A DNA stretch of 41,483 nt from the IMG/VR virus record IMGVR_UViG_3300008261_000047, positions 1 through 41,483 of that record. One strand, given 5' to 3'. The position numbers and the translations under genes are program-made. Positions 1 to 41,483 of this stretch are shown one piece after another (the first letter of the stretch is position 1; each line of letters begins with the position of its first letter). Below the pieces are notes generated by a model. It saw only the letters and a list, made by a program, of their open reading frames with translations, did no database searches and had not been told where the DNA came from. This DNA is from a virus.

Positions 1-114
1 GTTGCCAGTGATGATGTCGAGGCTCTCTTTCGAGCTGAACTTTGACAAACCAAACATCCCGCCAACGTGCTCTTTATAACTCTGCGGATAGTCACCGCTG
101 ATGTTATTCGCTCG
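1..114. repeat. Terminal direct repeat, left copy (circular closure)
   Basis: Bases 1-114 are identical to 41370-41483. A gene reads straight across the join, so this is the overlap of a circular or circularly permuted genome and not an internal duplication. Whether the virion DNA really has 114-bp redundant ends cannot be decided from sequence alone. Confidence 0.95.
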
Positions 115-174
115 GTAGTCGGTGTTGAGGTTGAGCCAGCCAAGGGCTTTTAACGCCCTTAAGTAGTCACTCAT
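1..174 (-). CDS. Small phage protein, 5' part (gene continues at 41369)
   Basis: The start ATG is at 174, inside the last codons of the upstream 78-residue gene (8-bp overlap). The frame stays open to base 1 and continues without a break from 41369 down to a TGA at 41328, giving 71 residues. The joined product begins MSDYLRALKALGWLNLN and ends ALREGWKE. It is soluble-looking and mixed in charge, with no motif I recognise. It lies inside the long leftward unit just before the Mom-like gene, whose start ATG overlaps its stop. The intact frame across the artificial ends is the best proof that the genome is circular. Confidence 0.8.
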   Translation of the reverse strand, partial: MSDYLRALKALGWLNLNTDYRANNISGDYPQSYKEHVGGMFGLSKFSSKESLDIITGN

Positions 175-403
175 GCCTATCCTCCCACTTCCAGCCAAGA
201 AGCAGCCGAGTTATTAAGCGATGGAACCAATGGGGTTTATCTCCATCATAGAAATTAAGACGAATGTTTTTATAACCAGAATGACCTCCACAAATCCTCA
301 TGTACCAAACGCCCGTGTGTTTGTGATTTTTAATATGCTCAAATGCATTGCTTTCATAGGTATATATCATTGATGTGCTAACGCCATCGGTATGTTCACT
401 CAT
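167..403 (-). CDS. Hypothetical protein, 78 aa
   Basis: A 78-residue protein rich in His, Tyr and Trp (HTGVWYMRICGGHSGY in the middle, LLLGWKWEDRHE at the C-terminus). There is no signal peptide or clear membrane helix. The start ATG at 403 overlaps the end of the 53-residue gene upstream by 8 bp, and its stop overlaps the next gene's start, the tight packing seen throughout this unit. I do not recognise a family. The position among accessory early genes suggests a dispensable host-interaction role, which is inference only. Confidence 0.6.
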   Translation of the reverse strand: MSEHTDGVSTSMIYTYESNAFEHIKNHKHTGVWYMRICGGHSGYKNIRLNFYDGDKPHWFHRLITRLLLGWKWEDRHE

Positions 404-557
404 GTTCTTCCATCTCCTCCTTTTCTCTTGCTAAATCTATCAATGTTTGCTCGCTGATGATGTCGGTCTCACCATCAAAACTGATGTTGAAAATGCCTCT
501 GCTTGTCTCAACAATCTCGAATTGATCAAGTATCTCTATCGCTCGTTTGACTGTCAT
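396..557 (-). CDS. Small acidic protein, 53 aa (paralogue of the 54-aa gene at 1958-2122)
   Basis: ATG at 557 overlaps the TGA of the upstream gene (ATGA). The product starts MTVKRAIEILDQF and contains IVETSRGIFNISF, DGETDIISEQ and LIDLAREKEEMEE. The 54-residue protein at 1958-2122 has the same order: MTIQRAKEILEEN, IVEIGCGVFVMTY, DGETEVAGEQ, IIDWARELEE. About half of the positions match by eye, so the two are paralogues. The predicted fold is helix, beta-beta hairpin around DGET, helix. Function unknown. Real-gene status rests on conservation between the two copies and on coupling. Confidence 0.65.
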   Translation of the reverse strand: MTVKRAIEILDQFEIVETSRGIFNISFDGETDIISEQTLIDLAREKEEMEEHE

Positions 558-847
558 TTTGCAAACCTCCCCGTTTGATTATCCCATTCGTCCCAATGAG
601 CGTTTACCACTTTGCCACCATCCGAGCATTTATAGTCTCCAGTGATGTAATCCAAGTCTGTGATGTTAGGTGCTTTCCTGCGGCATTCATTTGAGCAGAC
701 TTTGAATTGCCTCGCACCAATATCTTGATGACCAATTGACCCCCAAAGATGAGATTCTTCGCCCCATTCAAACGATTGTTGGCATACATCACACTTATAA
801 ATCTTGATGGTTTTTGGTGTAAACTTGATGATTTCACTCATGCTCAT
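554..847 (-). CDS. Small zinc-finger-like protein, 97 aa
   Basis: A CDVC knuckle at residues 19-22 pairs with CSNEC (Cys51, Cys55) to make a likely four-cysteine zinc site, with His33 and His40 between them. The C-terminal part is acidic and Trp-rich. ATG at 847 is used here; an in-frame ATG two codons later is possible, and GAGGAG lies upstream. The gene overlaps the 32-residue membrane protein before it by 14 bp and the 53-residue gene after it by 4 bp. Proteins of this type in phages often bind nucleic acid or a host polymerase partner, but nothing here shows the target. Confidence 0.65.
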   Translation of the reverse strand: MSMSEIIKFTPKTIKIYKCDVCQQSFEWGEESHLWGSIGHQDIGARQFKVCSNECRRKAPNITDLDYITGDYKCSDGGKVVNAHWDEWDNQTGRFAK

Positions 848-932
848 TCATCTCCTCCGCTGAGCAAAACGCCCAAACGATGATGCCGATTGAGACGATG
901 ATAAAGACGAGCAGCCCTTGTGCAAAGCTCAT
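834..932 (-). CDS. Single-helix membrane microprotein 3, 32 aa
   Basis: The product starts MSFAQGLLVFIIVSIGIIVW and ends in a short acidic tail (AEEMNEHE). Residues 6-24 form one hydrophobic helix. The first nine residues are identical to those of the next gene upstream (929-1039), and the IIVWAF stretch recurs, so this is a tandem duplicate. ATG at 932 overlaps the TGA of that gene (ATGA). It is the third of three adjacent membrane microproteins. Too short for most gene finders; the conservation and exact coupling are the evidence. Function unknown; holin regulation or superinfection exclusion are possible. Confidence 0.65.
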   Translation of the reverse strand: MSFAQGLLVFIIVSIGIIVWAFCSAEEMNEHE

Positions 933-1039
933 TTCTTCTTATCCCCTCTTCTTAAATCTGTTGCCCATAAAAACGCCCAAACGATGATGGCATCAGCAAT
1001 GACGGTAAGAAAGACGAGCAACCCTTGTGCAAAGCTCAT
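929..1039 (-). CDS. Single-helix membrane microprotein 2, 36 aa
   Basis: The product starts MSFAQGLLVF, continues LTVIADAIIVWAFLW, and ends in a basic tail (DLRRGDKKK). One transmembrane helix at about residues 6-27 with the positive tail suggests a cytoplasmic C-terminus. It is a near twin of the 32-residue protein downstream over the first ten residues and the IIVWAF motif. A longer in-frame reading starts upstream at 1150 but would run into two other genes; the ATG at 1039, in an ATGA overlap with the 31-residue gene, fits the pattern of this unit. Confidence 0.7.
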   Translation of the reverse strand: MSFAQGLLVFLTVIADAIIVWAFLWATDLRRGDKKK

Positions 1040-1131
1040 TTTGTAGTGTTCTCCTTTACCATGATAGCTACCCAAACAATAATAATAAAAACCGTCACTA
1101 TGACAACTATAAAATTTTGAAGCAATGTCAT
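1036..1131 (-). CDS. Single-helix membrane microprotein 1, 31 aa
   Basis: The product is MTLLQNFIVVIVTVF, then IIIVWVAIMVKENTTK. Almost all of residues 3-24 are hydrophobic, with a short charged tail. It shares the spacing and an IIVW-type motif with the two following genes but not the MSFAQG start, so it is the most divergent of the three. ATG at 1131 overlaps the TGA of the 96-residue gene upstream, and its own TGA overlaps the next ATG. Read as a real gene because of the unbroken coupling on both sides. Confidence 0.6.
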   Translation of the reverse strand: MTLLQNFIVVIVTVFIIIVWVAIMVKENTTK

Positions 1132-1418
1132 TTCTTCTTCTCCTCCTCAATCAAATATTTAGCATTTTGAATTGCAATCCTGGAAACATCTAGCTTTCTT
1201 TGGAGAATGTCCATGTAAAGTTTTCGGCGAATAATCAATGACTCAAGTGCAAGAATTCGTGACTCTTTTGCCCAAGAATTTTTAGCGTCTTTAAGTATTC
1301 GTTTTGGTTTTGTCATCCACCATTTGACGTAATAGCACTTAGATGTTTCACCCACCACGTTCAATTCATAAACATTGACATTTCCATTTATGTCGGCGTC
1401 TGCTCTGTAAAATGTCAT
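1128..1418 (-). CDS. Hypothetical basic protein, 96 aa
   Basis: A 96-residue protein with a beta-rich N-terminal half (ADADINGNVNVYELNVVGE) followed by a strongly basic, helical C-terminal half with many Lys/Arg and a coiled-coil-like pattern (about residues 50-90), ending EEEKKK. ATG at 1418 overlaps the upstream TGA; its own stop overlaps the first membrane microprotein. I do not recognise it. The basic helical tail would suit nucleic-acid or membrane-surface binding, but that is inference. Confidence 0.6.
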   Translation of the reverse strand: MTFYRADADINGNVNVYELNVVGETSKCYYVKWWMTKPKRILKDAKNSWAKESRILALESLIIRRKLYMDILQRKLDVSRIAIQNAKYLIEEEKKK

Positions 1419-1735
1419 TTCTTCTCCTCCTTCAAGAACTCAACGCAAAGAAATGTCTTGCCATACGCTTCGTTTGGTGGAGCGTAAGGGCCACCAAACG
1501 TATGATAAAACTTAATCGGCTTCTTTTTTAACGGCTTGATGCCAAGGATTGGAAACGTATCAACATGGATGAGTTGCCAACCAGTAGTCCCTCTGCAAAC
1601 GTCAATGTGGTAATCGTTGTATTTTAAGACTTCTCCTTTGCTTGTAAATCCATTGCCAAATTCGTACACCTTGCCACCCATCTCTATATGGGTGGCTTGC
1701 TCCAACGAACATTCCTCTAACTTCTTCTCGCTCAT
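1415..1735 (-). CDS. Hypothetical protein, 106 aa
   Basis: I chose the ATG at 1735 because a good ribosome site (AGGAGAAGGA) lies just before it; the frame is open further upstream but that part overlaps the zinc-ribbon gene. The product begins MSEKKLEECSLEQATHI, is beta-rich with many aromatic and Gly residues (YHTFGGPYAPPNEAYG near the C-terminus), and ends in Lys/Glu. No family recognised. Its 10-bp gap from the upstream gene is one of the few places in this unit where translation is restarted from a fresh site. Confidence 0.6.
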   Translation of the reverse strand: MSEKKLEECSLEQATHIEMGGKVYEFGNGFTSKGEVLKYNDYHIDVCRGTTGWQLIHVDTFPILGIKPLKKKPIKFYHTFGGPYAPPNEAYGKTFLCVEFLKEEKK

Positions 1736-1745
1736 TTCCTTCTCC

Positions 1746-1961
1746 TTAGACAACTTGCCCCTCGGCGTATTTCGTTGCCAATGGTCGGTAGCTACTTGGT
1801 GATGTTTGACCGCACTTTTCGCACTCCATTGACGGAATGACAACGGTGTGGAAGTATGCGTCATCGTAGCCCCTGCCGTTGGTTGTTGCTTGGCAATGTT
1901 CGCACTCGTATATCGCTTGAAAGTCTCTTCGAGACTGATTGATGATTTCTTTAATTTTCAT
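1746..1961 (-). CDS. Zinc-ribbon protein, 71 aa
   Basis: ATG at 1961 overlaps the TGA of the 54-residue gene (ATGA). The product begins MKIKEIINQSRRDFQA and has two CxxC knuckles, CEHC and CEKC, about 26 residues apart, the layout of a zinc ribbon. Between them is a Gly/Tyr/Asp-rich loop. Small zinc ribbons of this kind are common among phage early genes, where some bind RNA polymerase or mRNA. Here only the metal site is visible; the partner is unknown. Confidence 0.7.
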   Translation of the reverse strand: MKIKEIINQSRRDFQAIYECEHCQATTNGRGYDDAYFHTVVIPSMECEKCGQTSPSSYRPLATKYAEGQVV

Positions 1962-2122
1962 TCTTCGTTTTCCTCCAATTCTCTTGCCCAATCTATGATC
2001 TGCTGTTCTCCAGCGACCTCGGTTTCACCGTCATTGTAAGTCATCACAAATACGCCGCAACCAATTTCAACAATCTTGTATTCGTTTTCCTCCAATATCT
2101 CCTTCGCTCTTTGTATGGTCAT
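1958..2122 (-). CDS. Small acidic protein, 54 aa (paralogue of the 53-aa gene at 396-557)
   Basis: The product starts MTIQRAKEILEENEY and carries IVEIGCGVFVMTY, NDGETEVAGEQQ and IIDWARELEENEE. It matches the 53-residue protein at 396-557 along its whole length with one two-residue indel. ATG at 2122 overlaps the TGA of the 91-residue gene upstream, and its TGA overlaps the zinc-ribbon start. Both copies sit directly beside a small zinc-binding protein gene, which may mean that the pair was duplicated together. Function unknown. Confidence 0.65.
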   Translation of the reverse strand: MTIQRAKEILEENEYKIVEIGCGVFVMTYNDGETEVAGEQQIIDWARELEENEE

Positions 2123-2394
2123 TTCTTCTCCTCTTTTTGCTGCCGTTCAATAACGAACCCCTCCGGGATCCCGTCTCTGAGATACCAGTAAACAGTCCAG
2201 CTATAAAGTTTGCATAACGTTTTCAGGTGCAATTCAACACGTTCCCCGAAAGGCGTGTTCGACACCATAAGCGCAATTACTTCCCCTTTTACCTCTTTGC
2301 CGTTTAGCTTGTATGGTGAGCGTTTGTGCGACACAAGATCGCCCACGTTTACATAGTCCGTTACTGGTGGCATAACTACGTCTGACAATTTCAT
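2119..2394 (-). CDS. Hypothetical protein, 91 aa
   Basis: A beta-rich protein starting MKLSDVVMPPVTDYV, with a VGDLVSHKRSPYKLNGKEVKG segment typical of small SH3-like or KOW-like barrels, and a Lys/Glu tail. No cysteine site or membrane helix. Coupled by ATGA to its neighbours on both sides. The neighbouring 84-residue protein also has a VDDIVWVKKDG segment of the same style, so the two may be related barrels. I cannot name a family. Confidence 0.6.
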   Translation of the reverse strand: MKLSDVVMPPVTDYVNVGDLVSHKRSPYKLNGKEVKGEVIALMVSNTPFGERVELHLKTLCKLYSWTVYWYLRDGIPEGFVIERQQKEEKK

Positions 2395-2645
2395 TGGATC
2401 ACCTTGCCGTTTCGCTCAACGGCCCAATGTTCCGGCACTTCGATAAGACCGGAAATTTTGTATTTGGAGGTGCTTAGTATTGGTCGTATAACAATTTCGC
2501 TTGGGCCATACGGCAAACCGATTTCCCACATCTCGTAGTGGTGCATAGATTCACAAGGCTGAACGGAAAGCACAATCCATTTGTAAGCGCATGGGCCATC
2601 TTTTTTGACCCATACAATGTCGTCAACCTCAAGTTGTACGCTCAT
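2391..2645 (-). CDS. Hypothetical protein, 84 aa
   Basis: I chose the ATG at 2645, which overlaps the stop of the zinc-binding gene upstream; a longer in-frame version begins 36 bp earlier but would overlap that gene more deeply. The product starts MSVQLEVDDIVWVKKDGP and continues with beta strands and a C-terminal WAVERNGKVIQ. It looks like a small barrel protein similar in style to the 91-residue neighbour. Function not recognised. Confidence 0.6.
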   Translation of the reverse strand: MSVQLEVDDIVWVKKDGPCAYKWIVLSVQPCESMHHYEMWEIGLPYGPSEIVIRPILSTSKYKISGLIEVPEHWAVERNGKVIQ

Positions 2646-2824
2646 TTCTTGCCCCCTAACGTCTGATGCCCGCAATCGCACGGTGTACGGAAGATCCGAG
2701 AGGCCATCTCGTTGTAATCGTGCGTATCAAAGAGCATCGTTTGTTTTTGGTTGCAAACTTCGCATTTCACCTCGGCTTTGATGCCTTTATGAGGTTTCAT
2801 CCAATGCACCATCTGAAGTTTCAT
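2642..2824 (-). CDS. Small zinc-binding protein, 60 aa
   Basis: Residues include CEVC and CDCG about 27 residues apart, and several His, the pattern of a short zinc ribbon. The N-terminus MKLQMVHWMKPHKG is basic. ATG at 2824 overlaps the TGA of the 227-residue gene. It is one of several predicted zinc-binding microproteins in this unit. In phage Mu the small zinc-finger protein Com controls translation of mom; a Mom-like gene lies further down this same transcript, but the two are not adjacent and no link is shown. Confidence 0.65.
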   Translation of the reverse strand: MKLQMVHWMKPHKGIKAEVKCEVCNQKQTMLFDTHDYNEMASRIFRTPCDCGHQTLGGKK

Positions 2825-3504
2825 GCGCCCTCCATTGACTTAGCTTTTTCGATCAGCGTTTGCTCCGTGCAGGCAAAGAAGCTATCTTCACGATCCGTGC
2901 GTTGCAGCAAGTACATATTGTCTTGCCGATCCGCAAGCGTGTACCCGTGCAGTCCGAGTGTTTTTAAGGCTCGGTCGGGCGTCCAAGGAGCCACATTGTT
3001 CCATTCTTCGGGCCGGGTATTCAAAGTTAGCGTGATGAATTCAAACAGCTCGTAGTAGAAGAATTGTTCGTCCACCTCTTGGCCTTCAATCTCTTTCACC
3101 ATGTCTGGAAACTTATTGACGATCTTCTCGACGTCAACAAATTCCCCGAGCCAACTGTTGGTTTGTATGTATTCCTCGGCCATGCGACGAATGAAGTTCC
3201 GTCCGACCGGAGTAACGATCGTATCCCCGAGCGCGTCCTCCCGAAGCCACCAAGTGGTGTTTTCGTTGTCTTGCCCGACATTCTCGGTAAACAGATAGGC
3301 AATTACTTTATCTTTCTTTGCCTCCATCTTTTGGGCGCAAGCGGCGTTGATTGCCTTGACCAGAAAGTTGCTGATGACCAGCGCATTGCTCTCATTGCTG
3401 AGAACGTGCTGGCAGCTTTGACGGGTCAGCGCGGCGAGGTCGTCAAAATGCGCCCCCATGAAAGTGGCTGCGAGGTAGGTGTTTAGTTCTTGTTGTGTAT
3501 CCAT
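2821..3504 (-). CDS. Hypothetical protein, 227 aa
   Basis: The largest unknown of the left unit. The ATG at 3504 follows a strong ribosome site (AAAAGGAG), one of the few in this region. The sequence is mostly helical and acidic, with an N-terminal part MDTQQELNTYLAATFMGAHF, a central acidic stretch (EIEGQEVDEQFFYYELFEF) and a C-terminal DRALKTLGLHGY segment. The sequence TWWLREDALGD may be a turn between domains. I see no catalytic motif, cysteine cluster or membrane helix, and do not recognise the family. Confidence 0.65.
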   Translation of the reverse strand: MDTQQELNTYLAATFMGAHFDDLAALTRQSCQHVLSNESNALVISNFLVKAINAACAQKMEAKKDKVIAYLFTENVGQDNENTTWWLREDALGDTIVTPVGRNFIRRMAEEYIQTNSWLGEFVDVEKIVNKFPDMVKEIEGQEVDEQFFYYELFEFITLTLNTRPEEWNNVAPWTPDRALKTLGLHGYTLADRQDNMYLLQRTDREDSFFACTEQTLIEKAKSMEGA

Positions 3505-3516
3505 GTTAGTCTCCTT

Positions 3517-3918
3517 TTAAAATGTGTAGTCGTAGTATTTTTCTCTATGCCCGATCAGTAGCCCGATTGAGTCGTGGAAGTACCAGCGTTTGGTGACTTC
3601 GTTGAAAGCGACCGCTCTCCAAGTTAACCGGCCCTTTTTCTTTTTAGCCGACAACCGGAACGTATACTTTGCGCCTTCGGGGTTGCGAATGTACTCATAC
3701 TTTTGGGATTCGCTGAACGATCCGCTGATGTACTTTGTATCATCCATTTGAACTTCAACCGCAACGGTCGAACCAATCTTGAATACCTTGGTGATAGTTG
3801 CCGGATGACGATCCGTCCAGCTAATCAAGGTGGCGGGTTTATCTACCGCCACCAATGACTCGTCAATTTTGCTGTTGATCATTAGTTCATTGACCAACGA
3901 TCCAGTTCGCCAACTCAC
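3517..3918 (-). CDS. Hypothetical protein, 133 aa
   Basis: Starts with GTG at 3918 in a GTGA overlap with the first gene of the unit. The product reads MSWRTGSLVNELM, then ISWTDRHPATITKV, and ends EKYYDYTF. The WTDRHxxTI segment recurs in small proteins of other phages and plasmids that I remember only as uncharacterised. The fold appears beta-rich with a basic middle (SAKKKKGRLTWR). Function unknown. Confidence 0.65.
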   Translation of the reverse strand: MSWRTGSLVNELMINSKIDESLVAVDKPATLISWTDRHPATITKVFKIGSTVAVEVQMDDTKYISGSFSESQKYEYIRNPEGAKYTFRLSAKKKKGRLTWRAVAFNEVTKRWYFHDSIGLLIGHREKYYDYTF

Positions 3919-4370
3919 CGGTTGTTCTCCTCAATGCACCAATAGAAATTGCAGTTGCTAATAATTTCGAGCAAGTCGTAGCAAAATTGGTGAACAATGC
4001 ACTCCTTCACCTTCTCCGGTTGCTTTGCGAATTCAAATTCTGACGATCTCGCTTCGGTCATAAAAAGCCAATCGTAGAAGGTCACTTGCGCAACGGACGG
4101 CATATCGTCTACCGAGTCCCACGACGCAAATTCAAGTGGATTCTCCTTGGCCTCATTCCATTCATCCAAATCCATCTGTGCGCTAAGGCCGTCGCCTGTG
4201 TATGGCGGCTCGCCATAGCCCGTCACGGGGTCGAATATGCCGTTGTGGTAGGAATGATCTCCCGTCGCTGCTTCTTTCTCTAGAGAAGCAATGTACTTCT
4301 CGTAATTCTCCTTCAGTTTCTTAAATGTTTCGGTCATTTTGGTCACTTGCCCAAGTATAAAACTTGGCAT
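3915..4370 (-). CDS. Hypothetical acidic protein, first gene of the left unit
   Basis: The frame is open from an ATG at 4370 (151 residues) and from a second ATG at 4337 (140 residues, MTETFKKLKENYEKY). Neither has a good ribosome site; the shorter start gives a more natural helical N-terminus. The protein is acidic, with a Gly/Tyr/Pro-rich loop (FDPVTGYGEPPYTG) and a helical C-terminus with two Cys. It follows the predicted leftward promoter at 4409-4437 and so should be the first product made. No family recognised. Confidence 0.6.
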   Translation of the reverse strand: MPSFILGQVTKMTETFKKLKENYEKYIASLEKEAATGDHSYHNGIFDPVTGYGEPPYTGDGLSAQMDLDEWNEAKENPLEFASWDSVDDMPSVAQVTFYDWLFMTEARSSEFEFAKQPEKVKECIVHQFCYDLLEIISNCNFYWCIEENNR

Positions 4371-4408
4371 TCTTCATATTACTACAATTTTCATTATTGC
4401 AGTCTTGT

Positions 4409-4437
4409 AATATGCAAAAAACTTTTTTCAGGTTCAA
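4409..4437 (-). promoter_or_regulatory. Candidate promoter for the left unit
   Basis: On the minus strand a -35-like TTGAAC (4432-4437) and a -10-like CATATT (4409-4414) are separated by exactly 17 bp. The start point would be near 4402, about 30 bp before the first ATG. The spacer contains an AAAAAAGTTTTTT near-palindrome that could bind a regulator. This is pattern matching to the sigma70 consensus with two mismatches in each box. Confidence 0.45.
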
Positions 4438-4461
4438 AATCAACGATCATAACAAAAAGTT

Positions 4462-4479
4462 GTTTTCAAGAATGAAAAC
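4462..4479. promoter_or_regulatory. Inverted repeat, candidate operator
   Basis: A perfect 7-bp inverted repeat, GTTTTCA-AGAA-TGAAAAC, lies between the leftward promoter and the start of the HTH microprotein gene at 4497. The position between divergent units next to a DNA-binding protein gene suggests an operator for that protein. No binding evidence. Confidence 0.4.
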
Positions 4480-4496
4480 TGGAGTAGTATATTTGT

Positions 4497-4658
4497 ATGG
4501 ATCAACAGAGGCTAATACAAGAAGCTGCACAGTGGCTATTATTAAAGGCAACTGTTAGGCCAATTTCCAAGATTGCAAAGGAGGCCGGAATGTCAGTCAA
4601 CAAACTGAAGTACCAAGCCAAGCAATACTTGAGACAAACCGAACGAGACACAAAATGA
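4497..4658 (+). CDS. Small HTH DNA-binding protein, 53 aa
   Basis: ATG at 4497, with GGAG 12 bp upstream. The product starts MDQQRLIQEAAQWLL and has a textbook helix-turn-helix at about residues 22-46: ISKIAKEAGMSVNKLKYQAK. There is no other domain. It is the first gene of the rightward early unit and its TGA overlaps the next ATG (ATGA). With divergent transcription starting just behind it and an inverted repeat at 4462-4479, it is the obvious candidate regulator of the leftward/rightward choice. It is shorter than Cro-like repressors, so a partner or dimer is likely. Confidence 0.7.
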   Translation: MDQQRLIQEAAQWLLLKATVRPISKIAKEAGMSVNKLKYQAKQYLRQTERDTK

Positions 4659-5236
4659 GTGAATACAAAATCATTGGAGAAAAAGTAGTTGACGAGTCAA
4701 CCGGAGAAATCCTTGGCGACGTCGTGACCGACGGAATCATTAGCGACAAGTACGCTTTTGAAGCCGTATCCGAAAAGCTCTCCCGGATTGATTCCGAGAT
4801 TGACTCGGAAACAAGAAGGTTGGAAGCCATGATCGAAAACCAACGCAAGTTGCTTGCTCGCAAGAAGTCCTACCGAGATTACCTACTTGCTTGTTACACC
4901 GAGCCGTTGAAGGCGTATTGCTTGGATCAGTCCGAAAAGTATGGCTTGTCTACGATCCGAAACCTCTATGCGACGTATTCGTTCAGAAACGTCAAGGGCG
5001 GTTTGAAACTTGTGGACGAAGAAGCTGCTCTTTTCTCTCTATCCGTTTCCAAATTCAGAGGATTGAAACTCAAGGAGTGCGTCAAAGTCACTCAGAAGTT
5101 CCAAGTCTCTAAACTCACCGAGGCCCAAAAGCAACTTATCATAAAGAAGGGAGTTCCGGGCTTTGCGGTAAGCGAAGATGAAAAGCGGTTCTACATCAAG
5201 ACCGCCGGTTCTGGTAGCGGAAACGACAATGCTTGA
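4655..5236 (+). CDS. Gp157/Gam-like coiled-coil protein, 193 aa
   Basis: Residues about 35-75 form a coiled coil (EKLSRIDSEIDSETRRLEAM and following), then a helical YRDYLLACYTEPLKAY segment and a beta-rich C-terminal domain with SFRNVKGGLKLVDEE, ending in a Gly/Ser tail. This order resembles siphovirus Gp157 and Gam-type proteins, which protect DNA ends or inhibit host nucleases. The next genes encode an SSB-like protein and a nuclease, which fits a recombination role. The family call is from general resemblance only. Confidence 0.5.
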   Translation: MSEYKIIGEKVVDESTGEILGDVVTDGIISDKYAFEAVSEKLSRIDSEIDSETRRLEAMIENQRKLLARKKSYRDYLLACYTEPLKAYCLDQSEKYGLSTIRNLYATYSFRNVKGGLKLVDEEAALFSLSVSKFRGLKLKECVKVTQKFQVSKLTEAQKQLIIKKGVPGFAVSEDEKRFYIKTAGSGSGNDNA

Positions 5237-5471
5237 GAAGAAACTTGCGCCTAACACCCTCCTCGTCGGGAGGGTGAAGCGGTCTATTAAGGTCTACGGT
5301 AAGACGACCTACGTTCCTGCCACCGCCAAAGCGCGAATTATTGGATGGGACAACGCGGTGTCGGCCTACCGTGCCTACACTTGGTTAGAGGTCGAAGGCT
5401 CCTCTGAGCAGCACAACAAGAAAGTGAGCATGATCGGGGTCAACTACTACATTGCTTGGGAGGTCGAATAA
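5229..5471 (+). CDS. Hypothetical protein, 80 aa
   Basis: I chose the ATG at 5229, which overlaps the end of the previous gene by 8 bp; GCGGA lies upstream. The product starts MLEKKLAPNTLLVGRVK, is basic in the first half and has the pattern of a small beta barrel (KTTYVPATAKARIIGWD). It ends YYIAWEVE. Its TAA overlaps the ATG of the membrane microprotein. No family recognised. Confidence 0.6.
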   Translation: MLEKKLAPNTLLVGRVKRSIKVYGKTTYVPATAKARIIGWDNAVSAYRAYTWLEVEGSSEQHNKKVSMIGVNYYIAWEVE

Positions 5472-5590
5472 TGTTGGCCATTCTCCTTCTCTTTCCAGTT
5501 TGCATACTAGGTATCATTATTCACCTTCTGGAGGAATCCGAAGGCGCGAAAGGGAGCGCATCCCATAGAAAGAACCATAAAAGAAGGTAA
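5471..5590 (+). CDS. Membrane microprotein, 39 aa
   Basis: The start MLAILLLFPVCILGIIIHLL is a single transmembrane helix, followed by a short polar loop and a strongly basic tail (HRKNHKRR). The ATG shares its A with the previous TAA, and the stop is 5 bp before the next ATG, with AAGAAGG just before the stop acting as ribosome site for that gene. Membrane-anchored with a cytoplasmic positive tail. Role unknown. Confidence 0.55.
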   Translation: MLAILLLFPVCILGIIIHLLEESEGAKGSASHRKNHKRR

Positions 5591-5595
5591 TAAAC

Positions 5596-6405
5596 ATGAA
5601 AACACCTCAATTAGAAAACTCGTCAAAGACCTACCGCATTGCTGGTGGCAAGATCCGAATCGGCATGGGTGAAGGAGACGAAATCCTTGACTCTATCGCC
5701 GGTTTCATTACTGGATTCGACATCATCGAAGGAACCAACGATGACGGCGACGAATACAAACGAATCCGGTGCGAGCTGGAGTTAGAGAACGGAGAGCGAA
5801 TCAAAGTTGGAAGCAAGATTGGGTTAGACGGAAACGCAAGCCAAATCACGCCGACCGGATTTGCGCTCGGACTCCTTGGATGCAAGGAAGGGGATGATAT
5901 TGCTATCTTCCCGTCATTGAGCAAGCCGGATCCAAAATACGGCAAACAGTCAACGTACTGCACCGTCGGAATTGTCAATCCAAAGACCGGACGGTACTTG
6001 CCTGTCAACACGATGGACGCCAAGGCTGATTACCCGGGCGAGAGAATGAAGGACAAACTCCCTCATATCTTGGAAGCGTTGAAGAAACACGCTTTGTACC
6101 GAGACTTGTCTCCCGTTAAAGAAGACGAGGATCTTAACCTTTCCATCTTTGGCATCGTTCACGCCGAGAAGAAGTGGCCCTCGCCGTTTGGTGAGGCCGC
6201 TGCGACCTACGTCAAAGGTTTGTCCAAGCTTCAGGGAAGTACAATCAAGGAATATTTTGAGGCAACTCCTGAAACCATCGCAAAGTTCACCGCGTGGTAC
6301 GAGTCCGAAAAGGAAACCGTGCCAAAGTCGTTGGCAAAGTTCGTTGTGGAAGATGAGTACGACCCATTCGGGGACGATGAGTACGACCCCTTTGGGGACG
6401 AATAA
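5596..6405 (+). CDS. Single-stranded-DNA-binding-like protein, 269 aa
   Basis: The N-terminal two thirds have the beta-rich pattern of an OB-type domain, with charged strands around GDEYKRIRCELELENGER. The C-terminus is an acidic tail in which the octapeptide DEYDPFGD occurs twice in a row. Bacterial SSB proteins end in an acidic tip (D-D-I-P-F type) that recruits partner enzymes, so the doubled DPFGD tip looks like a tandem imitation. Position between a Gam-like gene and nuclease and primase-helicase genes supports a replication SSB. The fold itself is inferred. Confidence 0.6.
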   Translation: MKTPQLENSSKTYRIAGGKIRIGMGEGDEILDSIAGFITGFDIIEGTNDDGDEYKRIRCELELENGERIKVGSKIGLDGNASQITPTGFALGLLGCKEGDDIAIFPSLSKPDPKYGKQSTYCTVGIVNPKTGRYLPVNTMDAKADYPGERMKDKLPHILEALKKHALYRDLSPVKEDEDLNLSIFGIVHAEKKWPSPFGEAAATYVKGLSKLQGSTIKEYFEATPETIAKFTAWYESEKETVPKSLAKFVVEDEYDPFGDDEYDPFGDE

Positions 6406-6428
6406 CTCCGATAAGTAAGGAGTAAAAA

Positions 6429-6902
6429 ATGGATCTGTTCGATGACCTAGATGAAAAGCCGAACCCGGCAATCGCGGCCAAAGAACGGATCCGTGCTATT
6501 TTGGAGAAGCAAGCCGAAGACGTTATAAACGGTGTCTCCAATATTAAACCGATCAAAGAGAAAAAGAAGCCTTCCGGCAAAGCGGATTACAACAAATCCA
6601 CCTATAATTATTATAAGTCCCTCGGATACGACGTCTTCCGAGTTGATTACTACGACGCAAGATTCCAGCGTCAGCACGACCTACTTGGCTTTGCCGATAT
6701 GCTTGCGCTGAAAGCTGGTTGTCCACCGCTCCTGATTCAGCTCACTAGCAAGAGCAATATGGGAGAAAGGTTCAAGAAGATTAAGTCCCTCTCCGCCTCG
6801 TCACTTTGGCTATCAACCGGAGGCCAAATAGAAGTGATTGGGTGGGAGAAGTTGCCAAACGGAAGGCTCAAAGAAACCGTGCGGGTTGTCACCGCTGAAT
6901 AA
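6429..6902 (+). CDS. PD-(D/E)XK-like nuclease or resolvase, 157 aa
   Basis: The C-terminal 90 residues have the order helix, YDVFRVDYYD, HDLLGFADMLAL, LIQLTSK, typical of the resolvase branch of the PD-(D/E)XK nucleases: an acidic residue in DLLGFAD and a Q-x-T/K strand in place of E-x-K. The N-terminus is acidic, MDLFDDLDEKPNP, reminiscent of a beta-clamp-binding peptide. The gene lies between SSB-like and primase-helicase genes, where a Holliday-junction or flap nuclease would be expected. Substrate and activity are not demonstrated. Confidence 0.55.
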   Translation: MDLFDDLDEKPNPAIAAKERIRAILEKQAEDVINGVSNIKPIKEKKKPSGKADYNKSTYNYYKSLGYDVFRVDYYDARFQRQHDLLGFADMLALKAGCPPLLIQLTSKSNMGERFKKIKSLSASSLWLSTGGQIEVIGWEKLPNGRLKETVRVVTAE

Positions 6903-6918
6903 ATAACTACGGAAAACT

Positions 6919-9246
6919 ATGATACGACCTAACCTAGAAATGGATTTCTGCTACAGCGTCTTCGACTCTGTATCCGACAATCAACCCAAACCGAGAACCG
7001 ATTGTTTTACCGCCTTTCGCTCCCGGTTTGATCGTTTCCAACTCCTCCAGCGCAAAGAGAAAGGCAAACTTTTCTCACCTGCAAGATTCACGCCCGGAAC
7101 CACCAGAAAGAGCGAGAACGTGGTGGACGTGTGCGCGATGGTGCTGGATTTCGACAACGGTGTTGACCCGTCCGATTTTATTGACGACTGGAAGGAAAAA
7201 CAGCTTGCCTTCTGGTGGCATACCACCTTCAATCATACCCCCGAGAAGCCAAAATGGAGAGCGATCTTCCCGCTTGCTACCCCGATACCCGCCTACCAAT
7301 GGGCAAGAGCGTGGGAAGCTGCAAGTGAATACCTAGGACACGGACAATGCGATATTTCTGCAAAAAATGCAGACCGAATTTACTATATGCCGTCTCGCCC
7401 TGTTGAAGGCGACAAACATTTATTTCATAGCGAGGCGAACGAAGGTTATCTTTTGGATCCGTCCTTCCTGCTTCGATCGGATGAGAAACCACCGGAAGGA
7501 AAGGGCCGAGTTGGAGACGACTTTGAACTCCGCGCCACCATCAGCGAAATCCTAGAACCCCATGGCTGGATATTTAGCCGGAAATCCGGTCAATTAGAGT
7601 ATTGGGCGCGTCCCGGGAAGCAAAAGGGAGAGATTTCCGCGACGTGGGGCTGGAGAAGTGAAGTCCAAGGCGAACGGTTCTACTGTTTCAGCGACAACGC
7701 CGGAATACCGTGCCGAAACTACCTTACCAAATTCGCGCTCTACACCATGCTCAACCACGGAGGCGACTGGAAAGCCTCTACCGTCTCCCTCTCCAAACAA
7801 GGATACGGCATCCAAGTCGTCGCGGGTGGAACGCCATCTCCTTCTTCTTCCCCTGTCTCGTCTCCTCCGGCGGCCGTTATGTCGGAAAATATAGAGGATT
7901 CGGAGTTCACCGAGCAAGCCAACGCCGATCGCTTGATTGAGCAATACGGACAAGACCTTCGGTACGTCGCCGAACTCAAGCAATGGGCCGTCTGGAACGG
8001 GAAGTTTTGGGATATTGGCTCGAAAGAAGCCTCGGAAAGCAAAGTCATACAAATGGCCGTGGCCTCGGCCCGGGACTTGCAACGGCAAAGCGGACTTGCC
8101 GATAAAAACACCGCTCCCAAAATGTTGAAGTGGGCAATCAAGAGCCAAAACGCCCGGGAACTTAACAACACCGTCAAACTTGCAAGGACTTTGGTCACTA
8201 CGCTTGCAGAGGAATTCGACCAGCAACCCGACTTCCTTAATTGTCAGAACGGAATCGTGGACTTGAGAACGGGCGAAATGCTCCCGCATGACCGGTCAAT
8301 GATGTTCACCCAAATAACAAGGTGTGCAGCCGATTTGGAAAACGTTCGACCGGAACTCTTCAATCAATTCATTGAGCGCGTCATTCCCGACGAAGATACC
8401 CGGAAATATCTTCTCCAGTTCCTCGGGTATATGCTCTCGGGTTCCGTCGCCGAGCAATGTTACGTTTTCTTCTTTGGGGCAACAGGGAATAACGGAAAGT
8501 CTACGCTCACCGAGTTGATTAGCTGGATTTTGGGAGAATACGCCGTCACGATCGAAACCGAGGCTCTCATGCTGAAGAAGTTTGGAAAGTCGAACGAAGG
8601 TGAACTTGCCCAACTACGAGGCCGGCGTTTAGCCGTCGCGCATGAAGTCTCGGACTCCCAACGGCTAGACGAGGAGTTGATTAAACGGCTGACCGGAGGC
8701 GACATTATTAGAGCGAGGCAACTGTACCAAGACCCGCTAAACTTTCGACCGACCGCCAAACTCCTGATGACCGGAAATAACAAACCGCAACTCAGGTCTA
8801 TGGACTCGGCGACTTGGAGACGGATCCGATTGATACCCTTTGAAGTGACCGTCCCGGCTGAAGAGCGCGATGCTAAACTTTACATGAAGTTACGGGCCGA
8901 AGCACCTAAAATTTTAGGTCAGTTAATCAAATGCGGTATCCATGCAGCGAATCACGGGATGGAGCCTAGTAAATTAATGATTAAACATCAGGAGGAGTAC
9001 AAAGAGGAGAATGACTTCCTCGCGGATTTCTTTAATGAGAGGTGCTTGTTCCTGCCAAATTCGGACGCGACGGCGGGCGAACTTCACGCCGAATACAACT
9101 CTTGGGCGAGGGAAACGAGCGGGCATATTTTCAACAGAACCGCGTTCGGACGGATCCTTGGGAGTCGTTTGACCGCGCTCGGGATTTCAAAGCGAAAAGA
9201 TGGGCATGGAATCATCCGATATTACGGGATTTGCCTGAAAAATTAA
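6919..9246 (+). CDS. Replicative primase-helicase (AEP primase + SF3/D5-type helicase), 775 aa
   Basis: The N-terminal domain shows archaeo-eukaryotic primase features: LDFDNG (Asp77, Asp79), HTTFNHTPEKPKWR (residues 101-114) and DISAKNADRIYYMP. After a Ser/Pro-rich linker (near residues 305-320) comes a D5-type middle domain. The helicase has a Walker A GATGNNGKST at 520-529 (Lys527), a following RLAVAHEV strand, and the LLMTGNNKPQL sensor motif at about 615-625. This fusion makes primers and unwinds DNA, and is the core of a self-sufficient phage replisome. The iteron cluster directly downstream is a likely origin. Confidence 0.85.
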   Translation: MIRPNLEMDFCYSVFDSVSDNQPKPRTDCFTAFRSRFDRFQLLQRKEKGKLFSPARFTPGTTRKSENVVDVCAMVLDFDNGVDPSDFIDDWKEKQLAFWWHTTFNHTPEKPKWRAIFPLATPIPAYQWARAWEAASEYLGHGQCDISAKNADRIYYMPSRPVEGDKHLFHSEANEGYLLDPSFLLRSDEKPPEGKGRVGDDFELRATISEILEPHGWIFSRKSGQLEYWARPGKQKGEISATWGWRSEVQGERFYCFSDNAGIPCRNYLTKFALYTMLNHGGDWKASTVSLSKQGYGIQVVAGGTPSPSSSPVSSPPAAVMSENIEDSEFTEQANADRLIEQYGQDLRYVAELKQWAVWNGKFWDIGSKEASESKVIQMAVASARDLQRQSGLADKNTAPKMLKWAIKSQNARELNNTVKLARTLVTTLAEEFDQQPDFLNCQNGIVDLRTGEMLPHDRSMMFTQITRCAADLENVRPELFNQFIERVIPDEDTRKYLLQFLGYMLSGSVAEQCYVFFFGATGNNGKSTLTELISWILGEYAVTIETEALMLKKFGKSNEGELAQLRGRRLAVAHEVSDSQRLDEELIKRLTGGDIIRARQLYQDPLNFRPTAKLLMTGNNKPQLRSMDSATWRRIRLIPFEVTVPAEERDAKLYMKLRAEAPKILGQLIKCGIHAANHGMEPSKLMIKHQEEYKEENDFLADFFNERCLFLPNSDATAGELHAEYNSWARETSGHIFNRTAFGRILGSRLTALGISKRKDGHGIIRYYGICLKN

Positions 9247-9281
9247 AAAATCTGAAAAAAACGTCAAAAATGACCCCCTTG

Positions 9282-9432
9282 TACGGATAGTTTACGGATA
9301 GTTTACGGATAGTTTTACGGATAGTTTTAGACTCAAACGGAGAGTACGGATAGTTTTCTTTATAAAATGGAGATAGTAAATGTGCTTATAGGGGGTTTAT
9401 GCAAAACGCGAAAACTATCCGTAACTCTCCGT
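9282..9432. repeat. Iteron cluster, candidate replication origin
   Basis: The 11-bp unit TACGGATAGTT occurs at 9282, 9293, 9304 and 9316 (the last after one extra T) and again at 9345. An inverted copy, AAAACTATCCGTA, is at 9411-9423. The fifth unit is preceded by ACGGAGAG and the inverted one is followed by its complement, so 9337-9357 and 9411-9432 form a 21-bp inverted repeat with one extra base, spaced by 53 bp of AT-rich sequence. Direct iterons beside the primase-helicase gene are the classic layout of a phage or plasmid origin. Function is inferred. Confidence 0.65.
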
Positions 9433-9513
9433 ACAATGGCAAAAGCGAAGGGGCAAAAATCGGACAGATGCGCCCGAAAAACAAAGAAGGGAAAGAGACA
9501 CAAAGATGATTGA
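9367..9513 (+). CDS. Possible small basic protein, 48 aa
   Basis: An ATG at 9367 opens a 48-codon frame beginning MEIVNVLIGGLCKTRKL and ending in a very basic stretch (ARKTKKGKRHKDD); an inner ATG gives only the basic 25 residues. The stop overlaps the start of the next gene by 8 bp, as in many true pairs here. There is no ribosome site, and the frame runs through the inverted iteron, so it may be chance. Confidence 0.25.
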   Translation: MEIVNVLIGGLCKTRKLSVTLRTMAKAKGQKSDRCARKTKKGKRHKDD

Positions 9514-9901
9514 ACAAAACGACAGAGAGAAATTGAGAACCCAAAAGTTGGGGCTGGTGGAAGAACTGGAGGGTTTTGCCAAAGGCCTAAAACAGATAAC
9601 ACTACTAAAAGAAAAGGGTGAGGAGTTGGAGGATTGGTGCTTCGATGCAAGGAAAGGGTTGAAGGCCGAGCATGAAGTGGTAAAAGCCATTAACCTTTAC
9701 CGAACTAAACTTTCAAACGTGCTGGATGACATCAAATTCCAGTTTGAATACTTGAGCGGGGAGGAACTAGCCAAGGTCATCAAAGCAATGTTCCCACCTA
9801 AACCGCCCAAACCCGAGCCATGGCAACGGCGAACTAAACCGATCAAAGCAAAAGATGAAGAAAGGCCCGAGGATAAAACCCCCGCCTTTTGGGAATTATA
9901 A
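9506..9901 (+). CDS. Hypothetical coiled-coil protein, 131 aa
   Basis: A helical, charged protein with coiled-coil character over about residues 5-75 (LVEELEGFAKGLKQITLLKE), then a proline/lysine-rich stretch (PPKPPKPEPWQRRTKPIKAK) and a final DKTPAFWEL. The last residues look like a short peptide docking motif. It follows the origin candidate and could help load the replisome, but no family is recognised. Confidence 0.6.
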   Translation: MIEQNDREKLRTQKLGLVEELEGFAKGLKQITLLKEKGEELEDWCFDARKGLKAEHEVVKAINLYRTKLSNVLDDIKFQFEYLSGEELAKVIKAMFPPKPPKPEPWQRRTKPIKAKDEERPEDKTPAFWEL

Positions 9902-10014
9902 ATCTGGTGCTGGTTAAGGGGTTTGGGAGTAAAGGGGCCGAAAACAACTAACACCGCCCGTAGGCCGGGGTGAATCTAGTTGAACCTAAGGAGCGTCATA
10001 GTTAACGAAAGAAG

Positions 10015-10497
10015 ATGAAAAGGATGACGCTTCAGGACGTAGTGGGGTTTTACTACGAATCGGTGTTCGGTGGCTCCAAGGCCGTTCGACCTCGCGGGTA
10101 CGAAACGAGAGGAGGCCAAGACGTCAATGGAACCAACCGAACACTTGCTAGGCTCTTTGTCGAATCGGTAGATGATTATGAAGTTGTCAAAGAGCGGTTT
10201 CACCAATGGTTCAACGGCTCGGAGGCTCTATGCCCCCAAGTCGAAGCTTTCTTGGATACGGCGAAAAGAAAGCTCAGGGAAACGCCCGTGTTCTTCGCGC
10301 TGGAAGACGATTCTAGGCCGACCACAACTGTTGACGCGGTGAAAGTGCCGACCAACGTATTGATGCGCGAGAAACGAGCATGGAGGCGCAAAAATCCCGG
10401 CCTACCAGCCGATTTCTTTGCGCCGTCGTTTAGATCGTGGAGAGATAAAGATGGCCGGTGGCTTTGCTACGAAATAGACCTGCCACCAGCCAACTAA
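10015..10497 (+). CDS. Hypothetical protein, 160 aa
   Basis: Starts MKRMTLQDVVGFYYESVFGG; a second ATG is three codons later. It is basic, with many Trp and Arg in the C-terminal third (REKRAWRRKNPGLPADFFAP, then SWRDKDGRWLCYEIDLPPAN). No catalytic pattern is visible. It is the last gene of the rightward early unit and runs toward the convergent leftward unit; the stop codon lies in CCAACTAACAA, a sequence also found in the 47-bp repeats at 13.3 kb. Confidence 0.6.
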   Translation: MKRMTLQDVVGFYYESVFGGSKAVRPRGYETRGGQDVNGTNRTLARLFVESVDDYEVVKERFHQWFNGSEALCPQVEAFLDTAKRKLRETPVFFALEDDSRPTTTVDAVKVPTNVLMREKRAWRRKNPGLPADFFAPSFRSWRDKDGRWLCYEIDLPPAN

Positions 10498-10499
10498 CA

Positions 10500-10517
10500 A
10501 GACCAGCACTTAGGTCT
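10500..10517. terminator. Weak bidirectional hairpin between convergent units
   Basis: AGACC-AGCACTTA-GGTCT forms a 5-bp stem directly after the rightward gene and across the end of the leftward 38-residue gene. Only short T-poor tails follow on either strand, so if it terminates at all it is weak. No better terminator is visible in the gap. Confidence 0.25.
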
Positions 10518-10626
10518 GATTCTTCATCGCTTCTTTTATGAGCCGAATGATGGTCGGTCTTATACCGCCATTGGCATGGAGCCATTCGACCAACTCTTCG
10601 GGTAGCCAAAATGCTATCTGTCTCAC
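10510..10626 (-). CDS. Small ribbon-helix-helix-like protein, 38 aa
   Basis: GTG start at 10626 overlapping the TGA of the upstream gene (GTGA). The product reads RQIAFWLPEELVEWLHANGG, then IRPTIIRLIKEAMKNQT. A short beta strand followed by two helices, with the LPEELVEWL and S/T-IIRLIxEAM pattern, is the ribbon-helix-helix form used by small dimeric repressors such as Arc. It is the last gene of the second leftward unit. The start codon is GTG and the gene is short, so it is easily missed. Confidence 0.5.
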   Translation of the reverse strand: MRQIAFWLPEELVEWLHANGGIRPTIIRLIKEAMKNQT

Positions 10627-10811
10627 TTAAGTAACACCCCCACAAAAATGACAATGGCAAAGAAGAAAAACATAGCTATCCCTCCGAGCCAATCCATGTC
10701 GGACGTCGGCTGGAAGTCCCGAGTAATGTATGCTTCGACCTGCTCGGGCGTCCACGTCGGATGCGCCCGCTGGACGCTTTGGTGCAAGGCGATTCTCTCT
10801 GGAGTAGTCAC
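10623..10811 (-). CDS. Small membrane protein, 62 aa
   Basis: GTG start at 10811 in a GTGA overlap. The first 40 residues are polar (MTTPERIALHQSVQRAHPTW, where the helix PEQVEAYI follows), and residues about 41-61 are one hydrophobic helix with four consecutive Phe (MFFFFAIVIFVGVLL). This is a tail-anchored layout with the N-terminus likely in the cytoplasm. Function unknown. Confidence 0.55.
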   Translation of the reverse strand: MTTPERIALHQSVQRAHPTWTPEQVEAYITRDFQPTSDMDWLGGIAMFFFFAIVIFVGVLLK

Positions 10812-11221
10812 TTAGCACCTCCGACCAAGTTTAGCTGCTCTAGAAGGCGGGGATACGCTTCGTCGCTTGGCATCAAAGCATACGGGTTGCGCGGGTCTAT
10901 CGCCCAACGCAATGACCCCGCCGTATCAAAAACAAGATTGTCGTTTAGCCCGTGGCAATGCTCCATTGCCCAATCCTCGGCCTTGCGGTACAAATCCCGC
11001 AAGCCGTCGGTCGAACGGGCAATTTCGACCCAACGGCCACTATCGTGCCGATACTGAAGGGATGAGAGCGTATACGACCGCGCAATGTCTAGTTTGCGCC
11101 GTTCCTTGACAACGCGAAGGCCGTGGTCGAAGCGGTCGTAATAGGCGACGTAGCGAACAAACGAGGCAAGGTCACTAAAGACCTCGCCGTCGGAGTTAAC
11201 AACTGTTTGACGCAACTTCAT
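10808..11221 (-). CDS. Hypothetical protein, 137 aa
   Basis: I chose the ATG at 11221, which overlaps the TGA of the upstream gene (ATGA); five more in-frame codons lie upstream. The product starts MKLRQTVVNSDGEVFSDLA, is mixed alpha/beta and rich in Arg and Tyr, and includes YRHDSGRWVEIARSTDGLRD. No family recognised. Fully embedded in the coupled run of genes. Confidence 0.6.
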   Translation of the reverse strand: MKLRQTVVNSDGEVFSDLASFVRYVAYYDRFDHGLRVVKERRKLDIARSYTLSSLQYRHDSGRWVEIARSTDGLRDLYRKAEDWAMEHCHGLNDNLVFDTAGSLRWAIDPRNPYALMPSDEAYPRLLEQLNLVGGAK

Positions 11222-11784
11222 TTCTCCACCGTCCAATTGAACTTCAGGTCGAAGTTAGCAAGGATTTTGGAATAGTTGGTGGTATAACCGTCGGCATCCT
11301 TAACAACAGGATGTACGGCGCAACAAATCCTTGGGTTGCTGACATCACCGTCCAAAAATTCCACGCTATCAAAGAAATTCAGGTCAAACTTTAAAGTTCC
11401 CCACCAGTAGTCTCCGTTACCCAAAATCCCATAGACCGACTCAGGCAACTCTTTAATAATTTGAGGCAATATGGATTCAATCTCTTGTTGGATTGGCGCG
11501 TCATCATCCCCCGCCTCCCAATTAACAACCGCAAGGGTGCAGGTATGAATTGGAGGTCGCTCGGTCGCTCCGTAACGGCTGACCTTGAAGAAATCTTTAT
11601 ATTGGCATCCACGGTCAATATATTCATATGACCATGAACCTTGCAGATTCTCAAGCATATCTTCGATAGCTTCGGCGTCGGTGACCCCGTGGAACGGGTT
11701 GTAGGGTTGCCAAAGCACCTCGCACAGTTCCCTATAATCTTTGACCTTAATGGTCTCCCGAATATCAGGCGTGTAAATAGCCAT
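11218..11784 (-). CDS. Hypothetical acidic protein, 188 aa
   Basis: Starts MAIYTPDIRETIKVKDYREL. It is acidic with many aromatic residues, a GNGDYWWGTLKFDLNFFD segment near the middle, and two Cys in ICCAVHP. No membrane helix or catalytic motif. Its ATG overlaps the last base of the zinc-ribbon gene upstream. Unknown function; larger than its neighbours and probably a main product of this unit. Confidence 0.6.
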   Translation of the reverse strand: MAIYTPDIRETIKVKDYRELCEVLWQPYNPFHGVTDAEAIEDMLENLQGSWSYEYIDRGCQYKDFFKVSRYGATERPPIHTCTLAVVNWEAGDDDAPIQQEIESILPQIIKELPESVYGILGNGDYWWGTLKFDLNFFDSVEFLDGDVSNPRICCAVHPVVKDADGYTTNYSKILANFDLKFNWTVEK

Positions 11785-12029
11785 TACCAGCTACCTCCCA
11801 TCAACTGCTGGTTTAAGTTGCAAATTGCTTCTTCCTGTTGGACTTGGAATTCCCATTCGCGATAGCATTGCATACAGATCGCTGGACGGTTTTTCGCCCA
11901 AGCAACGCTTGACTTTGCAACGATGTTTGCACCGCACTTGCAGGTGCTATCGAACCGCGCCGTGATGACGCGGAAGTGGAAGAAATTAGGTTGCCCGTTC
12001 ATACGGGTGTATCGGTTGTATCTTCTCAT
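11784..12029 (-). CDS. Zinc-ribbon protein, 81 aa
   Basis: Basic N-terminus (MRRYNRYTRMNGQPNFFHFR), then a CKCG knuckle and, about 22 residues later, CMQC, giving a four-cysteine zinc ribbon. The C-terminus is Gln-rich. A good ribosome site (AAGGA) precedes ATG 12029, and a hairpin (12043-12058) stands immediately in front of that site. The 79-bp leader with alternative hairpins makes this the regulated entry point of the second half of the leftward unit. Confidence 0.65.
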   Translation of the reverse strand: MRRYNRYTRMNGQPNFFHFRVITARFDSTCKCGANIVAKSSVAWAKNRPAICMQCYREWEFQVQQEEAICNLNQQLMGGSW

Positions 12030-12042
12030 AAGAGTTCCTTAG

Positions 12043-12104
12043 CTGACGGCCTCGTCAGACGCATCCAAAATGCGCTACGGCCCCGTTGCAGGGCCGTTTC
12101 GGCC
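12043..12104 (-). promoter_or_regulatory. Leader with mutually exclusive hairpins
   Basis: Read on the minus strand, GGCCG-AAA-CGGCC (12104 to 12092) and ACGGCCC-TGCAACG-GGGCCGT (12097 to 12077) share the ACGGCC segment and cannot form together. A third perfect hairpin, CTGACG-AGGC-CGTCAG (12058 to 12043), ends a few bases before the ribosome site of the zinc-ribbon gene. There is no T-run, so simple termination is unlikely. Translational or processing control is more plausible. Confidence 0.45.
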
Positions 12105-12108
12105 TAGG

Positions 12109-12357
12109 TCACAATACGGCGCGTATATGCGCCAATATCTCCTTATAGCTGTATGGCTTGACCAAGAAAGCCTCGTCAATATAGAATGACCAGTCCAACT
12201 GTTCTTGGAGGTCATCAATCGAATCGCCCGTCTTCTCTGAATACCTTTCAAGGTACTGATTCGATGCAATATCCCAAATCTCACCGTTGATTCTAAAATC
12301 GGTATACACGCGGTGCTGGATGCCCGTATCGGGGCAGGTCACCAGTTGTCTAGGCAT
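12109..12357 (-). CDS. Hypothetical protein, 82 aa
   Basis: I chose the ATG at 12357, overlapping the stop of the upstream gene by 8 bp, with GGAG a few bases before it. The product starts MPRQLVTCPDTGIQHRVYTD and continues with acidic helices (SIDDLQEQLDWSFYIDEAFL). A single Cys; no motif recognised. The last gene before the hairpin leader. Confidence 0.6.
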   Translation of the reverse strand: MPRQLVTCPDTGIQHRVYTDFRINGEIWDIASNQYLERYSEKTGDSIDDLQEQLDWSFYIDEAFLVKPYSYKEILAHIRAVL

Positions 12358-12550
12358 TTTCCACTCCAGTTGCAATTTCAGTTACTACTTCTACTTCTAG
12401 CAACCAATAAACGCCGTATTCCCGCCCGTCGCGAGCCGAGTAGTAATCCATGATGGAATCCTCCGTATTACAAAAATGAAAGGTCGGTTTCATAGCCTTC
12501 CAGCCTCCGTTCCTGTAAACAAACTTGGTTGCCTTATGTCGCTTAACCAT
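12350..12550 (-). CDS. Hypothetical protein, 66 aa
   Basis: Basic N-terminal half (MVKRHKATKFVYRNGGWKAM) and acidic C-terminal half with YYSARDGREYGVYWLLEVE. Start ATG shares bases with the upstream TAA (TAATG). No recognisable domain. Confidence 0.55.
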   Translation of the reverse strand: MVKRHKATKFVYRNGGWKAMKPTFHFCNTEDSIMDYYSARDGREYGVYWLLEVEVVTEIATGVENA

Positions 12551-12816
12551 TACCTGACCTCCCTTAAATCAGCAAGTGAGCAAACCCAATATGCGCCCTC
12601 ATCCGAAGTGATGAGAACGTAAGGACGGGTCGGCTGTTGAACGACCCTAACCACCAGACGAAGGGACTTGTCCCCAATTCGGCATAAGGTTTCAAATTCC
12701 GACCCTCCCCCCTCAGGGAGAGGGGTGATGGAAGTAATGTCGGCTTCGGACTCGTATCCGTTCTCCTCAAACAAGAAGTTCTCTGCTCCAAGCCGAGCAG
12801 TCATTAAGAAGTCCAT
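12550..12816 (-). CDS. Hypothetical protein, 88 aa
   Basis: Starts MDFLMTARLGAENFLFEENG and is beta-rich, with a Gly loop (PLPEGGGSEFETL), RLVVRVVQQPTRPYVLITSD and a C-terminal WVCSLADLREVR. It overlaps its neighbours by one to four bases. No family recognised. Confidence 0.55.
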   Translation of the reverse strand: MDFLMTARLGAENFLFEENGYESEADITSITPLPEGGGSEFETLCRIGDKSLRLVVRVVQQPTRPYVLITSDEGAYWVCSLADLREVR

Positions 12817-13190
12817 TATGCTGACCTCCTGTAATGCTTTGCCAACCGTTGGAAATCAGCTTTCCACTCCTTAGCGGTGGAAGGGTAAATGTTGAACGAG
12901 AGGCCAATCAACTTGGTCAGACCCTCAACCGACCACTCGCAATACTGATGCTCTGGAAGTGAAATGAATTCGCTGTATTGGGTGACCCGTCGCAAAATGA
13001 CGGGGATGGTCTTTTCAGAAATCTCCCGAACGCCAATGACCATGAACAGATTGCCAAGGTTGAAAATCCTCCAAGACCAATAAGTCTCACCCGTTTGGTA
13101 ACCGTTGATTGGGTCATTTTGCTTAGCTACGAAAGTGAGAAACTCGCGTCCCTCCGTTGTCATTTTGCTTGTATCGAAATGCAATGCCAT
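12816..13190 (-). CDS. Hypothetical protein, 124 aa; first gene of the second leftward unit
   Basis: ATG at 13190 preceded by GGAG at good spacing and, 40 bp further, by a very good promoter. The product starts MALHFDTSKMTTEGREFLTF, and has a mixed alpha/beta pattern with a basic C-terminus (WKADFQRLAKHYRRSA). No motif recognised. Being first behind the strongest promoter in this part of the genome, it should be abundant early. Confidence 0.6.
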   Translation of the reverse strand: MALHFDTSKMTTEGREFLTFVAKQNDPINGYQTGETYWSWRIFNLGNLFMVIGVREISEKTIPVILRRVTQYSEFISLPEHQYCEWSVEGLTKLIGLSFNIYPSTAKEWKADFQRLAKHYRRSA

Positions 13191-13229
13191 TTTGTGTCTC
13201 CGAGGTTGTTTCGGTTAACCTCATCTCTG

Positions 13230-13258
13230 ATTATACACTAGTCTATTGGCATATACAA
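13230..13258 (-). promoter_or_regulatory. Strong sigma70-type promoter of the second leftward unit
   Basis: On the minus strand: -35 TTGTAT (13253-13258), 17-bp spacer, perfect -10 TATAAT (13230-13235). The start point would be near 13223, giving a 33-base leader with a GGAG ribosome site. The first 47-bp repeat begins 5 bp upstream of the -35 box, so the repeats are placed like activator or repressor sites. Confidence 0.7.
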
Positions 13259-13262
13259 CAGG

Positions 13263-13437
13263 GAACTAAACCCCGTGAAATACTAGGTTGAACTCCAACT
13301 AACAATAGGGAACTAAACCCCGTGAACCAATCAGTTGAACACCAACTAACAACATCGAACTAAACCCCATGAACCAATCAGTTGAACACCAACTAACAAC
13401 ATCGAACTAAACCCCGCGAAGCAATCAGTTGAACTCA
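13263..13437. repeat. 47-bp tandem repeats, family A (four copies)
   Basis: The anchor GAACTAAACCCC starts at 13263, 13310, 13357 and 13404, an exact 47-bp period. Copies 1-3 are full and copy 4 ends after about 34 bp. Each carries AGTTG-AACxC-CAACT, a small dyad (GGTTG in copy 1). They lie in the 673-bp stretch 13191-13863 that holds no gene. There are no spacers, so this is not a CRISPR array. They look like protein-binding iterons serving the adjacent promoter or an origin. Confidence 0.85.
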
Positions 13438-13521
13438 TTTTAGGACTTCTTGCCTATCGTTGCTTGGTCATTTTGCTCCCCCTTTGCATAGGAGTATCAC
13501 TTATGACTACGCGCATGAGGC

Positions 13522-13659
13522 CCATAGGGGAGTCATAGGGGAAGTCTATAGAATGCGCCCGACCGAGGCCATAGGGGAGGCATAGGGGAAGTCTATAGAA
13601 TGCGCCCGACCGAGGCCATAGGGGAAGGTATAGGGGAGGTTATACCCGACCGACCGAGG
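13522..13659. repeat. 47-bp tandem repeats, family B (two copies plus a divergent third)
   Basis: The anchor CCATAGGGGA starts at 13522, 13569 and 13616. Copies 1 and 2 are 47 bp and differ at only one or two bases; copy 3 keeps the first part and then diverges (TATAGGGGAGGTTATA). CATAGGGGA also occurs twice inside each unit. The sequence is unrelated to family A, but the period is the same. The end of each unit (CCGACCGAGG) leads into the next repeat family. Confidence 0.8.
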
Positions 13660-13763
13660 ACCGACCGCTCGAGGACCGACCGAGGACCGACCGCTCGAGG
13701 ACCGACCGCTCGAGGACCGACCGCTCCAGGACGTTGGACGCTCCAGGACGTTGGACGCTCCAG
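13655..13763. repeat. GGACCGACCG repeat array, left flank of cassette
   Basis: CGAGGACCGACCGCT (15 bp) starts at 13655, 13681, 13696 and 13711, with an 11-bp truncated copy at 13670, then a related 17-bp unit CCAGGACGTTGGACGCT at 13726 and 13743. The CTCGAG junctions are palindromic. The same core recurs in the array at 15521-15679, in the same orientation, on the other side of a three-gene cassette. Confidence 0.85.
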
Positions 13764-13830
13764 ATATTTTAAATGTAAATTCGCTGCTAACTTCCCAACG
13801 ATCTAGACAAAATAGGTTCAAAATGTATAG

Positions 13831-13857
13831 TTGACTAGACTAGTTCTATGGTATAAT
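13831..13857 (+). promoter_or_regulatory. Extended -10 promoter of the cassette
   Basis: TTGACT (13831-13836) and TATAAT (13852-13857) are 15 bp apart, and TG one base before the -10 box makes an extended -10 element, which compensates for the short spacer. Seven bases downstream is the ATG at 13864, so transcription would begin at or next to the start codon. Confidence 0.65.
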
Positions 13858-13863
13858 GAAGTT

Positions 13864-14199
13864 ATGGCACACGACCATAAAACCAACACCGCGGAATTTA
13901 CCGCCAACCTCGTCAAACTGTTAGCCGACCGAAAAGCGCAGGTTATCACCGAGTACAAACGACTCTGCAACGAGTACAACGCCGGGATGCAACTTAGAGA
14001 CCAACTCTACCTGCACATTGAAGACCTCGCCACCATGCCCGCAAACGCTCATGACGGATTGTACGTTAAATGGCACAGCGAAGCAGTTGAACAGCACCGC
14101 GCCCTTTCTAACCGCTTGGACGAAATGAGAGAAGAGATAGACGCGCTCGACAGGGAACTCAGCGCGCTTAATCAACTCAGCGTGAGAGGTTCAAAGTGA
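13864..14199 (+). CDS. Coiled-coil protein, cassette gene 1, 111 aa
   Basis: ATG at 13864 lies seven bases after a perfect TATAAT and has no ribosome site, so it may be translated from a leaderless message. The product starts MAHDHKTNTAEFTANL and is almost entirely helical, with a coiled coil near the C-terminus (ALSNRLDEMREEIDALDREL). Its TGA overlaps the next ATG. GCGC tetramers are frequent, as in the other two cassette genes. Function unknown; an oligomerising or partner-binding protein is the most that can be said. Confidence 0.65.
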   Translation: MAHDHKTNTAEFTANLVKLLADRKAQVITEYKRLCNEYNAGMQLRDQLYLHIEDLATMPANAHDGLYVKWHSEAVEQHRALSNRLDEMREEIDALDRELSALNQLSVRGSK

Positions 14200-14648
14200 A
14201 AATCCAACAGTTCATGACCGAGGCGGACGCCAAGGAAATATACATTCAGTTCTTGGACGAAAACTTTCCAGTCATTCAAATACTTGGAATGACCTATCGC
14301 GTAGCCTACGCGCTAGAACGAACCGACCCTACAGCGTTTCGCTGTTTCTTCATTGAATGGATGAATGCGGAAAATATCTGCACCGAATTCTGGGACTTCC
14401 AACCACGAAAGTTAGACTTTCCAGACGGATTAACGCGAAAAATCGCACCGTTATCCTACCAGCGCGCCTTAGAACACGCGCGCGACAGGTTCCATACATG
14501 GCAAATTGAAATACGGTCGCCATACGTTCGCTTAGATGACGCCATTTACTATTACATAGATGACCGCGAATACCTCGCACTATCAGACGATGAATTGCTA
14601 GAAGCAGTTATGATTGCCACCGACTTTCCAGAGGAAAACAACCGATGA
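14196..14648 (+). CDS. Hypothetical protein, cassette gene 2, 150 aa
   Basis: Starts MKIQQFMTEADAKEIYIQFL with ATGA coupling to gene 1, and ends EENNR with an overlap into gene 3. It is mixed alpha/beta, with many aromatic residues (RCFFIEWMNAENICTEFWDF) and an acidic C-terminal helix (LSDDELLEAVMIATDF). No recognised domain. The three coupled genes form one transcription unit bounded by a promoter and a terminator. Confidence 0.65.
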   Translation: MKIQQFMTEADAKEIYIQFLDENFPVIQILGMTYRVAYALERTDPTAFRCFFIEWMNAENICTEFWDFQPRKLDFPDGLTRKIAPLSYQRALEHARDRFHTWQIEIRSPYVRLDDAIYYYIDDREYLALSDDELLEAVMIATDFPEENNR

Positions 14649-15430
14649 AAACCACCACCACCACCAAACCCGCGCCCGCCACCAAACCCGTTAAACCCAG
14701 AAAACCCCGCCTTAAGGCGGGCATACTATGGCAAGGCGCGTCACCAATTGACGGCGCGCCTATCGTTTGTATCCTTACAATCGGCTCCAAAAATTCTAAA
14801 ACCGGCGCGATGGCGCAAACTTGGATTATTCGAGCCGACATGCACCCCGTGGACGCGCTCAAGACAGGCGAAGACGCGTCAATTTGTGGCACTTGCCCTC
14901 ACCGCCCGACCGAGCTAGGCGACCTCGCACTTAGCAAGTTATATCGCACTTGCTATGTTGCAACGATGGCTCCGAGCGCAGTCTATAAAGCTTTCAAGGC
15001 GGGCAAGTATCCGACCCTCGAGCTCCAAGAAACCGCCGACGCGTTAGCGGGCAGATCGCTACGGCTCGGTAGCTACGGCGACCCCGCGACCGTACCGCTA
15101 GAAGTATGGCGCGCCATTATTGGCAGATGCTCCACCACGGGATATACCCACCAATGGCGCGAATGCGACCCTAACTACTCTGAATTCCTTATGGCTTCGG
15201 CTGACACGCCCGCCGACGTTATCACCGCGACCGCCAACGGGTGGCGCGTATTTTACGCCGACCGCGACCCCGCGCCAATAATTGGCGGTCGTAAATTGGC
15301 ACTATGCCCCGCTTCAAAGGAGGCGGGCAAACGTACCACTTGCGCCAATTGTTTGGCTTGCGGCGGGAATCGTATACAGCCAAACGAATTTAAACCGCGC
15401 GCTTCACTTATTCGAATTGCCCTACACTAA
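14645..15430 (+). CDS. Cysteine-rich conserved phage/plasmid protein, cassette gene 3, 261 aa
   Basis: After a Thr/Pro/Lys-rich basic N-terminus the protein has GILWQGASPIDGAPIVCI, then CGTCPHR, TCYVATMAPSAVYKAFKAG, RLGSYGDPATVP, TGYTHQWRECDP, and near the C-terminus CPASKEAGKRTTC and CxxCLACGG. I remember proteins with this same motif order from many environmental phages and plasmids, all uncharacterised (possibly the family called DUF7227, not certain). The Cys clusters suggest a metal or iron-sulphur site and the pattern faintly recalls phage radical-SAM-like proteins. The gene is strongly enriched in GCGC compared with the structural genes, a sign of separate origin. Confidence 0.65.
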   Translation: MKTTTTTKPAPATKPVKPRKPRLKAGILWQGASPIDGAPIVCILTIGSKNSKTGAMAQTWIIRADMHPVDALKTGEDASICGTCPHRPTELGDLALSKLYRTCYVATMAPSAVYKAFKAGKYPTLELQETADALAGRSLRLGSYGDPATVPLEVWRAIIGRCSTTGYTHQWRECDPNYSEFLMASADTPADVITATANGWRVFYADRDPAPIIGGRKLALCPASKEAGKRTTCANCLACGGNRIQPNEFKPRASLIRIALH

Positions 15431-15456
15431 CTCAAAGCTTATAACCGACCCCAGCA

Positions 15457-15482
15457 ACCCGGCAATTGCCGGGTATTTTATT
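15457..15482 (+). terminator. Rho-independent terminator of the cassette
   Basis: ACCCGGC-AATT-GCCGGGT is a perfect 7-bp stem followed by TATTTTATT, 27 bp after the third cassette gene. It closes the unit that starts at the 13831-13857 promoter. Confidence 0.8.
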
Positions 15483-15520
15483 GCCAATCTGGCCGCCCCG
15501 TTCCAATATCTAAAATAGAT

Positions 15521-15679
15521 CGAGGACCAGGACCGAGGACCAACCGACCGCTCGAGGACCAACCGACCGCTCGAGGACCGACCGACCGACAATTGGACCG
15601 CCAATTGGACCGCTCGAGGACCGCTCGAGGACCGACCGACCGACAATTGGACCGCCAATTGGACCGCCAATTGGACCCC
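15521..15679. repeat. GGACCGACCG repeat array, right flank of cassette
   Basis: CGAGGACC-type units begin at 15521, 15553, 15572, 15615 and 15626. Two of them (15572 and 15626) extend into about 40-bp copies containing CAATTGGACCG twice, followed by further CAATTGGACC units. The core CGAGGACCGACCG is shared with the array at 13655-13763 and has the same orientation, so the cassette lies between direct repeats. Apparent open frames through this array are by-products of the repeats. Confidence 0.85.
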
Positions 15680-16022
15680 AAAAAAAAATTTCGCGTTTTC
15701 CTACGCTACGCTCAGAAAACGCTGAGAGGTTGAATCCTATACCCTGCTCATATGCCAACTATCTAATAACCGGTACGTTTATAAATGGCTTAAACAGTAA
15801 CCTGAAAAAGTTTAAACTACCCTATACAGCCGAAGATGCTACTTTATTAGACCCCAATATGATAGCAATAAATTTTGATCCGTAGGCGTTTTTCAAAAGT
15901 GAAAACGCTGCTGGTGGTGGTTCAAAACAACGATCGGGCCTACCCCTAAAAGTTGAAAAATCAAAAATGGGGGTGGGGTATAAAATTTTTGAAATTTTGG
16001 AACCAATTTGACCAAGTTCAAG
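15680..16022. other. Gene-free AT-rich stretch with two similar hairpins
   Basis: No gene is visible. GCGTTTTC and GAAAACGC flank 14 bp at 15693-15722 (perfect 8-bp arms), and a second GCGTTTTTC / GTGAAAACGC hairpin is at 15887-15909. The second half is AT-rich with A- and T-runs leading into the late promoter. The paired hairpins could be regulator sites for the late unit. Confidence 0.4.
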
Positions 16023-16028
16023 TATAAT
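16023..16028 (+). promoter_or_regulatory. Candidate late promoter (-10 box)
   Basis: A perfect TATAAT at 16023-16028 lies 117 bp before the endolysin gene and behind a long AT-rich stretch. A good -35 at 16-18 bp is not visible; TTGACC is only 9 bp away. This fits a promoter that needs an activator, as is common for phage late genes. Confidence 0.45.
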
Positions 16029-16085
16029 GTAATGGATCTTGGGCGTTTTTGTGTCCGCTCTTGGTTGGTGTGTGTGTCCACCATT

Positions 16086-16126
16086 GGGGCTTGCAGGGTT
16101 TTCGGTTTCTCTGCGGCCCCGTTTTT
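16086..16126 (+). terminator. Terminator-like hairpin in the late leader
   Basis: GGGGC-TT-GCAG ... CTGC-G-GCCCC forms a 9-bp two-part stem (16086-16120) followed by GTTTTTATT, a normal rho-independent terminator placed between the late promoter and the first late gene. Upstream GTGTCC copies near 16050 and 16073 could pair with GACAC at 16130-16134 as an alternative structure. The arrangement suggests antitermination or attenuation of late genes. Confidence 0.6.
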
Positions 16127-16144
16127 ATTGACACGGGACTCAAA

Positions 16145-16675
16145 ATGACTACGCAAGAAGCAATCACCAAGGTAAGAGAGATTTTGCTTGCCCGGTACGC
16201 CAATTATTGGCAACTGGAGGGCAAAGAGCGCGTGGTGCTTGCTGCAAGTGTGCTTGCGGACGATATTAAGGTCAGGGAGACGTCAAACAACCACGGTGAG
16301 TGGGTCGAAGCCATACTTGGAGCGGTTAATTTGCCCGGTGGCTACCCTTGGTGCGCGGCGTTAATAGAATTTTGTTGTGATGTTGCGAAATATGAAGCGG
16401 GGCCAAGTGATCGGGCAAGTGCAGCGGTTGATTCATGGTATCAATGGGCCAAAGCCAACGGTCGAATCACCGATAAACCCGAGCGAGGTTATTTGTGTCT
16501 TTGGCGACGGGCTGGAGGCAATCATATCGGCATTATCAACCAAGCAGGACGAGCAATTTTAGATAGCATCGAAGGAAACACGACCCCGGGTGTAGTGGGC
16601 AACCAGCGCGACGGGGGCGGGTGTTACCGGAGAACGCGGTCTAAGACGTCATGGACGCACTTCATTGCGCTTTAA
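16145..16675 (+). CDS. CHAP/NlpC-like endolysin, 176 aa
   Basis: I chose ATG 16145; the open frame extends upstream through the terminator leader, which is not plausible coding. A single cysteine-peptidase domain of the CHAP kind is visible: PWCAALIEF (Cys70), GNHIGIINQAG (His127) and DSIEGNT (Glu143, Asn145), followed by GGGCYRR. Enzymes of this type cut peptide bonds in peptidoglycan. There is no signal peptide, so a holin should deliver it. It is the first gene of the late unit, followed by a membrane protein that may be that holin. Confidence 0.75.
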   Translation: MTTQEAITKVREILLARYANYWQLEGKERVVLAASVLADDIKVRETSNNHGEWVEAILGAVNLPGGYPWCAALIEFCCDVAKYEAGPSDRASAAVDSWYQWAKANGRITDKPERGYLCLWRRAGGNHIGIINQAGRAILDSIEGNTTPGVVGNQRDGGGCYRRTRSKTSWTHFIAL

Positions 16676-16692
16676 CCTTTTATTGATGCCCT

Positions 16693-16938
16693 ATGCCTAC
16701 TCCTCCCGACCAAAGTCCAGCAAACAGCTTTGAGCTGTTCCAGTTTTTTAGTAATCTCATCAATTCCGTGTGGGGATGGTTGGTTCCAATGGTAGGTGGA
16801 GTGTTCCACATGGGCAAACTGCACCAGAAGATTAACCAACTAGAGATTGATAGGGACGCGCTAAGACAAGTTCCCCAACAAATATCTGATTTGTCCGCTA
16901 AGGTGGACATTTTGCTAGAAGACCGCCGAAGGGGATAA
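16693..16938 (+). CDS. Membrane plus coiled-coil protein, possible holin, 81 aa
   Basis: Residues about 14-38 (FELFQFFSNLINSVWGWLVP and onward) are hydrophobic and can span the membrane; the remainder is a charged coiled coil (HQKINQLEIDRDALRQVPQQ) ending in RRRG. Location directly after the endolysin supports a lysis role. One-helix holins with a polar coiled tail exist, but a tail or spanin-like role is also possible. Confidence 0.5.
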   Translation: MPTPPDQSPANSFELFQFFSNLINSVWGWLVPMVGGVFHMGKLHQKINQLEIDRDALRQVPQQISDLSAKVDILLEDRRRG

Positions 16939-16939
16939 C

Positions 16940-17803
16940 TTGAAACACTTTGTATCCGAATTCCATACCGATTCGCTAAGTGATCGGGTGCGGATAGGGC
17001 TGATGTCGGATCTTCACTTTGGTAGTTCATCGCTCATCAAAAAAGCACTCAAGGCCGACTTTGAGTACATGGTAGAGAATGACTGCACCATTGGCATCAA
17101 CGGTGACGTGTTTGACCTCGTATTGCCGTCAGATCTCAAGCGGTTCGATTTGGACGCGCTAGATAGGGCAATGATTCAGCAGGGGGTCAAACCCATTGAT
17201 GCGGCCATAGAGATTGCCTACGAATTTATTAAACCGTATGCCCACAAGATTAAATTCATTGGCATAGGCAACCACGAAGCCCACGTCTACAAGCGTCACC
17301 ACGTTGACGTGCTATCTATCCTGCTTTACCGGCTCAATCAGTTGCCAAACGTCAAGATAGAGAATGGTGGGTGGTGCGGGTACTGGAATATCAGGCTGAT
17401 TCGGGATACCAAGAGGAGCAATTACCTCATCTACCGTCACCACGGTGCGGGAGGGGCGGCCCCTATGACCAAAGGAATGATTGATTTTCAGCGGATGATG
17501 ATTTGGCAGGGTGACGTTGACGCCATTTGGATTGGTCACAAACACAATCGAATATCGGATCCGGGTGCAACAAAGGTGGTGTACGATAACCGTACCAACA
17601 CCCACAAGACCAAAAAAGTCATTTGTGTTATGACCGGGAGCTACCTTTCGACCTACGGGGAGGGTGAGGCCGCTCCAAGTTACGCCATGGGCTGGAATTT
17701 GGCTCCTCAGATGTCGGGTGGCGCGATTCTGGAGCTAAAGATGGCAGAAGAGCAGGTACAGTACAAAAAGTGTTTGCGGATTGATTCCAGACTGATACAA
17801 TAG
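16940..17803 (+). CDS. Metallophosphoesterase, 287 aa
   Basis: All signature motifs of the calcineurin-like phosphoesterase fold are visible: SDLHFG (Asp24, His26), NGDVFD (Asp56), GNHEA (Asn111, His112), RHHGAGG (His167/168) and IGHKHN (His200, His202). The start is TTG at 16940, two bases after the previous TAA, with GGGG just upstream; the next ATG would remove residues just before the first metal motif. Such enzymes cut phosphodiesters of nucleotides, RNA or DNA. Phages carry them next to lysis or packaging genes, but the substrate here is unknown. Confidence 0.8.
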   Translation: MKHFVSEFHTDSLSDRVRIGLMSDLHFGSSSLIKKALKADFEYMVENDCTIGINGDVFDLVLPSDLKRFDLDALDRAMIQQGVKPIDAAIEIAYEFIKPYAHKIKFIGIGNHEAHVYKRHHVDVLSILLYRLNQLPNVKIENGGWCGYWNIRLIRDTKRSNYLIYRHHGAGGAAPMTKGMIDFQRMMIWQGDVDAIWIGHKHNRISDPGATKVVYDNRTNTHKTKKVICVMTGSYLSTYGEGEAAPSYAMGWNLAPQMSGGAILELKMAEEQVQYKKCLRIDSRLIQ

Positions 17804-17812
17804 GAGAAACAA

Positions 17813-18001
17813 ATGAACGAATTAGTAAAAAAGATCATTGCCGGAGCGGTTTCCGGTTTCATTTCGGCGGTAATGGTAGATTTGGACAAGTGGAAGCAGT
17901 CGGCGTTTGACAAGTTTGACTGGAAACTTGCCATCAAGCGGTATTTCATGGGCGCGGTAACCGGGGCGGTTGCAGCCGCTGGTTTCGGTAACTTGGTATG
18001 A
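17813..18001 (+). CDS. Small membrane-active protein, 62 aa
   Basis: Two weakly hydrophobic Gly/Ala-rich segments (IIAGAVSGFISAVMV and FMGAVTGAVAAAGFGNLV) flank an amphipathic, charged middle. A GGAGAAAC ribosome site precedes the ATG. It may be a second holin-type protein or a small-helix structural protein; its place between the phosphoesterase and terminase genes does not decide. Confidence 0.5.
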   Translation: MNELVKKIIAGAVSGFISAVMVDLDKWKQSAFDKFDWKLAIKRYFMGAVTGAVAAAGFGNLV

Positions 18002-18195
18002 ACAAGAAAGCTAATTTTCGGTTCGGTATCAAGGTTGGAGGCCCATTGTTTCCAAACATGGGCATCATGGTGTTCAAGATAGACGATGACCTGATTCCTG
18101 ACATTGTTAAGTATGTCAAAGCAATCAAACATCTTCTTATACTAGGCGGCCAAGGCGAGATTGCCGACAAAATCGTTGCCGAAATTCGTCTCTGA
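17998..18195 (+). CDS. Hypothetical protein, 65 aa
   Basis: Starts MNKKANFRFGIKVGGPLFPN with ATGA coupling to the previous gene. It has a basic N-terminus, a beta pattern, and a C-terminal helix (LIPDIVKYVKAIKHLLILGG). No family recognised. Confidence 0.55.
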   Translation: MNKKANFRFGIKVGGPLFPNMGIMVFKIDDDLIPDIVKYVKAIKHLLILGGQGEIADKIVAEIRL

Positions 18196-18211
18196 GACGT
18201 CTAATAATTGT

Positions 18212-18703
18212 ATGCCTGTTTATTCTGACAAATTAGCGCAAACGATCTGCACCCGAATGATTATGGGTGAGTCGGTACTTAGCATCTGCAAGGATAAGGA
18301 TATGCCAAGCGCGGATACCATTTACCGGTGGGCGTTTAACAAAGAGCATCCGTTTGCCGAGTTGTACAAGCGGGCAAGGGAGATCCAAGCCGAAAAATAC
18401 GTTGACGAGATTATGACCATTGCCGACGATTCCTCGGAGGACTACAAGGAAATTAACGGCAAGCGGGTAGTAGACAACGAGAATATCCAGCGGGCCAGAT
18501 TGCGAGTAGATACAAGGAAATGGGTGGCGTGTAAAGTGTTGCCAAAGATCTACGGCGAAAAATCTCAAGTAGACTTAACAACAGATGGCAAAGCGATCGA
18601 ATCCTTTACAGATGAAGAAAGACTTGCTAGAATGTCTGCCATACTTGACCAAGCAAGAAAGAGAAGAGCTGGACAGGTTACTGAGAGCGAATCCGACGTT
18701 TAG
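18212..18703 (+). CDS. terS: Terminase small subunit, 163 aa
   Basis: I chose ATG 18212 (MPVYSDKLAQTICTRMIMGE). The N-terminal half is a DNA-binding HTH of the homeodomain type used by small terminases: SVLSICKDKDMPSADTIYRW. A central helical part (REIQAEKYVDEIMTIADDSS) and VDNENIQRARLRVDTRKW, the typical terminase-small stretch, follow. It recognises the packaging site and feeds DNA to the large subunit, whose gene overlaps its 3' end by about 120 bp. Confidence 0.8.
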   Translation: MPVYSDKLAQTICTRMIMGESVLSICKDKDMPSADTIYRWAFNKEHPFAELYKRAREIQAEKYVDEIMTIADDSSEDYKEINGKRVVDNENIQRARLRVDTRKWVACKVLPKIYGEKSQVDLTTDGKAIESFTDEERLARMSAILDQARKRRAGQVTESESDV

Positions 18704-20027
18704 TGAATGGTACAAGACAACCATTCCAGCGTACTACGGCCCCGCTAGACACATAGACTACATTTGCAAAATCATTGACCAAGTGGTCAGCGGCGATCTT
18801 CGCCGGGTGACGTTATCCATGCCACCCGGCCACGCCAAAACCGATACGGTGACCGTTAGGTTACCGATTTATTGGGGGCTTAGGAACCCCAATGACGCCA
18901 TTGTTTTCACCGGATACAACCAAGAGTTTGCCGAGAAAAACTTGTCCCGCCCGACAAGAAATCTAGCCGACGATCTAGGCGTTCTGGACAAAAGTTCCAA
19001 TGCCATGTCGGATTGGCACTTGAAGAACGGCGCAAGGCTAGTGGCTCGCGGCGTAGGGAACGCTCCGACGGGGATTAACCCGATTAGCTTGCTGGTTTGC
19101 GACGACCCTATCAATTCTAGGGAACAGGCAGAAAGCGAAGCAATCAGAAACATTATTTGGGATTGGTGGACGGGAAGTATTGTCCAACGGTTCTGGCCTC
19201 AAACCCGCGTCTTTGTCATTGCTACAAGGTGGCATGAAGACGATCTTATTGGCCGAATCAAGGCAGAAGGGGATCCAAGCTGGACACACATTAACCTTCC
19301 TGCAATCGCAACAGAGGATGACGTTCTAGGCAGGTTGCCGGGTGAGGCGTTATGGCCGGAGCAGAAACCAGTAGACTTTTTAGAGGCTCAACGAGCCGAA
19401 ATGGGGGACTACAACTTTCAGAGTTTGTTCCAAGGATCTCCGACCGCTCGGGGCGGCTCGTTGTTTCAGATTAACCAGTTCAAGTTTATATCCGAGGCCG
19501 AGTTACCGCCAATGGTGTACGAGGTTAGGAAATGGGACATTGCAGCGTCCGTCGGCAAAGGTGACTACACCGCCGGAGTCAAAATTGGCAGAGACGCGGA
19601 AGGAAGATATTACGTCTTAGATTGTGTACGCTTCCAAGAGGGAACGGACGAGCGAAACAAGAAGATGCTTCTTACCGCCAAACGGGATGGAACAAAAGTT
19701 AAAATCATTGTTCCGGAAGATCCGGGAAGCGCGGGCAAAGACCAAGCGTTGGGATTCATCCGAATGTTTTCCGGCTACAAGGTAACCAAGGTAAGGGAAA
19801 CAGGAAGCAAGACAACAAGGGCCGATACTTTTGCCTCGCAAGTAAACGCCGGGAATGTTACAATAGTAAAAGGGGCATGGAATCGGGACTACGTTGAAGA
19901 GCATAGGACGTTTCCAAACGGGAAGAACGACGACATGGTAGACGCTTCAAGCGGAGCGTTTTCCGACATAGCATTGAAGTTTAAGAAGCAACTACGGTTG
20001 CCAACTAAGCAAAGAACGTACATTTGA
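18585..20027 (+). CDS. terL: Terminase large subunit, 480 aa
   Basis: The ATPase domain has a Walker A variant MPPGHAKT (79-86) and a Walker B SLLVCDDP (Asp173-174), followed by IATRWHEDDLIGRI, a classic TerL segment. The nuclease half has KWDIAAS...DYTAG, IVPEDPGSAGKDQA and NDDMVDASSGAF. It pumps DNA into the prohead and cuts it. Two starts are possible, 18585 and 18612, both inside the small-subunit gene and without a clear ribosome site, so translational coupling is likely. Confidence 0.9.
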   Translation: MAKRSNPLQMKKDLLECLPYLTKQEREELDRLLRANPTFSEWYKTTIPAYYGPARHIDYICKIIDQVVSGDLRRVTLSMPPGHAKTDTVTVRLPIYWGLRNPNDAIVFTGYNQEFAEKNLSRPTRNLADDLGVLDKSSNAMSDWHLKNGARLVARGVGNAPTGINPISLLVCDDPINSREQAESEAIRNIIWDWWTGSIVQRFWPQTRVFVIATRWHEDDLIGRIKAEGDPSWTHINLPAIATEDDVLGRLPGEALWPEQKPVDFLEAQRAEMGDYNFQSLFQGSPTARGGSLFQINQFKFISEAELPPMVYEVRKWDIAASVGKGDYTAGVKIGRDAEGRYYVLDCVRFQEGTDERNKKMLLTAKRDGTKVKIIVPEDPGSAGKDQALGFIRMFSGYKVTKVRETGSKTTRADTFASQVNAGNVTIVKGAWNRDYVEEHRTFPNGKNDDMVDASSGAFSDIALKFKKQLRLPTKQRTYI

Positions 20028-20028
20028 T

Positions 20029-21561
20029 ATGCACACCAATCCAGATTTATTATTAGGGACTCCGCATAACCCACCGGGATACGAATTGATTCGTAACATC
20101 TCCCGTGCTGCAAGGGCATATCACGACCTCTTTCCGTATCCTCAATACTCTCAGATGACGAGGGACTGGAAGATTGAGGATAGAGGCCCGTTTCCGCGCT
20201 GCTTACCGTTTGTTAATCACATTGTTGAAAAGGGGGTTCAGTTCCTCTTTGCCCGCCCGCTAACGTTTCGGTGCGAGACAAATTCTGGAACGGAAACGGT
20301 AACTGATACTTGGACAAACAACGACATGACCAGACGGTCGTTAGTCATTGGTCGAATTGGTGCGTTGTCCGGCGGGGTTGCGCTCAAATGGTGGTACGAC
20401 AAAGAAGAAGGCGGGGTCAAAATTGACGTTCTGGATCCTGCCGAGCAAACACGTTTTTATTGGGACTCTATGTATACCGACCGTCTACTGATGGTCAGAA
20501 CCCAAGTCCCCGTCTGGAACCACATCAAAGGCCATTACGAGTGGTGCAGAGAGGACTGGACGGATAAGACGCACGTTGTATACAAACCCGTTCCGGTAGC
20601 TCAAATTAGCGAACATCAGATTTCAGACCCGTATACAACAGCAAGAAAAGTTGACGGTTTTGAGCATTGGGAGATTGAGTACACCGAAAAGAATCCGTTC
20701 AAGATTATTCCGTTTTGGTACATCAAGAACCGGGAGGACGGCACTCAATACGGTCTTGGCGATCTTTGGCGGTTCTACAACATTGTTGATTTAATCAACT
20801 TCACCCGAGATCTGGAACACAAGTCAAACCAGCAAATCGTTAACCCAAACAAGGCGTTTATTGACCTTGCCGCTCCGGAGAACGAAGCCAATACGTCTGC
20901 CGGCCCCACCGAGGTTGATGTACTCGAAACCAAGGATGGCTCAAGCAATCAAGGTAAGATTTGGCAGTTTGAGCAAGACCCGGATTTCCGAATTTATCTC
21001 AATCGGTACGCCGAGGAGTTGATGAGTCAGCTTTACGACGCGACCGGTTGCGTAGATCTTGACTACGCCGACGTTACCAACAAAGGGTATATGACGGCGG
21101 CGGTCATGCACCAACTTTACGCTCCTCTTATTGACCGAACGGAAGAGAAACGCCAATGCTACGGTGAAGACGGGTTGTGCGTGTTCTTTGAGCGCATGGG
21201 TATAGGGATGCGAAACGCCGGGGTCGAAGGTTGGGACGAGGTCGAAGACGTTCAAGCCGTGTGGCCCGCTTACTTCTCGCTTGCCGAAGCAGAGTTGATG
21301 GAAGCCGCCGAGCGTCAAGTGTATCTTGTACAAAACAACCTTACCACCATTGACCGCGCAATCAGGTATGTTGCAGCTAAGGATTCTGTTATTGACGTTG
21401 ACGTATTGATAGAAGAAATCCAAAAAGAATTCGCTCTCAAGGCTATTGGGGCTAACGTAGCACAAATCATGGAAGTCGAAGAGAAAGAAGACGAAAAGCA
21501 AAAGAAGGAAGAAGGCTACGAAGGTTTTACCGAGATTCCTATTTTGCCAACAGAAGGATAA
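20029..21561 (+). CDS. Portal protein, 510 aa
   Basis: Length, position directly after terL, and features such as FVNHIVEKGVQFLFARP, GGVALKWWYDKEEGG, NPFKIIPFWYIKNRE, LINFTRDLEHKSNQQIVNPN and the acidic Lys/Glu C-terminal tail fit an SPP1-gp6-like portal. It forms the dodecameric channel through which DNA enters and leaves the capsid. The start ATG follows the TerL stop by one base. Confidence 0.85.
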   Translation: MHTNPDLLLGTPHNPPGYELIRNISRAARAYHDLFPYPQYSQMTRDWKIEDRGPFPRCLPFVNHIVEKGVQFLFARPLTFRCETNSGTETVTDTWTNNDMTRRSLVIGRIGALSGGVALKWWYDKEEGGVKIDVLDPAEQTRFYWDSMYTDRLLMVRTQVPVWNHIKGHYEWCREDWTDKTHVVYKPVPVAQISEHQISDPYTTARKVDGFEHWEIEYTEKNPFKIIPFWYIKNREDGTQYGLGDLWRFYNIVDLINFTRDLEHKSNQQIVNPNKAFIDLAAPENEANTSAGPTEVDVLETKDGSSNQGKIWQFEQDPDFRIYLNRYAEELMSQLYDATGCVDLDYADVTNKGYMTAAVMHQLYAPLIDRTEEKRQCYGEDGLCVFFERMGIGMRNAGVEGWDEVEDVQAVWPAYFSLAEAELMEAAERQVYLVQNNLTTIDRAIRYVAAKDSVIDVDVLIEEIQKEFALKAIGANVAQIMEVEEKEDEKQKKEEGYEGFTEIPILPTEG

Positions 21562-21580
21562 CAATTTGACCAAACGGTCA

Positions 21581-21600
21581 AGCCACCTCCTGCGGTGGCT
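21581..21600 (+). promoter_or_regulatory. Intergenic hairpin after the portal gene
   Basis: AGCCACC-TCCTGC-GGTGGCT is a perfect 7-bp stem with no T-run, standing just before the next gene. It may be an RNA-processing or stability element that adjusts the ratio of portal to downstream head proteins. Confidence 0.35.
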
Positions 21601-21617
21601 AAATGCAGAGAAAAATC

Positions 21618-22025
21618 ATGGCTAATAAAACAAAAGCACAAATCATTGAAGACGCTGAAAACGCGGCATTGCAAGTTGCGGAAGAAAAAGCATACGATTG
21701 GGTAGCAGCAAAACGAAGAGGATTCGTTTGCAACTACGATCCGATTACCAACACGTTTGACGGCCCCGAGGACGCACCTGTTTTCTACGGCCAACCGTAT
21801 GAGGGTAACCCGTATGAAGACCATCTTGTTTCAACTGAACTCGGTGGCGTTAAGGTGAAGTGGTTGGAATGGGACGAAGAAACCCATTGCAACGTATACC
21901 TTCGCGTTGTCGAAAAGAAAAAGGGAAAGAAGCAAGAAGCGGTTCTTGACAATGCACCGGGCGTCACTCCGGGGGTTACTCTTGTAGACCTTGCAAACGC
22001 GGAAGCAGAGGCCGACAATGAGTGA
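21618..22025 (+). CDS. Head-module protein of unknown role, 135 aa
   Basis: I prefer ATG 21618 (MANKTKAQIIEDAENAALQV); five in-frame codons upstream also begin with ATG at 21603. The N-terminus is a helix, the middle is Tyr/Pro-rich (VFYGQPYEGNPYEDHL), then a basic stretch EKKKGKKQE and an acidic end. Position between portal and scaffold suggests a small head or capsid-assembly protein. No family recognised. Confidence 0.6.
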   Translation: MANKTKAQIIEDAENAALQVAEEKAYDWVAAKRRGFVCNYDPITNTFDGPEDAPVFYGQPYEGNPYEDHLVSTELGGVKVKWLEWDEETHCNVYLRVVEKKKGKKQEAVLDNAPGVTPGVTLVDLANAEAEADNE

Positions 22026-22620
22026 GATTGAAGAATCACTTCCAATCAAAGAGATTCGGGATCACGCTAAAAACCTAGAAGCGCAACTCAAGGAGGCCCA
22101 AGCGCAAGCCCAAGCGTTCCAAGCGCAAGCCCAAGCAGAAGCAGATAAAGCAACTGCATTGGAGCGCGAGAAGATGAGCGAGATCGAAAGACTTCGCGCC
22201 GAGCGGGAAGACGCACTCAAGAAAGTTCAGGAGCTTACTCCTTTGCAAGCGGAGACGGAAAAGTACCGTCAGCACTTGCAGAACCAGTATACAAACGAAC
22301 TAGCAAGCGTTCCCGAGGAGCATAGAGGACGATTGGAGCGATTGAGTTCGTCCGGTCAGACTTATGCCGAACGGTTGTCGCTTTTGCAAGATGCCAAAGC
22401 ACTTTTGCCAACAACACCTGTTGAAGTCAATCGTGCTGGAACTCCAACGGGTGGAATGGCTCCCGGCGTTATTCAAACGCCATACGAGCCGCCAAAAGTC
22501 CCTGCACCTTCGGAGTGGGGCAAAATTGGGTGGGGAGATGTTATTCGGGAATCGTTACCGGGTACTACATCCGTCACTCCAGTAGGGGGAACTCCAATGT
22601 CTGGAGTTCAGCCGAAATAA
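22018..22620 (+). CDS. Scaffolding protein, 200 aa
   Basis: ATG 22018 overlaps the previous stop by 8 bp. Residues about 10-90 are a strong coiled coil with an AQ-rich repeat (EAQAQAQAFQAQAQAEADKA), followed by a helical part and a Gly/Pro/Thr-rich C-terminus. A long helical, low-complexity protein directly before the capsid gene is the usual form of a phage scaffold. It would guide capsid assembly and leave before DNA packaging. Confidence 0.75.
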   Translation: MSEIEESLPIKEIRDHAKNLEAQLKEAQAQAQAFQAQAQAEADKATALEREKMSEIERLRAEREDALKKVQELTPLQAETEKYRQHLQNQYTNELASVPEEHRGRLERLSSSGQTYAERLSLLQDAKALLPTTPVEVNRAGTPTGGMAPGVIQTPYEPPKVPAPSEWGKIGWGDVIRESLPGTTSVTPVGGTPMSGVQPK

Positions 22621-22704
22621 AATGTCTTAGGACAGACTCGTCATCCCCGCTCCCACGGCGGGTCAACTTGCGTGGAGACGACTTAATGGAGAAACAATAA
22701 AACT

Positions 22705-23721
22705 ATGCCTACAGGTATTTCCTCAGCATCACTAACACTCCAGCAGTATGCGTTTCAGAGCAATGAGCCTCTGATTCAAAAAATCGTCTACTCGCTGCTT
22801 GACGTGTCTAGTGTTCTTAATGACATCCCTTTCGCTACGAAAGGCACGCTCAAAGCTAATGGCGCACGGATCGTTGGTGGCCTTCCAGCAGCTAACTGGA
22901 GAAAGCTCAACGCTGACTCCGTAGTAGCAAGCGGAACCGCCGCTCCGTTCCAAGAGCAAGCGTACATCTTGTCAAACCTCATTGACATTGACCGATTGAT
23001 TCTCATGGATCAAAACGCGGTGGGCAACCCTGCTTCGGTTCAATCGGATATGATGCTTCGGTCGTGGTCTTACGATATGACCGACAAGTTCTTCAACAAC
23101 AACCACGTTACAGGTAATGCTGATGCGTGGGTGGGTATCCGGCAACGACTGGACGATACAACCACTTGGGGAACCAACTCGGCTTGTAAGATTAACGGTA
23201 GTGGCGTTGACGTTTCTAACGCTGGTCTTTCGACTGCTAACGCAAACACTCTTATTCGACTTACCGACCAAATGTTGGACGAAATGGGCAACCCTGACGG
23301 TGACCAAGTAGTCATTTACATGAACCGGGATCTCCGAAGACGATTTGCGGCCGCCGTCCGGCAACTCGGTGCTGGTGGTGGTTTTGACATGACTCAAGAC
23401 GCCTTCGGCCGACGAGTGATGACCTACCGAAATGCGGTGGTACGAAGCGTTGGTGTGAAAGCTGACCAAACAACTGAAATTATCACTTCGACCGAAACAG
23501 CGGCAGGAGCAAACGGTGCAAGCACCTTCACTTCCATGTACGCGGTTAACTACGGCGAAGATAAGTTCAGCGGATGGCAGATGACTCCTCTGCAAGCAAT
23601 CAATATCGGATTGCGACCAGACGCACCTTCCATGTACCGAATCTTCCTTGAGTGGCCGACCGGTTTGTACCAAGCGTACACCCGTTCGATTGCTCGCGTC
23701 TACAACATTAAGGTGAGCTAA
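22705..23721 (+). CDS. Major capsid protein, 338 aa
   Basis: The gene follows the scaffold and has the length and composition of an HK97-fold capsid protein. Visible segments: an N-terminal helical arm (SASLTLQQYAFQSNEPLIQK), the region LNDIPFATKGTLKANGARIVG, a central DQVVIYMNRDLRRRFAAAVR and a C-terminal VYNIKVS strand. Family assignment is by context and pattern; it carries no obvious N-terminal protease-cleaved delta domain. The 84-bp gap before it holds a small GC-rich hairpin near 22646-22662. Confidence 0.8.
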   Translation: MPTGISSASLTLQQYAFQSNEPLIQKIVYSLLDVSSVLNDIPFATKGTLKANGARIVGGLPAANWRKLNADSVVASGTAAPFQEQAYILSNLIDIDRLILMDQNAVGNPASVQSDMMLRSWSYDMTDKFFNNNHVTGNADAWVGIRQRLDDTTTWGTNSACKINGSGVDVSNAGLSTANANTLIRLTDQMLDEMGNPDGDQVVIYMNRDLRRRFAAAVRQLGAGGGFDMTQDAFGRRVMTYRNAVVRSVGVKADQTTEIITSTETAAGANGASTFTSMYAVNYGEDKFSGWQMTPLQAINIGLRPDAPSMYRIFLEWPTGLYQAYTRSIARVYNIKVS

Positions 23722-23722
23722 A

Positions 23723-24109
23723 ATGGCAGCAGATGGACTCTTAACTCTACAAACAGTAACAACTGTTACTGCAACGACAACTGGTACGGCAGTTACCGTT
23801 CCTTTCGGCATTGGCCCCAAGCCTTTGTTCGCACGGGTAATTTACTCGGCTGCAACAAACGCTTCTGGTGCAAACGCCGTAAACTTCCGGGTTGAAATGG
23901 CAGCAGATGGAACGAACTACACTTCGATGACAACTGCTCCTGACATTAACCTTACAACCACCGCTCAGGCAAACGTAATCTACATTCCGATTGTCTTCCC
24001 GATTGGTGCGGTAACAACTGCTAAGGTTCGGTTGAACGCAAGCTTCTCCGGAGCTGGTACAACCCCTACTATCACTTACTTCGCTGACGTAGTCGGCGCA
24101 CGACCATAA
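23723..24109 (+). CDS. Capsid decoration-like protein, 128 aa
   Basis: An all-beta protein very rich in Thr, Ala and Val (TVTTVTATTTGTAVTVPFGI), with a MAADG sequence near the start repeated inside (EMAADGTNYTS). It directly follows the capsid gene by one base. Small Thr-rich beta proteins in this slot usually decorate or stabilise the capsid surface. The name is inferred from position and composition. Confidence 0.6.
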   Translation: MAADGLLTLQTVTTVTATTTGTAVTVPFGIGPKPLFARVIYSAATNASGANAVNFRVEMAADGTNYTSMTTAPDINLTTTAQANVIYIPIVFPIGAVTTAKVRLNASFSGAGTTPTITYFADVVGARP

Positions 24110-24119
24110 CGTTTGAATC

Positions 24120-24800
24120 ATGCCCGTATCTTATGCTAATTGGCCCACCACGACAGAAGTGTCTAGCTACATTACTGCTAGTGGGCTAACGCTAAACGCG
24201 GGCATTACCACGGACATGATCCAAAACGCGATTGATGCGGCGGTTGAAGAACTTAGCCGCCGCACCGGTCGAACCTTAAAGCCTGTAACGGAAACTCGGT
24301 ATTTTGACGGTTCCGGAACGGGTCTGCTAGACGTTGAAGAATACGTTGACGTCACGGCAATCCAATTTTTCTCCGTTCCTGCGCTTGGCGTTGTTACGCT
24401 GACTCAATGGCATGAAGTGGAGCGCAAACCGTATCCTAAAACTCAAATTCAAATTCTACAAGGCCCGCCCAACGTGCCTTACGGTTACTACTCGTTCTTT
24501 CCTCAGGGAAGATCCAATATTGGCGTCACCGCTACTTGGGGCTACGCAAGCACGATCCCGGCGATTGCATGGACGGCGGTTCGGGCAAGAGCGGCTGGAA
24601 CGGTAATTAACTCCGCGAGAGCCAATTCTTATCTTGGGGGGACTGTTAAAACTATTCGGGATGAAGACCAAGACATTACGTTCATGGATGCCTTGCCGTC
24701 CAAGACTCTTGGGTGGGACGATCTATTTGAAACTGCTGCTCGGCAACTTAAACGACCGCTTCGCGATTTTATGCGAAGGAATAAGCCTCCGTTAATCTAA
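24120..24800 (+). CDS. Head-tail connector (adaptor) protein, 226 aa
   Basis: Starts MPVSYANWPTTTEVSSYITA; an N-terminal helical bundle (MIQNAIDAAVEELSRRTGRT) precedes a beta part with VTATWGYASTIPAIAW, a pattern typical of gp6/gp15-type connectors, where A-W-G-Y and helical packing follow. It would bind under the portal. Stop overlaps the next ATG by one base. Confidence 0.65.
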   Translation: MPVSYANWPTTTEVSSYITASGLTLNAGITTDMIQNAIDAAVEELSRRTGRTLKPVTETRYFDGSGTGLLDVEEYVDVTAIQFFSVPALGVVTLTQWHEVERKPYPKTQIQILQGPPNVPYGYYSFFPQGRSNIGVTATWGYASTIPAIAWTAVRARAAGTVINSARANSYLGGTVKTIRDEDQDITFMDALPSKTLGWDDLFETAARQLKRPLRDFMRRNKPPLI

Positions 24801-25195
24801 TGCCTACTATTCACTCCAAGGTTTTTGATAAGTACACAATGGACGTTTACCGGTATCTTGATACCGACAGAGACGCTAATGGTGACTACAAGCATTGCAC
24901 CCAAGTGTATTCAGGCGTTCCGTGCAACCGTCACTTTACCAACAACTATGACAATGAAATGGGCGTTGGTAACTACAAAAAGAATAACATTAGAACGTCG
25001 GACAAGGTAACGTTTGACAACAATTACGACATTGAGCCGGAAGATTACATTTACTTTGCTGACCTTAATTCTTGGTATCGGGTGATGGGTGAGTCAAAAA
25101 GAAGAGACTTGCTTGGCAGGTCAAAGGTTTATCTCAATCTTGCTCCTACTCCCGGAACTTTTGTTGCTGCTCCTCCTCCCGGGGGTACTCCTTAA
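24800..25195 (+). CDS. Head-closure (stopper) protein, 131 aa
   Basis: A beta-rich protein (TMDVYRYLDTDRDANGDYKH, later YFADLNSWYRVMGES) with a Pro/Gly tail. Size, position between adaptor and tail-completion genes, and the barrel-like pattern fit an SPP1-gp16-type stopper. One-base overlaps on both sides. Confidence 0.55.
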   Translation: MPTIHSKVFDKYTMDVYRYLDTDRDANGDYKHCTQVYSGVPCNRHFTNNYDNEMGVGNYKKNNIRTSDKVTFDNNYDIEPEDYIYFADLNSWYRVMGESKRRDLLGRSKVYLNLAPTPGTFVAAPPPGGTP

Positions 25196-25701
25196 TGAGT
25201 TACTTTGAGGACGCAATCCTTGAGATTAAGACTATTGTCAAGTCTACTTGGAGCATGAACGATTCGCAAGTGTTTACCACGCTTCAAGCGTTGGAGCGCA
25301 ACATTGTTAGCGCAACCGCAAACGGAACGCTTCTATTGCCGATTGCGGTCATAGAATACGGCGACCAGATGAACGCTAGTTATTCGATTGACCGTCAGTC
25401 TTACTATTTGCCTATTGTCATCTCCAGAGTTGACAAGCAAACAAACGCGCTAAACGTTGGCGGTACTACAGGGGTTTCTCAAACAACGTTGTCAAACGAC
25501 GCCGCCGCGCTCCAAGTAGCAATTCGGAACAAAGCAATATCGGCAACGCCTTTTGCTAATTTTATGCTGGAAGATGACGGCGAGATAAATTCTGGTGCTT
25601 CCAACGGCGTCAACTCCGTCTTAAAGTTGGAATCAAAAACTCCTTTGCTTGGAGTTCAACTTTCGTACAACCCGGGGCTTCACGTTACCCCGTTTGGATA
25701 A
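25195..25701 (+). CDS. Tail-terminator-like protein, 168 aa
   Basis: Alpha/beta pattern: N-terminal helix (FEDAILEIKTIVKSTWSMND), central YYLPIVISRV strand and C-terminal VQLSYN strand. In many siphoviruses this slot encodes the tail terminator or head-tail joining protein that caps the tube. The fold is not proven. Confidence 0.5.
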   Translation: MSYFEDAILEIKTIVKSTWSMNDSQVFTTLQALERNIVSATANGTLLLPIAVIEYGDQMNASYSIDRQSYYLPIVISRVDKQTNALNVGGTTGVSQTTLSNDAAALQVAIRNKAISATPFANFMLEDDGEINSGASNGVNSVLKLESKTPLLGVQLSYNPGLHVTPFG

Positions 25702-26240
25702 TGGCTAACTTAAAAGACTTAAGACGGGATATGCTTCGCACTAAGGCTAAAATTGCCCAACAGACAAACATAGCTTTGGATCAGACCGCAAAAAAGGCTA
25801 TCTCAATGGCAAAGTTAAAATCCAGCGGGACTTATAGCTACGAAGACCTCGCCGAGATGGGTCATCCTTACGCGGAAAGACATTCGTTTACTACAAAAGT
25901 TGAATACTTTGGAAAGTCAAAAAGGGTGACGTTTGATAAGATCCCACCCAAGTCATCTGGTTACCCTTATGGCGACCGAAGGGTTATCAATAAGCAGAGC
26001 GGAGAGTTTTACAATTCTTGGTATCAGTATGAATCTGGAATGACTCCAATGGGAATCAGGCTAATTGGGATTCATAATACTGCTTGGTATGCAACTTTGC
26101 TTGAACACGGGATTGCGGGCCTGACCGTTTCCCGGGAAATAGATCAGCATATTATCAAGCGAATCGAAGAAGTTTTGCCTAATCTTGTCAAAAAGGCATT
26201 AGACAAATCTATGCAGATTATTGCATCCAAATGGAAATAA
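25701..26240 (+). CDS. HK97-gp10-like neck protein, 179 aa
   Basis: Basic protein with an N-terminal helix (LKDLRRDMLRTKAKIAQQTN), SGTYSYEDLAEMGHPYAERH, and a C-terminal helical part ending KSMQIIASKWK. The WYATLLEHGIAG segment is the common G-G/E-H-G type turn of the gp10 family. It likely helps join head and tail. Confidence 0.6.
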   Translation: MANLKDLRRDMLRTKAKIAQQTNIALDQTAKKAISMAKLKSSGTYSYEDLAEMGHPYAERHSFTTKVEYFGKSKRVTFDKIPPKSSGYPYGDRRVINKQSGEFYNSWYQYESGMTPMGIRLIGIHNTAWYATLLEHGIAGLTVSREIDQHIIKRIEEVLPNLVKKALDKSMQIIASKWK

Positions 26241-26241
26241 A

Positions 26242-26403
26242 ATGAAAATCAAGGAAATTCAAACAGACATTATCGGGGGTTCTTTGCGAAAAGTGACCTT
26301 GGAGCGTGTCATTGAAATCGGAAAACAAGAACCGGTTCCTGCTGGTGCGGTCAAAGTGCCAGACGATACCGAAGTCTACGACTGGAAAGAGGTAACTAAA
26401 TAA
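26242..26403 (+). CDS. Small protein before tail tube gene, 53 aa
   Basis: ATG 26242 one base after the previous stop. The product starts MKIKEIQTDIIGGSLRKVTL and ends VYDWKEVTK; it is a small beta protein. Its TAA overlaps the next ATG. Seen in the tail-module slot, role unknown. Confidence 0.55.
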   Translation: MKIKEIQTDIIGGSLRKVTLERVIEIGKQEPVPAGAVKVPDDTEVYDWKEVTK

Positions 26404-26918
26404 TGGCAACAAGAATGTTTATTAAAGGCCGACTGATTACAAAGGCCACTATTTGCGGAGGTACTAGAGCCTCTACCGGGATTATTACTTATCCTGCTGA
26501 CCCCACAACACCCGTAGCGGGAAGCGTTTATTCGCTTACCGGGAAACTTGCTGGAGTTTCATTTACAGCGGCAACCGTCCGTGCAACAATCAATTCGATT
26601 GACGATTTGGTTGTGCATGAAGAAATTCTTATGGACGGAGCAACTTGTCAAATTCAAGAAATTATGACAATGAAAGACGACACGGGAACTGGCCTTGGCG
26701 TAATTGCTCTTCAAGCTATTTACAATAGTTTTGATTTTGTGCTTGTTTACCTTTTGGTTGGAAGCGGAACAAATAAAAGAGAATACGTTTTTAGAGGAAC
26801 TAGAGGTGATTTAGGAACTGGTGTTTCATCTGCTGGTGAAAACATTGCAACGCTAACGCTTCAGTCCATCAATGACGCAACTTATGGATCTTCATTGAAG
26901 TTTGATACTTTAACTTAA
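26403..26918 (+). CDS. Major tail tube protein-like, 171 aa
   Basis: All-beta, rich in Thr, Gly and Ile, starting MATRMFIKGRLITKATICGG. It precedes the frameshifted tail chaperone and the tape measure, the usual place of the tube protein. Length is near that of small tube proteins. Assignment mainly by position. Confidence 0.6.
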   Translation: MATRMFIKGRLITKATICGGTRASTGIITYPADPTTPVAGSVYSLTGKLAGVSFTAATVRATINSIDDLVVHEEILMDGATCQIQEIMTMKDDTGTGLGVIALQAIYNSFDFVLVYLLVGSGTNKREYVFRGTRGDLGTGVSSAGENIATLTLQSINDATYGSSLKFDTLT

Positions 26919-26936
26919 TGATGGCATAATAGGTTA

Positions 26937-27347
26937 ATGGCAAAGATCAACTTCATTACTTTGGCAAAATCGGGAGAACCTAAACAGTTCTCCCAAGAAT
27001 TGTCTAACGGGCAACGGTTAGAACTTACGCTCCGAAAGCCAAACGATACCGACTTAGATGCTACGTCTACAAGAGCCGACGATCTTGAATCAAGGTACAT
27101 CACCGGCGGCTGGAGACGCGCTGATGGTATTTGGTCGGAGATTCCAGACGCTTACCCGCAATCCGGAAATGTAATTGTCACCCCTTCAAGAATTTTGTTT
27201 TTCAAGTGTTGCTTACTTGAACTTATTCAATGCCAAGAAGAAAAGTACACATGGGACGAATTGGCAACGCTTGCAGCGGTAGACGGCAATACTTTTGGAG
27301 CGTTGAATGAATTGATGAATTCTTTCTACGCTGAATCGGGGGAGTAG
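26937..27347 (+). CDS. Tail assembly chaperone, G form, 136 aa
   Basis: Starts MAKINFITLAKSGEPKQFSQ and ends SFYAESGE. It lies between tail tube and tape measure, the slot of lambda gpG. Near its end the reading TCG GGG GAG TAG contains five G in a row, and the -1 frame is open from there through 27625. So this is the short product of a G/GT pair. It should coat the tape measure during tail assembly. Confidence 0.75.
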   Translation: MAKINFITLAKSGEPKQFSQELSNGQRLELTLRKPNDTDLDATSTRADDLESRYITGGWRRADGIWSEIPDAYPQSGNVIVTPSRILFFKCCLLELIQCQEEKYTWDELATLAAVDGNTFGALNELMNSFYAESGE

Positions 27348-27625
27348 CCAGCCCCTTAGGTAAAGCGGCGTTAGTTGTTGTTCGGGATCAAGGGTTTCAC
27401 CCGTATCCGTTTGTTCAGTCTCTTAACCACTTTGCTTACATGGGGGCCATAATGAAACAGATTGCCGAAAAACTAGGAGTCAAAGACTTACCTAACGAAC
27501 CCCCGGAAAACACTTCCGACTGGATAAAAGAGTTGGCGTATTTAACTCCAAGCGAAATAGACGAGATGGATCGTCTTGAAATGATGGAAGCCGAGAGCTT
27601 CTTTGGTGCATTAAGAAATGAGTGA
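27338..27625 (+). CDS. Tail assembly chaperone T domain, made by -1 frameshift
   Basis: This frame is open from 27335 and reads GGVASPLGKAALVVVRDQGF, then the helical end ELAYLTPSEIDEMDRLEMME. A -1 slip on the GGGGG run (27338-27342) joins it to the 136-residue upstream protein as a 229-residue GT-type fusion. Only a late in-frame ATG (27440) is present, with no ribosome site, so independent start is unlikely. Its end overlaps the tape measure start (ATGA-type), as in other phages. The slip is inferred from layout. Confidence 0.7.
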   Translation, partial: GGVASPLGKAALVVVRDQGFHPYPFVQSLNHFAYMGAIMKQIAEKLGVKDLPNEPPENTSDWIKELAYLTPSEIDEMDRLEMMEAESFFGALRNE

Positions 27626-29105
27626 AGGCTACAAGATTCCTATAGATTTGTCCGATATGGACAAACTCATCAAGAAATTTGATGATGCAGCTAAAGCAGT
27701 AGATAGGCTTCAAGAAAAAGTTGACAAACTCAACGGTTCTAAGATACGACCCGATATGTCTTTCCCCGGCGGTGGTGGCGGCCGAGGTGGTGATGGAGGT
27801 GGCGGCGGTCGTGGCGGCGGTGGCGGAGGCGGTGGTGGCCGAGGTGGTGGTGGCGGCGGCGGCGGTCGAAGTGGCGGCGGTGGTGGCGGCGGCGGGTACG
27901 TTCCAAAATACGGAATACCGCAACATGGTCACTCACCAAACATACCTGACCACCGGCGGCCACAACCACCTCCGGGATATGATCCAAGTGGAGGAGGCGG
28001 TGGCGGTGGCGGCGGCCGTGGTGGTGGCAGAACCCCGTCTAAGCCTCCAAGAAGTCCGGACGACATTGACGCGGAACGAAGAGAAAAGGAACGGGACAAA
28101 CTGTATCGGATTATTACCCGAGGCGCGGTTAGCCTTGCTCAAGGTGCAATGCAAGCGGGTGGAGTTCCTGCGGCGGTAAGAACAGCGGCAAACGCTTTCT
28201 TGTTTGGTGCGGCGGCTATTTCGGTTCCTGCGGCTCTTGGAGCGGCGGGGGCAGCGGGATTAGTTGCAACGGCGGCAATGGGTAGATCCATTGGAGCAGA
28301 ACGCCGGGAGGCTATGTATGCTACCGGTTCAACTGCTGCTCAAGCTGGAGGCCTAGTAGCTATGGGGAACAACGCGGCTGGGCAAGCGGCGGGGTTTGGG
28401 GACGTTCTTAGGAGCGGCACTTTTTCTGGTGCTTACTTTAGAAACCGTGGGTTGATTGATTACGGTTCTCTTACCGTCAACAAAGCTGATAATTTTATCA
28501 ATGCGATTGATATTATCAGGAGAGAAAAGAATAGAGATCTAAAATCCATCATCATAAGAGAATCAGGTTTGTCGAATCAATCCGCTTACGTTGACGCAAG
28601 CGAAAGAATGTTTAACGATTTTGCAAGGGAAACAAAAGGAAGTATCGTTGGCGAAAAAGCATTGAAAGCAGGTCAGCGAGGCATTTCAGATTTTGAAGTA
28701 GCGTTAGACATTCAAAAGAAACAGTTTGGCGACCTTGCTACAGTAACAGCGGGTCTTCCGCTTGGCGCGGCGGCCGGAATAGTACAAGATCTTACTTCTC
28801 TTGTTTACGGGATGAATAAAGAAAATCTTGCAAGAACTGTATCTGGAGCGACCGGGATGTCCGCATGGGGGTTCACTAAAAGGATGTATGACCTTTTTAC
28901 CAACCAAGAAAACGCCGAGCAAAAACAAACAAGAAGAGACAACAACAGAAACATGGATCCGTTAAACGAACGAACCCCAAGGAATGAAATTTCTGGCGGT
29001 GGTACTCGGGTTCAAAGTTCTGCTAATATAAGTCAAGCCATGAGCGCGTCTAATGCCTACGGGTTGGAACAAGCCATGCGCATAGGAGCCTTTCCGGTCT
29101 ATTAA
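27618..29105 (+). CDS. Tape measure protein with polyglycine region, 495 aa
   Basis: Begins with a helical, charged segment (DMDKLIKKFDDAAKAVDRLQ). Residues 51-93 and 125-137 are almost pure glycine with scattered Arg/Ser. Then come a hydrophobic Ala-rich stretch (about 200-230) and long helices. A long helical/hydrophobic protein after the G/T pair is the tape measure. At 495 residues it predicts a short tail (roughly 70-75 nm if the common 1.5 angstrom per residue holds). The glycine tracts come from GGC/GGT repeats and probably vary in length between relatives. Confidence 0.75.
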   Translation: MSEGYKIPIDLSDMDKLIKKFDDAAKAVDRLQEKVDKLNGSKIRPDMSFPGGGGGRGGDGGGGGRGGGGGGGGGRGGGGGGGGRSGGGGGGGGYVPKYGIPQHGHSPNIPDHRRPQPPPGYDPSGGGGGGGGGRGGGRTPSKPPRSPDDIDAERREKERDKLYRIITRGAVSLAQGAMQAGGVPAAVRTAANAFLFGAAAISVPAALGAAGAAGLVATAAMGRSIGAERREAMYATGSTAAQAGGLVAMGNNAAGQAAGFGDVLRSGTFSGAYFRNRGLIDYGSLTVNKADNFINAIDIIRREKNRDLKSIIIRESGLSNQSAYVDASERMFNDFARETKGSIVGEKALKAGQRGISDFEVALDIQKKQFGDLATVTAGLPLGAAAGIVQDLTSLVYGMNKENLARTVSGATGMSAWGFTKRMYDLFTNQENAEQKQTRRDNNRNMDPLNERTPRNEISGGGTRVQSSANISQAMSASNAYGLEQAMRIGAFPVY

Positions 29106-29107
29106 CC

Positions 29108-31924
29108 ATGCCTAGCAGAATCAGAGGTGTAACCCCAAGAAGAAGAACACGGGTGATAATGAATTACCCGGTTCCCAACATTACCACGCCTTCTTTTTCT
29201 CTCAAGCGTCAATACGATGAAATTGCGCCGGTCAAAAACTCAAAAAACGTAGACGTTAAATTTACACCGGGAACCGGGTGGATGCTGGAGCAATACCATG
29301 AGACGGTATCTTATGTGCATGAACTTGCGGTTGCCGACGGTTCGGTGATTGCCGGGTCGGTTCCAACGGGGGTTCTTTTTAATAAGATCCAAAGAAGGCC
29401 TACTGAACTTACCAACCTCGGAACAACTACCATAAGAACGTCGGGCGATAACTTTTATCAAAAAACGGTTTCAGCCGGTGGGAATTGGGACGCTGCAAAG
29501 CTATCAGCAGATGAGACTTCTTACCCACCTCCGTCCGAAACTGAAAACGTTTTGCTGGACAGGGTTTATGTTTCGACCGCCAACGATGAACCACACCGGC
29601 CAAATTGGTTTCGGTTCTATATTCCGGGTTCGTCTGGTCAAACTCCAGTTCAACTTGTGGCCCGGTTCTACTTTACGGCAATGCCGTCAAACAGGGCAAA
29701 CGTAACCGCAAACCAACCAACCGGACAGTATTGTTTATCCCTATACGGAGACGCAACATTTATTCTTCGGGAAAAGCTCACCGACAATACTTGGACTTCA
29801 AGGTATAGCGGAAGGTGGTGCAAACCTCAAAACGTAGTAGGCCGTTGGCACATGGTCGGGATTGGTTCCGACATATACTACGATAGTGTAAATAATGTAT
29901 ACAACGGTACAACGCTCAACCTTAGGTTTGAAGACCTTGACTCGGATCTGATTGTCAACAACGCTGTTTCGGGAATTATTCCGGCGGCAAAAATTGGCAA
30001 CCAAGTAGTGGTTCCGACCAATACTTACAGTTTCAACAATGTTAGCAACTGGCAACCAGTTCCATCAAAAGTAAGAATAGACATTCGCCGGGACACCCGA
30101 ATGAAGTTTAATGTTTACTTTGGTCAATTCAAACCGACCGGAACGTTTACCACCAAGCAATTTGCGTTGTTTACTTTTACGGGTACGACGACTCAGCCTA
30201 TTAAGGTAACGTGCTACGGATCGTTCCCTGCCGGCACAAGTATTGATATTGAACTGTTTGCTGGAGATGGAACCGCTTGCACTCCTACCGGAGCAACCAC
30301 CCAATTTTTAGACGCTGCTTTTAGAGACTTTACCGGAGTTCAATCGGCAAGAGGATATTTTGCAAGGATCACGCTAAACTCCGCAACGGGAAGTTTTTCT
30401 CCTATCATCAAAAGCATTTTGTATGCTCGGAGTCCGGCGGCGGTTTACTCTAACCCTACGCCGGTCACCGTAACGGGAAGCGGTCAGAACGGAATAGAAT
30501 CGGTAAGCATAAGCGGTGAAGGTCGAGACTTTACTACGTCCACCGCTTCGATCGTCATTAACGACCTTTCTGGTGTTTACGCAAACCTTTTAGATAACAA
30601 AGCCGGGTTTCCGATTAAGGTTGAAGTAGATACGCTTGATGCCAACGATACCGTTATTTCTACAACAAGGGTATTTGAAGGAAGAGTCGTAAGGGCAATG
30701 AAGAAAACGATCGGGCGTAGCAGAAAGCCCGGTGTTCCATCTCCGTCCAACACTAATCCGGTTGACCCTTACCAAGCACGGTTTTGGGGTAAATACACTC
30801 TTTATTGCACGGGGATGTGGCAGACGCTTTACGAGTCTACGCTTCCAACTCTTAGTAACTTCGCGGAGGATCCCAACGCTCCCGGCCAACCTTACAAGGT
30901 GGGCCAAGCGATTGAAGAACTGTTTACTAAATCTGGATGGCCGGCAGAACGCTTTGACGTTCCCAATTATGCCGGATCTGGAGTAGGGGCCAACCGATTC
31001 CCAGTCAACATTATTACCGCTGCAAGCATACGAATTGAACCGTACAGCAAAGTTGGAAATGTTATTGTTGAGTTTGCCCGAAACTTTTTAGGAAGTTACG
31101 TCACTTACGATTACAACGCTTTTAAGACGGGCGTGGCATCTGGATTGTTTAGGGTGATATTGCCACCCGTCCCAAATCCGTCTACCGGGAATTACACTCG
31201 GTTGGCAGCGTTTAGGACGACTAACACGGCAGACGCCGGGATTACCGTTGCTGAAGGTCGAATGGCAAGTGTTACCAATTACAACGGCGGAACCTGCAAA
31301 CAAATATGGATTGAACGAAACAGTTTGACCGAGTGGGTAGAACCGCCAGAAGGTAACTTTGTTATTGCTACTGGAACGGGATACGCTTCTACCTTTACTG
31401 GTAGTACGCTATCTTCTGCCACCGACGGGGAAACTATTTCTTTGTCCCAAACGCTTTTCAACTATCCGGCGGCCAATTTTGGTTTTCCGTCGGGGCCGCC
31501 TAACAACTTTCCGCAACCGGATCCTACTCACCCGGATTACGTTGACGGACGACAAATACCTATTCTTATTTCTAACGCATCGCTTCAAACGCAAGCAGCG
31601 GTAGATCTTATTGCTCGGCGCGTACTTGACAATGCTTGCCACACAAAAAAGAAAAAGAGCTTTACCGCGCCTCTTTGGTTTGTTGACCAAGCAACCACCG
31701 GGGACACTTTGCAGATTGCTCCGCGTCCGTTGAAGTATGGAGACGTGGTTACGGTAGATGACGTTTTCTACGTTGTCATGTCTTGTTCGTACCAATGGGC
31801 CGCCGGGGAAGGGAACAACCAAATGATGGCACTTGAAGTAATGAATATCCCAGCGTTTGAAGCAGCTTACACCGGATCAACAAATCAAATTTACAAGACT
31901 ATTGTATCGGAGACTCACCAATGA
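29108..31924 (+). CDS. Tail hub/tip protein, 938 aa
   Basis: A large beta-rich protein after the tape measure. A second ATG at 29159 (MNYPVPNITTPSF) may be the true start, since the first 17 residues are mostly Arg. The middle has VSISGEGRDFTTSTASIVIN and TRVFEGRVVRAMK, the style of baseplate hub or Tal N-terminal domains; the C-terminus has YGDVVTVDDVFYVVMSCSYQ. It most likely forms the tail tip that binds the tube and carries fibres. Stop overlaps the next ATG. Confidence 0.6.
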   Translation: MPSRIRGVTPRRRTRVIMNYPVPNITTPSFSLKRQYDEIAPVKNSKNVDVKFTPGTGWMLEQYHETVSYVHELAVADGSVIAGSVPTGVLFNKIQRRPTELTNLGTTTIRTSGDNFYQKTVSAGGNWDAAKLSADETSYPPPSETENVLLDRVYVSTANDEPHRPNWFRFYIPGSSGQTPVQLVARFYFTAMPSNRANVTANQPTGQYCLSLYGDATFILREKLTDNTWTSRYSGRWCKPQNVVGRWHMVGIGSDIYYDSVNNVYNGTTLNLRFEDLDSDLIVNNAVSGIIPAAKIGNQVVVPTNTYSFNNVSNWQPVPSKVRIDIRRDTRMKFNVYFGQFKPTGTFTTKQFALFTFTGTTTQPIKVTCYGSFPAGTSIDIELFAGDGTACTPTGATTQFLDAAFRDFTGVQSARGYFARITLNSATGSFSPIIKSILYARSPAAVYSNPTPVTVTGSGQNGIESVSISGEGRDFTTSTASIVINDLSGVYANLLDNKAGFPIKVEVDTLDANDTVISTTRVFEGRVVRAMKKTIGRSRKPGVPSPSNTNPVDPYQARFWGKYTLYCTGMWQTLYESTLPTLSNFAEDPNAPGQPYKVGQAIEELFTKSGWPAERFDVPNYAGSGVGANRFPVNIITAASIRIEPYSKVGNVIVEFARNFLGSYVTYDYNAFKTGVASGLFRVILPPVPNPSTGNYTRLAAFRTTNTADAGITVAEGRMASVTNYNGGTCKQIWIERNSLTEWVEPPEGNFVIATGTGYASTFTGSTLSSATDGETISLSQTLFNYPAANFGFPSGPPNNFPQPDPTHPDYVDGRQIPILISNASLQTQAAVDLIARRVLDNACHTKKKKSFTAPLWFVDQATTGDTLQIAPRPLKYGDVVTVDDVFYVVMSCSYQWAAGEGNNQMMALEVMNIPAFEAAYTGSTNQIYKTIVSETHQ

Positions 31925-32121
31925 CAGGAATAGAAAATTATCGAATCGCTATGGCAAGGATGCAATCACAACGCCTTTGCCAACCAACCCCCGCCCCTAT
32001 TCAGGCGACCCAACTCTCTCAATTTTCCTACATCAATATCTCGGCTTCCGCTTATCAGTTTGCTCCTCTTTTGCAAAATACCAACGGAACATTTAATGCT
32101 CAGTCGTTGTACGATAGATAA
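31921..32121 (+). CDS. Small tail-module protein, 66 aa
   Basis: Starts MTGIENYRIAMARMQSQRLC; Gln/Ser-rich and polar. Coupled to the hub gene by ATGA and followed by another 66-codon gene. Function unknown. Confidence 0.5.
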   Translation: MTGIENYRIAMARMQSQRLCQPTPAPIQATQLSQFSYINISASAYQFAPLLQNTNGTFNAQSLYDR

Positions 32122-32123
32122 GA

Positions 32124-32324
32124 ATGATTAGCCAAATTGCGATTGATATGGGTGGATCAGGGGAACAAGTTGAAATCCCTATCAAACTTGTCGGTTGCAG
32201 TTGCCGTCTGGAAGACTTTGTGCTTGCCCTTGTCAAGTTCTCTAACGATTGGAAGAACCAAGCGGATACAAACACTCCTACTCCAAGCGAGGTAAAGCCT
32301 TGCGGGTGCGGTAATGCCGAATAA
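32124..32324 (+). CDS. Small cysteine-containing tail-module protein, 66 aa
   Basis: Starts MISQIAIDMGGSGEQVEIPI and has CSC and CGCG motifs near the middle and end, so a metal site or disulphides are possible. The end overlaps the next gene by 11 bp. Function unknown. Confidence 0.5.
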   Translation: MISQIAIDMGGSGEQVEIPIKLVGCSCRLEDFVLALVKFSNDWKNQADTNTPTPSEVKPCGCGNAE

Positions 32325-35300
32325 TGGTCTGCTGTTTGATGCGGAGGCAATCGAATGGAATCTGACTTCGACAATGAATTCCGCAAGTGGGTCAGGCTCC
32401 GGAACCCTAGCGAAAAGTCATTCTGCCAACGCCCGAACCGAGTGGGTTCCCAATGCGATCAACGTCAACACGGGCATTTATCTGGAGGTCAGCAGCTCCG
32501 ACAATGGAACCGGAACCACCGCGTGGCAAGCCAAATACGACGGCCCCGGCGCACCGTTTGGCGGTTACATAGTTACGGGGACAACCTATCTTTCTAGCGT
32601 CTCTATTATTGCTCGGGCGACTGGAGTCAAGCTTTACTGCAAGTTAACTGGATCCCTTTTCCGGACGTTGTGGACGGGAATGGAAATCTATGTCAACGGA
32701 ACGTATCAAACAACGCTCTCCGGCATAGACGTTACCAGCAACGGAACCGGGCCAAACTACGTTAACTATATCGGTGCGCCCCTTATCGCTACGGGAACTT
32801 GCTCGGCGTCAAAGGTGTTTACGCCCCCAACGTATGATCCGTGCGACCCGGAAGGGATGGAGTACATGGTTCAAGCGGATGCGTCCTCAACGGTTAATGC
32901 CGGTTGGAGGTTCAAGGTTGCCGGGTCATGGTATACATTGCCTTGTGCGGTCTGGAGTCAGAGTATTCCTAGTGGTGGTGGATCTTGTCCATACAACCTA
33001 TCGTTCAGCAACGAAGTCACCGTTACCGATACCAATTCCATTGAGATTCATTGCTATTCCTACACCAAGAGTCAGTTGACATACGACAACACAAGAGCGT
33101 TGTATCAACGGGTAATAGGTGAGTGCGTGGGGGAAGAAGGTGGAACTGTTGTATATGACCAGATTGTTCGGGCTTATTGTGCAAACCCTTGTACTGGAGT
33201 TTATGGCGATGGGTATGTTGATGCTTACTACCTCGAAACGTGGACGGAAGGTCACGGGGGCGAAGCAAGAGCAATTCCCAACCTAGAACGGGGAATCAAT
33301 CGGATCAACTCCGACTATGCGGCCCTCTGGAGAAGATTCCATTTTCCGGAGGTCAGGGGAACAGCATCCAGAACGTGTACGATTGGAGCAACGACCGTCA
33401 CTACTGGTGGGGCGTACACCGTCTACAATGACCTTGGAACCGACTTCCTTGCTTTAGTTCGGAACGCTACCAATGCGATTGAGGATTGCTTCCCGGCTAC
33501 CATCTACACTCAATCAACGGTCAGCAAGAATAAAGCGTACACCAAGTCTTGGTCATACCCAACCAGCAACGTTTGCCTTTGCCCACCTCCAAGCGTTCCT
33601 ATTCCAGCTTGTCCGGAGGGGCAAGTATTGTCTTGGAGTTGTACCAATCAACCGATTGTTGATACCCCGGCGAATCAATCGGAGTCTATCACCAACCAGT
33701 TTCCTTCGTATGTAGGAACGCTTTCAACGTATCAGGGTCATGCCGATATGCTGATGAGGTACACCGGGTCTTGGGTGAACCCTCATTGGGGACTAGCGTA
33801 CCACCGTCAGGATTGGGACGTTGACGGAACTGCAACTGACAACGACCTCTATTGGTCAACAATCAAAGAGCAATACCTGTACAATTCAGCTCTAACGTCA
33901 CCACCTAGAACGAGGAACAGCATGATTGCGTCTCCTCTCTATATTGACAACGGTAACCAACCGTTTCAGGACGCATTTTTTGGTAAGTTCCGCTGGATAG
34001 GAGTCAGCCGTTGGAAGACGTGGGTATCATCCCCACCGTCTACGCTGACCCTTTCAACTACTCGTCCGGGTAAATGGACGGCAACCGACTGCTCTATTTC
34101 ACTTGGAGCCGGAGGGATAACGGTCAGTACGTTTACCAAAACAAGTGGACTGGTGGACTTGCAGTTTGCCGATTGGACGGAGAATCCGTATCTCCTTTTG
34201 CTTAGAGCGCATAGCATGACGCTCAACTGGTCACTTACCAACGTCAAGTCTATCAAGATTGTGCTGGTCGGAGCCGATAATGTTTCAACTCCGATTGGAT
34301 CAACGCCGAATACCTATGACCTTCCTGCCGGGTGGCAGAAGAAATATGCCGGGTCTTGGGCGATTGACAACGGTGCTGGCTTGGTGTTCGACCTTGGGTT
34401 AGATACCAACCCTGCTGGAATCTCCAGCACGGTGATGGCGAATCCAGAATTAACGGTAGGTTTCCAGCTTGCAGCCCAGCAACAATACGCCCGTCTTCGG
34501 TTCGTTGTCACCCCTATCAATCCCGCTAACCCGGTGACCATTAACTGGCCTCAGTTCTCGTTGGAGCATACGCACCCCATGCTTTATTGGGAAAACAGCA
34601 AGTATCTGACGATGCTTTGGCACAATACTTGTGCAATTCGGTGGGGCAATTTGCTTTGGTATAGCCCGTCACTAGGGTTTATGGATCCACCGATAACGGC
34701 AGGGATGGACTTGCCGAACACGGTCATTGACGCTTTGGCGTACTATTACCGGGTTGTTCAGGGAACGGGTGGTTCAAGTCTTGCTTCAACCATTACCACC
34801 GACCTTTCCAGCCTTTACGATTCCTACGAGGGGCAAAGCATTGCGGTGGTGGACAAGTTCTCCAACAGCTTTATCCTACCAAAGGGGAACGGGCATGACC
34901 TTCGGTTTGCGTTGGTCAATTCGTTCTCGGAAGTGCCTCCTATGGCTTGCTTCCCGTGGAGGAAACGAGCAACTACCACTTGGCTTGCAACGGGGAGTTA
35001 TGCTCAAGTCGTCTACGACCATTGCCAAGACGGTCGGTACATCATCTCGGAAACCACCGAACCCGCCAAGTTGCAGACCTCGGCTGGAGTAGATTCCGGT
35101 TCGTTCCTTTCCCCGCCGGAACCCGGCTGGAGCATCTGGAAGTTTAACCCTACTCTTTACAATGACGAGCTGAACTGGAAGGTGGTCAGCGATAGCACGT
35201 CACCACCCGTTACCTATGCTTTGGTGCGGCCGTGGCACGGTTGGTTTTGCAACCTTGCAGAAAAGCTACCGGGTCGAAACGTATGGAACGGTATCTATCG

Positions 35301-35901
35301 GTTTGATCCGCAACTAGGCGTTTCTTGGATTAGTGCCGACCCTACCGTGGGAAACAGTTGCCGTTGGTACGGATCAGAATTTACCGTCCCGCAACCGAAT
35401 GTTACGCCGGGAGTAAATCAAATATGGTCACTCAATACGTCTATATCTGCAATAGCAAACGCAAAAGCAGTTTCCTTTGGTCGAGACATTCGTACTTGGA
35501 GATTGTATGCTCTGGTTGAAAAGAACAGACTCGGTATCTTTTCGGCGTACTCAGACGATGAGGGAGCAACTTGGACAACGCTAACGAGTTTGGGTGCGGG
35601 GAAAATGCCTTTTATTTGGGGAGATAGTTTTGGTCTTGTGCAATGCTGGATGGATGATTCGGTCAACCCTCCGGTAGCCAAAGGCCAATACCGTCACCCC
35701 GGGGATACGGCTTGGAGTGCAACCTTCACGTTCAAAGACTCTGGAGGCAACAACATTTATGTCGCTGACGGTGGAATGTGCAACATTACTCCAGCCAACG
35801 ATATGCAGGATCGTCTTGTCTGGTCACCGATTCTATACGGTGACACGACCCCGACCACCTTCTTCTCGGTTGACTATGGTCAGACATGGCAACCTCTTTA
35901 G
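32314..35901 (+). CDS. Large tail protein with Asp-box C-terminus, 1195 aa
   Basis: The longest protein of the phage. The N-terminal 300 residues are beta-rich with several Cys (TGTCSASK, YDPCDPEGM, CSxxxx CPY, CANPCTGVYGDGY), unusual for a cytoplasm-assembled tail protein. The C-terminal part has two Asp boxes of the sialidase/BNR kind, SDDEGATW at about 1080 and SVDYGQTW at about 1185, on a region that reads like a beta-propeller. This suggests carbohydrate binding or cleavage at the tail tip. The enzyme residues of a sialidase are not evident. Confidence 0.65.
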   Translation: MPNNGLLFDAEAIEWNLTSTMNSASGSGSGTLAKSHSANARTEWVPNAINVNTGIYLEVSSSDNGTGTTAWQAKYDGPGAPFGGYIVTGTTYLSSVSIIARATGVKLYCKLTGSLFRTLWTGMEIYVNGTYQTTLSGIDVTSNGTGPNYVNYIGAPLIATGTCSASKVFTPPTYDPCDPEGMEYMVQADASSTVNAGWRFKVAGSWYTLPCAVWSQSIPSGGGSCPYNLSFSNEVTVTDTNSIEIHCYSYTKSQLTYDNTRALYQRVIGECVGEEGGTVVYDQIVRAYCANPCTGVYGDGYVDAYYLETWTEGHGGEARAIPNLERGINRINSDYAALWRRFHFPEVRGTASRTCTIGATTVTTGGAYTVYNDLGTDFLALVRNATNAIEDCFPATIYTQSTVSKNKAYTKSWSYPTSNVCLCPPPSVPIPACPEGQVLSWSCTNQPIVDTPANQSESITNQFPSYVGTLSTYQGHADMLMRYTGSWVNPHWGLAYHRQDWDVDGTATDNDLYWSTIKEQYLYNSALTSPPRTRNSMIASPLYIDNGNQPFQDAFFGKFRWIGVSRWKTWVSSPPSTLTLSTTRPGKWTATDCSISLGAGGITVSTFTKTSGLVDLQFADWTENPYLLLLRAHSMTLNWSLTNVKSIKIVLVGADNVSTPIGSTPNTYDLPAGWQKKYAGSWAIDNGAGLVFDLGLDTNPAGISSTVMANPELTVGFQLAAQQQYARLRFVVTPINPANPVTINWPQFSLEHTHPMLYWENSKYLTMLWHNTCAIRWGNLLWYSPSLGFMDPPITAGMDLPNTVIDALAYYYRVVQGTGGSSLASTITTDLSSLYDSYEGQSIAVVDKFSNSFILPKGNGHDLRFALVNSFSEVPPMACFPWRKRATTTWLATGSYAQVVYDHCQDGRYIISETTEPAKLQTSAGVDSGSFLSPPEPGWSIWKFNPTLYNDELNWKVVSDSTSPPVTYALVRPWHGWFCNLAEKLPGRNVWNGIYRFDPQLGVSWISADPTVGNSCRWYGSEFTVPQPNVTPGVNQIWSLNTSISAIANAKAVSFGRDIRTWRLYALVEKNRLGIFSAYSDDEGATWTTLTSLGAGKMPFIWGDSFGLVQCWMDDSVNPPVAKGQYRHPGDTAWSATFTFKDSGGNNIYVADGGMCNITPANDMQDRLVWSPILYGDTTPTTFFSVDYGQTWQPL

Positions 35902-35910
35902 TGATTCAAA

Positions 35911-36200
35911 ATGCCATTAAACATCAATAATCTAACCGCCGGAACTCCGGTTACATTCAATGTCCAAACCTCGGTACAACGAATGGTATTCGATTCTGCT
36001 ACCGTTGCGTTCCGGATTGTCAATAACACTCCGGGGATTGTCACCGTATTGGAAGAAAACTCCGATAGCTTTATTTGCCAAGTGGATCCGGGCGCAACTG
36101 CTTTTGGTCTGATACAAAATGCTATCTTTGTTGAAGCTCAATATCCGGGGTCGGTAACGTTAACCCCTTACACTTGGGTTCCGGTTTCTAGTGGCGCACC
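35911..36200 (+). repeat. Direct repeat, copy 1 (fibre 5' module)
   Basis: About 290 bp are repeated at 37655-37944 with only scattered, mostly third-base differences. The first 45 bases are identical. The repeat encodes the common N-terminal domain of the two fibre proteins. Confidence 0.85.
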
Positions 36201-37122
36201 AAACACGTTCACTACTTCCCAAACGTTTAATGCCCCATCCAGTTTGGCTCCAGCCGTTTACTTTACAGGTGGTGGCCCCGTTTCAACGGTGATGCCAACC
36301 ATCTTTAACTTCAACAACGTGGCTCACTTTGTTGGTGGTGAAGCAGGTGTATCTAGCGTTGGAACTGGTTCAACTGCTTACACTACTTTCTATTCGGCGA
36401 CAAATACAAACATTTTGTTTAGTGCCGTTTCCTCTGGTGGATCTTATGCTTCTAGAGGAGCTGCAATTCTTAACTCCGGATTTCAGGTTACGAGTGCTAC
36501 ATGGAACAGCGTTCAATATAGGCAAAACGGAGGGTATAGCTGGAGACTTACAGAAGCAACCGCTTCAACTACTGCTTGCGGATGTGACTTTCAAATTTTT
36601 GTAACGGAAACAGGAACTAATACTACAAGGGTTACTTGGTTCCGAAACAACGGGACGTTTGAACCGTTTGCTGGTATTCGATTCGGAACTGCTGGTTTGT
36701 CGGTGCTTTCTACCTACGAGGAAGGGACTTGGACTCCGGTGGTTAGTTCAACCGGGGCAACATTTAGTGTTAACGCTACCGAAACCGTTGCAAGGTATAT
36801 TCGGATCGGGAAACAGGTTACGGTCGAATTTGCGGTTCAATTGTCCGGGGCAACTACCGGAACGACTACCAACCAAGTCAACATTGCGGGGATGCCCTAC
36901 GCCTCTCAACTGATTGGCACGGGTCACAATCATCGCCCGGTTCTTATCGGGGAAAGTTTCACTACCACCGCAACGAGCGGGCTGGTAGCAAACCTTATCG
37001 CATCAACCGCATTTAATGTTGCAGTTGCGTCCACTACGGGTGGAACATCTCCATTAACTGCTGCAACATTTAGTGGTTCTGGAGCAAGAATCACCGGAGC
37101 GTTTACCTATCAGGTGGCATAA
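35911..37122 (+). CDS. Tail fibre / receptor-binding protein 1, 403 aa
   Basis: Residues 1-95 (MPLNINNLTAGTPVTFNVQT and onward) are nearly identical to the start of the 462-residue protein at 37655. This shared domain should attach the fibre to the tail. From about residue 98 on, the sequences differ: here a Thr/Ser/Gly-rich beta region with VTWFRNNGTFEPFAGIRFGT and a C-terminal trimer-like end (SGSGARITGAFTYQVA). A typical modular fibre with its own receptor tip. Confidence 0.65.
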   Translation: MPLNINNLTAGTPVTFNVQTSVQRMVFDSATVAFRIVNNTPGIVTVLEENSDSFICQVDPGATAFGLIQNAIFVEAQYPGSVTLTPYTWVPVSSGAPNTFTTSQTFNAPSSLAPAVYFTGGGPVSTVMPTIFNFNNVAHFVGGEAGVSSVGTGSTAYTTFYSATNTNILFSAVSSGGSYASRGAAILNSGFQVTSATWNSVQYRQNGGYSWRLTEATASTTACGCDFQIFVTETGTNTTRVTWFRNNGTFEPFAGIRFGTAGLSVLSTYEEGTWTPVVSSTGATFSVNATETVARYIRIGKQVTVEFAVQLSGATTGTTTNQVNIAGMPYASQLIGTGHNHRPVLIGESFTTTATSGLVANLIASTAFNVAVASTTGGTSPLTAATFSGSGARITGAFTYQVA

Positions 37123-37123
37123 A

Positions 37124-37639
37124 ATGGAAGTAATTACTAAAGTAAAAGAAGTCGTAGTCGTACCAAAACAAGATGGTTTGGTCATTGAAGTCAGGAAAGA
37201 AGACGTCATTGTTCACAATGGCGTCGAAGTCGGGAAAGGTCAGAAGGGAGAATTCATTGACGCCTTTGAACTCTTGCCCGACCAAGTAGATGCGGTCATG
37301 GGGTTTGCGGCCAACGTTCTCGGAAAGAAGATTGACAAGGACGCCGAAATCGTTGCCATCAACGTGCAGATTGTTGAACCAGATATGTTCGTTTCTATTG
37401 CTACCGTCAATCCGTTGGTAGACGAGAACGGAGTTCGATTGGGTCAAACCGCTCCCCACCGAACGGTTATCACCCTCAGCAAAGAGGATCAGTTAGCCTT
37501 GGGTAACTTTGTTGGAAAGCAACTGGACGCCATGCACCAAGACGTTCTCGCTCACCAAGAAGCGGAACTTGCTAAGGAAGAAGCTGCACGGTTGGAAGCA
37601 GAAAAGAAAGCACAACTGGAAGCAGAATCTATCAAATAA
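37124..37639 (+). CDS. Hypothetical protein between fibre genes, 171 aa
   Basis: I chose ATG 37124, two bases after the previous stop. Starts MEVITKVKEVVVVPKQDGLV, beta-rich in the first half, then a long charged helix at the end (LAKEEAARLEAEKKAQLEAE). The helix suggests oligomerisation. It may be a fibre-assembly or connector protein, since it stands between two paralogous fibres. Confidence 0.55.
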   Translation: MEVITKVKEVVVVPKQDGLVIEVRKEDVIVHNGVEVGKGQKGEFIDAFELLPDQVDAVMGFAANVLGKKIDKDAEIVAINVQIVEPDMFVSIATVNPLVDENGVRLGQTAPHRTVITLSKEDQLALGNFVGKQLDAMHQDVLAHQEAELAKEEAARLEAEKKAQLEAESIK

Positions 37640-37654
37640 TAGGAATAAACTAAA

Positions 37655-37944
37655 ATGCCATTAAACATCAATAATCTAACCGCCGGAACTCCGGTTACAT
37701 TTAATGCCCAAACTTCGGTGCAACGGATGGTATTCGATTCTGCTACCGTTGCGTTCAGTATCGTCAATAATACTCCGGGAATTGTCACCGTTATGGAGGA
37801 AAATTCCGATAGCTTTATTTGTCAAGTAGATCCCGGAGCAACCGCCTTTGGGTTAATGCAGAACGCTATTCTGGTCGAAGCTCAATACTCCGGGCCGGTA
37901 ACTCTTACCCCTTACACTTGGGTTCCGGTTTCTAGCGGAAACGC
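37655..37944 (+). repeat. Direct repeat, copy 2 (fibre 5' module)
   Basis: Second copy of the 290-bp module at 35911-36200. Because the copies are so similar, recombination between them could delete or swap the first fibre tip and the gene between. Confidence 0.85.
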
Positions 37945-39043
37945 CAACACTTGGACGGCACAGAACATTTTCAAATCACCATCAGCAACGGTTGCTGGTG
38001 CGGTGTTTCAATCTTCGGGAACTGTTTCTTCTATTCCCGCTGGATACGGTGGAAGCAATCTTGTCGCTCAATTTATAGCGGAAGAATCTTCAGCCTTCCC
38101 TTACACGTTGTACGATGCAACGGGTAATGCTAATGGTCACATCCTAGCATTTAGACAGAGTCGTGGGACGTATGCTAGCAGAACCGCAACGCAAAACGGT
38201 GACGTACTCGGTCAATTTAACTTTGGTGGGCATAACGGAACAATCGTTGTTGACGGAAAAGCTAGAATCCAAGCGGTAGCACAAGAAACTTATACAGCAG
38301 GTGCAAACGGAACCAACCTACAATTTATTACAACTGTAGCAGGAGCAAGTACATCAACTTTGTCATTAACATTGATTGGTGGATTTGCTTCGTTTACAGG
38401 ACAAGTGGCGGCAACAGATTATCAACTGAGCAATACTGTTGGAAACACAAGAACAATTTTCTTCAGAACGTCCAGTTCAACAAGATGGACTCTTGTAGCA
38501 AATTCAACAGCAGAAAGTGGTAGCAATGCAGGAAGCAACTTTGAAATCACCAGATGGTCTGACACACAAGTTAGTCTTGGTCATATAATGCAAGCAACAC
38601 GTTCAACTGGTGACATCACTTTTAATGGTGGTGGTGGCACGTCCACTTTTACAAACGATGTCATTGCACCATTTGTGCAAATTAACAGACCAGCAGGAAA
38701 CGTCAGACCAATTCTGTATCGAAGTGGTGGTTCAACACGATGGGCAATGCAAGCTACAGCAACAGCAGAAAGTGGAAGCAACCTAGGTTCAGATTGGGCA
38801 TTGGATGCACACACAGATGCAGGTGCGTACAACTTTACCGCATTAAGCATTTCAAGAAGTTCTGGCAATGCTACTTTCTTTAACCTTGTAAATGCACCTC
38901 AATTGCGTGTTTCCACTTCAAACTCGCCAGCATCTGCAACAGCTACAGGAGCTTCTGGAATGATACGTTGGGATGCAAACTACATCTATGTTTGTACGGC
39001 TACAGACACTTGGAAACGAGTAGCGATTGCGACATGGCCGTAA
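37655..39043 (+). CDS. Tail fibre / receptor-binding protein 2, 462 aa
   Basis: Same 95-residue attachment domain as the protein at 35911. The remainder is different and contains an internal repeat: GNTRTIFFRTSSSTRW...TAESGSNAGS at about 263 and GNVRPILYRSGGSTRW...TAESGSNLGS at about 348. Between about 38230 and 38990 codons become A-rich (ACA, GCA, CAA) unlike the C-ending codons of neighbours, a sign that the tip came from elsewhere. The end (ANYIYVCTATDTWKRVAIATW) is the common C-terminal form of phage fibre tips. Confidence 0.65.
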   Translation: MPLNINNLTAGTPVTFNAQTSVQRMVFDSATVAFSIVNNTPGIVTVMEENSDSFICQVDPGATAFGLMQNAILVEAQYSGPVTLTPYTWVPVSSGNANTWTAQNIFKSPSATVAGAVFQSSGTVSSIPAGYGGSNLVAQFIAEESSAFPYTLYDATGNANGHILAFRQSRGTYASRTATQNGDVLGQFNFGGHNGTIVVDGKARIQAVAQETYTAGANGTNLQFITTVAGASTSTLSLTLIGGFASFTGQVAATDYQLSNTVGNTRTIFFRTSSSTRWTLVANSTAESGSNAGSNFEITRWSDTQVSLGHIMQATRSTGDITFNGGGGTSTFTNDVIAPFVQINRPAGNVRPILYRSGGSTRWAMQATATAESGSNLGSDWALDAHTDAGAYNFTALSISRSSGNATFFNLVNAPQLRVSTSNSPASATATGASGMIRWDANYIYVCTATDTWKRVAIATWP

Positions 39044-39061
39044 TGGGTAGACTAAAAGAAG

Positions 39062-39289
39062 ATGCCAAACATCAATTTAACCCTACAAGAATCCCAACTG
39101 CTCGTCAACATCATCAACCTTGCCCCGGTCAACGGCACGTTTGGTCAACGGCAAGACCTCATCAACGTCCTGATTCAAGTGGATCAGTTAGCAAACAAAT
39201 TGATTGCTAACCCCGTTGTTCCAGAAGGATTGCAAAGTCCCGTTGTTGCACAAGAACTCGTTGACAACGATGTTGACGTGGTAGAATAA
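39062..39289 (+). CDS. Last gene of the late unit, hypothetical protein, 75 aa
   Basis: Starts MPNINLTLQESQLLVNIINL; a small helical protein with an acidic C-terminus (ELVDNDVDVVE). It is followed after 50 bp by a strong terminator. Function unknown; similar small helical proteins end the tail module of other phages. Confidence 0.6.
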   Translation: MPNINLTLQESQLLVNIINLAPVNGTFGQRQDLINVLIQVDQLANKLIANPVVPEGLQSPVVAQELVDNDVDVVE

Positions 39290-39336
39290 CACCAGTTGGA
39301 TTCGTTCAACTAAATTCTCTCTCGAAACTCCTCTAC

Positions 39337-39371
39337 CCCCCCCGCCAGAAATGGTGGGGGGTTTTTTATTT
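39337..39371 (+). terminator. Strong rho-independent terminator of the late unit
   Basis: A run of C, then GCCA-GAAA-TGGT and a run of six G, followed by TTTTTTATTT: CCCCCC and CCA pair with TGG and GGGGGG with a G-T wobble between, and a GAAA tetraloop. It closes the 23-kb late transcript. Confidence 0.9.
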
Positions 39372-39450
39372 CAGTTCTCCGGTATTTCCGGATAACTGAC
39401 CATTTCGGTGACGTCACCAATATGGTTACGGTATACCAAAAAACTAAAAT

Positions 39451-39500
39451 TGGAGGAGAGGGCGGGAATCGAACCCGCCGGATGCATCCTGCTATCCAAG
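39451..39500 (-). other. tRNA 3'-end-like sequence (T arm, acceptor strand, CCA)
   Basis: Read on the minus strand, GCGGG-TTCGATT-CCCGC is a standard T arm with the universal TTCGA loop, followed by CCTCTCC-T-CCA as acceptor strand, discriminator and CCA. No GGAGAGG acceptor partner or D arm is found within the preceding 100 bases, and the upstream part (TGC-TTGGATA-GCA) gives only a poor three-pair anticodon-like arm. So this is not a complete tRNA. Phage attachment sites often have this form, but no integrase is visible. Confidence 0.6.
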
Positions 39501-39516
39501 CACAATCCAAACAATC

Positions 39517-39550
39517 AAAAAAAATAACCCCCCGCTGACCTGACACGGGG
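39517..39550 (-). terminator. Rho-independent terminator of the long leftward unit
   Basis: On the minus strand CCCCG, an 11-base loop, CGGGG, then GGTTATTTTTTTT. It lies about 40 bp after the last leftward gene (stop at 39593). The 303-bp region 39290-39592 therefore holds two convergent terminators with the tRNA-end-like sequence between them. Confidence 0.75.
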
Positions 39551-39592
39551 AGCCATCTTCAACCAAACTGAACCATTTCTAGCTCAATTCAA

Positions 39593-39877
39593 TTATACGC
39601 TATTTAACTTTCCAAGTTCCATCCTTAGGATCAACGGTGTTTGTTCTCCGGCATAAAGTCCGGCGACGTTGAATTCAAAGTGTTCGACCGCGTCTTCCTC
39701 GGTCATTCCCTCTTCCATGAAGATACGGATGATCTGGTCGGCCGAGTAGACAAGTCTTAGGCCTTGACCGTGGACTTCTCCTACTCCTACAATGGCTGCA
39801 TCCAGCCCATCGAACTTAATGACGCCTTCGCTTTCGTCCAGCAAATTAAACAATTCTTCTACGTTATTTACTATCAT
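39593..39877 (-). CDS. Conserved small phage protein, 94 aa
   Basis: Acidic, starting MIVNNVEELFNLLDESEGVI, with FDGLDAAIVGVG, EEDAVEHFEFNVAGLYAGEQTP. I remember proteins with this N-G-F-D-x-A-I-x-G and F-x-x-N-x-x-G-x-x-x-G-E-x-T-P order as common in phages of many hosts, always without a function. It is the last gene of the leftward unit and overlaps the methyltransferase stop by 14 bp. Confidence 0.7.
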   Translation of the reverse strand: MIVNNVEELFNLLDESEGVIKFDGLDAAIVGVGEVHGQGLRLVYSADQIIRIFMEEGMTEEDAVEHFEFNVAGLYAGEQTPLILRMELGKLNSV

Positions 39878-40637
39878 TTTCTATTGCGTTCCTTATTGCC
39901 ATAAGCAATGGGTAAACCTGTTGCGGAACCACCGCGTTTCCTAAAGAGGTTATTCTGTCCACCCGATCGGAAACCCCATTAACGTTTCTACGAACTCGGG
40001 GTTCAGATACAACCGTTGGGCTGACTTCCCATTGTTTCCAGTCACCTCCTCTAATTGGTTGCCAATGACGGCGACTAGCATCCTCCCGTGGGCTTTTACC
40101 TTTTCGCTCGGGGCCAAACGCCTCACCGGTTTGTAGTCTTGGCTCGCGAGCGGCGTGGGCAAGAATGAAGAGTCTTTTACGCTTATGTGTGGCTCCAATA
40201 TGATAAGCTCCATAATTCGCCCATCCAACGCTATACCCCAACGCGGCCAAGTCATCAAGGAGTCGTCTGAAGAAGAATCCAGATTCAGCGGCAAAGAGTC
40301 CAGAGACGTTCTCTCCCAAGAACCATGCTGGTTTAACTTGCTCCAACACCCTAACGGTGTCGGGCCACAAATTTCGCTCGTCGTCAGAGGCTTTCTTTTG
40401 GCCCGATTGACTAAAAGGCTGACAAGGCCAACCAGCCGAGAGTAAAGTAACTTGTTCGCAATAGGGTGTTCCATCAAACTCTTTTATGTCTCCAAAGATT
40501 GGCACGTCCGGAAAGTTCTTTCTCAATACACGTTGGCAGAACTCGTCCTTTTCGACCATGCAAATACTCTCAAACCCGGCCCATTCTGCTGCAAGGTCTA
40601 TACCACCGATCCCGGAGAATAGACTCATGTGAGTCAC
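39864..40637 (-). CDS. DNA (cytosine-5) methyltransferase, 257 aa
   Basis: The typical motif order is complete: I, LFSGIGGIDLA (6-16); IV, GWPCQPFSQSG with catalytic Cys72; VI, ENVSG (Glu109); VIII, ATHKRKRLFILA (150-160); X, SLGNAVVP (231-238). The enzyme transfers a methyl group from S-adenosylmethionine to cytosine in a specific site. At 257 residues it is short, with a small recognition region between VIII and X. Start is GTG 40637 (GTGA overlap) or ATG 40628. No partner endonuclease is present, so it probably protects phage DNA. Confidence 0.85.
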   Translation of the reverse strand: MTHMSLFSGIGGIDLAAEWAGFESICMVEKDEFCQRVLRKNFPDVPIFGDIKEFDGTPYCEQVTLLSAGWPCQPFSQSGQKKASDDERNLWPDTVRVLEQVKPAWFLGENVSGLFAAESGFFFRRLLDDLAALGYSVGWANYGAYHIGATHKRKRLFILAHAAREPRLQTGEAFGPERKGKSPREDASRRHWQPIRGGDWKQWEVSPTVVSEPRVRRNVNGVSDRVDRITSLGNAVVPQQVYPLLMAIRNAIENDSK

Positions 40638-40771
40638 TTTCTATTTCTCCAATCTCTGTATTCCCCAAGGATCAGCAAACAAACTATCAAGAAAAAGAAA
40701 CACTCAACCGATAATGCGCCAAACCCAATGGTCAAAGCATTGGCCGTGTTCCATGCTTCTTCCTCATTCAT
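40634..40771 (-). CDS. Small membrane protein, 45 aa
   Basis: ATG at 40771 overlaps the TGA of the Mom-like gene (ATGA), and its TGA overlaps the methyltransferase GTG. The product starts MNEEEAWNTANALTIGFGAL, has one transmembrane stretch (VECFFFLIVCLLIL) and a basic end (GEYRDWRNRK). A longer in-frame start would lie deep inside the Mom-like gene. Its place between two DNA-modification genes may be chance or may anchor the process at the membrane. Confidence 0.6.
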   Translation of the reverse strand: MNEEEAWNTANALTIGFGALSVECFFFLIVCLLILGEYRDWRNRK

Positions 40772-41331
40772 CTTAGTTGCTTCTCCCAACGCACTTTTGG
40801 AGCGGTTGCTTGTGATGGATTTCTTTTCCTTGAGGTTCTTGTCCATTCCCCGCCTACGCTATTGCCTGATATCTCCCAACCAGACGCTTTGTAAATCGTT
40901 CCCGAGTGAACTTCCGTATCTTGGTAAGAAATCAAACGATCCAGTTCTGGAAATCGTTTTTTAATGTCTTTTACCATCCATGATATAAACCTGCTTGCTG
41001 TATTTTTAGGGGACAACTCCGAAATTGCCAAACGACGAAGTTCGTAAACGTTTCCTTTGATCATCCTTGCAACCGGCATTGACCAAATGGCACAAGCGTA
41101 AAACCTGTTGTCAAATTCCGCTGCATAACAGAATCCATAAGTTCGGTAAATGTTTGACGGAACTACGTTTGGTAATTTGCTATGCCAAAATCTATTAAGT
41201 TCTATTGCAGTTGGAACGTCAATTGAAATGAATTTAAACTGGAGCGGTGAGATCGGAATTGCACCGTCTCCATCCATTTGGAACAATGGTTGTGCAACTG
41301 GTACACCATCACCGCTAAAATATAAACTCAT
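40768..41331 (-). CDS. Mom-like DNA-modification protein (GNAT fold), 187 aa
   Basis: I use ATG 41331, which overlaps the upstream TGA; a TTG nine bases earlier is also possible. The core shows the pattern I know from Mu Mom and its relatives: FWHSKLP near the N-terminal third, FYACAIWSMPVARM, YELRRLAISELSPKNTASRF, LDRLISYQDTEVHSGTIYKA and SGWEISG. Mom adds a methylcarbamoyl group to adenine in phage DNA and so blocks many restriction enzymes. The same transcript ends with a cytosine methyltransferase, so phage DNA may carry two different modifications. Chemistry and target base are inferred. Confidence 0.6.
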   Translation of the reverse strand: MSLYFSGDGVPVAQPLFQMDGDGAIPISPLQFKFISIDVPTAIELNRFWHSKLPNVVPSNIYRTYGFCYAAEFDNRFYACAIWSMPVARMIKGNVYELRRLAISELSPKNTASRFISWMVKDIKKRFPELDRLISYQDTEVHSGTIYKASGWEISGNSVGGEWTRTSRKRNPSQATAPKVRWEKQLR

Positions 41332-41483
41332 TCCTTCCAACCCTCCCTCAGTGCCACCGCTACTAGCTCGTTGCCAGTGATGATGTCGAGGCTCTCTTTC
41401 GAGCTGAACTTTGACAAACCAAACATCCCGCCAACGTGCTCTTTATAACTCTGCGGATAGTCACCGCTGATGTTATTCGCTCG
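41328..41483 (-). CDS. Small phage protein, 3' part (continues from base 1)
   Basis: This is the C-terminal part of the 71-residue gene whose start is at 174. After base 1 the frame continues at 41369 with ELVAVALREGWKE and a TGA at 41328-41330. Bases 41370-41483 repeat the first 114 bases of the window. The TGA shares bases with the start of the Mom-like gene (ATGA). Confidence 0.8.
   Translation of the reverse strand, partial: RANNISGDYPQSYKEHVGGMFGLSKFSSKESLDIITGNELVAVALREGWKE
41370..41483. repeat. Terminal direct repeat, right copy
   Basis: Identical to bases 1-114; see the left copy. Removing one copy gives a circle of 41,369 bp. Confidence 0.95.

Follow-up and report, generated by a model that had tools for sequence, protein, structure and literature searches.

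The window, i.e. the whole stretch of DNA analysed here (IMG/VR record IMGVR_UViG_3300008261_000047), appears to be a complete virus record; it is 41,483 bases long and its ends share a 114-bp direct repeat. Its terminase is 43% identical to the terminase of Microcystis phage Mae-JY24 and avoidance of GGWCC is common to both phages (3 sites in Mae-JY24 vs 146 expected), and therefore the host is probably Microcystis or a related bloom cyanobacterium. The ORFs scanned in the window included no recognisable integrase, and neither tRNA genes nor Rfam matches were found. At the starts of two adjacent tail-region genes (35911-37122 and 37655-39043) lie the two copies of a 287-bp duplication (35908-36194 and 37652-37938, 87% identical). 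Separately, a structural gene contains a glycine-rich repeat region (27767-27895), the counterpart of which in the relative L049 (19192-19560) holds 102-bp tandem repeats.

The subject of this work is an array-cassette-array unit on the + strand (13646-15681, limits as drawn in this analysis). Its left neighbour is the leftward operon, the first gene of which occupies 12816-13190 on the - strand, and its right neighbour is the lysis/packaging operon, where the endolysin gene (16145-16675) is followed by genes for a small protein, a phosphoesterase and the terminases. The cassette consists of gene A (13864-14199, 111 aa, coiled-coil-like), gene B (14196-14648, 150 aa) and gene C (14645-15430, 261 aa, PHROG 2554), all on the + strand and each overlapping the next by 4 bp (GTGA and ATGA).

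Arrays and transcription signals of the unit

The left array (13646-13763, + strand) is composed of CTCGAGGACCGACCG-type units followed by CTCCAGGACGTTGGACG units, and contains five copies of GGACC, three of CTCGAG and two of CCAGG. The right array (15520-15681, + strand) contains GGACC twelve times, CTCGAG four times and CAATTG five times. The 13-mer core CGAGGACCGACCG is found on the + strand of both. All five copies of the left array (13655-13723) are exact, whereas on the right (15534-15638) two are exact and three have one or two mismatches. This adds up to 10 matches at no more than two mismatches, when shuffles gave 0.99 ± 1.05 and never reached 10. The longest exact repeat common to both arrays is 24 bp long (at 13660 and 15562), which bears out the claim of an earlier note on this DNA that arrays of one core in the same orientation flank the unit. 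Its further claim that the unit has its own promoter, three coupled genes and its own terminator agrees with the 4-bp overlaps and with the sequence signals described below.

The cassette promoter (13831-13857, + strand) consists of TTGACT at 13831 and TGGTATAAT with a -10 box at 13852, the spacer being 15 nt long. The -10 is of the extended type, (TGG)TATAAT, and since the ATG of gene A (13864) stands only 6 bases past it, the cassette mRNA is predicted to be nearly leaderless. A promoter scan restricted to spacers of 16-18 nt overlooked this promoter, given its 15-nt spacer and nearly leaderless start. Downstream of gene C, a putative intrinsic terminator hairpin, ACCCGGCAATTGCCGGGT, is located at 15457-15474 (+ strand), within a region (15440-15490) with a folding z of -3.0.

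The leftward operon has a divergent promoter (13218-13250, - strand) that contains TAGACTAG and TATAAT. The window has two copies of the 8-base TAGACTAG and no more, one at 13836-13843 in the cassette promoter and the other at 13238-13245 (- strand) in the leftward promoter, and in L049 it is likewise found only at the two divergent promoters. Given its presence at both, TAGACTAG is a candidate operator or activator site, and a common regulator may govern the two promoters. Judging from this shared element, the cassette appears to be tied to a phage-type control signal and is hence not wholly alien. Between the leftward promoter and the cassette lie the backbone tandem arrays (13255-13645), with 47-bp repeats at 13255-13434 and TAGGGGA repeats at 13517-13644; their counterparts in L049 differ in sequence (CCTAGGGGAAGG). 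Short tandem arrays are present in the relative L116 too.

Presence and alleles of the cassette among relatives

The relatives compared were all IMG/VR contigs, namely L049 (contig 3300011113_000485), the near-identical L046 (L101/L046), and the more distant L116, L117 and L118. L049 has flanks closely matching those of the window, with nucleotide identities of 80% over 12548-13514 (967 bp) and 90% over 15811-27671 (about 11,900 bp), and carries the trio at the same site in the same gene order and with the same B/C overlap, its proteins being 38-39% (A), 30-33% (B) and 55% (C) identical to those of the window. It also keeps the promoter arrangement, with a TTGACTAGACTAG start, and the terminator core CCCGGCAATTGCCGGG, in a nearly identical hairpin, and in both alleles a GACCG-rich leader lies just upstream of the promoter. 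The CGAGGACCGACCG core and the right-hand array are both absent from L049, and therefore a cassette can occupy the site without these arrays, which leaves the earlier proposal that it arrived by recombination through the repeats unsupported. L046, which is 96% identical to the window, has the right array with different copy numbers, and its contig ends inside it.

L116, L117 and L118 are syntenic around the endolysin (65-67% identity; in L118 the terminase is 60% and the primase 41% identical). In all three the cassette is absent from the syntenic site, an absence observed only in phages whose backbone proteins are about 60-67% identical to those of the window, and in L118 merely 73 bp separate the ORFs neighbouring the site. 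Gene C is found nowhere in the records examined for these three phages, which are partial. As L049 carries a diverged trio and L116, L117 and L118 have an empty site, the cassette varies among relatives both in presence and in allele.

A search for the array core in IMG/VR returned 37 contigs with scattered single matches, except for the near-identical L101/L046, and we rejected a wider array family since the copies found elsewhere were single and scattered. The region had no DNA similarity to phage or plasmid records, and among these collections the array itself turned up only in that one near-identical relative.

Composition and restriction-site avoidance

The tetranucleotide comparison that had been proposed for the cassette gave a clear answer, as its genes are the top outlier of the genome, their distance being exceeded by none of the 364 other windows tested; in L049, one of 161 windows was more distant than the cassette genes. 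GCGC, roughly estimated in the earlier note at about 16 in the third gene against four or five in the portal gene, was counted 16 times in gene C, 4 in the portal gene and 2 in the terminase gene.

GGWCC, CCWGG and about 25 six-base palindromes are avoided across the backbone (1-13200 and 15700-41483), and the relatives behave likewise. GGACC and CCAGG are the first and second most avoided backbone 5-mers. GGACC/GGTCC is absent from the backbone of the window (67 expected), CCAGG occurs there once (67 expected) and each of the six-base palindromes occurs once or not at all (about 10 expected). Synonymous-codon shuffles of ten backbone genes would contain 33 GGACC and 33 CCAGG, none of which is present, and the backbone of L049 has one GGACC instead of 32. 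Genomes of Microcystis encode about 16 restriction systems each (PMC8262939), and avoidance of palindromes in the backbone is as expected for a phage that faces many restriction enzymes.

The cassette region does not follow this rule. GGACC occurs inside it 17 times in the window and 16 times in L049, where 12 copies are within the three genes themselves. When the avoided words were defined from the backbones of the relatives alone, 39 were counted in 13200-15700 vs 29 in the other 39 kb, with counts that change sharply at the borders of the unit; the 47-bp and TAGGGGA arrays to its left respect the avoidance, whereas the unit does not. The cassette outside the arrays carries TCATGA, TTCGAA, CTCGAG, GAGCTC, ACGCGT and GCGCGC. 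Tandem copying multiplies the words in the arrays, so that the repeated copies are not independent of one another. After correction for this, the arrays resemble sequence that is under no avoidance, with only the 6-mers of the right array going beyond shuffles. The idea that the arrays are specially built of forbidden words was mostly rejected, as there was no clear 5-mer excess over shuffles.

The cassette also shows an avoidance of its own. GGCC is missing from the six cassette genes of the two alleles (window 13864-15430, L049 5370-7029; 0 vs 10.7 expected in synonymous shuffles) while its count in the backbone is normal, so that the donor perhaps had a different avoidance regime. A lack of GGCC general to gene-C relatives was rejected, since it is only mild among them (52 observed vs 72 expected over 23 genes). 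The enriched words differ by allele, GCGC/CGCG in one and CCGG/GGACC in the other.

The cassette proteins

Gene A has a relative in L049 (38-39% protein identity) and none beyond it in IMG/VR and phage records. The N-terminal domain of gene B belongs to a small phage protein family (ILG..Y..A..L...DP.AFR..F.EW), and this domain is found in further phages, while the leftward operon of L116 encodes gene-B-like proteins; the matches of gene B in IMG/VR and phage records are N-terminal only and cover at most 40% of the query. None of the three proteins was assigned to a DNA-binding family, and PADLOC defence models matched none of them. The searches run did not find the trio in phages other than L049, and therefore the role of A and B, as possible helpers of gene C, is a guess.

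Gene C matches the PHROG 2554 profile over residues 23-243 (E 4.2e-66). This family is found in 148 phage records (Mycobacterium, Klebsiella, Gordonia, Microcystis and others), and relatives of gene C are carried by six plasmids, mostly cyanobacterial, with at least 590 matches in viral contigs. Mycobacterium phage RhynO gp74 and Caulobacter phage S2B gp064c resemble it over 220 residues, including seven cysteines and TGYTHQ. At the 116 other loci of the family that we checked, unlike in the cassette, neither gene A nor gene B is nearby. Alignment of 29 members showed C81, C84, C103, C221, C233, C236 and C239 to be invariant or nearly so, as are TGYTHQ and R140-G-x-Y-G-(D/E)-P.

No solved relative of gene C was found by sequence, and its predicted structure, which is confident (pLDDT 88), had no significant match in the PDB with Foldseek alone. 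With VIA-align, the top seven rows were all radical SAM enzymes (QueE, viperin-like, TYW1, SkfB and MoaA), the best score being a Z of only 5.1 for QueE, which is weak and within the range of common arrangements. The model shares cysteine-rich loops with these enzymes and has G-Y-G-D-P-x3-P in a position comparable to GGEP-x3-P, but it lacks the canonical CX3CX2C motif and has C-X2-C-X18-C instead (Cys 81, 84 and 103). Non-canonical cysteine spacings exist among radical SAM proteins, for example in some QueE. Fold matches in BFVD were to DUF7227 and, weakly (E 9e-3), to Gene product 88 proteins, which are alike in predicted fold and in a C-terminal CPAS..C..C..C region; the gene C sequence scores 17.1 bits against DUF7227 (PF23872), below the gathering cut-off of 27, and 18 of the 29 gene C relatives match it weakly. 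Nothing relevant on PHROG 2554, DUF7227 or Gene product 88 was found in the literature. On the basis of the invariant cysteines, the radical-SAM-like model and the DUF7227 and Gene product 88 folds, gene C probably encodes an iron-sulphur protein, and this may be a radical SAM enzyme that carries a second cluster. C81, C84 and C103 would ligate one cluster and C221, C233, C236 and C239 the second, and GxYGDPxxxP would stand in place of the radical SAM GGEP motif.

Several sequenced phages have their gene-C relative no more than about 4 kb from a genome end, and in Caulobacter phage S2B it is close to the terminal repeat; such relatives near an end are often surrounded by small genes. Early host-takeover genes are commonly found in positions of this kind.

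Discussion

We consider it reasonably probable that the unit is a moron, an exchangeable operon gained by lateral transfer at a site that has the leftward early operon on one side and the lysis/packaging operon on the other. The flanking genes are conserved while the unit between them comes and goes among relatives, it has sequence signals for its own promoter and terminator and its composition is foreign, and the earlier reading of the unit as a moron is therefore upheld by that composition, by the empty site in three more distant relatives and by the diverged allele in L049. Variable presence at one site, foreign composition and independent transcription signals are all features of phage morons; the cassette differs from these in having three genes, flanking tandem arrays and a control element in common with the leftward promoter.

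The main competitor, which we regard as unlikely though well worth considering, is that the operon is a resident one, acquired once long ago, which diverged in an arms race while its composition drifted by slippage. The identical layout of gene order, promoter and terminator hairpin in both alleles would be expected of such an operon, as would the gene-B-like proteins of the L116 leftward operon and the TAGACTAG element that the cassette and leftward promoters share. Against this, flanks that are 90% identical enclose cassette proteins of 30-55% identity, the unit escapes an avoidance obeyed everywhere else in the genome, tail genes included, and each allele has enriched words of its own. That the locus reflects chance or an assembly artefact is scarcely credible: the L046 contig does break inside the right array, as repeats often cause, but an independent assembly has the same right array, the core copy number far exceeds shuffles and the trio is present in L049.

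As to the arrays, they most likely came in with the imported DNA, as a part of it, and were enlarged by slippage. They could instead be functional clusters of GACCG binding sites for a cassette or host factor, acting in control, replication or partition, which we find improbable. GACCG is strongly biased to one strand in the unit (33 vs 2 over 13646-15681) and in its L049 counterpart (16 vs 0 over 5150-7076) and near parity elsewhere (about 45 vs 41), the GACCG-rich leader precedes the promoter in both alleles, and the cumulative GC skew of the window has its minimum at 15855; however, the units vary in length and sequence, the right array is missing from L049, and the cassette proteins belong to no recognised DNA-binding family. 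It is more doubtful still that the arrays are restriction-site islands, where cutting by the host promotes exchange or loss of the cassette via the 24-bp direct repeats. The recurrence of GGACC, CCAGG and CTCGAG in the arrays and the exchanged or highly diverged alleles at the site are in line with this, but the arrays are no richer in avoided words than shuffles, save for the 6-mers of the right array, so that most of these words can be put down simply to the absence of avoidance, and no relative was found with a deletion between the arrays. Marginally less probable again is the related notion of restriction sites clustered at one exchange locus, where host enzymes would cut much as homing endonucleases do and so cause an early counter-defence cassette to be swapped or lost.

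Taking the unit as a moron, its three genes most likely form an immediate-early operon for host takeover or anti-defence; this function, read from the sequence, is plausible because the promoter is of an early type and because of where gene-C relatives lie in other phages. Host RNA polymerase would recognise the sigma-70-type extended -10 promoter and transcribe the cassette as soon as infection begins, and the three proteins would be made together from the nearly leaderless message. Gene C would then chemically alter or bind a host target in takeover or counter-defence, assisted by A and B.

These observations suggest that restriction-site avoidance can mark the origin of DNA in phage genomes, the cassette being the only stretch of this cyanophage where purged sites survive. 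The reason why such sites are tolerated would bear on the movement of phages between strains with many restriction systems. Moreover, gene C provides a common uncharacterised phage family with a testable idea, that of an iron-sulphur, radical-SAM-like early protein.
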